Positions 1 to 63,161 of a stretch of DNA of 63,161 bases are shown one piece after another. A model generated the notes under the pieces. It saw nothing but the letters and a program-made list of their open reading frames with translations, was not told the DNA's origin and did no database searches. The stretch is from assembly GCA_937923175.1 (NCBI GenBank), contig CALALB010000015.1, positions 1 through 63,161 of the forward strand, read 5' to 3'. A program made the position numbers and the translations under genes. Positions within the stretch are counted from its first letter, which is position 1. Each line of letters begins with the position of its first letter. This DNA is from an uncultured Chromatiaceae bacterium. GTDB lineage: Bacteria; Pseudomonadota; Gammaproteobacteria; Chromatiales; Chromatiaceae.

Positions 1-719
1 CCGGCAACGGCGGCGCTTTGGCAGAGAGGGTCTCTGCGAGAGTTGGGAAGGTCCTGTCTGTCAGGAACGAACGCGGCCAATAAGACCCGGCGGGGCAGGA
101 AGAAAAGCCTGCGCCCAAGAGCGCAGGTTCTCGAGAGCAGAAAGAATCATGGTTGATGGAATAACTGGCCGCCTGTGACAAGCGGCAAGCGCCCGTGGTC
201 AGGATTGAGTGCCCTAATCCCTGGGTTCGGCTCGCAGCCCTAGGGACGTAGATTGCCTATCGATGCAGCCGGTCGATTCGGCAATCCGGCAGCCCTCGCC
301 CGCCCCTTTCAGGACCAGCGAGAAAACACGGGCCTGCAGCTCATAGGTGATAGAGCCCAAATTTTCATCCATCCCAGCGCAACCAGGTCGAAGGCGCTAT
401 CTGCCTGCAGGCTCCCCCAAGGGCGCCGCCGTGAGCGCGTCATTGGCATCAACCGGCTCGGAGCAGATTTACAGCAAATTTCGGACTTGACTGGCTCAAA
501 AGGATTCCCGAGTCCTTAACAGGCTCAACAGGGAGCAAGAGGGCGATAATCCAAGCGATATTCAATGGGCCCTTTTGCTGAGCGGCTTAAGCCCGCTCCA
601 GCAGGTCGCTCGGGAAACTAACGCCAGCGCCTCGCCAGGGATGACTGACGGGGTCTTCCGGCCGATGAGGAGGGAGCCATGGGTCTATTGCCCGGTCTCT
701 TGGGATACAATGTCCATTC
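1..719. other. Gene-less left edge
   Basis: I see no supportable protein gene or known RNA here. Open frames on both strands are short, lack ribosome binding sites and resemble no family I know. The stretch has several perfect short inverted repeats: 21-37 (GCAGAGA, 3-nt loop, TCTCTGC) and 108-127 (listed separately). It could be leader or trailer sequence, an unrecognised small RNA, or decayed coding DNA. Confidence 0.5.
100..127 (-). terminator. Intrinsic-terminator-like hairpin, minus strand
   Basis: Read on the minus strand, a perfect 7-bp stem (CCTGCGC / GCGCAGG, 6-nt loop) at 127-108 is followed at once by CTTTTCTT. This is the layout of a rho-independent terminator for a transcript coming from the right. 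No gene on the minus strand between here and about 720 explains it, so the transcript it would end is unknown. Confidence 0.45.
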
Positions 720-1076
720 ATGCGCAGGGTTTTTAGGGCTAACCTATCGAATCCCTTGCCATTGGCGCGCCGGGTCCGGGTTGCGCCCTCGCCGATCCAT
801 GGCCTTGGCTGTTTTGCCGCCATTCCCTTCGCCCCAGGCGACTGGATCTGGACCTTTGAAGGGATCGAGGTCACTGAGGATGGACCCCATGTCTTATGGG
901 TTTATGATCAAGAACGCTTGCAGCTGATCGGGCGACGCGGGATCAACCCCTTGCGTTGGCTCAATCATAGCGATACCCCCAATGCCGAATTCGAGGGTTT
1001 TGAGCTTTATGCCCGCTTAGCGATTGCGCCAGGCGATGAGATCACCATCGACTATGGCGCAGCAGGGTCATACTGA
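720..1076 (+). CDS. Small SET-domain protein
   Basis: A 118-residue protein that consists almost entirely of a SET fold. The N-terminal strand region (VRVAPSPIHGLGCFAA, residues 20-34) matches the usual SET opening. NHSDTPNAEF (82-91) is the SAM-binding/pseudoknot motif, and EITIDYG (107-113) is the closing motif with the conserved tyrosine. SET proteins are usually protein-lysine methyltransferases. Small bacterial members like this are common in Proteobacteria, but their substrates are mostly unknown. It lacks the post-SET cysteines. The start shown is the first in-frame ATG that keeps the whole domain. The gene sits 12 bp before the next plus-strand gene and probably shares its transcript. 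Family assignment is firm; function is not. Confidence 0.85.
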   Translation: MRRVFRANLSNPLPLARRVRVAPSPIHGLGCFAAIPFAPGDWIWTFEGIEVTEDGPHVLWVYDQERLQLIGRRGINPLRWLNHSDTPNAEFEGFELYARLAIAPGDEITIDYGAAGSY

Positions 1077-1088
1077 GGAGAACAAGAC

Positions 1089-1445
1089 ATGCAAGGGCGT
1101 CCCTTGATTCAGACCGCTATCCCTAAACGCCGCTATCAGATTGCAGGCTATACCGCAACCCTGCTCGGCGAGATCGACAGCAAGGACGGACGTCCTTATC
1201 GCTATCTTTTAGCCTTTGTTCCCCAGGGTGCAGCTGAACCTGTGCTCTATATTTGGGCTGAGGACGCCCCGCCTGCAGAACGCATCTCCGGGGCCTATCG
1301 GCTGTGGATGGTCAGCGAATCGCTCACTGAAATGCTCGATTGCAGCGAGCGCTGGGGCGATCTCGAGTCTTTTATCGAGCAAGGGCTTCGGCTCGGCTGC
1401 CAGTTACTCGGTCTCCCCGAGGCCGCAATCAACCGGCTGATGTAA
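1089..1445 (+). CDS. Conserved hypothetical protein
   Basis: A 118-residue soluble protein that I do not recognise. It has no signal peptide, membrane segment or cysteine motif, and looks like a mixed alpha/beta protein with a beta-rich first half (YQIAGYTATLLGEID, YRYLLAFVP) and a helical C-terminus. A good ribosome binding site (GAGGAG) lies just before the ATG, and the gene starts 12 bp after the SET-domain gene, which suggests co-transcription. It ends two bases before the convergent rsgA stop. Codon use matches the neighbours, so I take it as real; no function is proposed. Confidence 0.7.
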   Translation: MQGRPLIQTAIPKRRYQIAGYTATLLGEIDSKDGRPYRYLLAFVPQGAAEPVLYIWAEDAPPAERISGAYRLWMVSESLTEMLDCSERWGDLESFIEQGLRLGCQLLGLPEAAINRLM

Positions 1446-1447
1446 AC

Positions 1448-2476
1448 TCAGGTGCTGGCTGGGGGTGCCCGCCGTTCGCAATCCTCAAGTAGCCGATGGA
1501 AGCTGGCCAAACGGGCGGCATTGATCCGACCCTCGGCTACCGCCTGGCGGATGGCGCAGCCCGGCTCATCCAGATGCCGGCAATTATTAAAGCGACACAG
1601 CCCCGCATAGTCGCGAAACTCGCGAAATCCCCATTCCAGAGCCTGGCGATCGATGGCACCCAGCCGAAAACGCCGCACCCCAGGCGAGTCGATGAGAAGA
1701 CCCCCTTGCGGCAGGCGATAACAGGTTGCCGCGGAGGTGGTATGTCGCCCCAGACCAGTAGCCTCTGACAAACGCCCGATCTGGATCTCTTGATCAGGAA
1801 GCAGTGCCTTGACCAGAGATGATTTGCCGACACCGGATTGACCAACCAGCACGCTGGTCTGATCGATGAGCGCTTGGCTCAGGGGATCGGGAGAGTCGGG
1901 ATGATGGGCGCTGACCCAAAACAACCGGTAGCCGATCGCTGCATAGGGGGCCAAGCGGTCCTGAAAGGCAGCGCGTTGGCTCGGATCGGTTAAAAGATCC
2001 ATCTTGTTGGCGATCAGGAGCGGCGTTATTCCGCTACATTCGGCAGCAAGCAGGTATTGATCGATCAAGAGTTGACTCGGTTCAGGCTCAGGCGCGATCA
2101 GGATCAGCAAACGGCTCAGATTGGCCGCCAGTGGTTTCTCTTGGCCATCGGCATCCAAGCGGCTGAGCACCGTGGTGCGCGGCAGGACGGCGGTCACGAC
2201 CCCCTGACCATCTCGCAGGGGCTGCCAGACGACCCGATCCCCGCAGACGACCTCGCCTAGGTTTTGGCGCGCAAGACAGCGATACAGCTGCCCCTGGCCA
2301 TCCTCGACGATCAGACTGGGCCCATATCGGACCATCACCAGCCCCTCCTCGGGGAGTGACTCGGCCTCGCATGCGGCCAGCGCTCGCTCAAGGCGTGCAG
2401 CAAGATGGGTGCGCCTCCGTTCCTGGATGGCCTTGATGCGCTCGATCTGGCGTTGCGAGAGCTGGCGGCGGGCCAT
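1448..2476 (-). CDS. rsgA: Ribosome small-subunit-dependent GTPase RsgA
   Basis: A 342-residue circularly permuted GTPase that checks late 30S subunit maturation and helps release assembly factors. An OB-fold region (about 45-110) precedes the G domain. The GTPase motifs come in permuted order: G4 NKMD at 157-160, then G1 GQSGVGKSS at 212-220, then G3 DSPG at 263-266. The C-terminal zinc site is C294, C299, H301, C307. The basic N-terminus (MARRQLSQRQ) is typical of gammaproteobacterial members. The ATG lies 6 bp after the queF stop, so the two genes form a short minus-strand operon. All motifs are intact; the assignment is very secure. Confidence 0.97.
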   Translation of the reverse strand: MARRQLSQRQIERIKAIQERRRTHLAARLERALAACEAESLPEEGLVMVRYGPSLIVEDGQGQLYRCLARQNLGEVVCGDRVVWQPLRDGQGVVTAVLPRTTVLSRLDADGQEKPLAANLSRLLILIAPEPEPSQLLIDQYLLAAECSGITPLLIANKMDLLTDPSQRAAFQDRLAPYAAIGYRLFWVSAHHPDSPDPLSQALIDQTSVLVGQSGVGKSSLVKALLPDQEIQIGRLSEATGLGRHTTSAATCYRLPQGGLLIDSPGVRRFRLGAIDRQALEWGFREFRDYAGLCRFNNCRHLDEPGCAIRQAVAEGRINAARLASFHRLLEDCERRAPPAST

Positions 2477-2482
2477 TCGGGA

Positions 2483-2872
2483 TTAGGGAAGGGTCACCAC
2501 CTGGGGCGCCTGCCAACCCTCAGCGCGCTGCTCGGCAATGACCGTGGTATAGATCCCACCCCGGACATTGAAGACAGCGGTCAGCCGCATAAAGCGCGGC
2601 TCGGTCGCTGCTGCAAGATCGCTCAGGATCCGATTGGTCACTGCCTCATGAAAGGCGCCTTCATTGCGATAGGACCAGATATAGTTTTTGAGCGATTTCA
2701 GTTCGACACACCGCTGATCGGGGACATATTCGAGCAACAGCTCGGCAAAGTCCGGCTGACCAGTCTTGGGGCAGAGACAGGTAAACTCAGGGATGCGGAT
2801 GCGGATCGTATAGTCGCGGTTCGGTTCTGGATTGGGAAAGGTGTCGAGCGTCTTGCTCGGAGCGCTGGGCAT
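2483..2872 (-). CDS. queF: NADPH-dependent 7-cyano-7-deazaguanine reductase QueF (short type)
   Basis: A 129-residue protein that reduces preQ0 to preQ1 in queuosine biosynthesis. The motif [12 protein letters not shown] (31-42) carries the thioimide-forming cysteine, C34, and the proton-donor aspartate, D41. The QueF family motif ELKSLKNY (57-64) is present, and FHE (74-76) supplies the substrate-binding glutamate. The length and single T-fold domain mark the unimodular (Bacillus-like) type rather than the longer bimodular E. coli type. It is co-oriented with rsgA, 6 bp upstream of it. Other queuosine genes are not in the window. Confidence 0.96.
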
Positions 2873-3060
2873 CGGGTAATCCTCCAGACAAAGGGATCAA
2901 GGCGGCATTATACGGGATCAGCCCCGCTGATAGGCTGGGTAGCCATTGAATGAGCAGGCGCCGGCTCTGGATAATATCCAATCCAGGCATGCCGTCTGGT
3001 CGGACTGGGCGGTGGTCATGTCGTGCAATCCAACGGATAGAAAGGGGGACAGCCGATCCT

Positions 3061-3732
3061 ATGGGGACATTGAGTGCAGTAGCCCGTTTCAACATGGTTT
3101 ATCAACAGTTGCGCCCCTGGGGGTTGCTGGATGAGCGGGTTTTGGAGGTCATGGGGACGCTCGAACGCGAGCGCTTTGTCCCAGATGCCTATCGCGCCCT
3201 GGCCTATGCCGACATCGAGATCCCCTTGCCGAACGGCGACCGGATGCTTTCCCCCAAGATCGTCGGTCATCTATTGCAGGCGCTTGCCATCCAACCTGGC
3301 GATCGGGCCCTCGAGATCGGGACTGGATCGGGCTATGTGACCGCCTGTCTGAGCCGATTAGGGGCGCGCGTGGTCAGCCTCGAGATCGATCCCACCCAGG
3401 CCGACGAGGCCCGCCTACGCCTAGAGACCTTGGGATTGCAGGGCATTGAGATCCGTACCGGCGATGGTCTGGCCGGGCCAATCCCGGGCGGACCCTTTGA
3501 TGCGATCGCGGTCAATGGCTCGCTGCCGGATGAATCGGACCTGGCTGGTTTAAAGGGTCAATTAAAGGATGGTGGGCGGCTTTTCTGTATCCTCGGTCGG
3601 GGACCGGTGATGTCTTGCACCCGTTTTATCCGTATCCAAGACAACACCTATCGGCGTGAGTCGCTCTTTGAAACCAGTGCGCCGGCGCTTATCCAGGCGA
3701 CCCGTCCGCAAGCAAAGGCGTTTGTTTTCTAA
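3061..3732 (+). CDS. Protein-L-isoaspartate O-methyltransferase family protein
   Basis: A 223-residue SAM-dependent methyltransferase of the PCMT fold. Motif I ALEIGTGSGYV (84-94) binds SAM, and PNGDRMLSPKIVGHLL before it matches the PCMT substrate-loop region. VSLEID is the acidic loop after strand 2. The frame is open further upstream, but the ATG at 3061 is preferred: it has a GGGGGA ribosome binding site and begins where homology begins. This shorter form is frequently seen in Gammaproteobacteria next to tolC; no tolC follows here. Some conserved residues of true protein-repair enzymes differ, so the exact substrate is uncertain. It converges on the PKS operon, with 185 bp between them. 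Confidence 0.85.
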   Translation: MGTLSAVARFNMVYQQLRPWGLLDERVLEVMGTLERERFVPDAYRALAYADIEIPLPNGDRMLSPKIVGHLLQALAIQPGDRALEIGTGSGYVTACLSRLGARVVSLEIDPTQADEARLRLETLGLQGIEIRTGDGLAGPIPGGPFDAIAVNGSLPDESDLAGLKGQLKDGGRLFCILGRGPVMSCTRFIRIQDNTYRRESLFETSAPALIQATRPQAKAFVF

Positions 3733-3917
3733 GTCATCAAAGGCTAGCCTGGCAAGGATGAGCCGCCACCTTAGGACAAACCTCGGGGCGTTTGATGGGG
3801 AGTGGGGTTCAGCTTGGTAGAGCTTGGCGTTTATCAATGACCCCGGGGTATAAACAGTCATCCCCGCTGAGCTTTCAATTTATGCCCCACATGTCTCAGG
3901 TTGTTTTGCTAGTCTGA

Positions 3918-6900
3918 TTAGATTATTTTTTTGGGTTGAATTCTTTGCAGGTAAAGAGTCGCAAGCCTTTTATTTTTTTCGAGGAATAGCTGCATTAGAT
4001 TAAAGTGTCCAATTAGAATAGCTTTTTTTTGACTTGAACCAAGTGGTTTTTCAGGATATTTTTCTAAATTATTCTTTTGGCTAAGAGATAAAGTTATGCG
4101 GGTTGGATCGCTTAAATCTTTGATTTTAATGAATGGAAGCTCAGAATGCAGATTGATTGATCTGGTTTTATCATGTTGATCAAAATCAAATGGCATTCTT
4201 CCGGAATAGAGCGGATCGAGGTTTAGATTGATTCTCTCGACATAAAGTCTCCCAAGCATATGCTGGAGAGACTCGAGCGATGCAAAATCTTTTCTGCATA
4301 TAGAAACTGCAATGTGTTCACGCCCCTTGAGGATGTCTTCGACAAAGGATGTCAAAACATTACCTGGTCCGGCTTCAATAAAGACCCTAATTCCATCGCT
4401 ATAAACATTCTCAATTGTTTCTCTAAATCGAACTGTGTCGATCCATTGTTCGCAGGCAATCTGGGCAATCTCTGCTGGATCCCGTGGATATGGCTTAATG
4501 GTCTTGCAGCTGTAAACACTGAGATCCCCTGATTTAAACTCATGATGTTTTTTATAAAACTTTTTAAGTAGATCCATACCCTTTTCAAACAAAGGAGTGT
4601 GATAGGGGCGTCCAGAAGATGTCTCAGAATAGATTACCCCTAGCTGTTTGATTTGTTCTATAAAGCTGGGATAATGTTCTTCTGTGACAAAAAGAAATTT
4701 TTGATTTGGGCAATTATCTGCGGCTAAATAAACCGAATCATTATATTTTTCTAAAAGATCACTCAGATCTCGATCGTTTATTCCGCCAAGCGAGATCAAT
4801 CTGCCTTGGGGGAATCCAGAATTTTCAAGCTCTTGATAGATAAGACCGAGATGGTGTGACTGCTCTATAAATGATTCGATGGTCAATGAATCTGTTTGAA
4901 TCATACTTGCCGTATAAAGCGCGGCATATTCACCGATGCTATGTCCAACGATGGCATCGATTTGGATCCCGAGGTCGCAGATCAGCTCATGCAGTGCATG
5001 ATCGATGATACAGGTTGCCTGCGTTGCCAGATCAGGAGCGTGGAGTTCAGATAAGGCCCATCGCTCGCTTTCCGGATCGATCGAGGTCGGTGGCGGAAAG
5101 ATCAGGCTGGAGGGTCTCGGCTGACGCGGTGATACCTCATCGAGAAAATCAAACCAATATCTGATCTGTGGAAGGTATAAGGCAAGCTCCAAAAGCATAT
5201 TCGGATATTGCGCCCCCTCGCTTGACAAGAGTAGGGCAATGCCGCCCGCTGTAGTCGGTTGCTCGGCATAGTAGATCCCACGGCGGCTGAAAATTTGCGG
5301 ACGGGAGAGAGTTGGAAGATGGTCTTGGCATTGTTTGAGCTTAGTGCTTAGGTCCTTTAAATCTCGTGCAACGATTGCCAAACGAACTGCTCCCTGATTA
5401 CGCCCTTGCCATAACCGATAGGCCAATTCCGCAAGCTCAATAGCAGGTTCTTGATTTAAACGCCTCGATAATGCATCGATCTCTGCAAGTAGCTGGGCTC
5501 GCGACTCGGCTGCAAGTATGCAGAGCTCAGCCGGCCAATGTCGCATGTGCGGATTGGTTATAGGTCCAGCAATTTGAAGTGCGACCTGCCGCTTTTCGGG
5601 TGGAAGCAGCCAGCGTCCAAGACCTGGGTAGGCTGTTGGACCGGGTGCCCGATATTCTTCGAGGATGGCATGGGCATTGATTCCACCAAAACCGAAGGCA
5701 TTGATCGCTGCGCGCCGAGGTGTTTTGCCGCCGTGCACCCAGGGGCGGCCTTCAGTGTTGATATAAAAGGGCGTGCGCTCGAGCTCAAGCTCAGGATTCA
5801 CCTCCTCGCAGAGGGTTGGCGGCAGGATCTTGTGATACAGGGCCAAGGCGGTTTTGATTAGGCTCGCGATCCCGGCGGCAGGGATACAATGCCCGATCAT
5901 GGATTTCACCGAACCGATGGCGCAGTGCGGCAATCGCCCGCGGCGTTCGCCAAAGACCTGTCTTAAGGCCAAAATCTCGGTGCGGTCTCCAAGAGGGATA
6001 CCTGTCCCATGCGCCTCGATCAGCTCGATGGTCTGGGGATCAATCCCGCTGTGTTCATAAGCGCGCCGAATCGCCAAGGCCTCGCCTTCGAGGCGCGGCG
6101 CCATTAAACCCATCGCCTTGCCATCGCTGGCGATCCCAATCGATTTCAGAACGGCATAGATGCGATCGCCATCGCGCACCGCATCTGGGAGACGCTTAAG
6201 CACCGCAAAGCCTGCCCCTTCGCTCAGCAGGGTTCCGCTGGCCTTGGCATCGAATGGGCGGATCCGATCCTCGGCGAGTGCACCGAGTTGCTGGAAGAGC
6301 ATATAGATCTGGGGCGGCATCGAGGCCTGGACGCCGCCGACTAATACCATCTCGCAACGGTCTGAACGCAGTTCGCGCATGCCCAGATCCGCAGCAATCA
6401 GACTAGAGGCACAGGCGGCATCGACGAGATAGCTCGGCCCCATCAGATCGAGTCGATTGGCGATCCGTCCGGCAATGATGTTCGAAACCAGGGTCGGTGC
6501 ATGTTCGATCCCAACCGGCGGCAGACCTTGCTTGAGCTGCTCACGCAAATGCTGCCGGTGCTGCTCATCCAGTTCAGGGATCAGTTGGCCGATCAGCTCG
6601 AGGGTTTGGTCGATGAATAGACCATACTGCAAACCCAGGACATCCCCCCGGTTTGGGTTTGAGCCATGCCCGATGATGATCCCGGTACGCTCGCGGTTAA
6701 ATGGTCTTTCCCAATAACCTGCATCGCGCAAGGCGTCGGCGGCAAGCTGCAGCGCCAGAAAATGGGCAGGATCCCCCTCAACCGCCTTTGGCGGGATCCC
6801 AAAGACAAGAGGATCAAAACGCGCAAGCTCGCCCAAGAGACCTACTTTACGGGTGCGGATTCGGGCCGAGACGAGGCTTTGGTCTGGACAAGCGGGGTCA

Positions 6901-7052
6901 TACCAGGGCAGGGCCCAATGATCTGGGGCATCCTGGATCTGGTCGTGTTTATCCAGGATATTGCGCCAAAATCGATAAACATCAGCGCTTCCAGGAAAAA
7001 TCCCGGAAAGACCGATGATCGCGATGTCCTCCTGATCGGCAGGGCTCGACAT
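3918..7052 (-). CDS. KS-AT polyketide synthase subunit (PfaB/HglC-like)
   Basis: A 1044-residue protein with a ketosynthase (about 9-467) and an acyltransferase-like region (about 600-950). The KS is complete: DAACASS with nucleophile C214, EAHGTG with H348, and GSVKSMIGH with H388. The AT keeps GHSIGE (S705), but its usual oxyanion-loop signature, normally like FPGQGSQY, reads LLSSEGAQY. There is no ACP, KR or DH, so it must act with the large PKS encoded just upstream (25-bp gap), much as PfaB or HglC act with their partners. It probably primes, or adds a second condensing/acyl-transfer activity. The coding DNA for the last 400 residues is markedly AT-rich compared with the rest. It is the last gene of the operon; no further domain follows the AT. 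KS assignment is secure, AT activity less so. Confidence 0.9.
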   Translation of the reverse strand: MSSPADQEDIAIIGLSGIFPGSADVYRFWRNILDKHDQIQDAPDHWALPWYDPACPDQSLVSARIRTRKVGLLGELARFDPLVFGIPPKAVEGDPAHFLALQLAADALRDAGYWERPFNRERTGIIIGHGSNPNRGDVLGLQYGLFIDQTLELIGQLIPELDEQHRQHLREQLKQGLPPVGIEHAPTLVSNIIAGRIANRLDLMGPSYLVDAACASSLIAADLGMRELRSDRCEMVLVGGVQASMPPQIYMLFQQLGALAEDRIRPFDAKASGTLLSEGAGFAVLKRLPDAVRDGDRIYAVLKSIGIASDGKAMGLMAPRLEGEALAIRRAYEHSGIDPQTIELIEAHGTGIPLGDRTEILALRQVFGERRGRLPHCAIGSVKSMIGHCIPAAGIASLIKTALALYHKILPPTLCEEVNPELELERTPFYINTEGRPWVHGGKTPRRAAINAFGFGGINAHAILEEYRAPGPTAYPGLGRWLLPPEKRQVALQIAGPITNPHMRHWPAELCILAAESRAQLLAEIDALSRRLNQEPAIELAELAYRLWQGRNQGAVRLAIVARDLKDLSTKLKQCQDHLPTLSRPQIFSRRGIYYAEQPTTAGGIALLLSSEGAQYPNMLLELALYLPQIRYWFDFLDEVSPRQPRPSSLIFPPPTSIDPESERWALSELHAPDLATQATCIIDHALHELICDLGIQIDAIVGHSIGEYAALYTASMIQTDSLTIESFIEQSHHLGLIYQELENSGFPQGRLISLGGINDRDLSDLLEKYNDSVYLAADNCPNQKFLFVTEEHYPSFIEQIKQLGVIYSETSSGRPYHTPLFEKGMDLLKKFYKKHHEFKSGDLSVYSCKTIKPYPRDPAEIAQIACEQWIDTVRFRETIENVYSDGIRVFIEAGPGNVLTSFVEDILKGREHIAVSICRKDFASLESLQHMLGRLYVERINLNLDPLYSGRMPFDFDQHDKTRSINLHSELPFIKIKDLSDPTRITLSLSQKNNLEKYPEKPLGSSQKKAILIGHFNLMQLFLEKNKRLATLYLQRIQPKKII

Positions 7053-7077
7053 GACACCTCTACAGGATCGATGGGGA

Positions 7078-10000
7078 TCAGATACAGGGTTGATAAAAGT
7101 CCGGTTGGGGTGCTAAGCGATTGAGCCCGGGATCGCAATGGGCCTCGATCCCTGCAAGCGCGAGGATCAACCTTCCGTCCTCATCGGTGAGGATAAAATC
7201 GACCTCGAGCTCAGGACCGGTAAAACGGCGGACCCTCTGGGTAAAGCGTAAATGCCGAGCCCCAGTTGGGCGGGATGATATTGGGACAGAGGCGGATAGG
7301 CGCATGACCCGCCTAAATCGGCTCGGCAGTGGATAGGTGTGGTGCTGGATCCGGGCCCAGAGGATAGTGCTCTGGAGTAAGGCGTCGACAACACCAGGAT
7401 CGATCAACCATTGGGCGGCACGGATCTGGGGCAAGCCGGCAGCAGTTGTATCGCCCAACCAAGCGCGCGGGTCGCTTGCCTGCACGCTGCCCTCGACCCC
7501 CTCGGCCCCTATCCGCAATACCCCCTGCAACAGTCGAAAACAGGGCCCATGAAAACAATGTTCGACATAGGCCCGTTCTGCAGGAAACAGCTGAGCCTCG
7601 GTTAAGGGTGGGGGTAAGGCGACAGGCTGGAGGCTACCACCGAGGATCAGGTTGGCGCGGTAATAAGGGTGATCCCCCTCCCGGATCTCGGCCAAGACCT
7701 CGAGCCGGGTCTCTGATTTGTGGATGAGCTGGGCCCAGAGCGAGAGCTCGCGCCCTTGCTCACCCTGAAGGGTCAGGCCGCGTAAGACGCGCAGATCGCG
7801 CACCTCGGTTAGAGGCTGATCCGGCCAGGCAGTCTGGACAAACTCGGCCAGCAGCTCTAGGGCTACAGCTGCTGGAACCACTGGGACGCCATCGAGCCGA
7901 TGGTCATTGAGATAAAGGTCGCGTTTGAGCTCAAGGCGATAGCTCCCCCTGAGTTGACCGTTCCCATCAGGTCTCAGACGCCGGTTACCCAGCATGGGGA
8001 GGATCATGGGCGGCTGAAAGCGCCCCACGATCAGCTCGACCTCATCGAGCCCACGGGCGAGCTCCTCGCGGATAAAGCGACGCCCTGAGTCTGGATCGAT
8101 AGGGATCACCCCGCGCGCCTGAAACTGGCGGTTGATCGCCTCATTGGCCATCCCTGTCCCTGACCAAGGCCCCCAATTGAGTGCCAGCACCCGCGTCTTC
8201 GGCCAGCTGCCCTGCATCCACCAGGCCAGCCGATTGATGATCTCGTTGGCCGCCGCATAGTCGCATTGGCCGATATTTCCCGTACGCCCGGCAACTGAGG
8301 CAAAAAGCAATACCAAGCGAAGGGTCTCCGGGCGCAGCGCGCGGCAGAGCAGATAGGTGCTATCGGCCTTCAGATCAAAGATCCGGATAAATGAATCCAA
8401 TGATTTATCAACCAGCAACTTATCCTCGATCTGACCGACCCCCTGAAGCACGGCATCGATGCGCCCATAGTGGCGATAGATCCCATCGATCAGCTCGAGC
8501 AGGGCCTGATGGTCCCGGACATCGAGCGCATGATATTCGACCCGGGCACCGCAGGCGCGAAAGGCCGCTAGATGGGAGGCAATCTCGGCTGCGCGCAGGG
8601 TTTGTTTGATCCGGCGCTCAATGGTCACCGGGGTAGCCGCTTCACCCCGCGCCTGGGCCTGGGCGAGATAATGGGCGCGCAATTCGGACTCGGTGCGTCC
8701 TTGCAGCGGATCATCCTCAGCAAGGGGCAGCAGGCGTCCCAGGATGATCAGGGTCATCCCGGGGACGATGAGCTCGTGGAGGATCTGGGCGGTGATCCCC
8801 CGGGCGCCGCCGAGCGCAAGCACCACCCAGTCGCTAGCCGGCTCAACCGGCTGGCGACTGGGCGCTGACCAAGGCGCTGCAATCGGTTCCCAGGTCAAAC
8901 GTTTTCCATCTTGGTAGCTGATCTCAATCGCTTCATCCTCCCCCAAAAATTCATCGATTAGGATCTCGGCAAGCGCCTCTTCGGGCCCTGCTGCCAGGTC
9001 GATTGCCTTGACCTGGACCTCGGGCCACTCGAGCTTGAGGGTCTTGAGCATCCCGAGATTACCAGCGGCAAGGGGTAGACCCGGCCCACAACGCCCATTG
9101 CGTCCAAAGGCGCCGCCGAGTAAAGAGGCAGATAGGATGCGACCGCGCTGGGCGCGCAAATCTTCGGCACATGCCTTAAGCAATAGGAACAATGACTTCA
9201 CCTGGGCAAACGACTCAGCCTGCCAGGCTGTTAACTCGGACGGTAGATCCATGGCCTTCAGGCCGGCAAGCTGGATCAGACCAGCGATCGGACCATTGCG
9301 GGCGCGCAGCGCCAGAATGGTCTGGGATAGGGTTTCAGGGTCTATATCCTGAGGTGCGAGCTGGTTTGCGCAAAGCCCTGCGTCCTTGAGCATCTGGATC
9401 AGCCGCTCAGCCGTCCCCCCCTCGCCAAGTACCAGGATCTGACCGGCGGGTAACTGAGCGCGCTTGGGCGGCGGGGCAGCGCGCGCGACCATGCGATAGC
9501 GGTCAAGCGGCTGCGCCGACTCAGCAGGCGACTGGGGTTGGGGAAGCGGCGTGGCGCGGCCAGTTGCCATTCCCCTTGTCTGGCTGGCTGTCGCTGATAA
9601 AGGAACCCCTGACCCCGGCGAGGGGGTTGAGCCAGACCGGGGCTGGCTTGTCGGCCCACCTGAGCCGGTCGGGGGATCCTGGGGCCCCAAGCTCAGTAGG
9701 ACATCGACGAGGGCATGGATGGTCGGGGCGCGGCTGAGGCGGTTCATCTGCGCCCGCATAGTCTCAGCAAGCTGGGGCGGCAATAGGCGCTCGATGTTGG
9801 CGAGGATTTCGACCCGTTTGATCGAATCGATCCCGAGCTCAGACTCTAGGGCCTGATCAGGGTCCAACAGCTCTGGGGGATAACCGGTGCATTCGCTGAT
9901 GATCGCGGTGATCTGGGCGATCAATGTCGAGCGATCGGGAAGCGAGGACACCTGCTGGATGCTGCCGTACTCCTCACTCACCGACTCTGCGGCTGGTGCA

Positions 10001-13000
10001 GGTGGCGACATGCTTGGGGCTGGGGCGACGGCGGCTTGAGGCACTGAGGGGCGATATTGGCGAGCCGCCGGCCGATCGGGTCGGGCCTCCGGCAGGGTTG
10101 GGTAGGTTGTAGATTGGGTTAGCGGCGCCTGTGACTCGGCCATCTCTCCAGTATCTGCCGGCTGCTGGCCGCCCAAGAAGCTGGTCATCACCCGCTCCTG
10201 GACCTCCAAGAACTTGCGCATGGTCTCTTGATAGGCCTGCCAGACGGCAAGCAGGGTATCGGTATCCGGCTGGGATGAACCAGACGACGTCTGGGCAGGC
10301 CCTAGGGCGCCCGTCTGGGTTTCTGAGGATCTTTCAGACATCACAGGCACTCTCTGAATGTTTGTGCTGGGAATAGGGGGCATCTGAGCGGCTGCTGCGA
10401 CAGTCGGGGTTGGCAGTTGCGCGCATTCGGTGAGCGACTTGGGGCGAATCACAGGACGCGGTCCTTCTTTGCGCACGCCCCCGCCGCTGACCCAAAAGGT
10501 CTGGGAGGAGGGAAGGGCGACCGCCAGCCGTGTTTGCTCCGCCTCTACAAGCCGGCCTGCAAAAAGCGGCCCCGGATCAAAGGTATAGCCAGCGACGAAC
10601 AGGCCACCGAGCGCATTCAACAGACCGCGCATCCCGCCATCTGCACCATCGAGGGCGATCGCCCGATGGGGTCTGTCGGCCAGGATCCTTGAAACCAGAC
10701 CGCAGAGCACCGCCCGCGGCCCGACCTCTAGAAAACAGCGAGCGCCCGCAGCATAGATGGCCTCGATCTGGGCGACGAACTCGACTGGGCTCAACAGATG
10801 ACGGCTCAAGCGGGCTCGGATCGCATCCGGCTCAGCGGCGGGATAGGGTCGGCCATCGAGATTCGAATAGACCGGCAGGCGGGGGGGGCGGATCTCGACC
10901 GCAGCGATGGCCTGGTCAAGGATGCTAGCTGCCCCCGCCATCAGGGGCGAATGAAAGGCACCGCTGACCGACAGCGGACGGATGGCGATCCCCTGCAGGC
11001 GCAGACGCTCGCTGACTGCTGCCAGCTCCGCAGGACCGCCCGAGAGCACACATTGGTCAGGGGCATTGTGATTGGCTACAACGACCGCGGTATCGCTTAA
11101 AGGTTCGGCAAGCGTCTCGGGCGCTGCTCTCACCGCGATCATTCCCCCCTCGGGCGCCTGGGCCATCGCCTGACCGCGCCGATAAGAGAGCCAGATGAGA
11201 TCCTCGAGCGAGAGCGATCCTGCAGCCGCAAGGGCGACATATTCGCCATAGCTGTGCCCAGCGACAAATGCCGGCTGGATCCCCACCCTTTGTAACAGCG
11301 CCCAATAACCCAGGCTGATTGCCCCAAGGGCCGGTTGGGCGATTCTGGTCTCGGTCAGAGCGCGCTCGGCTGACTCGAGCGCCTCCTGATCCCATAAGCG
11401 CCGCGGCCAGAAAAAATGGGACAATGGCCGATCGAGATGCTCGCGCAATACCCGCTCGCTGCCTTCGATCGTCTGGCGCATGGGCTCCCAATAGAGGGCG
11501 ACCTCGCGTCCCATCCCCAGATACTGAGAGCCTTGCCCAGGAAAGAGCATGGCCAAAGGCCCTGGCTCAGTCAGTCCTAACCCCAATTGGAGATGCGGCG
11601 GCAAAGGCACCCCTGACTGGTCGGTCAAATGACCTCTGATCCTCATCAGGGCATCGCTGAGCTCGGTATGATCGCGGACGACGAGCGCAGCGCGATAGGT
11701 TGCGGCGCAACCAGGCTTGACAGCCTCGGCACACTCGGCAGCCAATTGGCTCAGGGACAGGGATCGATCGCTTAGACGCTGCTCCAGGCGGTCGAGCGCT
11801 GCGACCAGACCCCTTTGGTCATCTGCTGCCAATAGGATCAACTCGCATGGCCAAAGGTCGCTTCCCGGCGGTGGCTCGCGCGAGGGATCGCGATATTCTT
11901 CAAGCACACAGTGACAGTTGGTCCCGCCGAATCCAAAGGCGCTGACCGCAGCGCGCCTGGGGTGCGCTGGGGCCAACCAGGGATGGGGCTCGCGCAGCAG
12001 CGCCAATGGGCCTTGCGGATCGGTGAAGGGCGCAAGCGGCCTGATGACAAATGGCTGAGCCGGCAGGGTGCGATAATAAAGCGCCAAAGCGGCCTTGATC
12101 AGACCGCTGACCCCGGCGGTTGCCTTGGTATGGCCGATCAGTGCCTTATGCGAGCCCACTACACAGTTGGCTGGGGGTGCGCCTTGTTCAGCGAGAAAAC
12201 CGGCAATGCTCGCGACCTCGGTTTCATCGCCCAGCGGCGTGCCTGTGGCATGGGCCTCATAAAGGCCCAGGGTCGCCGGATCGGTCCCCGCCTTTTGATA
12301 GGCGCGCAGGAAGGCGCGCCGCTGACCCTCGAGGCGCGGGGCAGTCAGCCCCACTGCCTTGCCATCGCTGGCGCTGGCGGCTGACTTGATCACCGCATAG
12401 ATGCGATCGCCATCGGCCTCGGCCTCGGCGAGGCGTTTGAGCACCACCATGGCAGTCCCTTCGCCGAGCAGGATCCCATCGGCCTCGGCATCGAATGGTC
12501 GGCTATGATCCTTTGGGGTTAGGGCAGGGGTCTTTGAGAAACACAGATAGCCAAAGGGGGAGAGCTTGGTATCCACCCCGCCGGCGATGGCTAACCGACA
12601 GCGGCCGCTCTCAAGCTGGGCGACCGCAAGCTCAATAGCGGTGAGCGAGGAGGCGCATGCCGAATCCACGACGAAATTGGCCCCGCCCAGATCGAAGCGA
12701 TTGGCAACCCGCCCAGCGATGACATTCAGCAGGATCCCCGGGAAGGTATCCTCAGTCCATTCAGGTAGATCCTCCAGAAGCGGGCCGGGGTCGACAAGCC
12801 GCGCGGTCAGCTCCGATCGCGTCACATAGTGCTCGCCAAGCTCACCTAGACCACCGCTTGCCCCGATGATGACCGCAGTCTGTTCATGGTCAAACTCGCC
12901 CTCCAGATAGCCCGCATCAGCAAGGGCGCGGCGCACTGCCTCAAGCGCCACTAATTGCATCGGATCGATCGAATCAAGCGCCTTGGGGGGGATACCGAAG

Positions 13001-15255
13001 CGGGTGGGATCAAAGGGGATCTCATCGATCAGACAACCCCATTTCGAATAGACCCGGTCAGGTGCCTGGGGATCTGGGTCGTAATATAGACGCCAGTCCC
13101 AGCGTTCGGGTGGGATCTCGGAGATAGCTGGGATCTGGGCGAGCAGGTTGTGCCAAAACCCGGGGGCTGATTGCGCCCCAGGGAGGATGAGCCCGATCCC
13201 GATGATCGCGATATCACTCGGCTGCGGGACGGGTGGGGAGAGTCTCGGTTCAGGCCAGGCGATCGGCAACTCGCACAGCGTCCGGTGGAGCTCGGCTATG
13301 CCGATCACCTGATCGCGCAAGGCTGCCACCTGACCGATCATGAAGAACCCTTCTTGATATTGGGTCTTCGGATCGATCGTCATGATCTCTGGGCCCTGGC
13401 GTATGAGACCCTTGGCTGCCAGACGCAGACGCCCCAGACAGAGATCATCTAGGGCCTGGCTGATTTCAGACTGGGTACGACCCTCAGCGCGCAGTCGCTG
13501 CGCCGTCTCTTTGAAGGTATCGACAAAGGGGGTGAGGGCGCAGCGGGATGCATGGCCTGGCCCAGTCTCCAGGGTTAGGGTCTCTCGGCAGGCAAGCGCC
13601 TCCTGCTGAAAGACGGGGGTGATCGCCCCTGTCTGGAGTGCTTCATGGGTAAAGAGATAGGCCGTCCCGATCAGGATCCCGATCTGCGCCCCGCGCGCGG
13701 TCAAAGGGGCGGCCAGGGCCTCGATCCATTGGGTCGAGCGCCGGTCATGGATACCGCCTGCAAATAGGAGCTTGAGCTCGCGGATGAGTGGCCCGGGCAA
13801 CTCGAGCAGGTTTGCCACCACCCCTTCCCATAAGGCAAATCCGCCCAGGGGGCCTACATGTCCCCCGCATTCGCGACCTTCAAAGATCAGACGGCGCGCA
13901 CCCTGTTCGATATAGAGCCTGGCAAGCGCCGGGGTTGGGGCATGAAGCCAGGTGGGGATTCCTGCCTCCTCAAGGGTCCTGGCCTGATCCGGGCGGCCGC
14001 CAGCGATCAGGGCGCAGCTCGGTTTAAATCGCAACACCCAGGCGATCTGGGCGGCAAGAAGCTCAGGGGGGGCAAAGCCCAACAGGCCGACCCCCCAGGG
14101 CCTGGATCCCAACTTGGCCTGGGTTTCGGCAAGCAGGGATTCGACCCGCTTTGGTTCTAGCAGGGCCAAGGCGAGCATCGGCATGGCCCCGGCCTCGGCG
14201 ATGGCAAGGGCAAATTCAGGCCGGTCGCTGACCCGGGTCATCGGCCCCTGGACAATCGGATAGCGGGTCCCCAAGGTGCGCGCCAATGGGCCATCGGCCC
14301 CAAGCTGGGGGGCAAGGCGTACCTGGCTTAGAATCCGCTCGCCTTCGTTGTAGATAGCGCGGATGAGGCGACCAACCGTGCGATAACGCTGTCGAAGCCG
14401 CCCGGCCTCGCCGATCCCCTGGCCGATTGGCCAGGCATAGGCATCCGGATCGCCCCACCCGACCAGTGCCCGGGCCTTGTCCCGCCAATTGGGGTCCTGT
14501 TCGCTGACTAGACGCAATTGTTCGACCGCCGGCCAGCCCGGCCGCCTCAGCACCCGCAGGCGCGGTTGCTGGAGGTCTTGATCGCCAAGCAGCAGGCTAT
14601 CCTGACCGCTACAGCCAGCCAGCCGGTCCTTCCAGGCAGGTGGCAAAGGGGATTCAGGCAGCTGCCAAAGCGCATCATCGAGCACGACCCCCTGGGCCCC
14701 TGCTGCCCAACAGGCGCTGGCGGTATAAACCCCGATCGCACCCTGCAGATAGACTGGCCATTGTCCACGGCGCAACAGGCCCTGGAGCAGGATGAAGGCC
14801 GATTCAGATCCACACCAACCGCCCGCCTCCTGGCCTTTGCCGACAAGCCCTGCAAGCGGCAGCCTGGGGTCTAGGTCATCAGCCTGTTTAAGGCAAGTGA
14901 TCTCAAGCAGGAGACGCGGCTGACCTAGGCTGCTGAGTTTGGACAGATCCTCAGCAAGGGTTGAATGGTGCCAACCGGCCAGGATGATCCAGGGCGGCGT
15001 CAGTTGGAAACATTCGAGCAGTCCAGGGTCAGTGATGAGCTCGATCTGCTCAGCCAGGAGCCTTAGCCCGACCATCTGGCCTGGTTGCAGCTGGGTACTA
15101 AGTTCAAACAGGGTCTGTTTGAATCCGGCAAAGGACCGAGCGGGGCAGCCTTCTAAATCGAACAGGCCAATGCCGCCAGCACGCGCCGTTGCCAAGACCA
15201 GCGCCGGCGACCCCAGGGCAGCTGGGCTGAGGGTCAGGCAGATAAAATCATTCAT
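7078..15255 (-). CDS. Multidomain PUFA-synthase-like type I PKS (ER-like x2, KS, AT, ACP, KR, DH)
   Basis: A 2725-residue iterative-type PKS. Residues 1-300 and 310-640 are two tandem nitronate-monooxygenase/PfaD-like FMN barrels: the first has KGQEAGGWCGSES (140-152), the second RECGGHVGPLGG (461-472). Then come KS 680-1122 (C867, H1002, H1042), AT 1233-1565 (GHSYGE, S1335), a Pro/Ser-rich linker with a helical FLEVQERVMTSFLGG motif (1682-1696), and one ACP 1773-1857 (ELGIDS, S1811). A KR follows at 1935-2412 (GGARGIT 2149-2155, S2320, Y2333), then a hot-dog DH at 2437-2705 (H2452, D2624). All steps of a full reductive cycle are present, so it could build a saturated or partly unsaturated acyl chain. 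No thioesterase or phosphopantetheinyl transferase is seen. Its ATG overlaps the previous stop (ATGA), so translation is probably coupled. Domain calls are strong; the product is unknown. Confidence 0.95.
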   Translation of the reverse strand: MNDFICLTLSPAALGSPALVLATARAGGIGLFDLEGCPARSFAGFKQTLFELSTQLQPGQMVGLRLLAEQIELITDPGLLECFQLTPPWIILAGWHHSTLAEDLSKLSSLGQPRLLLEITCLKQADDLDPRLPLAGLVGKGQEAGGWCGSESAFILLQGLLRRGQWPVYLQGAIGVYTASACWAAGAQGVVLDDALWQLPESPLPPAWKDRLAGCSGQDSLLLGDQDLQQPRLRVLRRPGWPAVEQLRLVSEQDPNWRDKARALVGWGDPDAYAWPIGQGIGEAGRLRQRYRTVGRLIRAIYNEGERILSQVRLAPQLGADGPLARTLGTRYPIVQGPMTRVSDRPEFALAIAEAGAMPMLALALLEPKRVESLLAETQAKLGSRPWGVGLLGFAPPELLAAQIAWVLRFKPSCALIAGGRPDQARTLEEAGIPTWLHAPTPALARLYIEQGARRLIFEGRECGGHVGPLGGFALWEGVVANLLELPGPLIRELKLLFAGGIHDRRSTQWIEALAAPLTARGAQIGILIGTAYLFTHEALQTGAITPVFQQEALACRETLTLETGPGHASRCALTPFVDTFKETAQRLRAEGRTQSEISQALDDLCLGRLRLAAKGLIRQGPEIMTIDPKTQYQEGFFMIGQVAALRDQVIGIAELHRTLCELPIAWPEPRLSPPVPQPSDIAIIGIGLILPGAQSAPGFWHNLLAQIPAISEIPPERWDWRLYYDPDPQAPDRVYSKWGCLIDEIPFDPTRFGIPPKALDSIDPMQLVALEAVRRALADAGYLEGEFDHEQTAVIIGASGGLGELGEHYVTRSELTARLVDPGPLLEDLPEWTEDTFPGILLNVIAGRVANRFDLGGANFVVDSACASSLTAIELAVAQLESGRCRLAIAGGVDTKLSPFGYLCFSKTPALTPKDHSRPFDAEADGILLGEGTAMVVLKRLAEAEADGDRIYAVIKSAASASDGKAVGLTAPRLEGQRRAFLRAYQKAGTDPATLGLYEAHATGTPLGDETEVASIAGFLAEQGAPPANCVVGSHKALIGHTKATAGVSGLIKAALALYYRTLPAQPFVIRPLAPFTDPQGPLALLREPHPWLAPAHPRRAAVSAFGFGGTNCHCVLEEYRDPSREPPPGSDLWPCELILLAADDQRGLVAALDRLEQRLSDRSLSLSQLAAECAEAVKPGCAATYRAALVVRDHTELSDALMRIRGHLTDQSGVPLPPHLQLGLGLTEPGPLAMLFPGQGSQYLGMGREVALYWEPMRQTIEGSERVLREHLDRPLSHFFWPRRLWDQEALESAERALTETRIAQPALGAISLGYWALLQRVGIQPAFVAGHSYGEYVALAAAGSLSLEDLIWLSYRRGQAMAQAPEGGMIAVRAAPETLAEPLSDTAVVVANHNAPDQCVLSGGPAELAAVSERLRLQGIAIRPLSVSGAFHSPLMAGAASILDQAIAAVEIRPPRLPVYSNLDGRPYPAAEPDAIRARLSRHLLSPVEFVAQIEAIYAAGARCFLEVGPRAVLCGLVSRILADRPHRAIALDGADGGMRGLLNALGGLFVAGYTFDPGPLFAGRLVEAEQTRLAVALPSSQTFWVSGGGVRKEGPRPVIRPKSLTECAQLPTPTVAAAAQMPPIPSTNIQRVPVMSERSSETQTGALGPAQTSSGSSQPDTDTLLAVWQAYQETMRKFLEVQERVMTSFLGGQQPADTGEMAESQAPLTQSTTYPTLPEARPDRPAARQYRPSVPQAAVAPAPSMSPPAPAAESVSEEYGSIQQVSSLPDRSTLIAQITAIISECTGYPPELLDPDQALESELGIDSIKRVEILANIERLLPPQLAETMRAQMNRLSRAPTIHALVDVLLSLGPQDPPTGSGGPTSQPRSGSTPSPGSGVPLSATASQTRGMATGRATPLPQPQSPAESAQPLDRYRMVARAAPPPKRAQLPAGQILVLGEGGTAERLIQMLKDAGLCANQLAPQDIDPETLSQTILALRARNGPIAGLIQLAGLKAMDLPSELTAWQAESFAQVKSLFLLLKACAEDLRAQRGRILSASLLGGAFGRNGRCGPGLPLAAGNLGMLKTLKLEWPEVQVKAIDLAAGPEEALAEILIDEFLGEDEAIEISYQDGKRLTWEPIAAPWSAPSRQPVEPASDWVVLALGGARGITAQILHELIVPGMTLIILGRLLPLAEDDPLQGRTESELRAHYLAQAQARGEAATPVTIERRIKQTLRAAEIASHLAAFRACGARVEYHALDVRDHQALLELIDGIYRHYGRIDAVLQGVGQIEDKLLVDKSLDSFIRIFDLKADSTYLLCRALRPETLRLVLLFASVAGRTGNIGQCDYAAANEIINRLAWWMQGSWPKTRVLALNWGPWSGTGMANEAINRQFQARGVIPIDPDSGRRFIREELARGLDEVELIVGRFQPPMILPMLGNRRLRPDGNGQLRGSYRLELKRDLYLNDHRLDGVPVVPAAVALELLAEFVQTAWPDQPLTEVRDLRVLRGLTLQGEQGRELSLWAQLIHKSETRLEVLAEIREGDHPYYRANLILGGSLQPVALPPPLTEAQLFPAERAYVEHCFHGPCFRLLQGVLRIGAEGVEGSVQASDPRAWLGDTTAAGLPQIRAAQWLIDPGVVDALLQSTILWARIQHHTYPLPSRFRRVMRLSASVPISSRPTGARHLRFTQRVRRFTGPELEVDFILTDEDGRLILALAGIEAHCDPGLNRLAPQPDFYQPCI

Positions 15256-16748
15256 CTTGAATCCTGGGCTGGGTGATTGCCGAGCCAGACCTCAAGCCCG
15301 CCTTGGGGATTGTCCTGGTAGATCCATTGGCCGCCGTCGCGCACCGCCACCCGGGGTCCGAAGGGATTGGCGGTACCGATGAATAGCCCCTCAGGGGTCG
15401 AGACAAGGTTGCGGCAGCCATAATTGTAGGGGTTGCCAAAGCCTGTGCGGGTGACCGGCAGCCAGTTTTCGCCATCCCAGCTCCGCCACAGGTCAAAACC
15501 GCCGTGCAAGCGGATGAATTCCTCAACGCCTGCCTTCGCCAGCAACCTTGCCGAACGCCAAGGTCGTACCTGCAGATCGAGATAACGCAGGATGATGCTC
15601 CAATCCATGGTGCCGGCATAAAGCCAGTTATCATGAACGCCGAGGCGCCAGATATAACCGCAGAAATAATTGCTAAACCCTGGACCCAGTCCTGAGAGCG
15701 GCTCCTTGCCATCGCGCGCCTCGCCGACCACGATCTCCCAACTGCCATCCTCGGCGATCCTAAGCAGCTCAGCGGCTGCAGGGCCGATCTGAAAACGGTG
15801 ATCATAGCCGCCGTTTTGGATACCGGTTCCGACATAGAGATGATCCCCAAAGGCCAGCATGCTGACTGCCCCCTGATTCAGCGCGCCGCGCCCTGCGCCC
15901 TTGCTGATCACCTGTTCCCAACGATAGGGCGGATTGCCCTCGGCGCGGGTGCGCCAGATCTGCAGGCCATGCAGGCCCCCAGTCCCCGCATAGAGATAAC
16001 CATGGCAGACCGAAAGCTCATAGACGACGGCGACCTCGGGCGGTTCTCCAAAACCCGGGTCATTGACCGACCGCCAATCGCCTAAGGCAGGATCGCGGCT
16101 TTCAAAGACCAGGGTACTCAAGGCTGCATTGACATGGCCGTGGCTGGCACCGGTCGGCGCAGTAAACAGCCGCCCTTTGAAAGGGACCAGGCTACGGATG
16201 GCAGTGATCACAAGCTCGGCGTTTTGGCTGCGAAAATGGGGCTTGGGCAATGTCTCGAAGCATTCACCATCCTGGGAGCGCAGGATCTCTGGGCCGTCGC
16301 CGCGCGAGCGCGACCAGGTCGCGACATAAAGCGCAGGCTCGGGATCCGATTCGCCCTGAAAGACACACATTGCCCGATAGCCGAGGTCACGGCTAAAGCC
16401 TGTCCCGTCCCGCGGGTCAGTGACCATGGGCGCCTGATAGCAGCGCAGCCAGCGGTCCTCCTTGGGCTCATAGCGCCAGATCTCCCCACGCGCGGCCTGA
16501 GTTTCAAACTCAGGGGTATAATTGCGATGCGGGCATTCCACTGGCCAGGTGTCGATGTGCACATAGGGCATGGCAAATTTCAAAAGACAGAGGTTCGCCC
16601 GGCCGGTGCCGATGTATAGCCGATTTTTAAACCAAGCGGCTGAATAGGCATAGGCGTTATAGCCATCGCCTAGGCCATTTGCACAGATTCGGCGGAAATG
16701 CTCAGCGCGCAGTCCAGGTCTGGGCTCGGGATAGGTGTGAAGGCTCAT
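15252..16748 (-). CDS. Propeller-like protein of the PKS operon
   Basis: A 498-residue protein with recurring units such as NRLYIGTGRAN, GYLYAGTGGLHGLQIWR, DHLYVGTG, NWLYAGTMDWS and EGLFIGTANPFG. Each is a hydrophobic strand followed by (Y/F)xGT and an aromatic residue, the pattern of a beta-propeller such as Kelch or sialidase-like folds. There is no signal peptide or membrane segment, so it is probably cytoplasmic. I know no biochemical function for it. It resembles the 357-residue protein at 23443-24516 (shared xELLRxxxxSxW, SxLGP and LWxGT blocks), so each operon carries one copy. The ATG at 16748 overlaps the TGA of the preceding ACP-sulfotransferase gene and is preferred over a start 12 bases upstream. 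It could be a scaffold or an uncharacterised enzyme. Confidence 0.8.
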   Translation of the reverse strand: MSLHTYPEPRPGLRAEHFRRICANGLGDGYNAYAYSAAWFKNRLYIGTGRANLCLLKFAMPYVHIDTWPVECPHRNYTPEFETQAARGEIWRYEPKEDRWLRCYQAPMVTDPRDGTGFSRDLGYRAMCVFQGESDPEPALYVATWSRSRGDGPEILRSQDGECFETLPKPHFRSQNAELVITAIRSLVPFKGRLFTAPTGASHGHVNAALSTLVFESRDPALGDWRSVNDPGFGEPPEVAVVYELSVCHGYLYAGTGGLHGLQIWRTRAEGNPPYRWEQVISKGAGRGALNQGAVSMLAFGDHLYVGTGIQNGGYDHRFQIGPAAAELLRIAEDGSWEIVVGEARDGKEPLSGLGPGFSNYFCGYIWRLGVHDNWLYAGTMDWSIILRYLDLQVRPWRSARLLAKAGVEEFIRLHGGFDLWRSWDGENWLPVTRTGFGNPYNYGCRNLVSTPEGLFIGTANPFGPRVAVRDGGQWIYQDNPQGGLEVWLGNHPAQDSR

Positions 16749-18055
16749 CGTGCCTCGCATCGATAGCCAAGCTGCTGGGCCAGGGCCCGAGTCTGATCGC
16801 TCAGGTCATCCTCAGACAAAAATTGCCGCCAGCGATCAGCAGCCGTGGGGTCGATTCCGGCATGAAGATGCAATTTGAGGTCGCCGCTCAGTTCACCGAT
16901 CCGGTATAGACCATCGATCATCCGCTGGTGCCGATCCCGATATAGATCGAGCATTGCTGGCTCGAACCCTAAGCCGAGAAAGGCACATAAACCCCTAAGG
17001 ACCTGTTCAGGCGCTTTGACCAAGTCCTCGTAGTAAACGCGATATTGCCGACTTGGCGGGATGCTTGCCAGATGCTCAAGGATGTTCTGATTACAGATCA
17101 ACCAGGCCAACTCACCCCAGTGCGCGGATGCAAAGGTACCGGCATGCCGTTGCATAAAAGGGGCGGTGCGCTCGAGCTGGACCTCGACGAATGAGCGGAT
17201 CATGCCCCCGGGATGACGCACGAGATGGATATAAAGGGGGTGGTCGAATGACTGCTCAGCGCGGGCCAAAACCTGGAGCGAGTAAGCATAGGCAGGGGTT
17301 TTATCGACAAGCAAGCGATCACCGAGTTGACCCTGCAACCAGCGATAGAAGTCCAGGACCCCGAGGCGCTCTTGTTCATAGCGCTCAAGTAGGGATTGGG
17401 CCTCCTCGATCGTCAATCCAGTGAGGGCCATGACCGCACGGATCACGCCGGTGATGAGATGTCGGTTAGTGTCAAGTTGAAAGGCGGCGCGCCGCTCGCC
17501 AAGATCCAGATACCAGAGGAGATGCAACTCAGGGGGGGCAAAAAGCTTGGGATGCCCAGCAAGCAGACCTTGCAGGAGGGTTGAGCCTGAGCGCGGTGCG
17601 CTCAAGACAAAAACGGCAGGCGGATTTTTATGGCTAACCGCCGGCCAGGGTAAGGGCGCAGGAAGCATGCTGCGAAAGCGCGCAATGTCCGAGTCGGTCA
17701 GATGTACCCTCGTGGCAGGGGAGGGGGTAGGGCGGGCAGGGCGTATCTGCGGGTGCGCCTGGGGTTGAGGGCCCTGGCGCAAACGCTGCTCGATGAAACC
17801 GATCAGCTCTCCGATTTCAAGCTCAGCGACATAGCGCCCCTCCACCAGGATCAGGTCATGAAACCCGAGCTTGCGCCCAAGGACCTCCTCGATCCCGACG
17901 AATAGATCGACCAGATCGACCGAGGTGAGACCCAGATCAGCGAGCAGACGAGTCTTGTCGTCTAAGCGCTCGGCCCAGCCCTCGAACTCCCAGTCGGGCA
18001 CGAGCTTAGGCAAGAGGGAGCTCAATAAGGCGCGAATCTGGGGGCGGTCGGTCAT
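16745..18055 (-). CDS. ACP-sulfotransferase didomain protein
   Basis: A 436-residue protein and the first gene of the PKS operon. Residues 1-95 form an acyl carrier domain with [11 protein letters not shown], where S45 would carry phosphopantetheine. After a Pro-rich linker, residues 145-435 form a PAPS-dependent sulfotransferase. The 5'-phosphosulfate loop is [11 protein letters not shown] (152-162), the 3'-phosphate motif [10 protein letters not shown] (280-289), and DKTP (251-254) and PELHLLW also fit. ST domains fused to or placed beside an ACP are known from CurM and cyanobacterial olefin synthase. There they sulfate a beta-hydroxyacyl-ACP so that a thioesterase can release a terminal alkene. 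A thioesterase is missing here. Whether this protein sulfates the chain made by the adjacent PKS, or another hydroxyl, is inference. Both domains look catalytically complete. Confidence 0.9.
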
Positions 18056-18130
18056 CGGGTCAAAAGGGCTCGTTATCTAAACACCAAAGTTTAATATGAT
18101 AGGCCACCCCTGGCACCCTGCAAATCAAGC
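18056..18130. promoter_or_regulatory. Divergent promoter region of the PKS operon
   Basis: Only 75 bp separate the divergent ACP-sulfotransferase and sulfotransferase-like genes, so both promoters must fit here. For the minus-strand operon, TTGCAG (18123-18118) and TATCAT (18101-18096) are 16 bp apart, a reasonable sigma-70 match. For the plus gene, TATGAT (18095-18100) could be the -10, with only a weak -35 (TTATCT, 18073-18078). The two -10 elements overlap, which would make the promoters mutually exclusive. I see no clear operator palindrome. Confidence 0.4.
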
Positions 18131-19036
18131 ATGGATCTTACACCGCCCCTGATCCTGTTGGCCTCCCCTGGTTCGCACGCCGCCTATCTTGCGGCGATGC
18201 TGGGTAGGCATCCTAGGCTTTATGCGCCACTTGAACTCAACCTATTGGCAGCACCATGCCCCCTTGACCTTTTGAAGACCCTCGAACCCGATGAGCTCCA
18301 TGGCCTGCTCCGTTCAGTGGCCCAACTCTATGCTGGCGAGCAGACAATTGAGTCCATCGAGATGGCGCGCCGTTGGTCGTTTCGACGCGCCAACTGGGAC
18401 AGCGCCGAGGTACATCGCGAGCTGTGCGCGCGGGTTGCACCCAAGCATTTGGTCGAGACCTGTATCCTGTATACCCGACCTGCTCAGGCCGAGGCGCTCG
18501 CCAGGCTTGGTTCTGTCTATCCGGATGCCTGGTATCTCCATCTTGTCCGCCATCCCTTGGCGGTTGGACGCGATTGGTGGCGCAATCTGCAGGCCTTGCC
18601 CGAGCTTTATCGGCTCGGCTCGCGCGACCCCTCGACCCAGCCACCGCTACCCGATCCGCAATTCGACTGGTTGCAGCGCCAGCGTCTGATCCTTGAGTTT
18701 TTGCGCACCATCCCACCTGAGCGCCAGCTTCGCCTGCGGGTCGAGGATCTATTGGCCGAACCGCGTTTGACCTGCGTCCGGTTGTGTCTCTGGCTGAGGC
18801 TGGATGCGAGAGAACAGGTCATTGAAGAGATGCTGCACCCCGAGCGCTCGCCCTATGCCCGCCCAGGACCCTATGGCGCCGAGGGTGGGGCAGAGTGGGC
18901 GTTTTTGCTCCATCCCCAACTCCCTCCCCCCGATCCTAACCCAGTGTCCTTGACCCAGCCCCTGCCTTGGCGACCAGACGGACGCGGCTTTGTGCAGGAG
19001 CTGATCGATCTTGCCCAATCCTTAGGGTATGCCTAG
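18131..19036 (+). CDS. Sulfotransferase-like protein with degenerate PAPS loop
   Basis: A 301-residue member of the same sulfotransferase group as its neighbours: RHPRLYAPLELNLL (26-39) and LHLVRHPLAVGRDW match the PELHLF and 3'-phosphate motifs, and it ends in the shared AQSLGY tail. The 5'-phosphosulfate loop, PPRSFSS in the paralogs, is ASPGSHAA (11-18), with the conserved arginine lost. It may therefore be inactive or bind another ligand. It is the only plus-strand gene of the island: divergent from the PKS operon and tail-to-tail with the HlyD fusion gene, 6 bp apart. There is no signal peptide. Fold assignment is good; enzymatic activity is doubtful. Confidence 0.8.
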   Translation: MDLTPPLILLASPGSHAAYLAAMLGRHPRLYAPLELNLLAAPCPLDLLKTLEPDELHGLLRSVAQLYAGEQTIESIEMARRWSFRRANWDSAEVHRELCARVAPKHLVETCILYTRPAQAEALARLGSVYPDAWYLHLVRHPLAVGRDWWRNLQALPELYRLGSRDPSTQPPLPDPQFDWLQRQRLILEFLRTIPPERQLRLRVEDLLAEPRLTCVRLCLWLRLDAREQVIEEMLHPERSPYARPGPYGAEGGAEWAFLLHPQLPPPDPNPVSLTQPLPWRPDGRGFVQELIDLAQSLGYA

Positions 19037-19042
19037 CCAACC

Positions 19043-21520
19043 CTAAGGCAGCCAGGACCACACCTCGATGGCAAAAAAACGGATCAAAGGCCGGGCAAGC
19101 TGGAGATAAAGCGGTTTGGTACCGCTGGTGACCTTGCCATAGCCAGACATGCCAGGCGTGAGTAGGCGATCCTCGGCAGCGAGCTCGATTAATAGCCTAA
19201 AAGTTTGCCCAGTGAGTGAGGGTGTTCCTGTAGGCTCGATGGCGAGCAGTTGACCTGCCAAGGGACGTTCGGGATAGGTCTGCAGACGGATCTCCGCAGG
19301 GGCCCCTACTGGCAATTCAGAGACCTCTGATTCGGGGAGGACAAGCTCGACGAGCGGACGGCGCCTCGCCTGGGCAGTGGCGAAATGATCGCCTTGGGTC
19401 AGATAGATCCCCTCCTTTTGCTGGAGATGGCCTTCGACCAGATAGCCGGCGAAAGGCATGCGCAACTGGGTGCCGGCAAGCTGGGATTGGGTATAGGCAA
19501 GCGCCTGCTCTAGACGGCGCAGGTTGGCTTGGCTGGCAGCAACCCCCTGCTGAGCGATCTCGATCTCCTCGGGCTGCGGGCCATTGAGCAATAGGGCGAG
19601 CTCAGCCTCGCTTTCAAGCAATGACTTGCGTTTTGCCTCCACAACCCTTTCTTGCTCAGGAATGCGTAACCGATCGATAGCGGCCTGTTTCTCGATCCGG
19701 GTTATCTCGACCTCAGAGAGCACACCCTTGGGTAAATCCCGGATACGATCAAGTTCGCGAGCGCTATAGGAGGCAGTGACCCGGGCGATCGTCAGCTGCT
19801 GTTCTGCGATCCACACCTCCTCTTGGGCCTGTTCGAGCCGGGCCCTGGCCTCTGCTACCAATTCGGGTCGGGAGCCAGCGATCTTGAGGGCGAGTTCGGC
19901 ACGGCGTTGGGCCAGGATGGCCTGTTGTTCCTGGATCTGTTCGCTCAGCTCCTTGATTTGCTGTTCAACCGTATCGGCAAGGATCAGGGCGACCGTCTCG
20001 CCAGCGGCAAGCAGAGCCCCATCTCCGCCGCGTTGCAAAACCCGGATAATGCGACCCGAGACTGGGGCCTGGATCGCCTGTTGCTCGGGGGCAAGCAGGG
20101 TCACTGGTCCACCTGGGCGGTAAGGGAATGGCAGGATCAGAATCAGGCCCAAGAGTCCCAGGGCGATCAAACGCGTCGCCTGCCCACCAGGGATTGCCGT
20201 TTTTGAGGCGGTTGCCTCTGATTCGGGGAAGGCCGCGCCGCCCCCCGGCGCGGGATCCTGAGACCCTTTCAGCAAGCCCTGATTGGAGATGTTAGGTTCA
20301 GGGGTAATCCACCCGAGGCGTTCGAGCCGCTGCCAGCCCCAGCGCAGCATCAGCAAAGCCACCAGCAACGCGATCAGGGCCTGGGTTGCCTCACCAAAGA
20401 GCTGAGGGAAGCTTGCGTTAAGCCCCTGGGTGATATGGGTGAAGATGCGCCAAAAGGCAAAGGCCCAAAAGGCGCCTAAGGCCAAGGCATACAGCACTAA
20501 ACGCTGAGCTTGACCTCTGGAGATCGAGGTCGGCAGCGGCTGGTTGCGTAGGCGCGCATACAGCACATAGCCGGCAAGCTTGAGTGTCGTCAGCGGCAAA
20601 CCCCGCCAGGTCATCAACCAGCGATAGCCATCCGAGTTGCGCACCGGCAAACTGACCAGGATGAGACCGATGAGCCCGGCGTGGGCAAGGATGAGTGCGT
20701 GGAGTGCGAGGTTGAGATGGCTTGTGCGCCAGATAAACCAGCCCAGCGTCCCCCCCGCAATCAAGACTAGGCGCAAGACCAGGTTTGAGCCCCAGATCCA
20801 AAGGCGCGCCTCGCGCTTCAGGTCAAGGACAGCATGCCGGTCGATAAAAAAACGCGGGATCACCCCAAAACGCAAACGGATCCCAAATGCCTGGCTTTTG
20901 CCCCCATAATACGCGATCAATATCCCCTGAATCAGACAGCGCGCCAGATTGATGACAAACAGACTTAAAAGCAGCCGCCAGAAATAGGAAGAGACCTGCT
21001 GAAGCTTGGCCAGATCCTGTTCCATCAGGATCTGATTCTCAAAGAGGGTATAAAAGGCAAGCGGAACCAATACACCAAGGCTTAGGGTCAATCCCTGAAA
21101 TGGCAGGCGCCAGGGGGCAACTCTATGAGACAGCCAGCTAAAAAGCGGCATGGGGTCAAACAGCACCCACCGCTCATCCTCATCGGTTTCCTCGCTGTCT
21201 GACTCAGACTGTTGGCGATCGCTGGCTGATTGGCGGTTTGCTAGTCCAGATGCTGGGAGATATTCAACGAGACCATTAGCAAAGGCCTCTTCAAGAAAGC
21301 GCTCGATCTCCTCGACCGCAAGCTGGGTATCAAAACGCGCATTGAACGCAGCAGCGATTGACTGACAATCGCGTTGCCCATCGAATAACTGGAGCAGGGC
21401 AAAGCTCTGGGGATCGAAGGCATAGCGCTCACCTTGCGGGGTTACAATCTCGATGGCACCGCCAGGCTGCGTATGGACCCTAAGATCTCGGCGCAGGCGA
21501 GCAGAGCAAGGGTTGGTCAT
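19043..21520 (-). CDS. PqqD-like / inactive M50 / HlyD fusion (transport-associated membrane protein)
   Basis: An 825-residue fusion. Residues 8-90 resemble a PqqD/RRE-type winged helix (YAFDPQSFALLQLFDG). Residues 140-400 are polytopic and align with the M50 site-2-protease core. The DGY motif persists (NSDGYR, 295-300), but the helix that normally holds HExxH reads NLARC (191-195), so the zinc site is gone. Residues 450-470 are a transmembrane helix. Residues 480-825 are an HlyD/biotinyl-lipoyl adaptor with a long coiled coil (about 516-700) and a beta-barrel end. M50-HlyD fusions occur beside peptide and lipid export systems. It is the last gene of the minus operon, 6 bp after a sulfotransferase gene. 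A partner ABC or RND transporter is not in the window. Role in export is inference. Confidence 0.85.
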   Translation of the reverse strand: MTNPCSARLRRDLRVHTQPGGAIEIVTPQGERYAFDPQSFALLQLFDGQRDCQSIAAAFNARFDTQLAVEEIERFLEEAFANGLVEYLPASGLANRQSASDRQQSESDSEETDEDERWVLFDPMPLFSWLSHRVAPWRLPFQGLTLSLGVLVPLAFYTLFENQILMEQDLAKLQQVSSYFWRLLLSLFVINLARCLIQGILIAYYGGKSQAFGIRLRFGVIPRFFIDRHAVLDLKREARLWIWGSNLVLRLVLIAGGTLGWFIWRTSHLNLALHALILAHAGLIGLILVSLPVRNSDGYRWLMTWRGLPLTTLKLAGYVLYARLRNQPLPTSISRGQAQRLVLYALALGAFWAFAFWRIFTHITQGLNASFPQLFGEATQALIALLVALLMLRWGWQRLERLGWITPEPNISNQGLLKGSQDPAPGGGAAFPESEATASKTAIPGGQATRLIALGLLGLILILPFPYRPGGPVTLLAPEQQAIQAPVSGRIIRVLQRGGDGALLAAGETVALILADTVEQQIKELSEQIQEQQAILAQRRAELALKIAGSRPELVAEARARLEQAQEEVWIAEQQLTIARVTASYSARELDRIRDLPKGVLSEVEITRIEKQAAIDRLRIPEQERVVEAKRKSLLESEAELALLLNGPQPEEIEIAQQGVAASQANLRRLEQALAYTQSQLAGTQLRMPFAGYLVEGHLQQKEGIYLTQGDHFATAQARRRPLVELVLPESEVSELPVGAPAEIRLQTYPERPLAGQLLAIEPTGTPSLTGQTFRLLIELAAEDRLLTPGMSGYGKVTSGTKPLYLQLARPLIRFFAIEVWSWLP

Positions 21521-21526
21521 TGGCCT

Positions 21527-22468
21527 TTAGTGATAGCCGAGGCGATGGGCGAGGGCGCTGATCTCTGCGATCAAATCTTCCTCTGGTATGAGCTCATAGC
21601 CGAGCTCAGCTAGCTCGGATCGATCCGTTGGCGCCAGCCAGTCCAGGTGTTTATTGTCGTGAAAAAAGGCGCGCAGCGAGGGCTCCCCAATCCGACCGGG
21701 GCGCAGACGAGGATTGCGCATGAATTTTCCGTCATTGCCGCCAGATGCTGGAAAGGGACCGCGGTAGGCATAGGGCGAATATTCGGGGTGCTTCATCGCT
21801 GCGATCGCCGCCGTATCGGTACGTATTCCTAGCCATTCAGCGATCTGGGTCAGATAACGATCCGGGTCAGAGAGGATATCTTCTCCTTTGAGCATCAGCG
21901 ACTGACCAGGGGGAAGGGTATGGGTAAATTCTAGGATATTGCGATGAAAGCGATACCAGGATAGCAGTCCATCAAATGCGACTTGTAGATTGCGGGATTG
22001 CTTTTTTAAAAACTCGTTGACTGACTGACGGGTTGAGACAGGGTGGCGGGTTAAATGCAAAAAATAGGCGCGCGGATAAAATGTCCAGATGCGCTCAAGA
22101 CATAAGGGTTTAAAAGCAATTACCGGGCTCTTTTCAAGAGCAATCCGCGGCGCGACCTTGGCGCACAGATAGTCCATCATCCATTTGGTCGACCAGTGAC
22201 GCCGCTCAAATAACCAACCGATAGCGCGGGCAATGGTTGCGCTTGTTTGATGACCGAATTCAAGCTCAGCGATTGCGCGCAATAGTCCAGGCGGCCCAAA
22301 ATAATTGCCAGCCTGATATTCGCGATCTAGCACCTCCTGGATGGTATCCCCGATAAAAAGATGTAGTTCAGGAAAACCATATAGCTCGGGGTGTTGCCCA
22401 AGCATGATCGAGACGACCGAGGAGAATGAACGCGGTGGAGACAAGATGATGACTAAAGGGATATCCAT
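21527..22468 (-). CDS. Sulfotransferase family protein (copy 1)
   Basis: A 313-residue PAPS-dependent sulfotransferase. SPPRSFSSVV (10-19) is the 5'-phosphosulfate loop, and LHLTRHPVSTRQSV (137-150) holds the 3'-phosphate binding Arg and Ser. GFPELHLF (31-38) is shared by all four sulfotransferases of the island, and it ends in AHRLGYH. Its first 150 residues align without gaps with the protein at 24521-25474, so the two are recent paralogs. It has no signal peptide, so it should act in the cytosol on an activated or lipid-linked hydroxyl or amine. It lies 5 bp after the hydrolase gene and 6 bp before the HlyD fusion. The substrate is unknown; a product of the neighbouring PKS is the obvious candidate. 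Confidence 0.9.
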   Translation of the reverse strand: MDIPLVIILSPPRSFSSVVSIMLGQHPELYGFPELHLFIGDTIQEVLDREYQAGNYFGPPGLLRAIAELEFGHQTSATIARAIGWLFERRHWSTKWMMDYLCAKVAPRIALEKSPVIAFKPLCLERIWTFYPRAYFLHLTRHPVSTRQSVNEFLKKQSRNLQVAFDGLLSWYRFHRNILEFTHTLPPGQSLMLKGEDILSDPDRYLTQIAEWLGIRTDTAAIAAMKHPEYSPYAYRGPFPASGGNDGKFMRNPRLRPGRIGEPSLRAFFHDNKHLDWLAPTDRSELAELGYELIPEEDLIAEISALAHRLGYH

Positions 22469-22473
22469 GATAA

Positions 22474-23412
22474 TCAGTCAATGGCAAACAGATAGCGCCA
22501 GATCTCCTCGAAGACCGGCCTGCCATCGAGACGTCGGGGGGTCATCCGATCCTGGATCAGACAATTGTGATAGCGCTCGCGCGGTACATTCGCATACTTG
22601 GTGACCAGACAATGGGCGTCCTGGCCTGGAGTTAGGGTGCAATCGATCTCGGTCAGGGTCGATCCTAACCCCAAGGCCATCCAGGCGGCGCTGATCTTAT
22701 CGAAGCCTGGGTCGGCGCGATGGACAAAGCCGAAATAACGGCTCGGGGGGGTTGCCCCTGGTTCGCTCAACCAGGGTGCAGGTAGGCATTGGGGCCAGAC
22801 CTGGTCAGCTGGTCCGGCGAACATTACCACCCGGGCAACTGGATACAGCTTGCCGATCAGGGCGGCATGGCCGCTGCCTTGGGAATGGCCGGCGATTACC
22901 ACGGCCGACCAATCGAGCTCGCCAGCGGCGATAAACCGACCCCAGCCTTGCTCTGGATGATGAAGAGCAAGATGGTTTAAAAGGCCGTGTAGGCGCTGGA
23001 ACACCGAATCGGCTGGACCAACAGGCACGAGCCCAGACCGTCCTCCGCCATCCAGGATATCGAGCCGTACCTGCTTGTGACAGCCTGGCTCCAAGGCCGC
23101 GCGGCATATGCCACCCACCGTCCAGCTGTTTGGATAACTGAGGTTGATGGCGTGGTAGCCGAGTTGGGCGGCATAAGCGGTCAGCAGACCTTGTCTTGCC
23201 GGGATCCCATAGGAACCGCAGAGAAAGACCCACAGCCGCTGGCACGAGACTGCATTGGGGTGATAGGCGACAAGATGCGGCTCGCGCCAGCTTGTGAGCT
23301 GGGGATCGCAGGACTCAGGCGAAACCTCAGCCCACCAAAGTCCCTGGCTGAACGGGCCGTCGAGCTGGGCCCTCGGGGGGGCGCGCCGGTGATGTTTTAA
23401 CCAGGGGACCAT
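22474..23412 (-). CDS. Alpha/beta hydrolase (BPSS1187-like)
   Basis: A 312-residue hydrolase. The nucleophile elbow is GHSQGSG (175-181, S177), preceded by the strand VVIA. WVFLCGSYG (61-69) is the oxyanion region; HRADPGFD (231-238) and DAHCLV (265-270, H267) are candidate acid and base positions. The overall layout recalls the poorly characterised BPSS1187 family of alpha/beta hydrolases. There is no clear signal peptide. The gene lies between two sulfotransferase genes and the second propeller-like gene. Because the PKS lacks a thioesterase domain, this enzyme could release the chain, but a hydrolysis step on a finished product is equally possible. Fold is secure; substrate unknown. Confidence 0.8.
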   Translation of the reverse strand: MVPWLKHHRRAPPRAQLDGPFSQGLWWAEVSPESCDPQLTSWREPHLVAYHPNAVSCQRLWVFLCGSYGIPARQGLLTAYAAQLGYHAINLSYPNSWTVGGICRAALEPGCHKQVRLDILDGGGRSGLVPVGPADSVFQRLHGLLNHLALHHPEQGWGRFIAAGELDWSAVVIAGHSQGSGHAALIGKLYPVARVVMFAGPADQVWPQCLPAPWLSEPGATPPSRYFGFVHRADPGFDKISAAWMALGLGSTLTEIDCTLTPGQDAHCLVTKYANVPRERYHNCLIQDRMTPRRLDGRPVFEEIWRYLFAID

Positions 23413-23442
23413 CGCATTGCTCCTGAGTGAAGAACCGGTTTA

Positions 23443-24516
23443 TCAACCTCCAAGCTCAAGAAGCCAAAACCGGGCGAGCGGCTGACCGTTGGGCTCAAGG
23501 CTGTCGATGAATAACAGCGCCTGGCGTTCGGCAATCCTTAACATCTGCGCCTCCCTGATCTGATAGATCAGGGCAAAGGCCGTATCGCTCAGCAACTGCC
23601 AGTCTTCGCCCTCGAGTGAATGCCAAAGTTTAAAGCCCTCTTCATCCTGGGTCCCGACCCATAGGCGCCCACCCTGGCTAGAGAGCAGATGCCATTCGCG
23701 TCCCCTTTTACCCAGGCTGGGTCCTAGCGCGCTTAGCGGCAATTTAAGGCCCTGAGGTGAGACCCGCGGCACCCCGCACAATAGGTCCCATTCGCTGCTT
23801 TCGGGGGTCAGGCGCAGCAATTCAAAGCCGCGATAATCGAAAAAGGCCGATTCAGGGCGACGGGACTCAGGGACAGTGCCTGCGGCGATCACTAACCAGC
23901 AATTATATGAGACCAAGGCAAAGACCTGGCGGTTCTGGATAAAGCGCTCCGCCCCCCGTTCGATCAGCGCTGTCCATCGCCTGGGCTCTGGATCAAGATC
24001 GGTGCGCCACAGGGTAAAGCCATATTCGTCGTCATCGATTGCGATATAAAGGGAGGTTCCGACCTTTAGCCAGTGGGACAGGCGACAACCCGGCTTGGGC
24101 TCAAATTGGGCAAGCGCCGACTGGATCTCTGGATCCAATGCGATTGCGGATTCGGTATGTCCCAAATCGCCTTCAATCACCAGGGGCGCATCCGCCTGGA
24201 CGCTGATTTGTTTTAAGAACCAGCATCCGCCTGGCGTTTGGACAGATAATGTCAAAATCCCCTCTGGTCCTTGATCCCATCTTAATTTGATTTTCTCTGT
24301 TCTGTTGCGGTCTTGGCAGGTCTCTTTTTCGAGCAATCCATCAAAAAGCCCATGCCAAACCTGTCTCTTTGGCTCATAGGCCAAAATCTGTAGTCGATTT
24401 TGAAGCTCATAAAGCTGAGCCACATAGATCCAACCCTGGTGGCAAAACGGTTCAACTATTTTGGGATCCTCTATGACCCAAGGTAGGCTCAGCTCTTGGC
24501 AGGTCGGTTCATTCAT
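23443..24516 (-). CDS. Propeller-like protein, second copy
   Basis: A 357-residue protein with repeated strand units ending in (I/V)GT or an aromatic residue: GWIYVAQLYE, TSLYIAIDDDEYGFTLWRTD, FALVSYNCWLVIAAGTV, GRLWVGTQDEEGFKLWHS. The block GFELLRLTPESSEWDLLCG and the later SALGPSLGKRG align with AELLRIAEDGSWEIVVG and SGLGPGFSN of the protein at 15252-16748. The two are therefore divergent paralogs, this one shorter at the N-terminus. No catalytic motif, signal peptide or membrane segment is seen. It lies 4 bp after the first sulfotransferase gene of the operon. Function unknown; its presence in both operons argues that it belongs to the pathway. Confidence 0.75.
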   Translation of the reverse strand: MNEPTCQELSLPWVIEDPKIVEPFCHQGWIYVAQLYELQNRLQILAYEPKRQVWHGLFDGLLEKETCQDRNRTEKIKLRWDQGPEGILTLSVQTPGGCWFLKQISVQADAPLVIEGDLGHTESAIALDPEIQSALAQFEPKPGCRLSHWLKVGTSLYIAIDDDEYGFTLWRTDLDPEPRRWTALIERGAERFIQNRQVFALVSYNCWLVIAAGTVPESRRPESAFFDYRGFELLRLTPESSEWDLLCGVPRVSPQGLKLPLSALGPSLGKRGREWHLLSSQGGRLWVGTQDEEGFKLWHSLEGEDWQLLSDTAFALIYQIREAQMLRIAERQALLFIDSLEPNGQPLARFWLLELGG

Positions 24517-24520
24517 CGGC

Positions 24521-25474
24521 TCAGTGATAACCCAAGCGGTTGGCCATGGCGTTTATCTCATCGGCAATGGCTGAATGTGGCATTAGCTCAAGCCCGACCT
24601 CATTGAATAGTGATTCGTCTTCAACCGAGATCCAACGCGGCTTAGAGTTCCGCAGCCATTCAGCAAGTCTGGGTTCGATTATCCTATCGGGTCGTAACCT
24701 GGGGTTTTGCATAAAAAGCGCATCATTGCCACCGCGTGCCGGAAGAGGCCCAAGGCATGCATAAGGGGAATGTTCAGGATGTTTCATCGCCTCAATCGCT
24801 GATCTGTCGGTGCGCACCCCCAACCATTCGGCGATCTGGGGAAGATAGAGATCTGGTTCAGATAACAACGCTTCACCTTTGATCCTGAGGACCTGGCCTT
24901 CAGGCAAATAGGAAGTAAATACAAGGATATTGCGGTGCATATGATACCATAGCAATAAATGATCGAACTCAAGCCTGTGCGGATTGATCAAACCTTTAAG
25001 CGCCTTTTGGGCGAAGAATCTTTCCATCGACTGACGGGTCGCTAATGGATGACGGCTGAGATGAAGATAGCGTGCCTTGGGATAACTGGTATGCAGATGA
25101 CTGAGATAGCTCATGCGCATACAATTGATCGGGCTTTTTTCAATGCCAATCCGCGGTGCAATCGAGCCAAGCAAATGATCAAAAAGCGCCTGAGTAGTCC
25201 AGTCGCGTCGCTCATGCAGCCACAGCGCCGCCCGCAGGATGCTCTGGGTGGTCTGACGCCCTTCATGGAGTTCGGCCAGGGCGCGCAATAGGCCGTGCGG
25301 GCCGTTATAATTGCCGCGCTTGGCATCCCGATCGATGAGTGCGCCGATCGTTTTGACGGCGAATAGGTTGAGTTCTGGGAATCCATAGAGATCCGGATGT
25401 TGGCCGAGCATCGTCGAAACCACCGAGGAGAATGACCGCGGCGGCGCCAGAATAATGACTGGATCAGGGATCAT
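24521..25474 (-). CDS. Sulfotransferase family protein (copy 2)
   Basis: A 317-residue PAPS-dependent sulfotransferase, paralog of the gene at 21527-22468. The 5'-phosphosulfate loop is APPRSFSSVV (10-19) and the 3'-phosphate motif LHLSRHPLATRQSM (137-150). GFPELNLF replaces GFPELHLF, and the protein ends in ANRLGYH. The start at 25474 is chosen because it gives the family N-terminus (MIPDPVIILAP) and overlaps the stop of the preceding gene as ATGA; the frame runs 17 codons further upstream without need. The two copies may act on two positions of one product or on two substrates. Both look active. Confidence 0.9.
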   Translation of the reverse strand: MIPDPVIILAPPRSFSSVVSTMLGQHPDLYGFPELNLFAVKTIGALIDRDAKRGNYNGPHGLLRALAELHEGRQTTQSILRAALWLHERRDWTTQALFDHLLGSIAPRIGIEKSPINCMRMSYLSHLHTSYPKARYLHLSRHPLATRQSMERFFAQKALKGLINPHRLEFDHLLLWYHMHRNILVFTSYLPEGQVLRIKGEALLSEPDLYLPQIAEWLGVRTDRSAIEAMKHPEHSPYACLGPLPARGGNDALFMQNPRLRPDRIIEPRLAEWLRNSKPRWISVEDESLFNEVGLELMPHSAIADEINAMANRLGYH

Positions 25475-25974
25475 GAGGATTGCTGTAACTCGGCGGCGCG
25501 GATGGCGACGCTGAGGGCATCGCACTCGCGCTGGGTTTCAGCGAGCATGAGGCCTAACACTCGGAGGCGATAATCTGCCCGGGCATACAGTGCCTTAAGC
25601 TCTTCTGGGCTTGAGTTGGTCGGTATCTCCTCGGTCTCGACGCTCGCCAACCATTCGCCAAACTCGGCCCGTAACTGGGGAAGCTCCTCAATCAGTTCAG
25701 CATACTGGGCCAGCCGACCGAGCGGCTCGGCTTGAAGGGATAAAGCACGGCTATCTGGTTGTTTGGGCGCGCGCCGACGCCGGCGCCATTCAGCAAGATC
25801 GGCTCGACTCAGCCCCTTCCCTGTCTCATCCTTTTGGATAGGACGCACGAAGAGCGCAAGCATCCCCAGCCCTTCGATATCTGACCACTCAGACTCGCGT
25901 TCCTCGCCAAAGGCAGCGCGTAAGCGCTCGAGGATTGCGGCATTGCGTTGGGTTCGGGACTTTTCTGCAGGCAT
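25471..25974 (-). CDS. Unknown protein, first gene of the sulfotransferase operon
   Basis: A 167-residue charged, mostly helical protein that I do not recognise. The first part contains GLSRADLAEWRRRRRAP, a basic helix; the rest (about 90-165) is heptad-rich and could form a helical hairpin or coiled coil. It has no cysteine motif, signal peptide or membrane helix. A longer frame reaches 26223, but the ATG at 25974 is preferred because the upstream part is low in coding character and runs into the flippase promoter region. Its stop overlaps the next gene's ATG (ATGA), so it is surely co-expressed with the sulfotransferases. It might be a regulator or an accessory subunit; nothing in the sequence decides. 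Confidence 0.6.
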   Translation of the reverse strand: MPAEKSRTQRNAAILERLRAAFGEERESEWSDIEGLGMLALFVRPIQKDETGKGLSRADLAEWRRRRRAPKQPDSRALSLQAEPLGRLAQYAELIEELPQLRAEFGEWLASVETEEIPTNSSPEELKALYARADYRLRVLGLMLAETQRECDALSVAIRAAELQQSS

Positions 25975-26161
25975 GTTATATGGGCAAATTTTAGATTGAA
26001 TGATATGCCTTGGCGCCAACCCTAATCCCTGACGATTGGTGGATGCAAGGATTTCTGTTCCCCCACCTATGGGAGGATCCCCTAAGACACCAGTAGACGC
26101 CTGGGTCCAAATAAACCTGTTGCGCCCTATTTCCGGAATCTGGCAATGCAGGCCAGCGCCT

Positions 26162-27157
26162 ATGCAAGACCAATCGCTCATTGTCGATACCCAATCCCCA
26201 CCAAATGCTGTTGTATCGATCACTCAGCGTGTACTGAACCGCTGGGCAAACTGGTTGATCGGCGGCCTATTGTTTGGAGCTTTAGCAGTTATAGTCGAGC
26301 AGGCGGTTGGCTGGCGGCAGCTGCTTGCCCCTTGGTATGAGCTTTCGCCCTGGCTTTTGGCCTGGCTGTTTGCTCTGACCACTATGAGCTATGGGCTGCG
26401 GGCAATGCGGGTTAGGGATTATTGGGGGCTCAAAGGCCATTTCCCAGCGGTCTTGCGCCTGACCCTGTTGCATAACGCTGCCAATAATCTCTTGCCGATG
26501 CGTCTGGGCGAACTGGTCTTTCCCTGGCTGATGGGCCGTTATTTTGGTCAGGGGTTTGTCGAGGCCACCGCCTCGCTGTTATGGCTGCGGGTCTTGGATC
26601 TACATTTTTTGGGCCTCATCGGGGTCTTGATCCTAAAACTCAGCCAACCCTCTTGGATATGGTGGGCAGCAGGGGCGTTTTGGGTCGCAGCCCTTGGCCT
26701 ATTGATCCTAGTCTCCAGGCTCGGTGGGGCGGCGATCCTGGCCGGTCCAGGCTGGGCGTCTAGGCTGGTTCGGCAGGTGCTGCAATCCGCACCTAAGGAT
26801 CCCTGGTTGATCATTCGTCTCTATGGCTGGACGGCCCTGATCTGGGCCTTAAAGTTTTTCGCCTTCGCCAGCCTCCTTCAATCCTTTCTGGCGATCGAGA
26901 CCTGGCGTCTGCTCGTCGGGGTCATGGGCGCTGAGCTTTCCAGCGTCCTGCCGGTGCATGGGATCGCTGGGGCGGGGAGTTACGAGCTCGCCGCGGTGGC
27001 GGCGCTTGCACCCCTCGGGGTTGAACCCAGGCTAGCGCTCGCTGCCGCGGTCAATCTCCATCTCTTTCTGCTCGGCAGCACGGTCCTGCTCGGGGCGCTT
27101 GGCCTGCTTTTGCCGGTTCCCAGGCCCGATGGCAATGACGGACAGAGGGCAGATTAA
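26162..27157 (+). CDS. Flippase-like membrane protein (LPG synthase TM / UPF0104 type)
   Basis: A 331-residue polytopic protein with about 8 hydrophobic helices (for example IGGLLFGALAVIV, WLLAWLFALTTMSYGL, FFAFASLLQSFLAI, LLGALGLLLPV). The pattern LTLLHNAANNLLPMRLGELVFPWLM is characteristic of the lysylphosphatidylglycerol-synthase transmembrane/UPF0104 family, whose members are thought to flip lipids or lipid-linked sugars. The catalytic aminoacyl-transfer domain of MprF is absent. The ATG at 26162 is used; the frame is open further upstream, but those residues are not hydrophobic or family-like. It is divergent from the sulfotransferase operon (about 190 bp between starts) and could serve the product of this island, which is only inference. 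Confidence 0.8.
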   Translation: MQDQSLIVDTQSPPNAVVSITQRVLNRWANWLIGGLLFGALAVIVEQAVGWRQLLAPWYELSPWLLAWLFALTTMSYGLRAMRVRDYWGLKGHFPAVLRLTLLHNAANNLLPMRLGELVFPWLMGRYFGQGFVEATASLLWLRVLDLHFLGLIGVLILKLSQPSWIWWAAGAFWVAALGLLILVSRLGGAAILAGPGWASRLVRQVLQSAPKDPWLIIRLYGWTALIWALKFFAFASLLQSFLAIETWRLLVGVMGAELSSVLPVHGIAGAGSYELAAVAALAPLGVEPRLALAAAVNLHLFLLGSTVLLGALGLLLPVPRPDGNDGQRAD

Positions 27158-27280
27158 GATTCCTCCCATCCGGCCGGTTCTCAACCAAAGTCTCCCAATA
27201 TGGGTTGGCGAAGACATGCTTATGTTTGGAGAGTTGATCCATCAACCCTTGGGCCTCCACTCAAGACCTATTCATTGCTA

Positions 27281-27671
27281 TCAGCGCTGGTTGGCAGAAG
27301 TCTCTAGCTCGATCCGCTGCATGAAGCGCCGGCAATCGGCGTCCATGCTGGGGTTTCTATTGCAACAACTAGCCATCAGGGGATCGCCGCGATTTCCACC
27401 ATTGACCGAAAGGGCCAGGTTATTCCCTGGCTCCAGGTTGATGCCAACCGTGGGTAGCGTTAGATTCAGACCCCATTGACCCTCTGTCAGAACCCTTTGG
27501 TCCGAGCATGAGGGTATTATTGGGCGAGACTGACGTTGAGGTCTGGTTTAGCCTTCTCTCGCCCCTCTCTTGAGGCAGGTGCAGGTTATCGCTATTGCCA
27601 TCCTTTGACCGGCCCCTGTGATAAACCTGGATCCTAGGCAGGGCCTGCGGTTGGTGCGCTATCATCGACAC
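27281..27671 (-). pseudogene. Frameshifted remnant of an unknown gene
   Basis: On the minus strand, a frame open from 27547 to the TGA at 27281 has clear protein character (GLNLTLPTVGINLEPGNN, then GGNRGDPLMASCCNRNPS, ending LETSANQR) but no start codon. The preceding stretch looks coding in another frame (ATG at 27671; RGRSKDGNSDNLHLPQE, LNQTSTSVSPNNTL). A single shift near 27500 would join them into a protein of about 125 residues. I do not recognise the family. It could instead be a chance open frame. The rest of 27158-27896 holds nothing else I can support apart from a GC hairpin. Confidence 0.35.
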
Positions 27672-27807
27672 GGCTCGTCAAGCTCAGATTGAGCGCAGTT
27701 AGGTTATAGGCTAGGGCAGAAGGGGTAGAGAGACCCGCCAGTAAGGTCCGCCACAGGGCTGGGGTGCATCGGTCACCTCATGTCATTTGGTATAGAATGA
27801 TATCCCC

Positions 27808-27824
27808 CCCGCCTAGGGGGCGGG
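27808..27824. repeat. GC hairpin
   Basis: CCCGCC and GGCGGG form a perfect 6-bp stem around a 5-nt loop, in the gap between the flippase gene and the convergent small hypothetical gene. It has no U-tract on either strand. It could help terminate one or both transcripts; its flanks show no other repeat. Confidence 0.3.
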
Positions 27825-27896
27825 TAACCGGCGATGCCCCTCGGTCAAGCGATGCTCAAAGGGCACGCCCTAGCTCCTTGAGGCCATATGGATTTT

Positions 27897-28202
27897 TCAA
27901 AGATTGGGAGGCGATTCCAACCTTCCTCGCAGCCAGCAGCAAGGCGAGACAGTTACTGCTTGCATCGCACCTGATTGCGGCATATTGAGATAATGCCAGA
28001 TGCAACTTGCAAAGAATGTCGCCTCTTCAAGGCTTAAATCTAAATGCATCACAGCTACATAACGCTGTTGGATGGTTTTGGCATGTCTGGCGGCAAACTC
28101 ATCCTCAGACAGTGACCGGTCGCGGATCAACATCGATCCAGTCCCTGGTTCCGTAGCCAAATCCTCATAAAAGATACAACCGATCCGGACCAGTTCGGAC
28201 AT
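27897..28202 (-). CDS. Small hypothetical protein
   Basis: A 101-residue protein of unknown family. The ATG at 28202 has a near-perfect AGGAGG ribosome binding site, which fixes the start; an upstream in-frame TTG is not needed. Central residues (RSLSEDEFAARHAKTIQQRYVAV) look like a short helix-rich domain; the C-terminus is less regular. There is no signal peptide or membrane helix. It is transcribed away from smc; the AT-rich 28203-28376 interval must hold promoters for both. Function unknown. Confidence 0.6.
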   Translation of the reverse strand: MSELVRIGCIFYEDLATEPGTGSMLIRDRSLSEDEFAARHAKTIQQRYVAVMHLDLSLEEATFFASCIWHYLNMPQSGAMQAVTVSPCCWLRGRLESPPNL

Positions 28203-28376
28203 CGCTCTATCCTCCTGCGTTTCAAAAATCAATTATTTTATAATTTATTTATAAGTCTCTATATTTTCAGGAATTTTTAAATTGTTTCGATGAATAATCT
28301 CAAGTTTGACTTTTGTCAATCAATTCTGGATCAGGCAATGGCACCCTCGAGCAAGACCGGCTTGAGTCCATAATCT

Positions 28377-31300
28377 ATGAGACTAGAACGCATCAAGCTT
28401 GCCGGTTTTAAATCATTCGTCGATCCCACGGTCGTTTATTTCCCGAGTAATCTCGTCTGCATTGTCGGGCCCAATGGCTGCGGCAAGTCGAATATCATCG
28501 ATGCGGTGCGCTGGGTCATGGGTGAGTCGTCGGCGCATCTCTTGCGCGGCGAGTCAATGGCGGATGTGATCTTTAATGGCAGCGCCAACCGCTCTCCGGT
28601 GAGTGTGGCCAGCATCGAGCTTGTCTTAGACAATAGCGATGGACGCGCAGGCGGCCCGTATGCCGCATTTCGGCAGATCTCGATCAAGCGGCAGGTGGGG
28701 CGCGACGGTCAGTCGGTCTATCTGCTCAATGGCACACGCTGCCGACGCCGCGATATTCAGGATCTATTTTTAGGCACCGGCCTTGGACCCAGGTCCTATT
28801 CCATCATCGAGCAGGGGATGATCGTACGCCTAATCGCGGCGCGGCCTGAGGAGTTGCGGCTGTTTCTAGAGGAGGCGGCCGGGATCTCCAAATACAGGGA
28901 ACGCCGGCGCGAGACCGAGGAGCGGATACGCCAGACCCGGGAGAATCTCGACCGGCTCAATGATCTACGCCAGGAGGTCGCTCAACAGCTTGCCCGTCTC
29001 CAACGGCAGGCTGAGCTTGCTGAGCGCTATCTCCAATGGTGCGCCGAGGAACAACGTCTCGATTGGCAACTCAAGGCCCTGCGCTGGCGCACGCTTGAGC
29101 AGGAACGTCAGGGGCTTCAACAGCGATTGCTAGCCGAGGAATCCAAGCTGGCAGGGATGCAGGCCCAGGCCCAGGCCCTGGAGAACGAGATCGCCATCCG
29201 CCGGGTTGAGTATCGTTCGGCTGCTGAACGCTGCACTGCGATCCGAGGCCAGCTATATGCTGTCGAGGCGGGGATCGCCCGTTCCGAACAGTCCATCCGC
29301 TTTTATGAGGAGGAACGCCGCCGGCTTGAGGCTGAATTGGCTCGGCTGGATGGCGAGCTGGCCGATACCAGTCGAGGTTTGCTGCTTGAGTCCGAGCGGC
29401 TACAGGCGCTGGATCAGGCGCTGGCTGCTGATGAGCCCGAGCTTGAGCGCGCCGAGGCCGAGCTGGGTGAGACACTCAACGCCATCCTGAGCTGGGAGGC
29501 GCAGTTGAAGCACTGTGAATCCGAGTGGGAGACATTCAACCGGGCTGTTGCCAAACCACTGGAAGGGGCCACTGCCGAGCGTATCCGTCTGGCGGCCCTG
29601 GAACAGCTCCGGGAGCAGGCACAGGCCGGTTTACAGCGGATCGACAGCGAATGGACGGGGCTGGCTGATCTGGGATTGGCCGAGGCAGTGGAGGATCTCG
29701 CCCATCAGGCAGCGGCCTTGGATGAAGAGATCTCGGCCTTGGGCGCCGAGCGCGCGGCGGTACTCGCTGCCCTGAACCGGTGCGAGTCTGAGCTGGCGAG
29801 CTCGAGCGAGGGACTCGAGCAAGTCCGCATCCAGATCCGCGAACACAGGGGTCGCCTTGCCTCGCTGCACGCCCTGCAGGAATCTGCCCTGGCCGAGAGC
29901 GATCAGGCCTGTCGATCCTGGCTAACAGCCCGCGGGCTTGCTGACTTGCCGCGTCTGATCGAGCGTCTAGAGGTCACAGCAGGCTGGGAGGATGCAGTCG
30001 AGTCCTGTCTGGGGGAGATGCTTAAAGGTATCCTGGTGCAGAATCTAGAGGAGACGCTTGCTGGGGTAGATGAGCTACCGCCTGGCCTGATCCTCTGTGA
30101 AACCCTGGACAATGAATCGGCCTGGACTGGCGATGGACTCGGCCGCTATATCCGCGGGCCCTGGCCAGCTGGGGCCCTGATCGGGGGGGTAGGCATCGCA
30201 GACCATTGGCGCCTTGCCCTGGCCTCCCGCCGTGATCTAGAGCCGGGTGCCCGTCTGATCACCCCAGATGGCATCGAGGTCGGGCGCTCCTGGATTCGGG
30301 TGCCGATGCACACCTTGGTGGGCGGCATGATCGCCCGCACTGAGACGATTGCAGCCCTCGAAACTGCACTCGCCGGTCTTCTTGAGCAAGAGTCGGCCCT
30401 GCTGAATGCCCAGCAAGTCCAGTTGACAGTGCGCGCAACCTTGGAGCAGCGGCGCCAGGCGCTTGAGAACGCTCTGAACGCCTGTGAACGCAAGCGTTCT
30501 GGTCTGCATGCAGAACTGCGTGCTGGGCAAACCCGGCTTGAACATCAGGCCGAGCGGCGGCGTTTGCTGGCAGATGAACGGCGCAGGCTGGAACAGCAGA
30601 TCGCCGACACCCAGGCCAGTCTGGGCGAGATCCAAGCGCGGCTGGCTGAGCATCTGGAGCAAATCGAGTGCATGCGCGAACAGGGTGCTGGCTTAGAGGG
30701 GCAGCGCGAGCGTCTGCGGATGCAGCTTGCCGAGGGGCGGGCGGTTGAACGCCTCCAGCGCGATCGGGTCCAAGAGCTGCGGGTCCGGATCGAATCGAAT
30801 CGCGCCGCCCGTTTATCGCTCCAGGAGGGTCTGGAGCGATCGACCGAGCGCCAGCGCCAACTGGCGGCTCGCCACGCCGAGATCCGCGCGGCCTTGAACG
30901 CGAAGGCAACGCCCCTTGCCGAACAGCAGCTCGATCTCGAAACCCAGCGGGGCCAGCAACGCCTGCTCGAACAGCGCCTAACCGAGTCCTATCAGGAGCG
31001 GGACCATCTCGAGGGGGAGGTACGCAGGATCGAGGGTCTGCATCAACAGCTCGAACAACGGATCCAGGCCAGTCAGCGTGCCCTGGAATCGCTGCGTCTG
31101 GAATATCAGGAACGGCGGGTGCGCCAGCAATCCGTGGAGGAACAGCTCGCTGCAGCCGAGACCCATCCTGAGGCGATCCTCCAGACCCTGACCCCAGCTA
31201 CGACCGAGTCGGATCTCAGCGAACAACTGGATAGGGTACGGGCACGAATCCAGCGTTTGGGGGCGGTCAATCTCGCCGCGGTCGATGAGCGCAATGAACA

Positions 31301-31877
31301 GTCGGCACGCAAGGCATATCTGGATGCCCAGTATGAGGATATCGCCCGCGCCCTGAACACCCTTGAACAGGCGATCCGCGCCATCGATCGCGAGACCCGG
31401 CAGCGTTTCAAAGAGACCTATGAGCGGGTCAATCGGTCATTTCAGACCCTCTTTCCCCGCCTGTTCGGCGGGGGGCAGGCCTCCTTAGAGCTGACCGACA
31501 CCGATCTGCTCGAGACCGGCGTTGTGGTGATGGCCCGCCCGCCGGGCAAGCGTAATGCGAGTATCCATCTGCTGTCCGGCGGCGAGAAGGCACTGACCGC
31601 GATCGCCTTGGTCTTTGCCATCTTCGAACTCAATCCGGCGCCATTCTGTATGCTCGATGAGGTGGATGCACCCTTGGATGAGGTCAATATCAAGCGGTTT
31701 GGCGAGTTGGTGCGCGCCATGTCTGAACGCGTCCAATTCATCCTGATCAGTCATAACAAGCAAACCATGGAGATTGCCCAGCATCTGATCGGGGTGACCA
31801 TGCATGAGCCCGGGGTATCGCGTCTGGTCAGCGTCGATGTCGAGGAGGCGCTGCGTTTGTCCGGGCAGGGTCCATGA
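28377..31877 (+). CDS. smc: Chromosome segregation protein SMC
   Basis: A 1166-residue SMC ATPase that compacts and helps segregate the chromosome with the ScpA/ScpB subunits. The N-terminal ATPase half has Walker A GPNGCGKSN (31-39). Long coiled-coil arms run from about 165-500 and 650-1000. A hinge lies near 515-630 (CLGEMLKGILVQN, PDGIEVGRSW). The C-terminal half has the signature LSGGEKALTA and Walker B PFCMLDEVDAPLDE. It replaces MukB in this lineage, as in other Chromatiales and pseudomonads. It starts the smc-zipA-ligA series; an AT-rich leader (28233-28376) precedes it. All ATPase motifs are intact. Confidence 0.98.
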   Translation: MRLERIKLAGFKSFVDPTVVYFPSNLVCIVGPNGCGKSNIIDAVRWVMGESSAHLLRGESMADVIFNGSANRSPVSVASIELVLDNSDGRAGGPYAAFRQISIKRQVGRDGQSVYLLNGTRCRRRDIQDLFLGTGLGPRSYSIIEQGMIVRLIAARPEELRLFLEEAAGISKYRERRRETEERIRQTRENLDRLNDLRQEVAQQLARLQRQAELAERYLQWCAEEQRLDWQLKALRWRTLEQERQGLQQRLLAEESKLAGMQAQAQALENEIAIRRVEYRSAAERCTAIRGQLYAVEAGIARSEQSIRFYEEERRRLEAELARLDGELADTSRGLLLESERLQALDQALAADEPELERAEAELGETLNAILSWEAQLKHCESEWETFNRAVAKPLEGATAERIRLAALEQLREQAQAGLQRIDSEWTGLADLGLAEAVEDLAHQAAALDEEISALGAERAAVLAALNRCESELASSSEGLEQVRIQIREHRGRLASLHALQESALAESDQACRSWLTARGLADLPRLIERLEVTAGWEDAVESCLGEMLKGILVQNLEETLAGVDELPPGLILCETLDNESAWTGDGLGRYIRGPWPAGALIGGVGIADHWRLALASRRDLEPGARLITPDGIEVGRSWIRVPMHTLVGGMIARTETIAALETALAGLLEQESALLNAQQVQLTVRATLEQRRQALENALNACERKRSGLHAELRAGQTRLEHQAERRRLLADERRRLEQQIADTQASLGEIQARLAEHLEQIECMREQGAGLEGQRERLRMQLAEGRAVERLQRDRVQELRVRIESNRAARLSLQEGLERSTERQRQLAARHAEIRAALNAKATPLAEQQLDLETQRGQQRLLEQRLTESYQERDHLEGEVRRIEGLHQQLEQRIQASQRALESLRLEYQERRVRQQSVEEQLAAAETHPEAILQTLTPATTESDLSEQLDRVRARIQRLGAVNLAAVDERNEQSARKAYLDAQYEDIARALNTLEQAIRAIDRETRQRFKETYERVNRSFQTLFPRLFGGGQASLELTDTDLLETGVVVMARPPGKRNASIHLLSGGEKALTAIALVFAIFELNPAPFCMLDEVDAPLDEVNIKRFGELVRAMSERVQFILISHNKQTMEIAQHLIGVTMHEPGVSRLVSVDVEEALRLSGQGP

Positions 31878-31958
31878 GTCCAGCGACGAAAACTCAGCTG
31901 GCCTTGGGTATATACTTGATGCCTTGATGATCAACCGTAACTCGCTGTTGTACCCCGA

Positions 31959-34753
<2,795 letters not shown>

Positions 34754-34999
34754 CTCGAACAGGATTCCTCACCTGAGGATATCGATGGCCACCCTTGAGT
34801 CTGAAGGGTTAGTCCCCGGGGCTGTTTAGGCAATGGTGTTCATTTACCCGATCCCTCTGGTTTGTCATTCCGCTCAGGCCAGAATCCACCGGCTCGCTTG
34901 GACAGAGGGGGCAGAGTGGCAGGGGGGTGATTTTTTGTCTGACTCTCGTCTTTGCTGGCCGCTGTACCCATGTTTCATTTTTATCCTTGAGGATCGCCC

Positions 35000-35272
35000 A
35001 TGGCCGAACTGACCAAAGAGCAAGAGATCCTAATTGCGATGCGCAAAACGCTGACTGCGATCATCCGCGATGTCACCCCGCCGCCCGGGATGCGCCACCC
35101 ATTCTCGGATTCGACCATCGAGCAGGTGAAGGCCTGCCTAGGGATGATTGCGGCGCGCGAGCGCGAGCTGGCTGAGCTCCAAGGGCGTACCTCTGAGCGT
35201 CCCTATTACGCCGATGAACCTCAGGAGGTCCAGTTGATCGCCGTGGAGACACTCAAGCGCCGCTCCAACTGA
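35000..35272 (+). CDS. Small conserved hypothetical protein
   Basis: A 90-residue soluble protein with a helical first half (MAELTKEQEILIAMRKTL) and the segment PPPGMRHPFSDSTIEQVKACLGMIAARERELAE. It looks like a two-helix protein. A GAGGA-like ribosome binding site precedes the ATG (cttGAGGatcgcccATG). I do not know a function; the compact, codon-biased frame supports a real gene. It follows ligA after a 246-bp gap in which I see nothing else, so it probably has its own promoter. Confidence 0.6.
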   Translation: MAELTKEQEILIAMRKTLTAIIRDVTPPPGMRHPFSDSTIEQVKACLGMIAARERELAELQGRTSERPYYADEPQEVQLIAVETLKRRSN

Positions 35273-35289
35273 AGGCTGGATGACCACGG

Positions 35290-35315
35290 CCAGGGCGCAT
35301 GGGCATGAGCCCTGG
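35290..35315 (+). terminator. Hairpin after the small gene
   Basis: CCAGGGC and GCCCTGG form a perfect 7-bp stem with a 12-nt loop, 15 bp past the stop codon. There is no clear T-run behind it (TTGGAG), so termination here would be weak or Rho-assisted. Confidence 0.35.
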
Positions 35316-35866
35316 TTGGAGTCAATGCTTTCAGCTGAGCCATTCGGTCTGTTGCCGAAAATCAACACAGCGGGCCGAAACACGCTCCAGCCGGGCCATT
35401 CTCGTCCTCCTGAGGGGTTTTCCGAGGGCTTTATAAAGCCAGCTCGATGCCATGGTCGAACTGTTCAATGACCAGTTTGCCGGCCCGGCCCGCGCCATTA
35501 TGGCCAATCTCTATGCTGCCGGTCTGATCAGCCCTATACCCTTCCTGACCGAGGCGCGAACTATCGCGGGTCAGCGTGCGCCCGCGCTGAGCTGGCGGTT
35601 ATCGGGGCGTGGCCGTGCATCAGTGGCTCAATGAGTCCCGCCAGTTCAGCGCGATCCTGGGATTCAGTCGCTCGACCAAAGCATAGGCTCCCCAATGGGG
35701 ACTATCTGGTATCTCTGGATATGGAAGGGCAGCCCTTGCAGCGGCAAACACCAGTATCCAGGCTGGTTTGCCAGGGATACAGGGTGGGGGAAAGGCCCTG
35801 GCGCCCAGGGCTTGCGCCCTGAACCTGAAACTGCCCCCTGACTGCCGGCAGGTCTTGAAGCAGTGC
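35316..35866. other. Gene-poor stretch
   Basis: No gene I can support. Two short plus-strand frames have some coding character (from ATG 35452, MVELFNDQFAGPARAIM; and 35685-35819, with LPNGDYLVSLDMEG) but neither has a plausible ribosome binding site or a family I recognise. Together with the transposon remnant to the right, this looks like decayed DNA. Confidence 0.4.
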
Positions 35867-36116
35867 TTGACATCCTCCCCGGCCTGAAGGCCGGAGATTC
35901 CTACAGCGCTTGCGAAGCGGCATCGAGCCGTCCCTGGGTCGCTTCGGTGGGTTCCTGGGCCGAGTGCGCAACCGCTGCTCGCATCTCCCCAGGCTTAACT
36001 TCCAGCATGCGCTGCCGTAGGCCACCTTGGGTATTGGCGGCAGCGATATTGTTATAGGGCGGCTTTGCCGGCAGCGCGCACCGATCCCGCCCTGAACAGG
36101 GGGGCTTGCCGCGCAC
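35867..36116 (-). mobile_element. Right end and tnpB 3' remnant of an IS200/IS605-family element
   Basis: At 35879-35894 CCGGCC-TGAA-GGCCGG forms a perfect hairpin inside TTGACATCCTCCCC ... GATTCCT, the typical right-end sequence of IS200/IS605 elements that carry orfB/tnpB. A minus-strand frame (36116 to 35901) ends with a TAG just inside this hairpin, exactly where tnpB genes end. Its 71 residues (including QGGLRQRMLEVKPGEMR) would be a decayed TnpB C-terminus. No RuvC or zinc-finger motif is left and the 5' part is gone. In live elements this end also encodes the guide (omega) RNA scaffold, so an RNA relic may overlap. Element class is well supported by the end sequence; the protein match is weak. 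Confidence 0.6.
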
Positions 36117-36193
36117 CGGGTCAGTCTGAGGGGTACGGCCATGCCCTCAGCAGCGGCTTGCCTGAGTCAGGAAAGGGGAGGGGATGACTGGCC

Positions 36194-37054
36194 TTAACGT
36201 TGTCCTTGTGCCTCTTCGCCTTTAATCTGCACGATTTCCTGATTGAACTCGACCGCTGCGTTGTTACGCATATCGTTCAGACGCTCGCCGACCTTTTGCC
36301 GTTTGACTAGATTGACGAGCTGGGGCTTGATCTCATCGAACGCTGGCGGTTTTGCCTGGCGGGTCTCCTCGAGCTTGATGATATGCCAGCCGAACTGGGT
36401 CTGGACCGGCTCCTTGGTATAGCTCCCGGGTTTGAGTTTGGTCAACGCCTCGCCGAAGGGGGCAACCATCTGGGCCGGGTCCACCCAACCTAGATCGCCG
36501 CCATCCTTGCCGGTGGGTCCCTCCGAATGTCTTTTGGCGAGATCCTCAAACTTGGCTCCCTTATCGAGCTGTTTGATCAGATTTTTGGCCTCAGTCTCCT
36601 CCTTGACCAGGATATGGCGCGCCTTGTATTCGGTGCGGTTCATCTGGGTCTGGATCCGGTCATAGGCATCCTTAAGCTCCCGATCGCCGACCTCGATCTC
36701 ATTGGCGATGGCGGTGAGCGCGGCATTGGTCAGGACCTGAAGCCTTGCCAGTTCAAGGGCTGCAGCGACCTCGCGTTTATCGGCGAGCTTACGCCGTTCG
36801 GCCTCTTGCGAGGCGACCACCAGGTTCATGAACTCATCCAGAAGCTGTTGCTGGACCTGGGGATTGTCCTGGACCGAACGCCCCTGGAGCCGGTCTCTCA
36901 GAAAGGCCCGGAAGACATCCAGAGGATAGGGTTGACCATTGACCTTGGCAATCAGGGCCTCGGGTGAATCGGCTGGCTGTTGTTCGGCAGCCAGGGGAGC
37001 GCCGAGGATCGACAGGCTTAAGAGGGCGAGGGCAAAGGATTTTGTATTATTCAT
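36194..37054 (-). CDS. Periplasmic parvulin-type peptidyl-prolyl isomerase
   Basis: A 286-residue PPIase. Residues 1-23 are a signal peptide (basic start, FALALLSLSILGAPLAA), so it works in the periplasm on newly exported proteins. A SurA-N/PrsA-like helical region (about 30-140) precedes the rotamase domain (about 143-240): YKARHILV, FEDLAKRHSEG, GGDLGWVDPAQMVAPF and FGWHIIKLEE are the standard parvulin motifs. It has one rotamase domain, unlike SurA with two, so it is closer to the PpiC/PrsA group. It lies downstream of yciI and yciB-like genes (80-bp gap), a common gammaproteobacterial arrangement. Confidence 0.93.
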   Translation of the reverse strand: MNNTKSFALALLSLSILGAPLAAEQQPADSPEALIAKVNGQPYPLDVFRAFLRDRLQGRSVQDNPQVQQQLLDEFMNLVVASQEAERRKLADKREVAAALELARLQVLTNAALTAIANEIEVGDRELKDAYDRIQTQMNRTEYKARHILVKEETEAKNLIKQLDKGAKFEDLAKRHSEGPTGKDGGDLGWVDPAQMVAPFGEALTKLKPGSYTKEPVQTQFGWHIIKLEETRQAKPPAFDEIKPQLVNLVKRQKVGERLNDMRNNAAVEFNQEIVQIKGEEAQGQR

Positions 37055-37134
37055 GGATCAAATCACCACGCGGATGGGTAAGCACGCTTGGAACAGGGAT
37101 GGGAGCGATTTGGCGGCTCAGGGCGCACAGCGAG

Positions 37135-37434
37135 CTAAGGCAGGACCTGTTTGAAGGGCTTGACGGTCAGGCTGGCATAGACGCCTGCCGCCTGATAGGG
37201 ATCGGCAGCGGCCCAGGACTCGGCGGTAGCGAGATCCGGAAACTCGGCTACGATCAGTGAGCCGGTGAAACCGGCCTCGCCAGGGTCTGGGCAATCGATC
37301 GCTGGGTGCGGGCCGGCTAGGATCAGCCGACCCTCATCGCGCAGGGCCTCAAGACGCGCCAAATGCGCTGGGCGCGCCTGGAGACGGGCTCCAAGGCTTC
37401 CGGGGCGATCGATGGCAATGATGGCATAGAGCAT
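37135..37434 (-). CDS. YciI family protein
   Basis: A 99-residue protein with the dimeric ferredoxin-like YciI fold. The start [13 protein letters not shown], the conserved [11 protein letters not shown] with its histidine, LILAGPH with a Gly-Pro-His, and the closing [17 protein letters not shown] are all family features. The family's enzymatic role is not established; some members act on chlorinated aromatics or serve as small accessory proteins. It starts 3 bp after the yciB-like stop, so it is translated from the same mRNA. Family assignment is firm; function unknown. Confidence 0.9.
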
Positions 37435-37437
37435 CGA

Positions 37438-38103
37438 TTAGACCCTCTGGGGCTCGTCGGGCAGATAGCGTATCAGATAGAGCGCCTGGACGATGACGAA
37501 CGCAAGGGTCAAGCCCATGATCCCAAAGAGCTTGAAGTTGACCCAGATGGATTCTGCATGTTGGGTCTGCTGGCACAGCGCGAGGATTGACCCGGAGTAA
37601 TGGCTTGCGCACTCGGCAAGATCGATGCGGGCCGTACCGGTTGTAGCGATCAGGGTCTGGTATGCGGAATAAAAGCCGCTGCCAATATACACGACAAATA
37701 GATTGGCAAGCCCCAAGGCGGTAAAAAAGGCGCCCCATAGAGCATTCAGCCATCGCCAGGTCCCCTGCGGCAGTTCAACCGCCTGTCCCATCAGACGTTC
37801 GGCCAGCGGGCGGTCGCCGATCCAATGGCTGCTGATGAAGGTAGCGGCAAGCAGCCAGTTCACCAGGGTCGGTTTCCACATCACGAAGATCGGGTCTTGG
37901 AGGGCGATGGTCAGGCCGCCGAAGATCAATAGGATCCCGAGCGTCACAAGCGGCAGGGTTTCGAGGTGCCTTTCCCTTAGCCAAAACCAGACCACCTGGG
38001 CAGCGGTCGCCCCTATGGCTGCCGCCGTTGCCCAGTAGAGGCCAGCGAATTGATAAACGGCGAAAAAGATCAGAACGGGTAAAAGATCGCGGAGCAGTTT
38101 CAC
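37438..38103 (-). CDS. yciB: Inner membrane septation protein A (YciB/IspZ)
   Basis: A 221-residue polytopic inner-membrane protein that links envelope synthesis and septation; loss causes division defects in other bacteria. It has about five hydrophobic helices. MKLLRDLLPVLIFFAVYQ opens the family, and PIFVMWKPTLVNWLLAA and GTWRWLNALWGAFF are signature segments. The stretch around ATTGTARIDLAECASHYSG (about 150-170) is an insertion relative to the E. coli protein and is common in Chromatiales. Start at ATG 38103; divergent from the AGCS symporter gene. Confidence 0.93.
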   Translation of the reverse strand: MKLLRDLLPVLIFFAVYQFAGLYWATAAAIGATAAQVVWFWLRERHLETLPLVTLGILLIFGGLTIALQDPIFVMWKPTLVNWLLAATFISSHWIGDRPLAERLMGQAVELPQGTWRWLNALWGAFFTALGLANLFVVYIGSGFYSAYQTLIATTGTARIDLAECASHYSGSILALCQQTQHAESIWVNFKLFGIMGLTLAFVIVQALYLIRYLPDEPQRV

Positions 38104-38254
38104 AGGCGCTGAGGATCTGGTGGAATTGGATCAAGGATAAGGCCGGACGACCATTCGGGTAAAGCGCGATCGATCGATTGGACCCGGCAGATGCGCCGAT
38201 TTCCCAGGGCGCATCCAACTGTATCAACACGCTATTCACTTAGGGGGTACTGTC

Positions 38255-39598
38255 TTGGACACATTCGTTGCTTGGGTCAAAGCCTTCAATGGTCTCGTCT
38301 GGGGCCCGCCGATGCTGATCCTGATCCTGGGGGTTGGGTTATTTTTGACCCTGGGCCTGCGCTTGATGCCGCTCTTTAAGCTTGGCTTCGGGTTTCGCAT
38401 GCTCTGGCAGGGGCGCAAGGCGCAAGGGGCGGGCGACATCCCGCCCTATCAGGCGCTGATGACGGTCCTGTCGGCGACCGTCGGCACAGGTAATATCGCG
38501 GGGGTGGCAACAGCGATCGTGCTGGGCGGACCGGGCGCGCTGTTTTGGATGTGGTGTACGGCCCTGGTCGGCATGGCGACCAAGTATGCCGAGGCGGTCT
38601 TGGCCATCCATTATCGCGAGGTGGATCGCCGCGGTCAGCATCTCGGTGGCCCGATGTATTACATCAAGCTAGGCTTAGGCCAGCGTTGGGTCTGGATGGC
38701 GACGGCCTTCGCCATCTTTGGGGTGGTGGCCGGATTCGGGATCGGCAATATGGTCCAGGCCAATTCGGTGGCCCATGCCATTCAGGAGACCTTTGCGATC
38801 CCTGACTGGGCCACTGGGGTGGCGATGGCGATTGTTGCCGCCTTGGTCCTGATCGGGGGGATCAGACGGATCGGCGAGGTCTCTTCGGCCCTGGTGCCTC
38901 TGATGGCCTTGATCTATGTCGGCGGCGGACTGGTGATCCTGGTGCTCTATTCCGACCGGCTTTTGCCAGCCCTGGAATTGGTGTTCACCCATGCCTTTAG
39001 TCCGATCGCGGCCAGTGGTGGCTTTGCCGGGGCGACAGTCGCCGCAGCCATCCACTACGGGGTGGCGCGGGGTGTCTTTTCCAATGAGGCCGGTCTGGGA
39101 AGCGCCCCGATTGCGCATGCTGCTGCCCAATCCAATGACCCAGTTGCCCAGGGGGCAGTGGCGATGATCGGGACCTTTATCGATACCCTGGTGATCTGCA
39201 CCATCACCGGCCTGGTGATCCTGGTGACGGGTGTCTGGGAGGGGGGAGCAACCGGCGCGGCCTTGTCTTCGCAGGCATTTGAGCAGGCCCTGCCCGGGAT
39301 CGGGTCCTATATCGTCGCCATCGGCTTGGCGCTCTTTGCCTATACGACAACCCTCGGCTGGAGCGTCTATGGCGAGCGCTGCGCCGAGTATCTCTTCGGC
39401 GAGCGGGCTATCCTGCCGTTTCGGGTGCTTTGGGTCTTGGCCCTGCCTATAGGTGCCATGGCCCAACTCGAGGTGATTTGGTTGGTGGCCGATACCCTCA
39501 ACGCCCTGATGGCCCTGCCCAATCTGGTAGCCCTGCTGCTGTTAAGCCCTGTTGTCTTTCGCCTGAGCCGAGATTATTTCGGCTCACCCGCGAGCTAA
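38255..39598 (+). CDS. AGCS family sodium:alanine/glycine symporter
   Basis: A 447-residue transporter that moves small neutral amino acids with Na+ across the inner membrane. About ten transmembrane helices are visible. Family signatures include GTGNIAGVATAI, GGPMYYI and GVFSNEAGLGSAP. The start is TTG at 38255, backed by a strong AGGGGGT ribosome binding site 8 bp before it; no in-frame ATG fits the first helix. Its last 15 bp overlap the 3' end of the convergent flhB-like gene. The substrate (alanine or glycine) is inferred from the family. Confidence 0.94.
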   Translation: MDTFVAWVKAFNGLVWGPPMLILILGVGLFLTLGLRLMPLFKLGFGFRMLWQGRKAQGAGDIPPYQALMTVLSATVGTGNIAGVATAIVLGGPGALFWMWCTALVGMATKYAEAVLAIHYREVDRRGQHLGGPMYYIKLGLGQRWVWMATAFAIFGVVAGFGIGNMVQANSVAHAIQETFAIPDWATGVAMAIVAALVLIGGIRRIGEVSSALVPLMALIYVGGGLVILVLYSDRLLPALELVFTHAFSPIAASGGFAGATVAAAIHYGVARGVFSNEAGLGSAPIAHAAAQSNDPVAQGAVAMIGTFIDTLVICTITGLVILVTGVWEGGATGAALSSQAFEQALPGIGSYIVAIGLALFAYTTTLGWSVYGERCAEYLFGERAILPFRVLWVLALPIGAMAQLEVIWLVADTLNALMALPNLVALLLLSPVVFRLSRDYFGSPAS

Positions 39599-39934
39599 GG
39601 ATCCACCCTCCGCTTGAGCGCAGGCGTCTGGGGAGGATGCCGGCAGATGGACGGGTGCCCTTGGGTCGATCCCCGCTAGCAAAAATACAAACGCCAGGAC
39701 CTCGGCGACGGCGACGTAAAGCTCACGCGGGATCTCGGTACCCAGGGGAACCTGGGCGAGGGCTTCGACAAGCACAGGGTCGTTGTGCAGCGGGATATTG
39801 TGTTCGGCAGCGATCTTGAGGATCTGCTCGGCGGTAAGTCCAGTGCCGATCGCTGTAACACGCGGGGCATGCTCGCGGTCCCAGGCAAGGGCGACGGCCT
39901 TGGTGAGGGTGCGGCGATCTGAGGAGGAGGTCAT
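39584..39934 (-). CDS. FlhB C-terminal-domain homolog (FlhX-like)
   Basis: A 116-residue stand-alone copy of the cytoplasmic C-terminal domain of FlhB, the export-gate switch of the flagellar type III apparatus. AVALAWDREHAPRVTAIG, AEHNIPLHNDPVLVEAL and VPLGTEIPRELYVAVAEVLAFVF match the part of FlhB after the NPTH cleavage site; NPTH itself and the membrane part are absent. Such proteins can substitute for the released FlhB fragment and often lie beside fliK, as here. Its ATG overlaps the fliK stop (ATGA). The last 20 residues are Ala/Pro-rich and poorly conserved. Confidence 0.9.
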   Translation of the reverse strand: MTSSSDRRTLTKAVALAWDREHAPRVTAIGTGLTAEQILKIAAEHNIPLHNDPVLVEALAQVPLGTEIPRELYVAVAEVLAFVFLLAGIDPRAPVHLPASSPDACAQAEGGSLARG

Positions 39935-41532
39935 GCGCGCTCGCTGAAAAGGGCGATCTGGCCGGGCCGGGTCGGGGGATCGATGGGGCGCTGTCCGGCA
40001 TAAAGGGCGGCGACAGCGATGTCACGCGCCTCAAGGCGGGCGCGCAGCTCATCGAGATGATTGCGGATCAGCTCGGCTCCTGCCGACTCAGCCGCCTGAA
40101 AGCAGCCGTGCAAACGAGCCTCGCACAGGGTCAAGCGGATCTGCAGGGGGCCGAGCTGGGGAAGATCCAGGCGCAACTGGATGGTCCATGAGGGCTGAGC
40201 CTCTGGGGAGTGGTGCGCGCGCTGGATATCCGCCTCCAACGCCAGAACGCCGCTTGCGGTCTGAAAAGGCAGTTCCATAAGCCAGTGCAGCTGACCCGCT
40301 GGGCTGTCGAGCGACTGGAGTTGGCGGGTGATGACCTGCTTGATCATGGCCTCGACCTCGCGTTCGAGTTGATTGAGACGCAGCTGTTCTGGGACAGGGC
40401 GTTGTTGGCCCAGCTCGTCTGGCAAGGCTGGCACACGGGAGGCGGCATGCTCAGAGAGGTCTGGGGTAGACAGGCGGGGATTGCCCTGCTCAACTCCCTG
40501 GCGGGCGGCGCTGACTCCATCTTCAGGGTAGGCTGGATCAGGCGGCTGGCGATCGGCCGCAGCGGGTTCAACCGCCGGGTCGGTCGCTGTCAGAAGGGAT
40601 GGTCCACCATCGCCGTTTGGGGAACCCTCTCGGCTAGGGATTAAGCTGGGCGCTCCTGAACCCGTGCTGGCAGGGGGAGCGGTCCCCCTTGCCAAGGGCA
40701 GCGGCTGACCTTGCAATGGCCCAGGCTCTGGGTCCCCAGGGGCCGGATCGGCGGTTTGAGCCGGCAGATCCGCTGGGCGCGCCCCTGCCCTCCGCAGCGC
40801 CTGGGCCAGGGCTAGGAGCTGGCCCTTGAGATCCGAGGTCAATCTATCCACCCCCCCTGGGTCGCGCGCCACCTGAGCCAGATGCGCCTCAAGCCAGAGG
40901 CCTGACCGTTCGATGGCGCGGGCCAAGGGATCTGGCTTGGTCAGTTCAGCGACCGTGGCCAACTGATTGAGCACGCTCAGCAATGCCTGCTGAACCTGAG
41001 TTAGCGTGGCTTGGTGGGTGCCTGAATGACTGAACAGGGGGTGGATTGCGCCCTGCGACTGATTGCCGAGATCACTGAGCCCAAACTGGGCAGCCAGGCG
41101 CGCTAGGGTAGAGGCAAGCGGTTGGGCTGAGGGCCAAAATTGGCGAAACTGCTGATCCAGCCAGGCGCGACCCTCGGCCAGCAGTGTATGGCTCGGATTG
41201 GGCAAGGTCTGAGCAGCCTGAGGGATAAGCCGCAGGCTGAGGATTGGGCGAGTCGCAATCACCTCAGCGCGCATAGGCATCGCCGCCTGACCGCTGTTGG
41301 CCTCTGGCATGACCCCGCTGAGCCGCGCCTGGATGCCGGTGATCCAGACCGTGGAGGCGTCCGAGGGACGCACTTGGATCTCCACCAAGCCTCGGCCGAG
41401 GGCGCGCGTGGGGATGAGCTCGACCTGCATCCCGACCTGAAACTGCCGGCTCAGATTGAGCGCCTCGATTGAGAGACGGGCGCGCGCAGCATGCGCATTG
41501 GTCAGATCCGGAATCTGGCCGGGGCCGTCCAT
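39931..41532 (-). CDS. fliK: Flagellar hook-length control protein FliK
   Basis: A 533-residue protein, the molecular ruler that stops hook growth and switches the flagellar export apparatus to late substrates. The middle (about 245-370) is the long Pro/Ala/Asp-rich linker typical of FliK. The C-terminal export-switch domain (about 420-515) includes LEADIQRAHH, WTIQLRLDLPQLGPLQIRL and LRARLEARDIAVAALYAGQ. The ATG at 41532 is chosen, 10 bp after the flgN stop; a further upstream start would overlap flgN by 62 bp. Next to flhB-like, flgN and flgM, it forms a minus-strand late-assembly operon. Confidence 0.88.
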   Translation of the reverse strand: MDGPGQIPDLTNAHAARARLSIEALNLSRQFQVGMQVELIPTRALGRGLVEIQVRPSDASTVWITGIQARLSGVMPEANSGQAAMPMRAEVIATRPILSLRLIPQAAQTLPNPSHTLLAEGRAWLDQQFRQFWPSAQPLASTLARLAAQFGLSDLGNQSQGAIHPLFSHSGTHQATLTQVQQALLSVLNQLATVAELTKPDPLARAIERSGLWLEAHLAQVARDPGGVDRLTSDLKGQLLALAQALRRAGARPADLPAQTADPAPGDPEPGPLQGQPLPLARGTAPPASTGSGAPSLIPSREGSPNGDGGPSLLTATDPAVEPAAADRQPPDPAYPEDGVSAARQGVEQGNPRLSTPDLSEHAASRVPALPDELGQQRPVPEQLRLNQLEREVEAMIKQVITRQLQSLDSPAGQLHWLMELPFQTASGVLALEADIQRAHHSPEAQPSWTIQLRLDLPQLGPLQIRLTLCEARLHGCFQAAESAGAELIRNHLDELRARLEARDIAVAALYAGQRPIDPPTRPGQIALFSERA

Positions 41533-41542
41533 GATCGCCCAC

Positions 41543-42043
41543 TCAGGCCTGATCGAGGGTGCGCCCAGTTTGGCCGCTGCCCACCGGGCGGCCACGTGGA
41601 TCATAGGTCGTGGCTTCTGCCGCCTCGCCCAAGAGCAGGCTCAGACCGAGCGCAATCCGCCGCTGCTGGCGCTCGATCAAGCGCCCGAGCTCGCGATTCA
41701 AGCGCTCGCAGTAACGGGCCTCCTCAAGTAGCTCGGACCACTGATCCAAGGTCCGATCGCCTGGATCTTGCGCCTCGATAAACCGCTCGATCCCCTCGGT
41801 CGTAAAGGCAAAGCCGTTTCTCTCGACCGCCGCACGCAATGCCGCGATTCTTGATTCCAGGTCAGCGACCAAAGGTCGGGTGGCATCGAGCCGGTGTTGG
41901 AGCCCCTGGAGATCCTTGGCCTCAATGGCCTGTGCCTCCTCCTCCAGCAGCACCGCCAAACGGCGCATCCCCTCGCGCACCTGTCCGAGGGTATCGGCGA
42001 AGGTCTCAGTGGAGACACCCTGATTGGCCGAGGCGGGGTTCAC
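41543..42043 (-). CDS. flgN: Flagellar export chaperone FlgN
   Basis: A 166-residue, almost wholly helical protein (long coiled coil, about 18-145), the length and profile of FlgN, the chaperone that delivers the hook-filament junction proteins FlgK and FlgL to the export gate. LAVLLEEEAQAIEAKDLQGL and the final RQQRRIALGLSLLLGEAAEATTYDPRGR match the family. Its ATG overlaps the flgM stop (ATGA). Its clients flgK and flgL lie at the far end of the plus-strand operon. Confidence 0.88.
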   Translation of the reverse strand: MNPASANQGVSTETFADTLGQVREGMRRLAVLLEEEAQAIEAKDLQGLQHRLDATRPLVADLESRIAALRAAVERNGFAFTTEGIERFIEAQDPGDRTLDQWSELLEEARYCERLNRELGRLIERQQRRIALGLSLLLGEAAEATTYDPRGRPVGSGQTGRTLDQA

Positions 42044-42342
42044 ACCAATGAACCTTCAAACTGGAGGATGTGCTGGGCCAGGCGCTGATTATCGATCTCG
42101 TAGCGCCCTTCCGCGATTGCCGCACGCAGCGCAGCAACACGCTGCTCGTCGATCGGCGTGCCCTGGGCCTCGCCGCGCGCTGTCTTAAGGGTTTTGGCCG
42201 CTGTGGTGAGCGTGACCGAATCCTCAGCAGCCAGCCTGGGCTCACCCTTGCCTATCTCTTGCGTCGATGCGCTCGCTCGCGCCTTGCTGGAGACCGGGGG
42301 TTCGGTGCGCAGATTGGTTCCGCTAGGAGGTTTGATGTCCAT
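42040..42342 (-). CDS. flgM: Anti-sigma-28 factor FlgM
   Basis: A 100-residue protein that holds FliA (sigma-28) inactive until it is exported through the finished hook. The N-terminus is the disordered, Ser/Thr/Lys-rich export half. The C-terminal half (PIDEQRVAALRAAIAEGRY, then IDNQRLAQHILQFE) holds the sigma-binding helices. A sigma-28-type promoter lies 35 bp upstream (see that entry), the expected feedback arrangement. It is the first gene of the flgM-flgN-fliK-flhB-like group and lies 74 bp after flgA. Confidence 0.93.
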   Translation of the reverse strand: MDIKPPSGTNLRTEPPVSSKARASASTQEIGKGEPRLAAEDSVTLTTAAKTLKTARGEAQGTPIDEQRVAALRAAIAEGRYEIDNQRLAQHILQFEGSLV

Positions 42343-42376
42343 GGGATTGGTCCGAAGTCGTTGGATTACGCCTTGA

Positions 42377-42403
42377 ATATCGGCGAGGCTCGAAAAAACT
42401 GTA
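42377..42403 (-). promoter_or_regulatory. Sigma-28 (FliA)-type promoter of flgM
   Basis: Read on the minus strand: TACAGTTT (42403-42396), an 11-bp spacer, GCCGATAT (42384-42377). This matches the sigma-28 consensus TAAAGTTT-N11-GCCGATAA at 7 of 8 bases in each half (TACAGTTT differs at one, GCCGATAT at the last) with exact spacing. The predicted start lies near 42370, about 28 bp before the flgM ATG. FlgM made from this promoter would oppose its own sigma factor. Confidence 0.8.
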
Positions 42404-42416
42404 GCTCTTGTTGCAG

Positions 42417-43148
42417 TCAGCGTACAGCGATTCGCACAGTATCAGCGGATTCAACATAGCCCTCGACGATGCGTTTGGATGAGCTGTTGCGAATCCGAAT
42501 GCGTTGGCCAAGGCGTCCATCCTCCAACGCAATACCCTTCATCTGCACGGTCAAACCAGGTTTGACCGCATAGATTGTGATCTCTTGACCGCGTTTAATA
42601 AGGGGCGGCTGTTCGACATGGGCTGGGATAAGGACCTGTCCTGCTGCCAGGCGCCGGCGTGTCCTAAGCCCAATGACCGATTCGAGGTCGCTGAAATAGC
42701 CGCTGGTCAGGGATGAAACGGCCTGGCGTTCCAGCCTCAGATCAGCGGGTCCGATCATCTGCTGGCGCTCGACTGGGCGGTCGAGTACTACGACCGAGAG
42801 ATAACGCTCGATACGCACCGGGATGAACAGCGACCAGCTCACCGGGCCTGCACACCGGACCTGGATGGTCGTTTGGCCCTCGCGCCGCGCCCCAGGTGCC
42901 AATTGAGCGGTTGGCACCTGAGCGCAACGGGTCAATTGGAGGCGCTGATCCAGTTGTCCAACCTGAATCTCGATCTCACCATCGAGACCGTCCGTCAGGG
43001 TAACGGCAAAATCGTGCGCTATTGCCCGGATACGGGCGATGGACTCGGTCTGTCCCTCAGGCTCAGCGCGAATGCCAGCGGCAACCAGCAACAGGACGAC
43101 CCAGGCAAAGCGTACGGCGCGATCTCGATCAGACAGGATCGAATTCAT
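42417..43148 (-). CDS. flgA: Flagellar P-ring assembly chaperone FlgA
   Basis: A 243-residue periplasmic chaperone that helps FlgI form the P ring. A signal peptide covers about residues 1-28 (VRFAWVVLLLVAAGIRAEP). An SAF/chaperone fold follows: VVVLDRPVERQQMIGPADL, LRTRRRLAAGQVLIPAHVE, IKRGQEITIYAVKPGLTVQM and IRIRNSSSKRIVEGYV are all FlgA hallmarks. The ATG at 43148 is preferred over an upstream TTG because it has GGAG 6 bp before it and a normal signal peptide. It is divergent from cheV, as in pseudomonads. Confidence 0.93.
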   Translation of the reverse strand: MNSILSDRDRAVRFAWVVLLLVAAGIRAEPEGQTESIARIRAIAHDFAVTLTDGLDGEIEIQVGQLDQRLQLTRCAQVPTAQLAPGARREGQTTIQVRCAGPVSWSLFIPVRIERYLSVVVLDRPVERQQMIGPADLRLERQAVSSLTSGYFSDLESVIGLRTRRRLAAGQVLIPAHVEQPPLIKRGQEITIYAVKPGLTVQMKGIALEDGRLGQRIRIRNSSSKRIVEGYVESADTVRIAVR

Positions 43149-43310
43149 CCAAGGCTCCGCGATCAACCGGGGTTTTAACCGAATATCAAGCAGGAAATAG
43201 ACCGTTCAGGCGGACTTGGACTCTCTGAACCCAATCGCCTGAAGCGAGGCGCGGCTGTTACACTGTGCAGCAAGTGCCCCTGGGCCTTTGCAAAAGCGGT
43301 GGTTGCACAC

Positions 43311-44240
43311 ATGGTTCAATTCATCTCGGATGTCGATCAGCGGACCCGGCTGGCCGGGCAAAACCGCATGGAACTCCTGCTGTTTTATCTAGGGACCCCC
43401 CAGCTCTTTGGGATCAATGTCTTCAAGGTGCGCGAGGTGATCGCCAAGCCGACCTTAAGACACCTACCGGGTTCAAGCCCCCTGGTGTGCGGGGTAGCGA
43501 CCATCCGGGGACGCACGGTCTCGGTGATCGATCTGGCGCGGGCCATCGGTTTTGCCCCGATGCCGGTCGATCAAAACAATGACGCCAAGGTGATCGTTGC
43601 CGAGTTCAATCGCGCTGTCCAGGGCTTTTGGGTGTCGGCAGTCGAGCGCATCGTCAATGTCAATTGGGAACAGGTCAAGCCACCGCCACGCGGGACCGAG
43701 CGCGAGAGCTATCTGGTGGCAGTGACCGAGGTCAATGGCCAGCTTGTCGAGATCATCGATGTCGAGCGGGTCTTTGCCCAGATCAACAACCTCGACACCC
43801 ATGTCGCCCCTGACGTGCAAGCCGAGGCGGCGGTCTTACCCCATGACCGGCGCATCCTGGTGGTCGATGATTCACTGGTTGCGCGCAAACAGATCGAACG
43901 GACGATCACCGAGCTCGGCTTTCGCACCGAGAGCTGGCCGGATGGCAAGGCGGCGCTCGACTATCTCGAAGAGCTCGCTGCAGCCGATCTGGTCGATCAG
44001 TCGATCGAACTGATCATCTCGGATATCGAGATGCCGCGAATGGATGGTTATACACTCACCCGCAAGATCCGCGAGCATCCTAAGCTGAAACATCTGTGTG
44101 TGATCCTGCATTCCTCTTTAAGCGGCCAGTTTAATGTCGATATGGTGCGCCAGGTCGGTGCCGATGACTTTCTCGCCAAGTTCGATCCAACCGAGTTGGG
44201 GATGGCTGTCTTGAAATATGCACGCCATGATTCGAGGTAA
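43311..44240 (+). CDS. cheV: Chemotaxis coupling protein CheV
   Basis: A 309-residue protein with an N-terminal CheW-like domain (1-150; QRTRLAGQNRMELLLFYLG, VFKVREVIAKP, ATIRGRTVSVIDLARAIG) and a C-terminal response-regulator receiver domain (about 175-305). The receiver has the acidic pair in VVDDS and the phospho-acceptor aspartate in ELIISDIEMPRMDG, then the conserved Lys in DDFLAKFDP. It couples receptors to CheA and can be tuned by phosphorylation. The ATG at 43311 gives the family N-terminus (12 residues before QRT); a GTG four codons earlier is unlikely. cheR follows after 6 bp. Confidence 0.94.
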   Translation: MVQFISDVDQRTRLAGQNRMELLLFYLGTPQLFGINVFKVREVIAKPTLRHLPGSSPLVCGVATIRGRTVSVIDLARAIGFAPMPVDQNNDAKVIVAEFNRAVQGFWVSAVERIVNVNWEQVKPPPRGTERESYLVAVTEVNGQLVEIIDVERVFAQINNLDTHVAPDVQAEAAVLPHDRRILVVDDSLVARKQIERTITELGFRTESWPDGKAALDYLEELAAADLVDQSIELIISDIEMPRMDGYTLTRKIREHPKLKHLCVILHSSLSGQFNVDMVRQVGADDFLAKFDPTELGMAVLKYARHDSR

Positions 44241-44246
44241 CCTCGT

Positions 44247-45059
44247 GTGATCGATGCCCAGGATTACGCCGAGTTCGCCCGATTCTTGGCCGATTGTTGT
44301 GGGCTAGTGCTGGGCGAAAACCGCCAGTATCTCGTCGCCAGCCGCTTGTCACGCCTACTCGATGAGCTCGGCTATCAGCGGGTCGAGGATCTGTTGCGGG
44401 CCCTGCGTCAATCGAATGACCCCAAGCTCAAATCCCGGGTCATCGATGCCATGATGACCAATGAGACTTCCTGGTTTCGCGATGGCTATCCCTTTGAGAT
44501 CCTGCGCCAGCTGATTCTGCCCGAACTTGAAAAACGCAAAAGGCCCATCCGCATCTGGTCAGCCGCCTGTTCCAGCGGTCAGGAGCCCTATAGCATCGCC
44601 ATGGTGGTTGCCGAATGGGAGGCCAGCTTTCCACCCAAGGCCGCAGCCGTCAGCATCCTGGCGACCGATCTATCCGAAAGCGTGCTTGCTGAGGCGCGCG
44701 CTGGGATCTATGACGACCTGAGCATCGCGCGCGGCCTAAGCCCTGAGCGTCTCCAGCGTTATTTCGATAAGACCGACAAGGGCTATCGCATCAAGCCCGA
44801 GATCCAGCAACGGGTGCGTTTTCAAAAGCTCAATCTGCTTGAGCCCTACACCGCGCTGGGGCGATTTGAGGTGATCTTCTGCCGCAATGTGCTGATCTAT
44901 TTCTCGGCCCAAACCAAGCGTCAAATCCTTGACGGCATGGCGCGGCAGATGGACCCCGGCGGTTATCTCTTCGTCGGCGCATCCGAGGCGGTGACCGCCT
45001 ATACCGATGCCTTCGAGCTATTTCGCACCCCCTATGGCAGCGTCATGCGCCGCCGCTGA
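44247..45059 (+). CDS. cheR: Chemotaxis protein methyltransferase CheR
   Basis: A 270-residue SAM-dependent enzyme that methylates glutamates on chemoreceptors. The N-terminal helical domain (about 1-70) is followed by the methyltransferase fold. TNETSWFRDGYPFEIL, IRIWSAACSSGQEPYSIAM (SAM binding), LATDLSESVLAEARAG and FEVIFCRNVLIYFS are CheR signatures, and GGYLFVGASE closes the fold. The start is GTG at 44247, 6 bp after the cheV stop. No receptor gene is nearby, so it probably serves the whole chemotaxis system. Confidence 0.95.
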   Translation: MIDAQDYAEFARFLADCCGLVLGENRQYLVASRLSRLLDELGYQRVEDLLRALRQSNDPKLKSRVIDAMMTNETSWFRDGYPFEILRQLILPELEKRKRPIRIWSAACSSGQEPYSIAMVVAEWEASFPPKAAAVSILATDLSESVLAEARAGIYDDLSIARGLSPERLQRYFDKTDKGYRIKPEIQQRVRFQKLNLLEPYTALGRFEVIFCRNVLIYFSAQTKRQILDGMARQMDPGGYLFVGASEAVTAYTDAFELFRTPYGSVMRRR

Positions 45060-45107
45060 AGAGTCGCTCTGAAAAATCCCTTCATTGCGGCGTGGTCCGG
45101 AACGGAA

Positions 45108-45128
45108 TCCAGACCAGTCGAGTCTGGA
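45108..45128 (+). terminator. Hairpin after cheR
   Basis: TCCAGAC and GTCTGGA form a perfect 7-bp stem with a 7-nt loop, about 50 bp after the cheR stop and before the flgB promoter. No T-run follows, so it is only a candidate terminator. Confidence 0.35.
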
Positions 45129-45306
45129 CCTGCCGATCTACTCGCTCCCCAAGAGGGCGCCGCCTTTTGGAGTATCACCCTAAGGTCTGGTGTCAGGCTG
45201 AATGCCCCCCAATCCTAGGCTGAGCGGGCAGGGAGGCTTTAGATCGAAACACCCAGCCTGGACCTGTGTTCCACTCGAGGGCCACTCGCCGGTCCATTCA
45301 TCGTCT

Positions 45307-45322
45307 CTGGCATCCTGTTTGC
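45307..45322 (+). promoter_or_regulatory. Sigma-54 (RpoN)-type promoter of the flgB operon
   Basis: TGGCATCCTGTTTGCA matches the -24/-12 consensus TGGCAC-N5-TTGCA with one mismatch; the invariant GG (45308-45309) and GC (45320-45321) are exactly 10 bp apart. The start would be near 45333, 28 bp before the flgB ATG. RpoN control of flgB-type operons through FleQ/FleR is established in pseudomonads. Upstream enhancer sites were not identified by eye. Confidence 0.8.
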
Positions 45323-45360
45323 ATTTGATTCGGGCAAAACCTGGCCCGGATGTCAGTCTC

Positions 45361-45771
45361 ATGAGCACTCTGTCACTCGATAAGGCCTTTGGGGTCTTGC
45401 CCTCTGCGGTCCTGATCAAGGCCCGCCGGGCAGAGCTTCTGGCCTCGAATCTCGCCAATATCGACACGCCCAATTACAAGGCGCGCGACTTTCATTTCAC
45501 CCGGATTCTGGCTGAGGCCGAGGACCTGATCGATCGCATGGAGCTTGTCACCACTGATACCAATCATCTGACCAATAAGCCAAATAAGGAAAAGGCGCTC
45601 AAACCTGAATTGCTCTATCGCATCCCCGCCCAACCCTCGCTGGATGGCAATACAGTCGATCCACAATTAGAACGCGCGGCATTTGCCGAGAACACCATGC
45701 ATTATCAAAGTACGCTCGAGTTTCTCGATCGCCGGGTGGCTAGCCTGCGAGCCGCCTTGAGAAAGGAGTAA
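45361..45771 (+). CDS. flgB: Flagellar basal-body proximal rod protein FlgB
   Basis: A 136-residue rod subunit exported by the flagellar type III system. It begins MSTLSLDKAFGVL and contains the rod motif LLASNLANIDTPNYKARDF, then LRAALRKE at the end. The ATG at 45361 gives the normal family length; a longer open frame upstream has no rod-protein features and lies across the sigma-54 promoter. First gene of the twelve-step rod/hook operon (the flgC ATG follows after 4 bp). Confidence 0.95.
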   Translation: MSTLSLDKAFGVLPSAVLIKARRAELLASNLANIDTPNYKARDFHFTRILAEAEDLIDRMELVTTDTNHLTNKPNKEKALKPELLYRIPAQPSLDGNTVDPQLERAAFAENTMHYQSTLEFLDRRVASLRAALRKE

Positions 45772-45775
45772 GGCA

Positions 45776-46195
45776 ATGACCGATCTCTTTCGTATCTTCA
45801 ATACCTCTGCATCGGCGCTGACTGCCCAATCGGTGCGCTTGAATACCGTAGCATCCAATCTCGCCAATGCTGCAACTGCTGCGCCAACACCAGAAAAGAC
45901 CTATCGCTCTAAGCAGGTCTTGTTTCAGACTATTCTGGATGAGAATGACCCTACAAATGTGGCTATGCCAGTACGGGTCTCGGGAATCGTCGATGGTAAA
46001 GACGAGCCTATTCCGACCTATGAGCCCAATCATCCACAGGCCAATGACCAGGGATATGTCTATCGGCCCGCGATCAATGTCGTCGAGGAGATGGCCAATA
46101 TGATCTCGGCGGCGCGTAGCTATGAGGCAAATGTCGAGGTGATCACGACCACCCGCGCCCTGTTGCAAAAGACCTTGCAAGTGGGAAAGGCCTGA
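45776..46195 (+). CDS. flgC: Flagellar basal-body rod protein FlgC
   Basis: A 139-residue proximal rod subunit. It has the N-terminal rod signature NTSASALTAQSVRLNTVAS followed by NLANA, and the C-terminal D0 helix with YEANVEVITTTRALLQKTL. In order with flgB and flgD, it builds the proximal rod in the periplasm. Length and both terminal helices are normal. Confidence 0.95.
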   Translation: MTDLFRIFNTSASALTAQSVRLNTVASNLANAATAAPTPEKTYRSKQVLFQTILDENDPTNVAMPVRVSGIVDGKDEPIPTYEPNHPQANDQGYVYRPAINVVEEMANMISAARSYEANVEVITTTRALLQKTLQVGKA

Positions 46196-46216
46196 TCGGA
46201 TCTAGGATAAGCCGCC

Positions 46217-46906
46217 ATGACTGAACTGACGAGCGATTATCTAAAAAAACTGGGTCTCACCCCTTATGGCTCTGGATCGACCAGTGGTTCCACCAAAAAG
46301 AGCAACGAGCTTGGTCAAGAAGACTTCCTCAAATTGATGATCACCCAATTGACCTATCAGGATCCGACCAATCCTGTTAAAAACGAAGATTTCGTCGCCC
46401 AGATGGCCCAGTTTTCATCAGTCACCGGTATCCAAGAATTAAAAACTTCTTTTGAGTCACTGTCTCAGACCCTATTACAAGGTCAGGCACTGAATGCTGC
46501 GACCCTGGTCGGTAAAAAGGTCCTGGTGCCAGCAAGCAGGATCGAGCTGGGTGAGGGACAGGGAATCAGCGGTGCAATCGATCTCAGTGAGTCGGCCAAT
46601 CAGGTCAAGGTAGAGATTTATGACACCAGCGGTCAATTGGTCCAAACCCTGGATCTGGGTTCACTAAATGCCGGTATTCAGGACTTTACCTGGGATGGCC
46701 AGCTGGCCAATGGATCTACAGCGCCTGCCGGGACCTATGAAGTGAAGATCAGCGCCCAGGTCAATGGCAAGACCCAGGCGCTTCCGAGTTATCTCTATGG
46801 TCAGGTGCGCAGCGTCTCAGCCGAGAGTTCAGCAACTGGTCTCATGCTCGATGTACAGGGAATCGGTAGCACCAGTTTCTCGGATGTCCTGCGGGTAAGT
46901 GGATAG
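46217..46906 (+). CDS. flgD: Flagellar hook-cap protein FlgD
   Basis: A 229-residue scaffold that caps the growing hook. The N-terminal export/cap motif is LGQEDFLKLMITQLTYQDP with PVKNEDFVAQMAQFSSV. The middle and C-terminus form the Tudor/FnIII-like part: VKVEIYDTSGQLVQTLDLG, AGIQDFTWDGQ and APAGTYEVKISA. The Gly-Ser-rich stretch at 18-33 is a flexible linker. Length is normal, and flgE follows. Confidence 0.95.
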   Translation: MTELTSDYLKKLGLTPYGSGSTSGSTKKSNELGQEDFLKLMITQLTYQDPTNPVKNEDFVAQMAQFSSVTGIQELKTSFESLSQTLLQGQALNAATLVGKKVLVPASRIELGEGQGISGAIDLSESANQVKVEIYDTSGQLVQTLDLGSLNAGIQDFTWDGQLANGSTAPAGTYEVKISAQVNGKTQALPSYLYGQVRSVSAESSATGLMLDVQGIGSTSFSDVLRVSG

Positions 46907-46928
46907 CATCAGTGGAGGAGAGATCATC

Positions 46929-48221
46929 ATGCCATTCCGTATCGGTTTAAGTGGTCTGCAAGCAGCAGCGGCTGACCTGGAGGTGACTGGCAATAACATT
47001 GCCAATGTCGCAACCGTTGGTTTCAAAGAATCCAGGGCCGAGTTTGCCAATGTCTATTCTGAGGCCTATGCCTATATCAATAAAATCTCGATCGGATCAG
47101 GGGTGCGTTTGGCCGCAGTCACCCAACAGTTCTCCCAGGGTAATCTGGAATATACCCAAAATGCCTTGGATCTCGGGATCAATGGCCAGGGTTTCTTCGT
47201 CGTCGAGGATGCCAGCGGTTTATACTATACCCGCAATGGTGCCTTTCAGGTCGACCGCGATGGCTATGTGGTCAATACCTTTGGACAGCGCCTACAGGTC
47301 TTTCCGCCAAACATAGGTATCATTGGTGTCACTAAGACGACATTTGATACCGGCCGCCTGGAAGATCTTAAACTTGATTTTGGCGATATCTCGCCGAAAG
47401 CGACGACCGAGATTAATGCTCAAATCAATCTGAGATCGGATGCCACTCAGCCAGTCGATGCAGATGGCGAACCGATCGAGTTCAGCATCGATAATCCGGA
47501 TAGCTATAATTATTCAACTTCGTTGACCGTTTATGATTCATTAGGGACACCTCGCGTTCTGACCCTGTATTTTGTTAAGGGTGAAGAGCCACTGAACTGG
47601 ACAGCTTATGCTAGCCTAGATGGCAGTGAACCGATCCAGTTCGACATCACATTCGATTCAAACGGCAATCTATCATCGGAAAACAGCATCGAACTCGAGT
47701 TCGATATGACCGCAATCGATCCAAATAACGGAGCGACCATTGGTCCGCTTGACCCCAATGCCGATCCACCGGTGGGGACTAATGTGGTCACCCTGGATAT
47801 CAGTAAATTGACCCAATATGGGACCCAGTATTCGGTGAGCGATCTCACTCAGGATGGCTATACGACGGGTCGGTTGAGCAGCTTTGATGTGGATCAGAAT
47901 GGGATTGTCTATGCCCGTTATACCAATGGTCAGTCGCAGATCCTGGGTCAGGTCGCGCTTGCCAATTTCAAAAATCCCCAGGGCCTGATGCAGGTCGGTG
48001 ATAACAATTGGGCGCTCGCTTTGGCTGCAGGTGATCCTGTCTACAATGCCCCGGGTCATAGCAATCTGGGATTGATTCAATCTGGGGCATTGGAGGCATC
48101 CAATGTAGATCTCACTGAAGAACTGGTCAATTTGATCACTGCCCAGCGCAACTTCCAGGCAAATGCTCAGACCATCTCGACTGCCGATCAGATCACCCAG
48201 ACCATCATCAATCTGCGTTGA
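46929..48221 (+). CDS. flgE: Flagellar hook protein FlgE
   Basis: A 430-residue hook subunit. The start MPFRIGLSGLQAAAADLEV with TGNNIANVATVGFKESRAEF is the classical D0 motif; the C-terminal partner is ALEASNVDLTEELVNLI then TAQRNFQANAQTIST. The middle (about 150-320) is the surface domain, including a low-complexity acidic stretch. The ATG at 46929 is chosen: it has GGAGGA 10 bp before it, while a start 30 bp upstream lacks one and is not family-like. Hook length is set by FliK (39931-41532). Confidence 0.95.
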   Translation: MPFRIGLSGLQAAAADLEVTGNNIANVATVGFKESRAEFANVYSEAYAYINKISIGSGVRLAAVTQQFSQGNLEYTQNALDLGINGQGFFVVEDASGLYYTRNGAFQVDRDGYVVNTFGQRLQVFPPNIGIIGVTKTTFDTGRLEDLKLDFGDISPKATTEINAQINLRSDATQPVDADGEPIEFSIDNPDSYNYSTSLTVYDSLGTPRVLTLYFVKGEEPLNWTAYASLDGSEPIQFDITFDSNGNLSSENSIELEFDMTAIDPNNGATIGPLDPNADPPVGTNVVTLDISKLTQYGTQYSVSDLTQDGYTTGRLSSFDVDQNGIVYARYTNGQSQILGQVALANFKNPQGLMQVGDNNWALALAAGDPVYNAPGHSNLGLIQSGALEASNVDLTEELVNLITAQRNFQANAQTISTADQITQTIINLR

Positions 48222-48244
48222 TCAGTGACAGCGGGGTTTAACCT

Positions 48245-48985
48245 ATGGATCGCGTCCTCTATCTTGCGATGTCCGGCGCCAAGGAGACGGGGTTGGCGCA
48301 GTCGATCAATAACCATAATTTGGCCAATGCTAATACGCCCGGTTTTCGGCAGGCCCTGGCCGATGCCTATACCGCGCCGGTGCGCGGGCCGGTCTATGAC
48401 TCGCGCGACTATGTCCAGGTCGGCAATGAGGCGATCGACTTTAGCTATGGCACCCTGCAAAGCACGGGGCGCGAGCTGGATGTCGCGGTCCAGGGTCCGG
48501 GGTTCTTCGTCGTCCAGACCCCTGATGGCGGCGAGGCCTATAGCCGGAATGGCAATTTCCATGTCGATGCGACTGGGGTGTTGCGCAATGATCGTGGACT
48601 TGCCGTGCTCGGCGATGGCGGGCCGATCACCGTACCCCCATACGAGACCCTTGCGATCGGCAGCGACGGGACCATCAGCATCCGCCCGCCGGGCTCGCCG
48701 GCCAATGCCTTGGTTGCTGTGGGACGGCTGCGTCTGGTCAATCCGGATACCAAAAACCTCAAACGCACCGATGATGGCCTGATTCGCACCAAGGACGGCG
48801 TAGCGGTTGCGCCAGATGCCAATGTCCGGGTCATCAATGGGATGCTCGAGACGAGCAATGTCAACCCAGTGATGGCCTTGACCCGGATGATCGAGCTGTC
48901 ACGCGCCTTCGAGACCCATATCAAGATGATGGAGACGGCCAACAAGCTCGAGCAGACCCATAATCGCCTGTTGGCGACTGGCTGA
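48245..48985 (+). CDS. flgF: Flagellar basal-body rod protein FlgF
   Basis: A 246-residue rod subunit. It begins MDRVLYLAMSGAKETGLAQ with NHNLANANTPGFRQAL, and has GPGFFVVQTPDGGEAYSRNG, the FlgF/G beta-rich core. ETSNVNPVMALTRMIELSRAFE is the C-terminal D0 signature that separates FlgF from FlgG. Position between flgE and flgG is standard. Confidence 0.95.
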   Translation: MDRVLYLAMSGAKETGLAQSINNHNLANANTPGFRQALADAYTAPVRGPVYDSRDYVQVGNEAIDFSYGTLQSTGRELDVAVQGPGFFVVQTPDGGEAYSRNGNFHVDATGVLRNDRGLAVLGDGGPITVPPYETLAIGSDGTISIRPPGSPANALVAVGRLRLVNPDTKNLKRTDDGLIRTKDGVAVAPDANVRVINGMLETSNVNPVMALTRMIELSRAFETHIKMMETANKLEQTHNRLLATG

Positions 48986-49012
48986 TCGTTTAAAACAGCG
49001 GAGGAGTCGTTT

Positions 49013-49804
49013 ATGAACCGCGCACTTTGGGTGGCCAAAACAGGGCTCGATGCCCAGCAGACCCGTATGGCGGTGGTCTCAAACAACCTGGCCAATGTCA
49101 ACACCACTGGGTTCAAAAAGGGCCGGGCGGTATTCGAGGATCTGATCTATCAAACCATCCGCCAGCCGGGCGCCCTAAATACCCAGGAGCTCCAACTGCC
49201 GAGCGGTTTAACCCTGGGCACGGGTGTGCGCACGGTCGCTACCGAAAAGCTCTTTGAACAGGGCAATCTGATCCAGACTCAGAATGCCTTTGACCTAGCG
49301 ATCGAGGGTCAGGGATTCTTCCAGATCCTGCTGCCAACCGGCGAGATCGCCTATACCCGCGACGGGAGCTTTCAGCTCAATGCCGATGGTCAGATCGTGA
49401 TGGCCAATGGCTATGCCTTGCAGCCGGCGATCACTGTCCCTGAGAACGCGCTCACTATCACCGTCGGTCGCGACGGGGTGGTCTCGGCGCAGCTCCCGAA
49501 CCAGGCCGCACCGGTACAGCTCGGTCAAATCCAATTGGCCGATTTCATCAACCCAGCTGGATTGCAACCGATCGGCGAAAACCTGTTCGTCGAAACCGCT
49601 GCCTCAGGCGCCCCCCAACAGGGTAACCCAGGCGAAAATAGCCTGGGGAAACTGATGCAGGGTGCCCTGGAAAGCAGTAATGTCAATATGGCCGAAGAGC
49701 TGGTCAATATGATCGAAACCCAACGCGCCTATGAGGTCAACTCCAAGGCGATCGCCGCGGTCGATGGCATGCTGCAATTCGTCAACAATAATCTGGCGCG
49801 GTGA
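49013..49804 (+). CDS. flgG: Flagellar distal rod protein FlgG
   Basis: A 263-residue subunit of the distal rod. The start [19 protein letters not shown] with [18 protein letters not shown] and the end [18 protein letters not shown] with [12 protein letters not shown] are the FlgG hallmarks. [19 protein letters not shown] is the conserved core. A GGAGGAG ribosome binding site (about 49001-49006) precedes the ATG. Confidence 0.97.
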
Positions 49805-49815
49805 GGGTCAATGAG

Positions 49816-50508
49816 ATGAATGGCCCGCATCTGTTCATTCTGCTCTGGGCCGCCCTGCTCAGCGGCTGCGCGACCCTGAATCCCCCTAAACCGGGTGACT
49901 CGCCTGCCTATCGTGCTGCTGCACCGCTTGAACCTCGCCCTGCTGCAGCCAATAACGGCGCGATCTATCAGCCTGCGGTGGGGATGAACCTGTTTGAGGA
50001 CCAAAAGGCCAAGCGGGTGGGGGATCTCATCACGGTCATCCTCTCGGAAAAGACCGATGCCAAGAAATCATCCTCGACCTCGACCAAGAAAGACGCAAGC
50101 GATGAGGCGGATCTCGGTAATATCACAGTGCTCGGCAATACCCTCCTGGCAGACAGCAATGCCAAGCTGTTGGGGCTTTCCAGCTCGAGCAAACGCGCCT
50201 TTGATGGGTCGGGCGATTCGAGCCAAAGCAATCAATTCAGCGGCCAGATCACTGTGACCGTGGCTGAGGTCTTGCCCAATGGCAACCTGGTGATCCAGGG
50301 GGAGAAATGGCTGGGGATCAATCAGGGCAATGAATATGTCCGGCTGCGCGGGATTGTACGTCCAGCGGATATCACCACTGCAAATACCGTCAAATCGACC
50401 CAGATCGCCAATGCCGAAATCTATTATGGCGGGACAGGGATGCTCAATGATAGCAATACCGCCGGCTGGCTGACGCGATTCTTCAATAGCCCGATCTGGC
50501 CGATCTAG
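49816..50508 (+). CDS. flgH: Flagellar L-ring lipoprotein FlgH
   Basis: A 230-residue outer-membrane lipoprotein that forms the L ring. The lipobox is LLSGC, with the lipidated Cys at residue 18 after a short signal peptide. [55 protein letters not shown] and RGIVRPADI are family motifs. The ATG at 49816 is preferred because AGGG lies 8 bp before it; a GTG at 49801 overlapping the flgG stop would lengthen the signal peptide but has no ribosome binding site. Confidence 0.93.
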
Positions 50509-50528
50509 CCCAGATCAGGAGGTCACTC

Positions 50529-51815
50529 ATGGACAATCGGACCAATACGATCAGTGGGGTGGGCCCGTTTCCGACCCCTCTGCTGCGGCGCGGGCAGGTA
50601 CAGCTACCCCGGGGACTAGGGCGGCCCATTGCCAGACACGCACCGTTTGCAACTGGGCTAATGCTGGTCCTGGCCTTGATGTTCAGCTTGATGTTCAGCC
50701 TGCCGCCTGCCGGCTACGCCCAGTCATCTGATGACATGAAAAATCAATATGGCAACTGGAACAGCGGCGGTGTTGAGCGGATCAAGGATCTGGCTACCAT
50801 CGGCGGGGTCCGCGATAACCAGTTGATCGGCTATGGCCTAGTGGTTGGGCTGGATGGCACGGGCGATCAGACCACCCAGGCCCCCTTTAGCAGCCAGAGC
50901 CTCAAGAATATGCTCAACCAGCTGGGTGTGACCCTGCCTGAGGGCGTCAATCCCCAGACCAAGAATCTGGCAGCGGTCATGGTCACGGCTACGCTACCAC
51001 CCTTTGCCAAGCCCGGTCAGCGTCTGGATGTGACGGTCTCATCACTTGGGAATGCCAAAAGCCTGCGCGGCGGGACACTCTTGATGACGCCGCTTAAGGG
51101 CGCCGATGGCCAGGTCTATGCCATCGCCCAGGGCAATCTAACGGTCAGCGGTCTAGGGATCGGCGCTGCCGATGGCAGCAAGATCACGGTCAATGTGCCG
51201 AGCGTCGGCCGTATCCCCAATGGTGCTACCGTCGAGCGCGAGGTCCCGACCAGTTTCAACCAGGGCGATACCCTGACCCTGAACCTGCACCGCCCCGATT
51301 TCACCACGGCCTATCGCATGGCCGATGTAATCAATGCCAGCTTCGGCGATGAGATCGCCCAGGCAATCGATGGTGCCTCGGTTCAAGTCCGCGCCCCGGG
51401 CGACCCCAATCAGCGCGTGACCTTTGTTTCCATGCTGGAGAATCTCACCCTGGAGGCCGCTGAACCCCCGGCGCGGGTGGTTGTCAATGCCCGGACGGGC
51501 ACAGTGGTCATGGGGGCAGGGGTGACGGTGCGTCCAGCAGCGATCACCCACGGCAACCTGACCGTGACCATCAGCGAGAACCCAGCGATCTCTCAACCGG
51601 CTGCCCTCTCGCGCGGGCAAACCGCTGCTGTCCCGCAAAGCAATATCGAGGTCAAACAGGACAAGAACCGGATGTTCCTCTTTGCCCCTGGCACCAAACT
51701 CGGCGACATCGTGCAGGCGGTCAATGAGGTGGGGGCTGCGCCTAGCGACCTGGTCGCTATCCTCGAGGCCTTGCGCGAGGCAGGTGCCCTGCGCGCCGAG
51801 CTGATTGTGATCTAG
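50529..51815 (+). CDS. flgI: Flagellar P-ring protein FlgI
   Basis: A 428-residue periplasmic ring protein. A long N-terminal region (about 40 residues) precedes the signal peptide core [23 protein letters not shown]. The mature protein shows [38 protein letters not shown] and [19 protein letters not shown], all strongly conserved. A strong AGGAGG site precedes the ATG. It needs FlgA for assembly. The unusual N-terminal extension could mean a later true start, but no better ATG precedes the hydrophobic core closely. Confidence 0.93.
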
Positions 51816-51818
51816 GCC

Positions 51819-52970
51819 ATGATCCCGGCAAGTTCTGTCTTGGGCCTGACCGGCGGACAAACCCTGCTGAGCGGCCTGGCTGCCGATCCAACCGCCTATC
51901 AGGGATTGTCTAGAGTGGCGCGTTCGGGTGATCCCGAGGCGGCTCTGGATGCCGCTGCACGGGCCTTTGAATCGCTCCTGATCGGCCAGATGCTCAAGCA
52001 CATGCGCTCGGCGGCCTTAAGCAACGGGCTATTCGATTCGGCTTACACCCAGCTGTATCAGGATCTCTATGACCAGCAGATCGCCGCCCTGATCGGTCAA
52101 GGGGATGGATTAGGGATCCGCAAGGCGTTACTGAGACAACTAGCGCCTAGAACCAAGGATACTCAGGCCGGGGAGCGCAACCCGGGTGCCTTGGTTGTCC
52201 CTGAACGCAATCCTTGGCTCAGGCCGCTTCGATTGCCAACGCCGGACCGAGACTCAAGAGGGTCTTCCGAATCGGAGACAAGGGTCTCGGCGTTCGAAAC
52301 GGCACTCGCTCAGGCTGAAGCAGCGCGGGATGGCGACTCGACCTCAGCCAAGGGTCTGGCTGGACGCTGGCCGCCGCGCACTGCCGAGGAGTTTGTCGCC
52401 TATCTCAGGCCCTATGCGGATCGCGCGGCAGCTGTCCTGGGGATGGATACCAGCGTGCTCCTGGCCCAAAGCGCGCTCGAGACCGGCTGGGGCCGCGCCA
52501 TCCCACGCCGCCCCGATGGGCGCAGCAGTTTCAATCTATTTGGGATCAAGGCCGACCGCAGTTGGCAGGGTGAGAGCGTGACCGTAGGCACGCTTGAATA
52601 TCGCGATGGGGTTGCCCGGCGCGAACAGGCGCGTTTCCGCGCCTATGACGATCCGGCCGATTCTTTTATCGATTATGTACGCTTTCTTAAGAGCAACCCG
52701 CGTTATCGTACTGCGCTTGAGGCCCCGACCGCCGAGTCATTTATCCGCAGTCTGCAAAGAGCCGGTTATGCGACGGACCCACGCTATGCGGACAAGGTCT
52801 TGGCCTTGCGCGAACGGGTCTTGACAATCGGCCAATCTAGCCATGGGGGGGCGATTGAGGCCCAGGGAAACCAAGCAGCTGCTGGACTGACAGGGGCGGG
52901 GTCCCAGGTGTCATCCGCCCAATCCATTCAAGTTTCACCAGCTCAGGCCGATGAACCATTCGCAGGCTGA
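51819..52970 (+). CDS. flgJ: Flagellar peptidoglycan hydrolase FlgJ
   Basis: A 383-residue bifunctional protein. The N-terminal rod-cap domain (about 45-105; AARAFESLLIGQMLKHMR) and the C-terminal glucosaminidase domain (about 190-335) let the rod cross the cell wall. QSALETGWGRAI carries the catalytic glutamate E221, and FNLFGIKADRSW and FRAYDDPADSF are conserved. The dual-domain form is typical of Gammaproteobacteria. It has a longer Ser/Gly/Gln-rich tail than usual. It starts 3 bp after the flgI stop. Confidence 0.95.
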   Translation: MIPASSVLGLTGGQTLLSGLAADPTAYQGLSRVARSGDPEAALDAAARAFESLLIGQMLKHMRSAALSNGLFDSAYTQLYQDLYDQQIAALIGQGDGLGIRKALLRQLAPRTKDTQAGERNPGALVVPERNPWLRPLRLPTPDRDSRGSSESETRVSAFETALAQAEAARDGDSTSAKGLAGRWPPRTAEEFVAYLRPYADRAAAVLGMDTSVLLAQSALETGWGRAIPRRPDGRSSFNLFGIKADRSWQGESVTVGTLEYRDGVARREQARFRAYDDPADSFIDYVRFLKSNPRYRTALEAPTAESFIRSLQRAGYATDPRYADKVLALRERVLTIGQSSHGGAIEAQGNQAAAGLTGAGSQVSSAQSIQVSPAQADEPFAG

Positions 52971-52989
52971 TATGCCGGGGGAATAAACG

Positions 52990-55128
52990 ATGAGCGTCTT
53001 AGGAACAGGGATCACGGGTCTGTTGGCCTTCCAGCGCGCCCTGGCAACCACCAGTCATAATATCGCCAACTCGGCGACCGAGGGCTATAGCCGCCAGCGG
53101 GTCGATCTCACTGCCAATATTCCGCAGCGTCTGGGCAGCGGTTATTTGGGGCAGGGGGTGCGGATCGACGGCATCCGCCGGCTCCAGGACGCCTGGATCG
53201 ATGCGCAGTTGCGCACCAGCACCAGCGACAGTGCCCAGGCAACGGCGCGCGCCGATTTTGCTGAACGGATCGATAATCTATTGGCTGACCGCAGCACAGG
53301 TCTGGCACCAACCCTGGAGAATCTCTTTGCCGCTGTTCAGGATGTGGCCGCTGATCCGAGCACCCTGCCAGCGCGTATGGCCTTGCTGAATGATTCCCAG
53401 ACCCTGCTTGAGCGGCTGGACAGTATCAACAAGCGGCTCGATGAACAGCGTCAGATCGTCAACGGCCAGCTCAAGGATGCGGTCGAGGCAGTCAACCACT
53501 ATGCCAAGGGGGTGGCAACCCTCAACAAAGAGATCCTAGCCCGCTCGACTGCAGGTTCTCCACCCAATGATCTGCTTGATCAGCGTGATCTCTTGATCCG
53601 CAAGATCGCCGAGCAGGTCGAGGTCACAATCACTACCCAGGATGATGGCGCGATCAATGTCTTTATCGGCACCGGCCAGTCCCTGGTGGTCGGCGGCAAT
53701 GCCAATGAGCTCGTCCTCGCCAATCTCTCAGCCGATCTCTATAACCCAGATATCGGCCTGAAGACATTGCGTGCCGATGAACCGCTCAATATCACCCGTT
53801 TTGTGACTGGCGGCAGGATCGGGGGGCTTTTGGAAACCCGCAGCAGTCTGCTCGATCGGGCGCAAAACCAGCTCGGGTTGATTGGGCTGAATCTCGCGAC
53901 CCGGTTCAACGAGCAAAACCGCCTGGGACTAGATCTCAATGGCGAGCTCGGGACCGAGCTGTTTAAGCTACCCGAGGTCGTGGTCCAGGGGGGACTCAAA
54001 AACAGCACGGATGCCCGTCCGACCGTGACCATCGGCGATGTTACCCAATTGACCCCGAGCGATTACCGGCTGCGCTATAACGGCAGCGAATTTCAATTGA
54101 CCCGGCTGCCAGATAACATCCCGGTGGCCCTAGAGCCAGACCCGGATGACCCAGATGTCTTGGTGGCCGATGGCCTGCGCATCGATATCGGAGCCCTGGG
54201 GGGTGCAGAGCGCAATGATCACTGGTTGATCCAGCCGACCCGTTTTGCCGCAAGCGGGCTTGAGCTCATCATGACCGACCCCGCCAAACTGGCTGCCGCC
54301 TCGGGTGTCTTGGCGAATGCGCGCAATAGCGGCACGGCACATCCGGTAGCGCTGCGCCTGACCGAGGATCCGCCGACGCCTGAGACCTATCTGCCGGCGG
54401 CGGTAGTCGGCAATGCAGCAGGCGATGGCTTTGATGTACTGAGCTTGGCCTATGGCGCGGATGCAGGTTCAGCGACGGTCAAGTCATTCCAGGTGCTGGA
54501 TTCCAAGCACCCGGATCTTGCCACACCCATCAATATCACCTTTGATGCGCAGCGCGATCATTTCATGATCGGCGAGGAACGTTTTCCGCTCGATCCGGGT
54601 GGGACCACCACCATCCGTTATAACGGTTGGGAGCTCAAGATCGATGGTCGGCCCAACGAAGGTGCGGTGCTCGACCTCAATGTCGACTCTGTCTCTGCCG
54701 AGACCCCGCCGCGGGTTACCACCATCTCGGGTCCGGGCTGGGAGCTCGATCTACGCGGCACGCCGGCCCCGGGCGATCTTTACACGGTCGAGCTGGGCAA
54801 AAACCGACCGGGCGATAACCGCAACATGCTCATGATGGCCGGCATCCAGACCGAAAGGCTGGTCGAGCGCCGCACCACCCTCCAAGGTGGCTATAACACC
54901 TTGATCACCGATGTGGGTACGCTGACCCGGCGCGCCCAGGTCAGCCGTGATGCAACCGATGCCCTGCTCGAGTCGGCTAAGCAACAACGCGAGGGGATTT
55001 CAGGGGTCAATCTGGACGAGGAGGCCGCCAATATGCTGCGTTTTCAGCAGGCCTACCAGGCGGCAGCCCAGATTATCTCGACCTCGAATACCATGTTCGA
55101 GGCCCTGCTCAACGCCGTGCGCCGTTAA
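52990..55128 (+). CDS. flgK: Flagellar hook-associated protein FlgK (HAP1)
   Basis: A 712-residue hook-filament junction protein. The N-terminal D0 motif is GLLAFQRALATTSHNIANSA followed by TEGYSRQRVDL; the C-terminal D0 is GVNLDEEAANMLRFQQAY then QAAAQIISTSN. It is longer than the usual 550-630 residues; the extra length sits in the variable middle (about 400-600), which is exposed on the surface. FlgN (41543-42043) is its expected chaperone. Confidence 0.95.
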   Translation: MSVLGTGITGLLAFQRALATTSHNIANSATEGYSRQRVDLTANIPQRLGSGYLGQGVRIDGIRRLQDAWIDAQLRTSTSDSAQATARADFAERIDNLLADRSTGLAPTLENLFAAVQDVAADPSTLPARMALLNDSQTLLERLDSINKRLDEQRQIVNGQLKDAVEAVNHYAKGVATLNKEILARSTAGSPPNDLLDQRDLLIRKIAEQVEVTITTQDDGAINVFIGTGQSLVVGGNANELVLANLSADLYNPDIGLKTLRADEPLNITRFVTGGRIGGLLETRSSLLDRAQNQLGLIGLNLATRFNEQNRLGLDLNGELGTELFKLPEVVVQGGLKNSTDARPTVTIGDVTQLTPSDYRLRYNGSEFQLTRLPDNIPVALEPDPDDPDVLVADGLRIDIGALGGAERNDHWLIQPTRFAASGLELIMTDPAKLAAASGVLANARNSGTAHPVALRLTEDPPTPETYLPAAVVGNAAGDGFDVLSLAYGADAGSATVKSFQVLDSKHPDLATPINITFDAQRDHFMIGEERFPLDPGGTTTIRYNGWELKIDGRPNEGAVLDLNVDSVSAETPPRVTTISGPGWELDLRGTPAPGDLYTVELGKNRPGDNRNMLMMAGIQTERLVERRTTLQGGYNTLITDVGTLTRRAQVSRDATDALLESAKQQREGISGVNLDEEAANMLRFQQAYQAAAQIISTSNTMFEALLNAVRR

Positions 55129-55149
55129 GACAGCAGGAGTCAGAAGGCA

Positions 55150-56427
55150 ATGCGTATCTCGACCACTCAGGCCTTTCAGTCAGGCATCTCGGCCATCCAG
55201 AACGCCCAATCCAAGCTCAATAAAACAGGGCTGCAGATGGCGACCGGCCGGCGTATCCTCACCCCTGCCGATGACCCTGGTGGGGCGACCCAGGTGGTCT
55301 ATTTCAACGCCGCCATCAAGACCACCGAACAGTATCAGCGTAATGCCGATGTTGCCCTCCCGAGGCTTGAATACGAGGAGGCGCAATTGGTGGCGACGGG
55401 CAACCTGCTCCAGCGGGCGCGCGAGCTGATCATTGCCGGCAACAATGACACCTATAACGCCGAAAATCGCCGTTATATAGCAAGCGAGATCCGCAAGCTG
55501 CGCGAGGATCTGCTCGGCCTTGCCAATAGCCGTGATGCCAATGACGAATATCTCTTCGCGGGCGCCCGCTCGGACACTCAACCATTTCGGATAGGCGATG
55601 ACGGGCGGGTCATCTATGTCGGGGCAACTGGGCCAGGGGCGGTGCGTGAGCTGGATATCGGCAATAACCGGCGGATCGCTATCGGCGACACTGGCGCCTA
55701 TGTATTCATGGAGATCCCCGAACGCAGCGGGCTTGTAACCGAGGCCGTCCTGCGTCCAGGCAACAGTCTCATCGGTGTTCCCAACGTCGAACTCAAAAAC
55801 GAGATCGCCGATCTGCAAAAGGCCTTGAACAATGCGGGCAAAACCTTCCGCATCCAGTTCCAGGACCAGGCCGGGACCCTGATGTATCGAGTCCTAGATC
55901 TCGACGGCAATGCCATCAAAGACGATCAGGGTAAGGTGATCGGCGGCCCCTATGTCCCCAATCAGCCGATCGAGTTTGCCGGCCGGCGCGTCACCCTGCT
56001 TTTGCCTGACACCATCCCCCCAACCCTGCCCGCCGATGGCGATGAGATCCTCTCGCGCCCACTCCCTCAGATCAGCATCTTTCAGACCCTGGATGATATT
56101 GCCAAGGCGTTCGAGGCGCCGCTGACCGATGCGCAAGGTCGCGAGCAACTCTCGCGCGCTACCAGCATCGCCTTGCGCAATCTCGACGCGGGGCTCGAAC
56201 GTCTCAATGAGGTGCGCACCTCGGTCGGGCTGCGTTTGAGCGCGCTTGAGATGCACAGCACGCTCAACGACGAGCGTCTGCTCGATCTCAACAGCACCCT
56301 GTCTGAGATCCAGGATCTGGACTATGCCGAGGCGATCAGCCGCTTTGAGCTCCAGCAGGTGGTATTCAAGGCCGCCCAGCAGACCTATGTGCAGACCAGC
56401 CGCTTATCGTTGTTCGATTTTCTGTAG
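55150..56427 (+). CDS. flgL: Flagellar hook-associated protein FlgL (HAP3)
   Basis: A 425-residue flagellin-like junction protein. The N-terminus MRISTTQAFQSGISAIQNA followed by QSKLNKTGLQMATGRRI, with TPADDP, is the flagellin/FlgL signature; the C-terminus (IQDLDYAEAISRFELQQVV, then FKAAQQTYVQTSRLSLFDFL) pairs with it. DANDEYLFAGARSDTQPF is a FlgL marker. The GGAG-containing spacer before the ATG follows flgK by 21 bp. It ends the operon; no flagellin gene follows. Confidence 0.95.
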   Translation: MRISTTQAFQSGISAIQNAQSKLNKTGLQMATGRRILTPADDPGGATQVVYFNAAIKTTEQYQRNADVALPRLEYEEAQLVATGNLLQRARELIIAGNNDTYNAENRRYIASEIRKLREDLLGLANSRDANDEYLFAGARSDTQPFRIGDDGRVIYVGATGPGAVRELDIGNNRRIAIGDTGAYVFMEIPERSGLVTEAVLRPGNSLIGVPNVELKNEIADLQKALNNAGKTFRIQFQDQAGTLMYRVLDLDGNAIKDDQGKVIGGPYVPNQPIEFAGRRVTLLLPDTIPPTLPADGDEILSRPLPQISIFQTLDDIAKAFEAPLTDAQGREQLSRATSIALRNLDAGLERLNEVRTSVGLRLSALEMHSTLNDERLLDLNSTLSEIQDLDYAEAISRFELQQVVFKAAQQTYVQTSRLSLFDFL

Positions 56428-56462
56428 CGGATTGAGGCAGCCTGAGCCGACCCCCTGACTCG

Positions 56463-56483
56463 CTCGGCGCTCAGATCGCCGAG
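56463..56483. terminator. Hairpin between convergent flgL and the GGDEF/EAL gene
   Basis: CTCGGCG and CGCCGAG form a perfect 7-bp stem with a 7-nt loop midway in the 88-bp gap between two convergent genes. It has no U-tract on either strand but is well placed to end both transcripts. Confidence 0.45.
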
Positions 56484-56515
56484 ACATCCTTCCATCCATC
56501 TGGGGGATGCCCGGG

Positions 56516-58984
56516 CTAGTGTTCGAGCGCAATCAGGGGGGCGACCCTGTTGGCATTTAACCATTCCTCAAACGCAGGTGCGGGCATAACCCCCCCGAAG
56601 AGATCGCCCTGGCCCTTAGCACAGCCTAGGTTAAGGAGTTGATATTGCTGCTCGACGGTGCGCACCCCATCGGCGCGAATCTCGATCTTCAGCGCTTGGG
56701 CCATGGCGATCAAGGTCTCGATCACTGCCAATTCGTGATAGCCCTGAGGCAGGGCCTCGATGAAATTGCTATGGATCTTGAGCGCCCGGATCGGTAGGCG
56801 TTGTAACAATGCCGGCGATGTCCAGCCAAGCCCGACCTCGCTGATCCAGATCCCCACCCCCAGTTCATTCAGCTTCTGGAATAGGTCTGCCAGGGCTTCG
56901 TAATGTTTGACCAGCAGATGCTCGCTGAACGCCAGGTCTAGATGCTTGACCAATAGGGGATGCTTCAGCAACTGATGTTCCACAGATCGCAATAGATTGC
57001 CCTCTAGACACTGGGTCTCGCCGATGGCAATCACCAGGCGGTCGGGCGCCAGACCAGAGTCGATCCAGCGGGCGAACTGCTCGCAGGACTTGGCGAGCAA
57101 CCACTCGCCCAGCGTTCGGCTTAGACCGCTTTCCTCAGCCAGGGTCCACAGCCGTTCGGTCGTCACTGGGCCAAGATCAGAGGGGTTCCAATGAGGAATG
57201 GCCTCGACAGCATCATAATGACCATTATTCATATCACAGCCTGGGTAATAGCGGATCTGGAACTCTAGCTGCTCCAAGGCGGCGCGCAGTCGCTCCGTCC
57301 AGCCTTGTTGGCTGGATCTCACCTGAGCCAAGGCACTGATTGGACTGGTCAAGGCGGCGTTGTGCCGGTGACGCTTGGCCTGTCTTAGGTCGAATTCCGC
57401 TCTCGAGATCAGCGTCTGGGCATCCTCACCCAGCTCAGTCATCAGGGCGATACCGATGCTGAGATTGACATAGAGTCCATAGCCGCGGACCCAGATAGGC
57501 CTCTCCATCCAGGCCCGGATATGCTCGGCGAGCCGGGTTAGCTCCTCGGCCGTCTCCACTGCTTCGAGCAGTAAGGCAAAGCGATCGGCATGCAGCCGTG
57601 CCAGGGTATCCGAGGGATGGATGAGCTCGCGCAGCTTCAGGGCAACGGTCCGCAAGAGCTCATCCCCGATCCGGTAGCCTAGGCTGGCGTTGATATGCGA
57701 GAAATGATCGAGATCGATCATCAGGACCGCCAGCAACGTCCCCCGTCTGGCCCTCTGGGCGATCGCGTGCTCCAGACGCAATTCAAACAACAAGCGGTTT
57801 GGCAGCCGAGTCAGAGGATCATAATGGATCAGGGAGGCCGAAGGGCGGCTCAGGCCCAGGTGGGCGCCGCGTTCAGCCAGAAGCATGACGAAATTGCTGA
57901 GACGTCCTGTTTGATCCAGGACCCGGCAGATAGTCAGACGCTGGCGATAGACCTCGCCGCCCTTGTGCCGACTCCAGACCTCACCTTGCCATCGACCCCA
58001 TTTGCGCAGCTGTCGCCACAGCCGGATGAAAAAGGCCCGAGTGTGCCACTGGGCATTGAGGGGATAGGGTTTTTGGCCCAGCACCTCGGATTCGGCATAG
58101 CCGGTGATGCGGGTAAAGGCAGGATTCACTGCGATCACGATCCCCTTGGGATCAGTTATCACGATCCCCTCTGAGGTCGCAGCATGCACGGCCTTGGATT
58201 GCAACAGCCGGCGTTCGGCCTGGCGGGCAGCGGTGATATCCTGGATGAGGAGGGTCAGGCTGGCCGAGGTACCTCGCTTCGCCCAATCAGGGATCAGGCT
58301 GACTTGATAATCGCGCTCTCGACCCTCTGCGGTGGTCCAGCTGACCCATTCGTTCACCCTCTCCCCGTGATCCAGACAGCGGCTCAGATGGCGATAGACC
58401 AGGCCGATCAAGGCTGGATCCAGGTCAAGCGCCAGGAGCGGCCGGCCCAATGATTTGCTTGCCGACTGCTCAGCACCGAGCAATGCCAGGAAGGGTGGGT
58501 TGGCCGCAAGCAACCGGCAGCCGCGGTCCAGTAAGGCGATCGGGTGGGGCACAGCCGCCAGCATGGTCAGGGCATGCGCTGCGGAATGCCCCTGGGGGAG
58601 GCTCGGTTTAGCCCTGTCTAGGTGGGGGGTTAGGAAATCGAGCGGATAGAATGCCGCTAACCAGTAGCCCCTCCCCATCTGTCCCGCCAGCGGTTGGAAG
58701 ATAGCCAGGGTCTCGAGCCGCCGATGCGACCCAAGCAATGAGACCGGCAGTTGCAGACCGACGGTCGATTGGGTTTTGAGACGCTGCTCCAGGGATTTGG
58801 CTTCACCCGCGTCGATCAGGCCGATCAGCGGCTGACCAAGCAGATCCTGGGTCCCTAAACCAAGGTGATCGGCGAGACCGCTAGCAACGAACAGAACACA
58901 GAGTTCCGGGTCCAAAATGCAGACGCCCAAAGGTTGATTGGTTGGATAACAACCCCCTTCAGGGCCAAAAGGGCAGCGAGACAT
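56516..58984 (-). CDS. PAS sensor with degenerate GGDEF and EAL domains
   Basis: An 822-residue protein. Three PAS-like regions (about 15-120, 140-255, 265-385; the third has GITGYAESEVLGQ-type features) are followed by GGDEF (about 395-555) and EAL (about 570-805) domains. The GGDEF site reads HADRF in place of GGDEF. In the EAL domain, the motif position reads VEAIPHW rather than EALLRW; DDFGTG is SEVGLG, and EGVET is ADGVRT. Most metal-binding residues are lost, so it is unlikely to make or cleave cyclic di-GMP; it may bind a ligand or act as a scaffold. No membrane helix is seen. It lies next to the flagellar operon, which suggests a role in motility, but that is inference. Confidence 0.9.
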   Translation of the reverse strand: MSRCPFGPEGGCYPTNQPLGVCILDPELCVLFVASGLADHLGLGTQDLLGQPLIGLIDAGEAKSLEQRLKTQSTVGLQLPVSLLGSHRRLETLAIFQPLAGQMGRGYWLAAFYPLDFLTPHLDRAKPSLPQGHSAAHALTMLAAVPHPIALLDRGCRLLAANPPFLALLGAEQSASKSLGRPLLALDLDPALIGLVYRHLSRCLDHGERVNEWVSWTTAEGRERDYQVSLIPDWAKRGTSASLTLLIQDITAARQAERRLLQSKAVHAATSEGIVITDPKGIVIAVNPAFTRITGYAESEVLGQKPYPLNAQWHTRAFFIRLWRQLRKWGRWQGEVWSRHKGGEVYRQRLTICRVLDQTGRLSNFVMLLAERGAHLGLSRPSASLIHYDPLTRLPNRLLFELRLEHAIAQRARRGTLLAVLMIDLDHFSHINASLGYRIGDELLRTVALKLRELIHPSDTLARLHADRFALLLEAVETAEELTRLAEHIRAWMERPIWVRGYGLYVNLSIGIALMTELGEDAQTLISRAEFDLRQAKRHRHNAALTSPISALAQVRSSQQGWTERLRAALEQLEFQIRYYPGCDMNNGHYDAVEAIPHWNPSDLGPVTTERLWTLAEESGLSRTLGEWLLAKSCEQFARWIDSGLAPDRLVIAIGETQCLEGNLLRSVEHQLLKHPLLVKHLDLAFSEHLLVKHYEALADLFQKLNELGVGIWISEVGLGWTSPALLQRLPIRALKIHSNFIEALPQGYHELAVIETLIAMAQALKIEIRADGVRTVEQQYQLLNLGCAKGQGDLFGGVMPAPAFEEWLNANRVAPLIALEH

Positions 58985-59269
58985 CAGGCTTCAGCGAGAC
59001 AGGGCCTTGTTGAGGTATCGATTGGCAGCGCGCAATGCCTAGACTGAGGATACAGATCGGTTTTTTGGGCTCCGCGGATTATTACAGTATAGACTACACC
59101 TGCTGGTGTTTGAGGCTCATCCACCTTGGTCAGCCGGTGCGATGCAGCAGGAAGGTCAACCCGATCAGGGTCGGGGTCGATTCTTCAGCGGTTTTGGGAT
59201 TGCGCCGCTGGGCTTATACTGTGCAGTCAATCAGCGCAATCCATACCTAATCCATGACGAGGAGACCCA

Positions 59270-60280
59270 ATGCATAACGGCACCAGCCTGACTCAATTCA
59301 TTATTGAAGAACAGCGCCACATCCCAGGCGCGACCGGCGATTTCACCTCATTGCTCAATGACATCGTCACCGCCTGTAAGGTGATCAGCAATCTGGTCAA
59401 TCATGGCGCCCTAGTCGGGATCCTGGGCACCGCAGGTACAGAGAATGTCCAGGGCGAGGTTCAGAAAAAGCTCGATGTCCTCTCCAATGAGATCTTCATC
59501 AAATCCAATGAATGGGCCGGGCATCTAGCAGCCATGGCCTCGGAGGAGATGGAGGGTATCTATCCTATCCCCGAGAAATATCCGCGCGGCAAGTATCTGC
59601 TTACCTTTGATCCGCTCGATGGCTCATCCAATATCGATGTGAATGTCTCAGTAGGAACCATCTTTTCCATCCTGCGCCGTCCAGGGGGGGGCGAGGTCAG
59701 CGAGCGCGATTTCCTTCAGGCTGGCACCCAGCAGGTAGCTGCAGGCTATGCCATCTATGGGCCGGCGACCATGCTGGTGCTGACCACCGGCAACGGGGTC
59801 AATGGCTTTACCCTGGATCAGAACATCGGGGAGTTTATCCTCACCCATCCCAAGATGCAGATCCCGGCCGATACCGCTGAGTTTGCGATCAATATGTCCA
59901 ATCTGCGCTTCTGGGAACCGCCGATCCGCCGGTATGTCCAGGAATGTCTGGACGGCAAGGAAGGGCCGCGCGGCAAGGATTTCAATATGCGCTGGATCGC
60001 CTCCATGGTCGCCGATGTCCATCGTATCCTTACCCGCGGTGGGGTCTTTATGTATCCCCTGGATGCCAAGATCAAGGCCAAGGGCGAGACCGGCAGGCTG
60101 CGCCTGCTCTATGAGGCCAATCCCATGGCCTTTATCGTCGAACAGGCGGGCGGCGGGGCAATCACCGGGCGCGAACGTATCCTTGAGGTCCAGCCCGAAT
60201 CACTCCACCAGCGCGTGCCAGTGATCCTGGGCTCCAAGAATGAGGTCGAGCGGATCCTGGCTTATCACCAGGAGGGCTAA
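59270..60280 (+). CDS. fbp: Class I fructose-1,6-bisphosphatase
   Basis: A 336-residue enzyme that removes the 1-phosphate of fructose-1,6-bisphosphate in gluconeogenesis and in the Calvin cycle. The metal-site motif [13 protein letters not shown] (about 112-124) and GTIFSILRR are intact, and the opening [10 protein letters not shown] is family-like. The ATG has GAGGAG about 8 bp before it. 58985-59269 holds only the leader between the divergent GGDEF/EAL gene and this one. If the host is an autotroph, this is a candidate Calvin-cycle enzyme; sequence alone does not show it. Same transcript as the Crp/Fnr regulator (5-bp gap). Confidence 0.96.
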
Positions 60281-60285
60281 GGCGT

Positions 60286-61020
60286 TTGCTTGAGGGACGC
60301 TTGCGCGAGGCGCTCAGACGGGCGCCCTTGCTGGCGCGTCTTGAGCCAGCCCAGATCGAGCGGGTTGTCCGGCAGGCCAGACGGATCAGATTGGCCGCCG
60401 GGCAATTGCTGTTTCGCCAAGGCGAGCCGGCAGAGCGCTTTTACCTACTCGTTGCAGGTCAGGTCCGGCTATTCCGCCTCTCGGCGGAGGGTGCTGAAAA
60501 GGTCATTGAACTCATTGGCCCCGATCAGACCTTTGCCGAGGCCCTGATGTTTCTGAATACACCCCGTTATCCGGTCTGTGCAGCGGCACTGGTCGATTCT
60601 GAGCTGATTGCCATCGAGTCTGCCGATTTTGCGGCCATGGTACGCGAATCGGTCGAGACCTGTTTTGTACTCCTTGGCGCCCTTAGCCAGCGCCTGCGTG
60701 TGCTCATCGCTGAGATCGATGCCTTAAGCCTACATACCGCAACCAGCCGCCTGGCGCGTTATCTGGCCCTACGTCTGCCGGCAGAAACTGATACGCTCGA
60801 ACTGCCGGTGCGCAAAGCGGTCTTGGCCTCGCGTCTGTCGATCCAGCCTGAGACCTTCTCGCGGGTGATCAAGGCGCTGGTCGATCAGGCTATCATCCAG
60901 GTGGATAACCAACGGATCCAGGTATTCGATCGGCGCGCGCTGTTTGAATTGGCTGACTTGGCCGATCTGCTCGACCCCGAGATCAACGCCTCTGGCCTGT
61001 CGGTCTCGAATCCCCGGTGA
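60286..61020 (+). CDS. Crp/Fnr family transcriptional regulator
   Basis: A 244-residue regulator. The N-terminal cyclic-nucleotide-binding-like barrel (about 15-130) has QLLFRQGEPAERFYLLVAGQV and GPDQTFAEALMF. A long dimer helix leads to the winged helix (about 170-235), where RKAVLASRLSIQPETFSRVI is the DNA-recognition unit. No Fnr cysteine cluster is present in the N-terminus, and the usual cAMP-contacting residues are not complete, so the signal is unlikely to be cAMP. Length and helix sequence resemble DNR/NnrR-like members, which respond to nitric oxide; this is a guess. Start is TTG with AGGAGG 10 bp before it. Downstream of fbp by 5 bp, which could mean control of carbon metabolism. 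Confidence 0.88.
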   Translation: MLEGRLREALRRAPLLARLEPAQIERVVRQARRIRLAAGQLLFRQGEPAERFYLLVAGQVRLFRLSAEGAEKVIELIGPDQTFAEALMFLNTPRYPVCAAALVDSELIAIESADFAAMVRESVETCFVLLGALSQRLRVLIAEIDALSLHTATSRLARYLALRLPAETDTLELPVRKAVLASRLSIQPETFSRVIKALVDQAIIQVDNQRIQVFDRRALFELADLADLLDPEINASGLSVSNPR

Positions 61021-61046
61021 ACAAGGGGCGCTGAGCTGAACCTGGG

Positions 61047-61063
61047 GGTGCAGGCGGTGCACC
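61047..61063 (+). terminator. Hairpin after the Crp/Fnr gene
   Basis: GGTGCA and TGCACC form a perfect 6-bp stem with a 5-nt loop, 26 bp after the stop codon. It lacks a T-run, so it is a weak candidate. Apart from this and the Fnr-like site, the 377-bp gap to the next gene shows nothing else. Confidence 0.3.
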
Positions 61064-61302
61064 ATGCGCCCTAGAGAGCTGTTATTGGATTCGGCTCGGC
61101 GGGGCGGCAACTGGCACCCAAGCTCAGGAGAGCCCAGAAGAAACAATCGGCCTGGTCATGGCTCCCGTTCGTGTTTCTGAACCAAGGCGCTATCTTCGCC
61201 GATGATCAGGCTTTGCACCCCAGCAGCGCTGGACTCGAAACGCCTGGCAGATAGGGCTCACCCTACCTACCCTAACCGGCTGGGCAGGGGAGGGGCTTGG
61301 AT

Positions 61303-61316
61303 TTGCCAGGGATCAA
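61303..61316. promoter_or_regulatory. Candidate Fnr/Crp-family operator
   Basis: TTGCC-AGGG-ATCAA matches the Fnr-type consensus TTGAT-N4-ATCAA at 8 of 10 positions. It lies 82 bp before the ATG of the CDGSH gene and about 280 bp after the Crp/Fnr regulator gene, a fair place for activation. The match is by eye and could be chance. Confidence 0.3.
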
Positions 61317-61397
61317 TCCATCTTCCGCCGAGAGACAAAACCTGGGGCTGAAACCGGTCCTTAATCCATCGAGATCAATCTAGAGGGTTGTAAACCG

Positions 61398-62045
61398 ATG
61401 AGCGATTCAATCATCCGTTATCCAGGCCAAGAGGTCGAGGTGACCTGGGATGGTCGTCTGTGCATCCAGATTGGCGAGTGCGTGCGTGCCGAGGGCGAGC
61501 TCTTTGTGAGCGGGCGCGATCCCTGGTGTCAACCGGATCTGGCAGGCCGCGAGCAGGTGCGCGCGGTCGTCGAGCGCTGTCCGACCGGCGCCCTCAGCTA
61601 TGTTGACCAGACCGGTGAGCCCGAGGCTGCACCCCTTGAGAATCGCGTCCTGGTGGCCAACGATGGTCCCTTGTATTTCACCGGCGAGCTTGCAATCGAG
61701 GGGGTACCTGAGGACATGCCTGGGGTAAGGCGACGCGCGGCCCTGTGTCGCTGCGGCGCCTCGAAAAATAAACCCTTTTGTGACAACAGCCACCGCGAGG
61801 TCGGCTTTAAAGATGCCGGCGCCGTGGGTCTACAGGGAACTGGGCTACAGGAACGAGGCGGGCCGCTCAAGGTACGGGTGATCCCGAATGGCCCGCTCAA
61901 GATCGAGGGCAATCTCAGTCTGTATTCGGGTTCAGGGCGTCTCGCCTGGGAGGGCACCCAGACTGCGCTTTGTCGCTGCGGGGCCTCCAAAAACAAGCCT
62001 TTCTGCGACGGCACCCATCGCGAGATCGGGTTTAAGACCGACTGA
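61398..62045 (+). CDS. Iron-sulfur protein with 4Fe-4S-like and two CDGSH domains
   Basis: A 215-residue protein. Residues 8-80 match the divergent 4Fe-4S mono-cluster domain (Fer4_19 type: CIQIGECVRAEGELF, DPWCQPDL, VVERCPTGALSY). Two CDGSH zinc-finger-like domains follow, each C-x-C-x2-S-x3-P-x-C-D-x2-H: LCRCGASKNKPFCDNSH (about 115-131) and the near-identical LCRCGASKNKPFCDGTH (about 193-209). CDGSH sites bind 2Fe-2S through three Cys and one His, as in mitoNEET. The protein probably carries electrons or clusters; its partner is unknown. There is no signal peptide. The start ATG has AGAGGG about 10 bp before it. Confidence 0.92.
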   Translation: MSDSIIRYPGQEVEVTWDGRLCIQIGECVRAEGELFVSGRDPWCQPDLAGREQVRAVVERCPTGALSYVDQTGEPEAAPLENRVLVANDGPLYFTGELAIEGVPEDMPGVRRRAALCRCGASKNKPFCDNSHREVGFKDAGAVGLQGTGLQERGGPLKVRVIPNGPLKIEGNLSLYSGSGRLAWEGTQTALCRCGASKNKPFCDGTHREIGFKTD

Positions 62046-62336
62046 TCAGCAGGGGGTGCACCTGGCGCACCCTATATCTAAAGCAGCTTGACGAGGGCGG
62101 TCCTGCCGGCACCCTGAGCCGCCCTCATGGGGATTCAGCATCGCCAGGGCTCAACCCTGATTGGCATCAATGGGTTGATTGAGGTCACCGGCGCCTTGGT
62201 GACCAGGGTCTGAGGGGGCAGTGGCTCATAGCATCTTAGCAGGCACTGAAAGCTGGCTGAGCCAAGCCCTGGCAAGGGTGGGCGGCTGGTCCGCCGGAGC
62301 CGATCTTTTGCAGGGCCGCCCAGCTGACCCGAGCCG
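62046..62336. terminator. Hairpins after the CDGSH gene
   Basis: Three perfect inverted repeats lie in this gene-free gap: 62054-62072 (GGGTGC / GCACCC, 7-nt loop), 62093-62126 (GAGGGCGG / CCGCCCTC) and 62183-62204 (GGTCACC / GGTGACC). The first, 9 bp after the stop codon, is the likeliest transcription end. The rest of the gap shows no gene I can support. Confidence 0.4.
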
Positions 62337-62843
62337 CTACCTGCCTTCAGCCAGGGCCTGATCCGCTGCCGCCAGCGCTGCCATGATCCCTCGCTGCAAC
62401 CACTGCCCCAGCTCGTTTTCTAGGGTCTCCTCCTGCTCGAAACGTTCAAGGGGTGCGACAAATGGCCGGTTGATTTGCAGCTCGAGCCCATCCGGGAGCG
62501 GTTCGGCAAACCAGGGCATGAGTCCAAGCATCTGTTCAAGAGCCGCCAGAACGGCTTGGGGTTCATTGAGCTCGGAATGGATGCGGATCAAGGCCAGACT
62601 GGTCCCGATATGCCGGTCGCCCCTGTCCGCCAGGGCCTGGAAACGATCGCGGCTTTGCCTAAGCCAGGCGCGGCGTTCCTCATCGCTTAAGGATTCATCT
62701 CGGGAGGCGAGATAGGCATCCAGCGCCTGCTCATAGTCGTTCCAATAGGGATCGCCCTCGCGGTCGGCGATCTGCCAGCCGATCAGCGAGGATTGGGCGT
62801 AGGGATAGGCAGCCAGTTGGGTCGGCCAGCGGGGTTCGTTCAT
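62337..62843 (-). CDS. Unknown helical protein
   Basis: A 168-residue helix-rich protein of no family I recognise. QALDAYLASRDESLSDEERR and RHIGTSLALIRIHSELNEPQ read like TPR-type or other helical-repeat units. The ATG at 62843 is chosen over an in-frame TTG 39 bp upstream, which has a weaker site and extends a low-complexity N-terminus. There is no signal peptide. It lies downstream of, and in the same direction as, the O-GlcNAc-transferase-like gene at the window edge, with 160 bp between them, so the two may be linked. Confidence 0.6.
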   Translation of the reverse strand: MNEPRWPTQLAAYPYAQSSLIGWQIADREGDPYWNDYEQALDAYLASRDESLSDEERRAWLRQSRDRFQALADRGDRHIGTSLALIRIHSELNEPQAVLAALEQMLGLMPWFAEPLPDGLELQINRPFVAPLERFEQEETLENELGQWLQRGIMAALAAADQALAEGR

Positions 62844-63003
62844 CAGCTCATACTCTCCCTTGAAGGATGATGTCTCAGGCAATCTCTAGAAATGTTCATA
62901 CAATCTGTCACCTGAATCCTTTACTCCTAGGATAGGCGCTGGGATATTCCATTAAGGCGTGCACGGCGCATCCAGGCACCTCCCTCCTCGGCTTGCACCC
63001 AGC

Positions 63004-63161
63004 TTAGGTTTTTACTGTCTCGCACCATTGTTGCCACATTGTGCGATAGGCCCGTTCCATGGCGCGGGCGAATCCTGGCTCATCGCGCAGGGGGCTGGAC
63101 TCGAGCTCGGCGCGGAGATTGGCCCGGATTGTCGCGAGGCGATCGAGGTCGGAGGCCAAAT
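63004..63161 (-). CDS. C-terminus of an O-GlcNAc transferase-like (SPINDLY/TPR) protein, cut by window edge
   Basis: A minus-strand frame enters from the right edge and stops at TAA (63006-63004), giving 51 residues. They include LATIRANLRAELESSPLRD, then DEPGFARAMERAYRTMWQQW. This pattern (xLRxxLRxxLxxSPL, then FARxxExAYRxMWxxW) is the C-terminal helix pair of bacterial glycosyltransferase family 41 proteins related to eukaryotic OGT and plant SPINDLY. In bacteria these enzymes often glycosylate proteins such as flagellin or adhesins. Only the tail is visible, so catalytic residues cannot be checked. Its full gene lies outside the window. Confidence 0.7.
   Translation of the reverse strand, partial: LASDLDRLATIRANLRAELESSPLRDEPGFARAMERAYRTMWQQWCETVKT

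Follow-up and report, generated by a model that had tools for sequence, protein, structure and literature searches.

What does a PUFA-synthase-like PKS make when its gene lies in a row with those for an ACP-sulfotransferase (ACP-ST) and a beta-propeller protein? This question is raised by a contig from an uncultured Chromatiaceae bacterium, a purple sulfur bacterium; the analysed window is the whole stretch of 63,161 nucleotides. An initial annotation described one operon of four genes, encoding a KS-AT subunit, a large PKS, a propeller-like protein (PROP1) and an ACP-ST, and knew of no described pathway with this set. The four genes and their named domains are confirmed: the frames are intact at the ends listed in Table 1, all begin with ATG on the minus strand, none contains an internal stop, and the gaps between KS-AT, PKS, PROP1 and ACP-ST are 25, -4 and -16 bases. 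These four do stand in a row, but the unit comprises eleven genes (3918-25974), adding three sulfotransferases (STs), a second propeller, an alpha/beta hydrolase, an HlyD-like adaptor and a small protein to the core.

Table 1. Genes of the cluster and their positions in the window.
Feature	Position	Strand	Description
KS-AT subunit	3918..7052	-	1044 aa; Pfam KS and AT
PfaA-like PKS	7078..15255	-	2725 aa; (ER)-ER-KS-AT-ACP-KR-DH, single ACP
PROP1, predicted beta-propeller protein	15252..16760	-	502 aa; marker gene of the cluster family
ACP-ST	16745..18055	-	436 aa; N-terminal ACP (Ser45) and sulfotransferase, kin to OLS/CurM STs
ST2	18131..19036	+	301 aa; Sulfotransfer_3 52.9 bits; divergent from ACP-ST
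HLYD	19043..21520	-	825 aa; PqqD-like start, membrane part, HlyD adaptor part
ST3	21527..22468	-	313 aa; Sulfotransfer_3 72.9 bits; PAPS motifs intact
Alpha/beta-hydrolase-like protein	22474..23412	-	312 aa; GHSQG motif, NCBIfam BPSS1187 family
PROP2	23443..24516	-	357 aa; distant PROP1 relative
ST4	24521..25474	-	317 aa; Sulfotransfer_3 74.6 bits; PAPS motifs intact
Small protein	25471..25974	-	167 aa

The gene order recurs in other Chromatiaceae. The four genes stand in this order in G034 and L020 (48-73% identity; the L020 KS-AT is truncated by the locus end), so the set is more than a chance arrangement. Ten cluster genes keep their order and orientation in G034, as do eight, on a single contig, in Rhabdochromatium marinum. 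Even the small protein, which has no family match, has relatives holding the same position in G034, L019 and L020. The GC content of the cluster (0.586, against 0.592 and 0.596) gives no sign of recent transfer of the cluster as a whole. In line with the initial annotation, no description of the cluster was found in a library of open-access papers.

Judged by its sequence, the large PKS is a relative of PfaA. Its Pfam domains are NMO (the ER), KS, AT, PP-binding, KR and DH, with KS, AT, ACP and KR in one subunit in the order of Pfa synthases, and its best NCBIfam model is PfaA (TIGR02813, 906.4 bits), which bears out the earlier PUFA-synthase-like call. The score nevertheless falls below the PfaA cut-off of 1010.1, and one ACP motif stands in place of the tandem ACPs of Pfa synthases. 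L020 and G070 have two and four ACP motifs, and G034 has two PP-binding stretches; according to a survey of secondary lipid synthases, several ACPs are not universal among such clusters (Shulse and Allen, 2011; PMC3098273). Of the tandem ERs proposed earlier, the second is firm, whereas the first matches it weakly by profile (hhalign E 0.0015, probability 17%) and is unsupported by BLAST (E 0.077).

The separate KS-AT subunit, equally confirmed by its Pfam domains, also has PfaA as its best NCBIfam model (504.5 bits) and retains the KS Cys, both His motifs and the AT motif GHSIGE. Rather than pairing a KS with a chain-length factor (a KS without Cys), as the second subunit of Pfa synthases does, it contains one KS with the Cys kept (DAACASS), and it has neither the DH nor the PPTase found behind KS-AT in L047. 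The hShxH form of PPTase motif P1b, given for types M-T in the survey (PMC3098273), fits 12 of 13 related second subunits, three of them by eye; the KS-AT of the window has no PPTase part. With the Pfa synthases and types A-T of that survey the cluster shares the KS-AT-ACP-KR core and the PfaA model, but it differs in its front-fused ERs, single ACP, DH behind the KR, second KS with Cys, and ACP-ST and propeller genes. Type O (Dinoroseobacter, Parvularcula and Gloeobacter) has hosts from groups close to some carriers of related clusters and may overlap with them. The word 'sulfotransferase' is absent from the main text of the survey, in which 14 of the 20 synthase types had no known product in 2011 (PMC3098273).

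The fusion of an ACP to a sulfotransferase also stands. The ST half scores 110.6 bits with Sulfotransfer_3 (PF13469), well over the cut-off of 27. For the ACP half, Pfam gives nothing at E<=0.001 and an NCBIfam ACP model gives 21.7 bits, under that model's cut-off of 65; the Ser45 of this half is invariant in all seven aligned ACP-STs. The sulfotransferase is close to those of OLS and CurM (E 2e-57 and 4.7e-56), whose substrates are ACP-bound beta-hydroxyacyl chains, as described in PMC3903477. All three have a carrier domain before the ST and form one common clade against free STs. Within a 27-row tree, however, the cluster's ACP-STs (88/94, not starred) fall outside a clade (96/96) made up of OLS, CurM, one row on a long branch and two STs that are followed, as judged by eye, by a thioesterase-like stretch. 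ACP-ST stops with the ST, no thioesterase following in the frame or by Pfam, and the cluster further differs from OLS and CurM in lacking FAAL and in its type of PKS. A stand-alone carrier-ST is not exclusive to the cluster, since G015 lacks PROP1 yet encodes a 423-aa protein with PP-binding and Sulfotransfer_3 matches. The swf clusters of sponge symbionts likewise combine a mono-modular PKS/FAS with an ST gene, their product not being known; according to PMC3908369, SwfA has the domain order KS-AT-DH-ER-KR-ACP, a thioester reductase forms one protein with the ST, and a radical SAM gene is present, none of which is seen here.

Among the free sulfotransferases, ST3 and ST4 share 56% identity and, like ACP-ST, retain the PAPS motifs. 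ST2 has lost the PAPS-loop Arg and the 3'-phosphate Ser and is probably not catalytic. The genome has no Sulfotransfer_3 matches beyond the four in the cluster, and an APS kinase domain is present elsewhere in it.

PROP1 has no match in Pfam, NCBIfam, PDB sequences or plasmids. Its structure model (mean pLDDT 91.1, pTM 0.92) supports the earlier propeller-like call and identifies it as a beta-propeller; Foldseek relates the model to many unrelated propeller kinds, with query TM-scores of <=0.47 in the best 50 matches. PROP2 aligns with PROP1 residues 261-386 (29% identity, E 1.6e-5). The hydrolase passes the BPSS1187 model NF047580 (259.5 bits, cut-off 125). Its structure model is poor (pLDDT 57.5), and a fold search with it returned nothing at E<=0.001; the best 50 matches consist largely of alpha/beta-hydrolase-type peptidases, esterases and lipases. 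A link to known thioesterases is supported neither by the fold of this model nor by PDB sequences, among which three matches appear up to E 10 (best E 0.089). In L087, a single frame encodes both a hydrolase (PF00561) and PROP1, and a frame of this kind, about 860 aa long, occurs at six of 70 related loci, plus L093. HLYD passes the cut-offs of HlyD_3 and HlyD_D23 (37.4 bits each; cut-offs 22.2 and 30); its PqqD-like start is below cut-off and its membrane part is a sub-threshold match to the M50-type LiaK. No ABC transporter is seen in the cluster.

The core of PKS, KS-AT, propeller and HlyD-like protein represents one variant within a multi-phylum family: clusters marked by PROP1 occur in records whose titles cover seven phyla, and among 74 relatives the five genomes with a full-length propeller are also the five with a full-length KS-AT. 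At the 70 related loci, HLYD homologues are found in 46 and an outer-membrane efflux protein in nine, and AlkP-superfamily hydrolases are represented by a phosphodiesterase (35) and a sulfatase-family gene (15). A protein family present at 58 of the 70 loci gives no ST count, since ACP-ST links free ACPs with STs in that family. In 31 of the 70 no ST lies in the flank covered, and sulfation is therefore not established as a family-wide trait. Among these are all eight loci from Pseudomonas and five from Rubrivivax, where an ACP match and a phosphodiesterase take the place of the ST.

We give about an even chance to the reading that the cluster serves the synthesis, release and export of a long-chain lipid that is probably sulfated. 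Together with its KS-AT partner, the PKS would iterate to build a largely reduced long chain, by analogy with PUFA and heterocyst-glycolipid synthases. The HglE heterocyst glycolipid synthases, among the closest known systems, are iterative and PUFA-like, with possible export via an adaptor system. A recent paper on HglE evolution (PMC11804610) makes no mention of a sulfotransferase, propeller or HlyD. Either the chain itself or its final beta-hydroxyacyl intermediate would pass to the carrier domain of ACP-ST; there the adjoining ST would move sulfate from PAPS onto a hydroxyl of the bound chain. ST3 and ST4 may carry out additional sulfation or work on the product after its release, with ST2 as a putative non-catalytic partner. 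The hydrolase might free the chain on a propeller scaffold, and the HlyD-like protein could take part in export. In favour of a sulfated, exported lipid are the PfaA scores, the closeness to OLS and CurM, the intact PAPS motifs, the confinement of the genome's STs to the cluster, the APS kinase, the conserved order, the shared hydrolase-PROP1 frame, and the HLYD homologues and efflux protein of related loci. Counting against it are the absence of any ABC transporter seen in the cluster, the poor hydrolase model with its fold search, and the fact that ACP-ST has carrier-ST relatives elsewhere, as in G015. The sulfated lipid proposed in the initial annotation stays an inference, backed by three intact STs and weakened by the loci whose flanks have none.

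The sulfotransferase kinship also invites an improbable alternative, a terminal-alkene maker as in OLS and curacin A: ACP-ST would sulfate the beta-hydroxyl, the separate hydrolase would serve as thioesterase, and decarboxylation with sulfate loss would give a long 1-alkene. The shared clade, the carrier-ST order and the hydrolase-like gene agree with it; it is less likely because the ST lies outside the OLS/CurM subclade and no fused thioesterase follows, and it is further burdened by a hydrolase without any PDB sequence match below E 0.05 and by ST3 and ST4, which would be superfluous.

It is likewise unlikely that the chain anchors an envelope polymer, such as a sulfated glycan, that the free STs modify. 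Neither Pfam nor NCBIfam shows a glycosyltransferase among the eleven genes, and the carrier fusion of the first ST suggests an acyl chain as target, against which may be set the several free STs, the AlkP-superfamily hydrolases, and a parallel with the lipid/ST gene sets near capsule genes discussed for wcb/rkp-like clusters in PMC3908369. Least probable is an unsulfated exported lipid with STs of other or lost purpose, which fits the ST-free flanks and the seemingly dead ST2 but not a PKS gene row that starts with ACP-ST, nor three intact-motif STs holding position in Chromatiaceae across deep divergence.

A broader proposal is held only tentatively: PUFA-like synthases may make a phylum-crossing, hitherto undescribed family of exported lipids whose clusters one propeller marks, and in Chromatiaceae and some others sulfation on ACP-ST, then by free STs, with the sulfates retained, would yield a multiply sulfated long-chain lipid. 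Related gene sets occur in several other bacterial groups. The cluster adds a conserved cluster family to the PUFA/HglE-like synthases, with cultured hosts including Rhabdochromatium marinum, Neptuniibacter, Rubrivivax and Lysobacter, and the propeller gene is an easy finder of its members. The stand-alone ACP-ST offers a direct test of what carrier-bound sulfation is for when no alkene-forming thioesterase lies downstream.

The four genes of the operon initially annotated at 3918-18055 occupy the expected positions, all on the minus strand and with intergenic gaps of 25, -4 and -16 bases. Pfam recovers an NMO-type ER, KS, AT, one ACP, KR and DH in the PKS, KS and AT in the separate KS-AT subunit, and Sulfotransfer_3 in the carrier-sulfotransferase fusion (ACP-ST). 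The active-site motifs (KS cysteines, AT serines, ACP motif and DH histidine motif) are present. Two readings require qualification: in the supposed tandem ER the second domain is the NMO-type ER and the first a weak profile match to it, and the relationship of the PKS to PfaA holds at a score below the cut-off of the PfaA model. The window is the complete contig C15 of a 2.5 Mb genome (91% complete).

The extent of the unit also had to be revised, as it continues past ACP-ST. Since the sulfotransferase gene ST2 lies on the plus strand between minus-strand genes, it splits the cluster into two minus-strand rows. All four Sulfotransfer_3 matches of the genome are located in the cluster. GC content differs between KS-AT and the adjoining PKS gene, and is also low in ST3, ST4 and PROP2 (0.52-0.54).

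Features of the cluster and of related loci
Feature	Source	Coordinates	Strand	Remarks
KS-AT	window	3918-7052	minus	GC content 0.508
PKS	window	7078-15255	minus	GC content 0.628
PROP1 (beta-propeller)	window	15252-16760	minus	
ACP-ST	window	16745-18055	minus	
ST2	window	18131-19036	plus	75 bases beyond ACP-ST, divergent
Second gene row: small protein, ST4, PROP2, hydrolase, ST3, HLYD	window		minus	gaps -4 to 30 bases
LPG_synthase_TM family gene	window	26036-27157	plus	84 bits; start adjoins cluster
Abhydrolase_1 (at start), DUF6316 and PROP1 in one frame	L087 (Pseudomonas alcaligenes)	8897-11479		
Split HlyD-like protein	L054 (Phormidesmis MAG)	17460-19728		
Split HlyD-like protein	L066 (Phormidesmis MAG)	8475-11214		

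A synteny check bears out the gene order: the relative G034 keeps the order and orientation of the ten larger genes (31-71% identity, PROP2 lowest), followed by a relative of the small protein. The same order is found in a Chromatiaceae MAG (L020), where KS-AT is cut by the locus end. Rhabdochromatium marinum carries eight cluster genes on one contig ending in PROP1 (37-74% identity), and its contig C7 has matches to KS-AT and to the KS of the PKS. None of the seven congeners searched (G001-G007) has a PROP1 match or a full-length KS-AT; KS-domain matches are present in G003. The distribution of the cluster is patchy.

Among 74 relatives, 15 have a KS match at E≤1e-60. In five genomes the match spans the full length, at E≤1e-227, and the other ten reach 2.6e-112 at best. 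These five are also the five with full-length PROP1; with genomes treated as independent, although relatives are not, the chance of this coincidence is 6e-8. A sixth relative, G058, matches PROP1 over a short stretch only, and is counted among the 6 of 369 class-sample genomes with a PROP1 match.

Scanning the PROP1 alignment against genomes of 84,980 species revealed at least 70 loci, a lower bound because only two short patterns were used; 69 match over nearly the whole protein and L088 in part. By record titles they span seven phyla (Pseudomonadota, Cyanobacteriota, Verrucomicrobiota, Thermodesulfobacteriota, Nitrospirota, Myxococcota and Planctomycetota), several loci coming from MAGs and some phyla being represented by a single locus. 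Within flanks of up to 10 kb on each side, often cut (tblastn E≤1e-4 for all genes except ST), the loci contain KS-AT (42/70), HLYD (46/70), an Abhydrolase_1-type hydrolase (49/70), a phosphodiesterase (35/70), a sulfatase-family gene (15/70) and an outer-membrane efflux protein (9/70). Where KS-AT is missing from the flank (28 loci), all 15 genomes searched whole have a homologue, the best E in each being 5.5e-155 or lower. The second subunit of L047 is a KS-AT-DH-PPTase; DH and PPTase matches each occur in 41 of the 70 loci, and the KS-AT of the window has neither part. PF01648 has one match in the genome, on contig C65.

PROP1 lies within an 860-aa frame in six of the 70 loci; the domains listed for this frame come from L087, the one locus scanned. 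In loci related to L087, such as L057, a type I phosphodiesterase frame precedes it. Two Phormidesmis MAGs have the HlyD-like protein split into adjacent membrane and adaptor frames. A quick PROP1 tree (37 rows) places Chromatiaceae beside cyanobacterial rows (support 97), which is compatible with gene transfer without proving it.

The solved structures closest to ACP-ST are the ST domains of OLS and CurM, and a quick tree of 74 STs unites these two with 11 ACP-STs (support 100). A careful tree of 27 STs, including those of other PKS and NRPS proteins, separates them. With the sequence behind each ST judged by eye, one clade (96/96) holds OLS, CurM, two STs followed by a thioesterase-like stretch and a long-branched ST lacking it; the ACP-STs of the cluster group in a second clade (88/94, not starred). 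Outside both clades fall three STs with condensation-like sequence behind them. This carrier-ST arrangement occurs in NRPS/PKS proteins of other Gammaproteobacteria (L112, L115, L116), a context where sulfation does not have to lead to an alkene.

ACP-ST, ST3 and ST4 keep the Arg of the PAPS loop and the Ser of the 3'-phosphate site. The ST2 proteins of the window, L019, L020 and G034 carry, in this order, G, H, H and N instead of the Arg, and D, T, C and A instead of the Ser. With both residues lost and its position kept, ST2 is likely a pseudoenzyme under selection. The genome encodes an APS kinase domain.

Matches over both the ACP part and ST occur in four of the 74 relatives (G000, G011, G034, G070), all cluster carriers; in G070 ACP-ST is on a different contig from the cluster, and G009 has the cluster with no ACP-ST match. 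The class sample gives such matches in G000 and G070, and in G238 a match from position 36 on, inside a large frame. G015, which lacks PROP1, has a stand-alone carrier-ST of another type. ACP-ST is complete in eight of the 70 PROP1 loci and cut by the locus end in two more.

The initial view knew of no described pathway with such a gene set, and searches of open-access publications found no such cluster. The nearest frame is the synthase types of Shulse and Allen, with which the family may overlap at Type O; the main text of that paper does not mention a sulfotransferase. A text-word search of PMC13291983 and PMC11804610 found no sulfotransferase, propeller or HlyD. The cluster is filed as a previously undescribed form of the PUFA/HglE kind.

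Gene content, motifs, order and co-occurrence are matters of observation. The PKS would work iteratively and would yield a largely reduced chain; this chain may be sulfated on the ACP, released by the hydrolase and exported through HLYD. Action of the STs on the PKS product is the weakest link: the available flank contains an ST in 39 of the 70 loci and lacks one in the other 31. A common lipid core with lineage-specific finishing steps would fit best.
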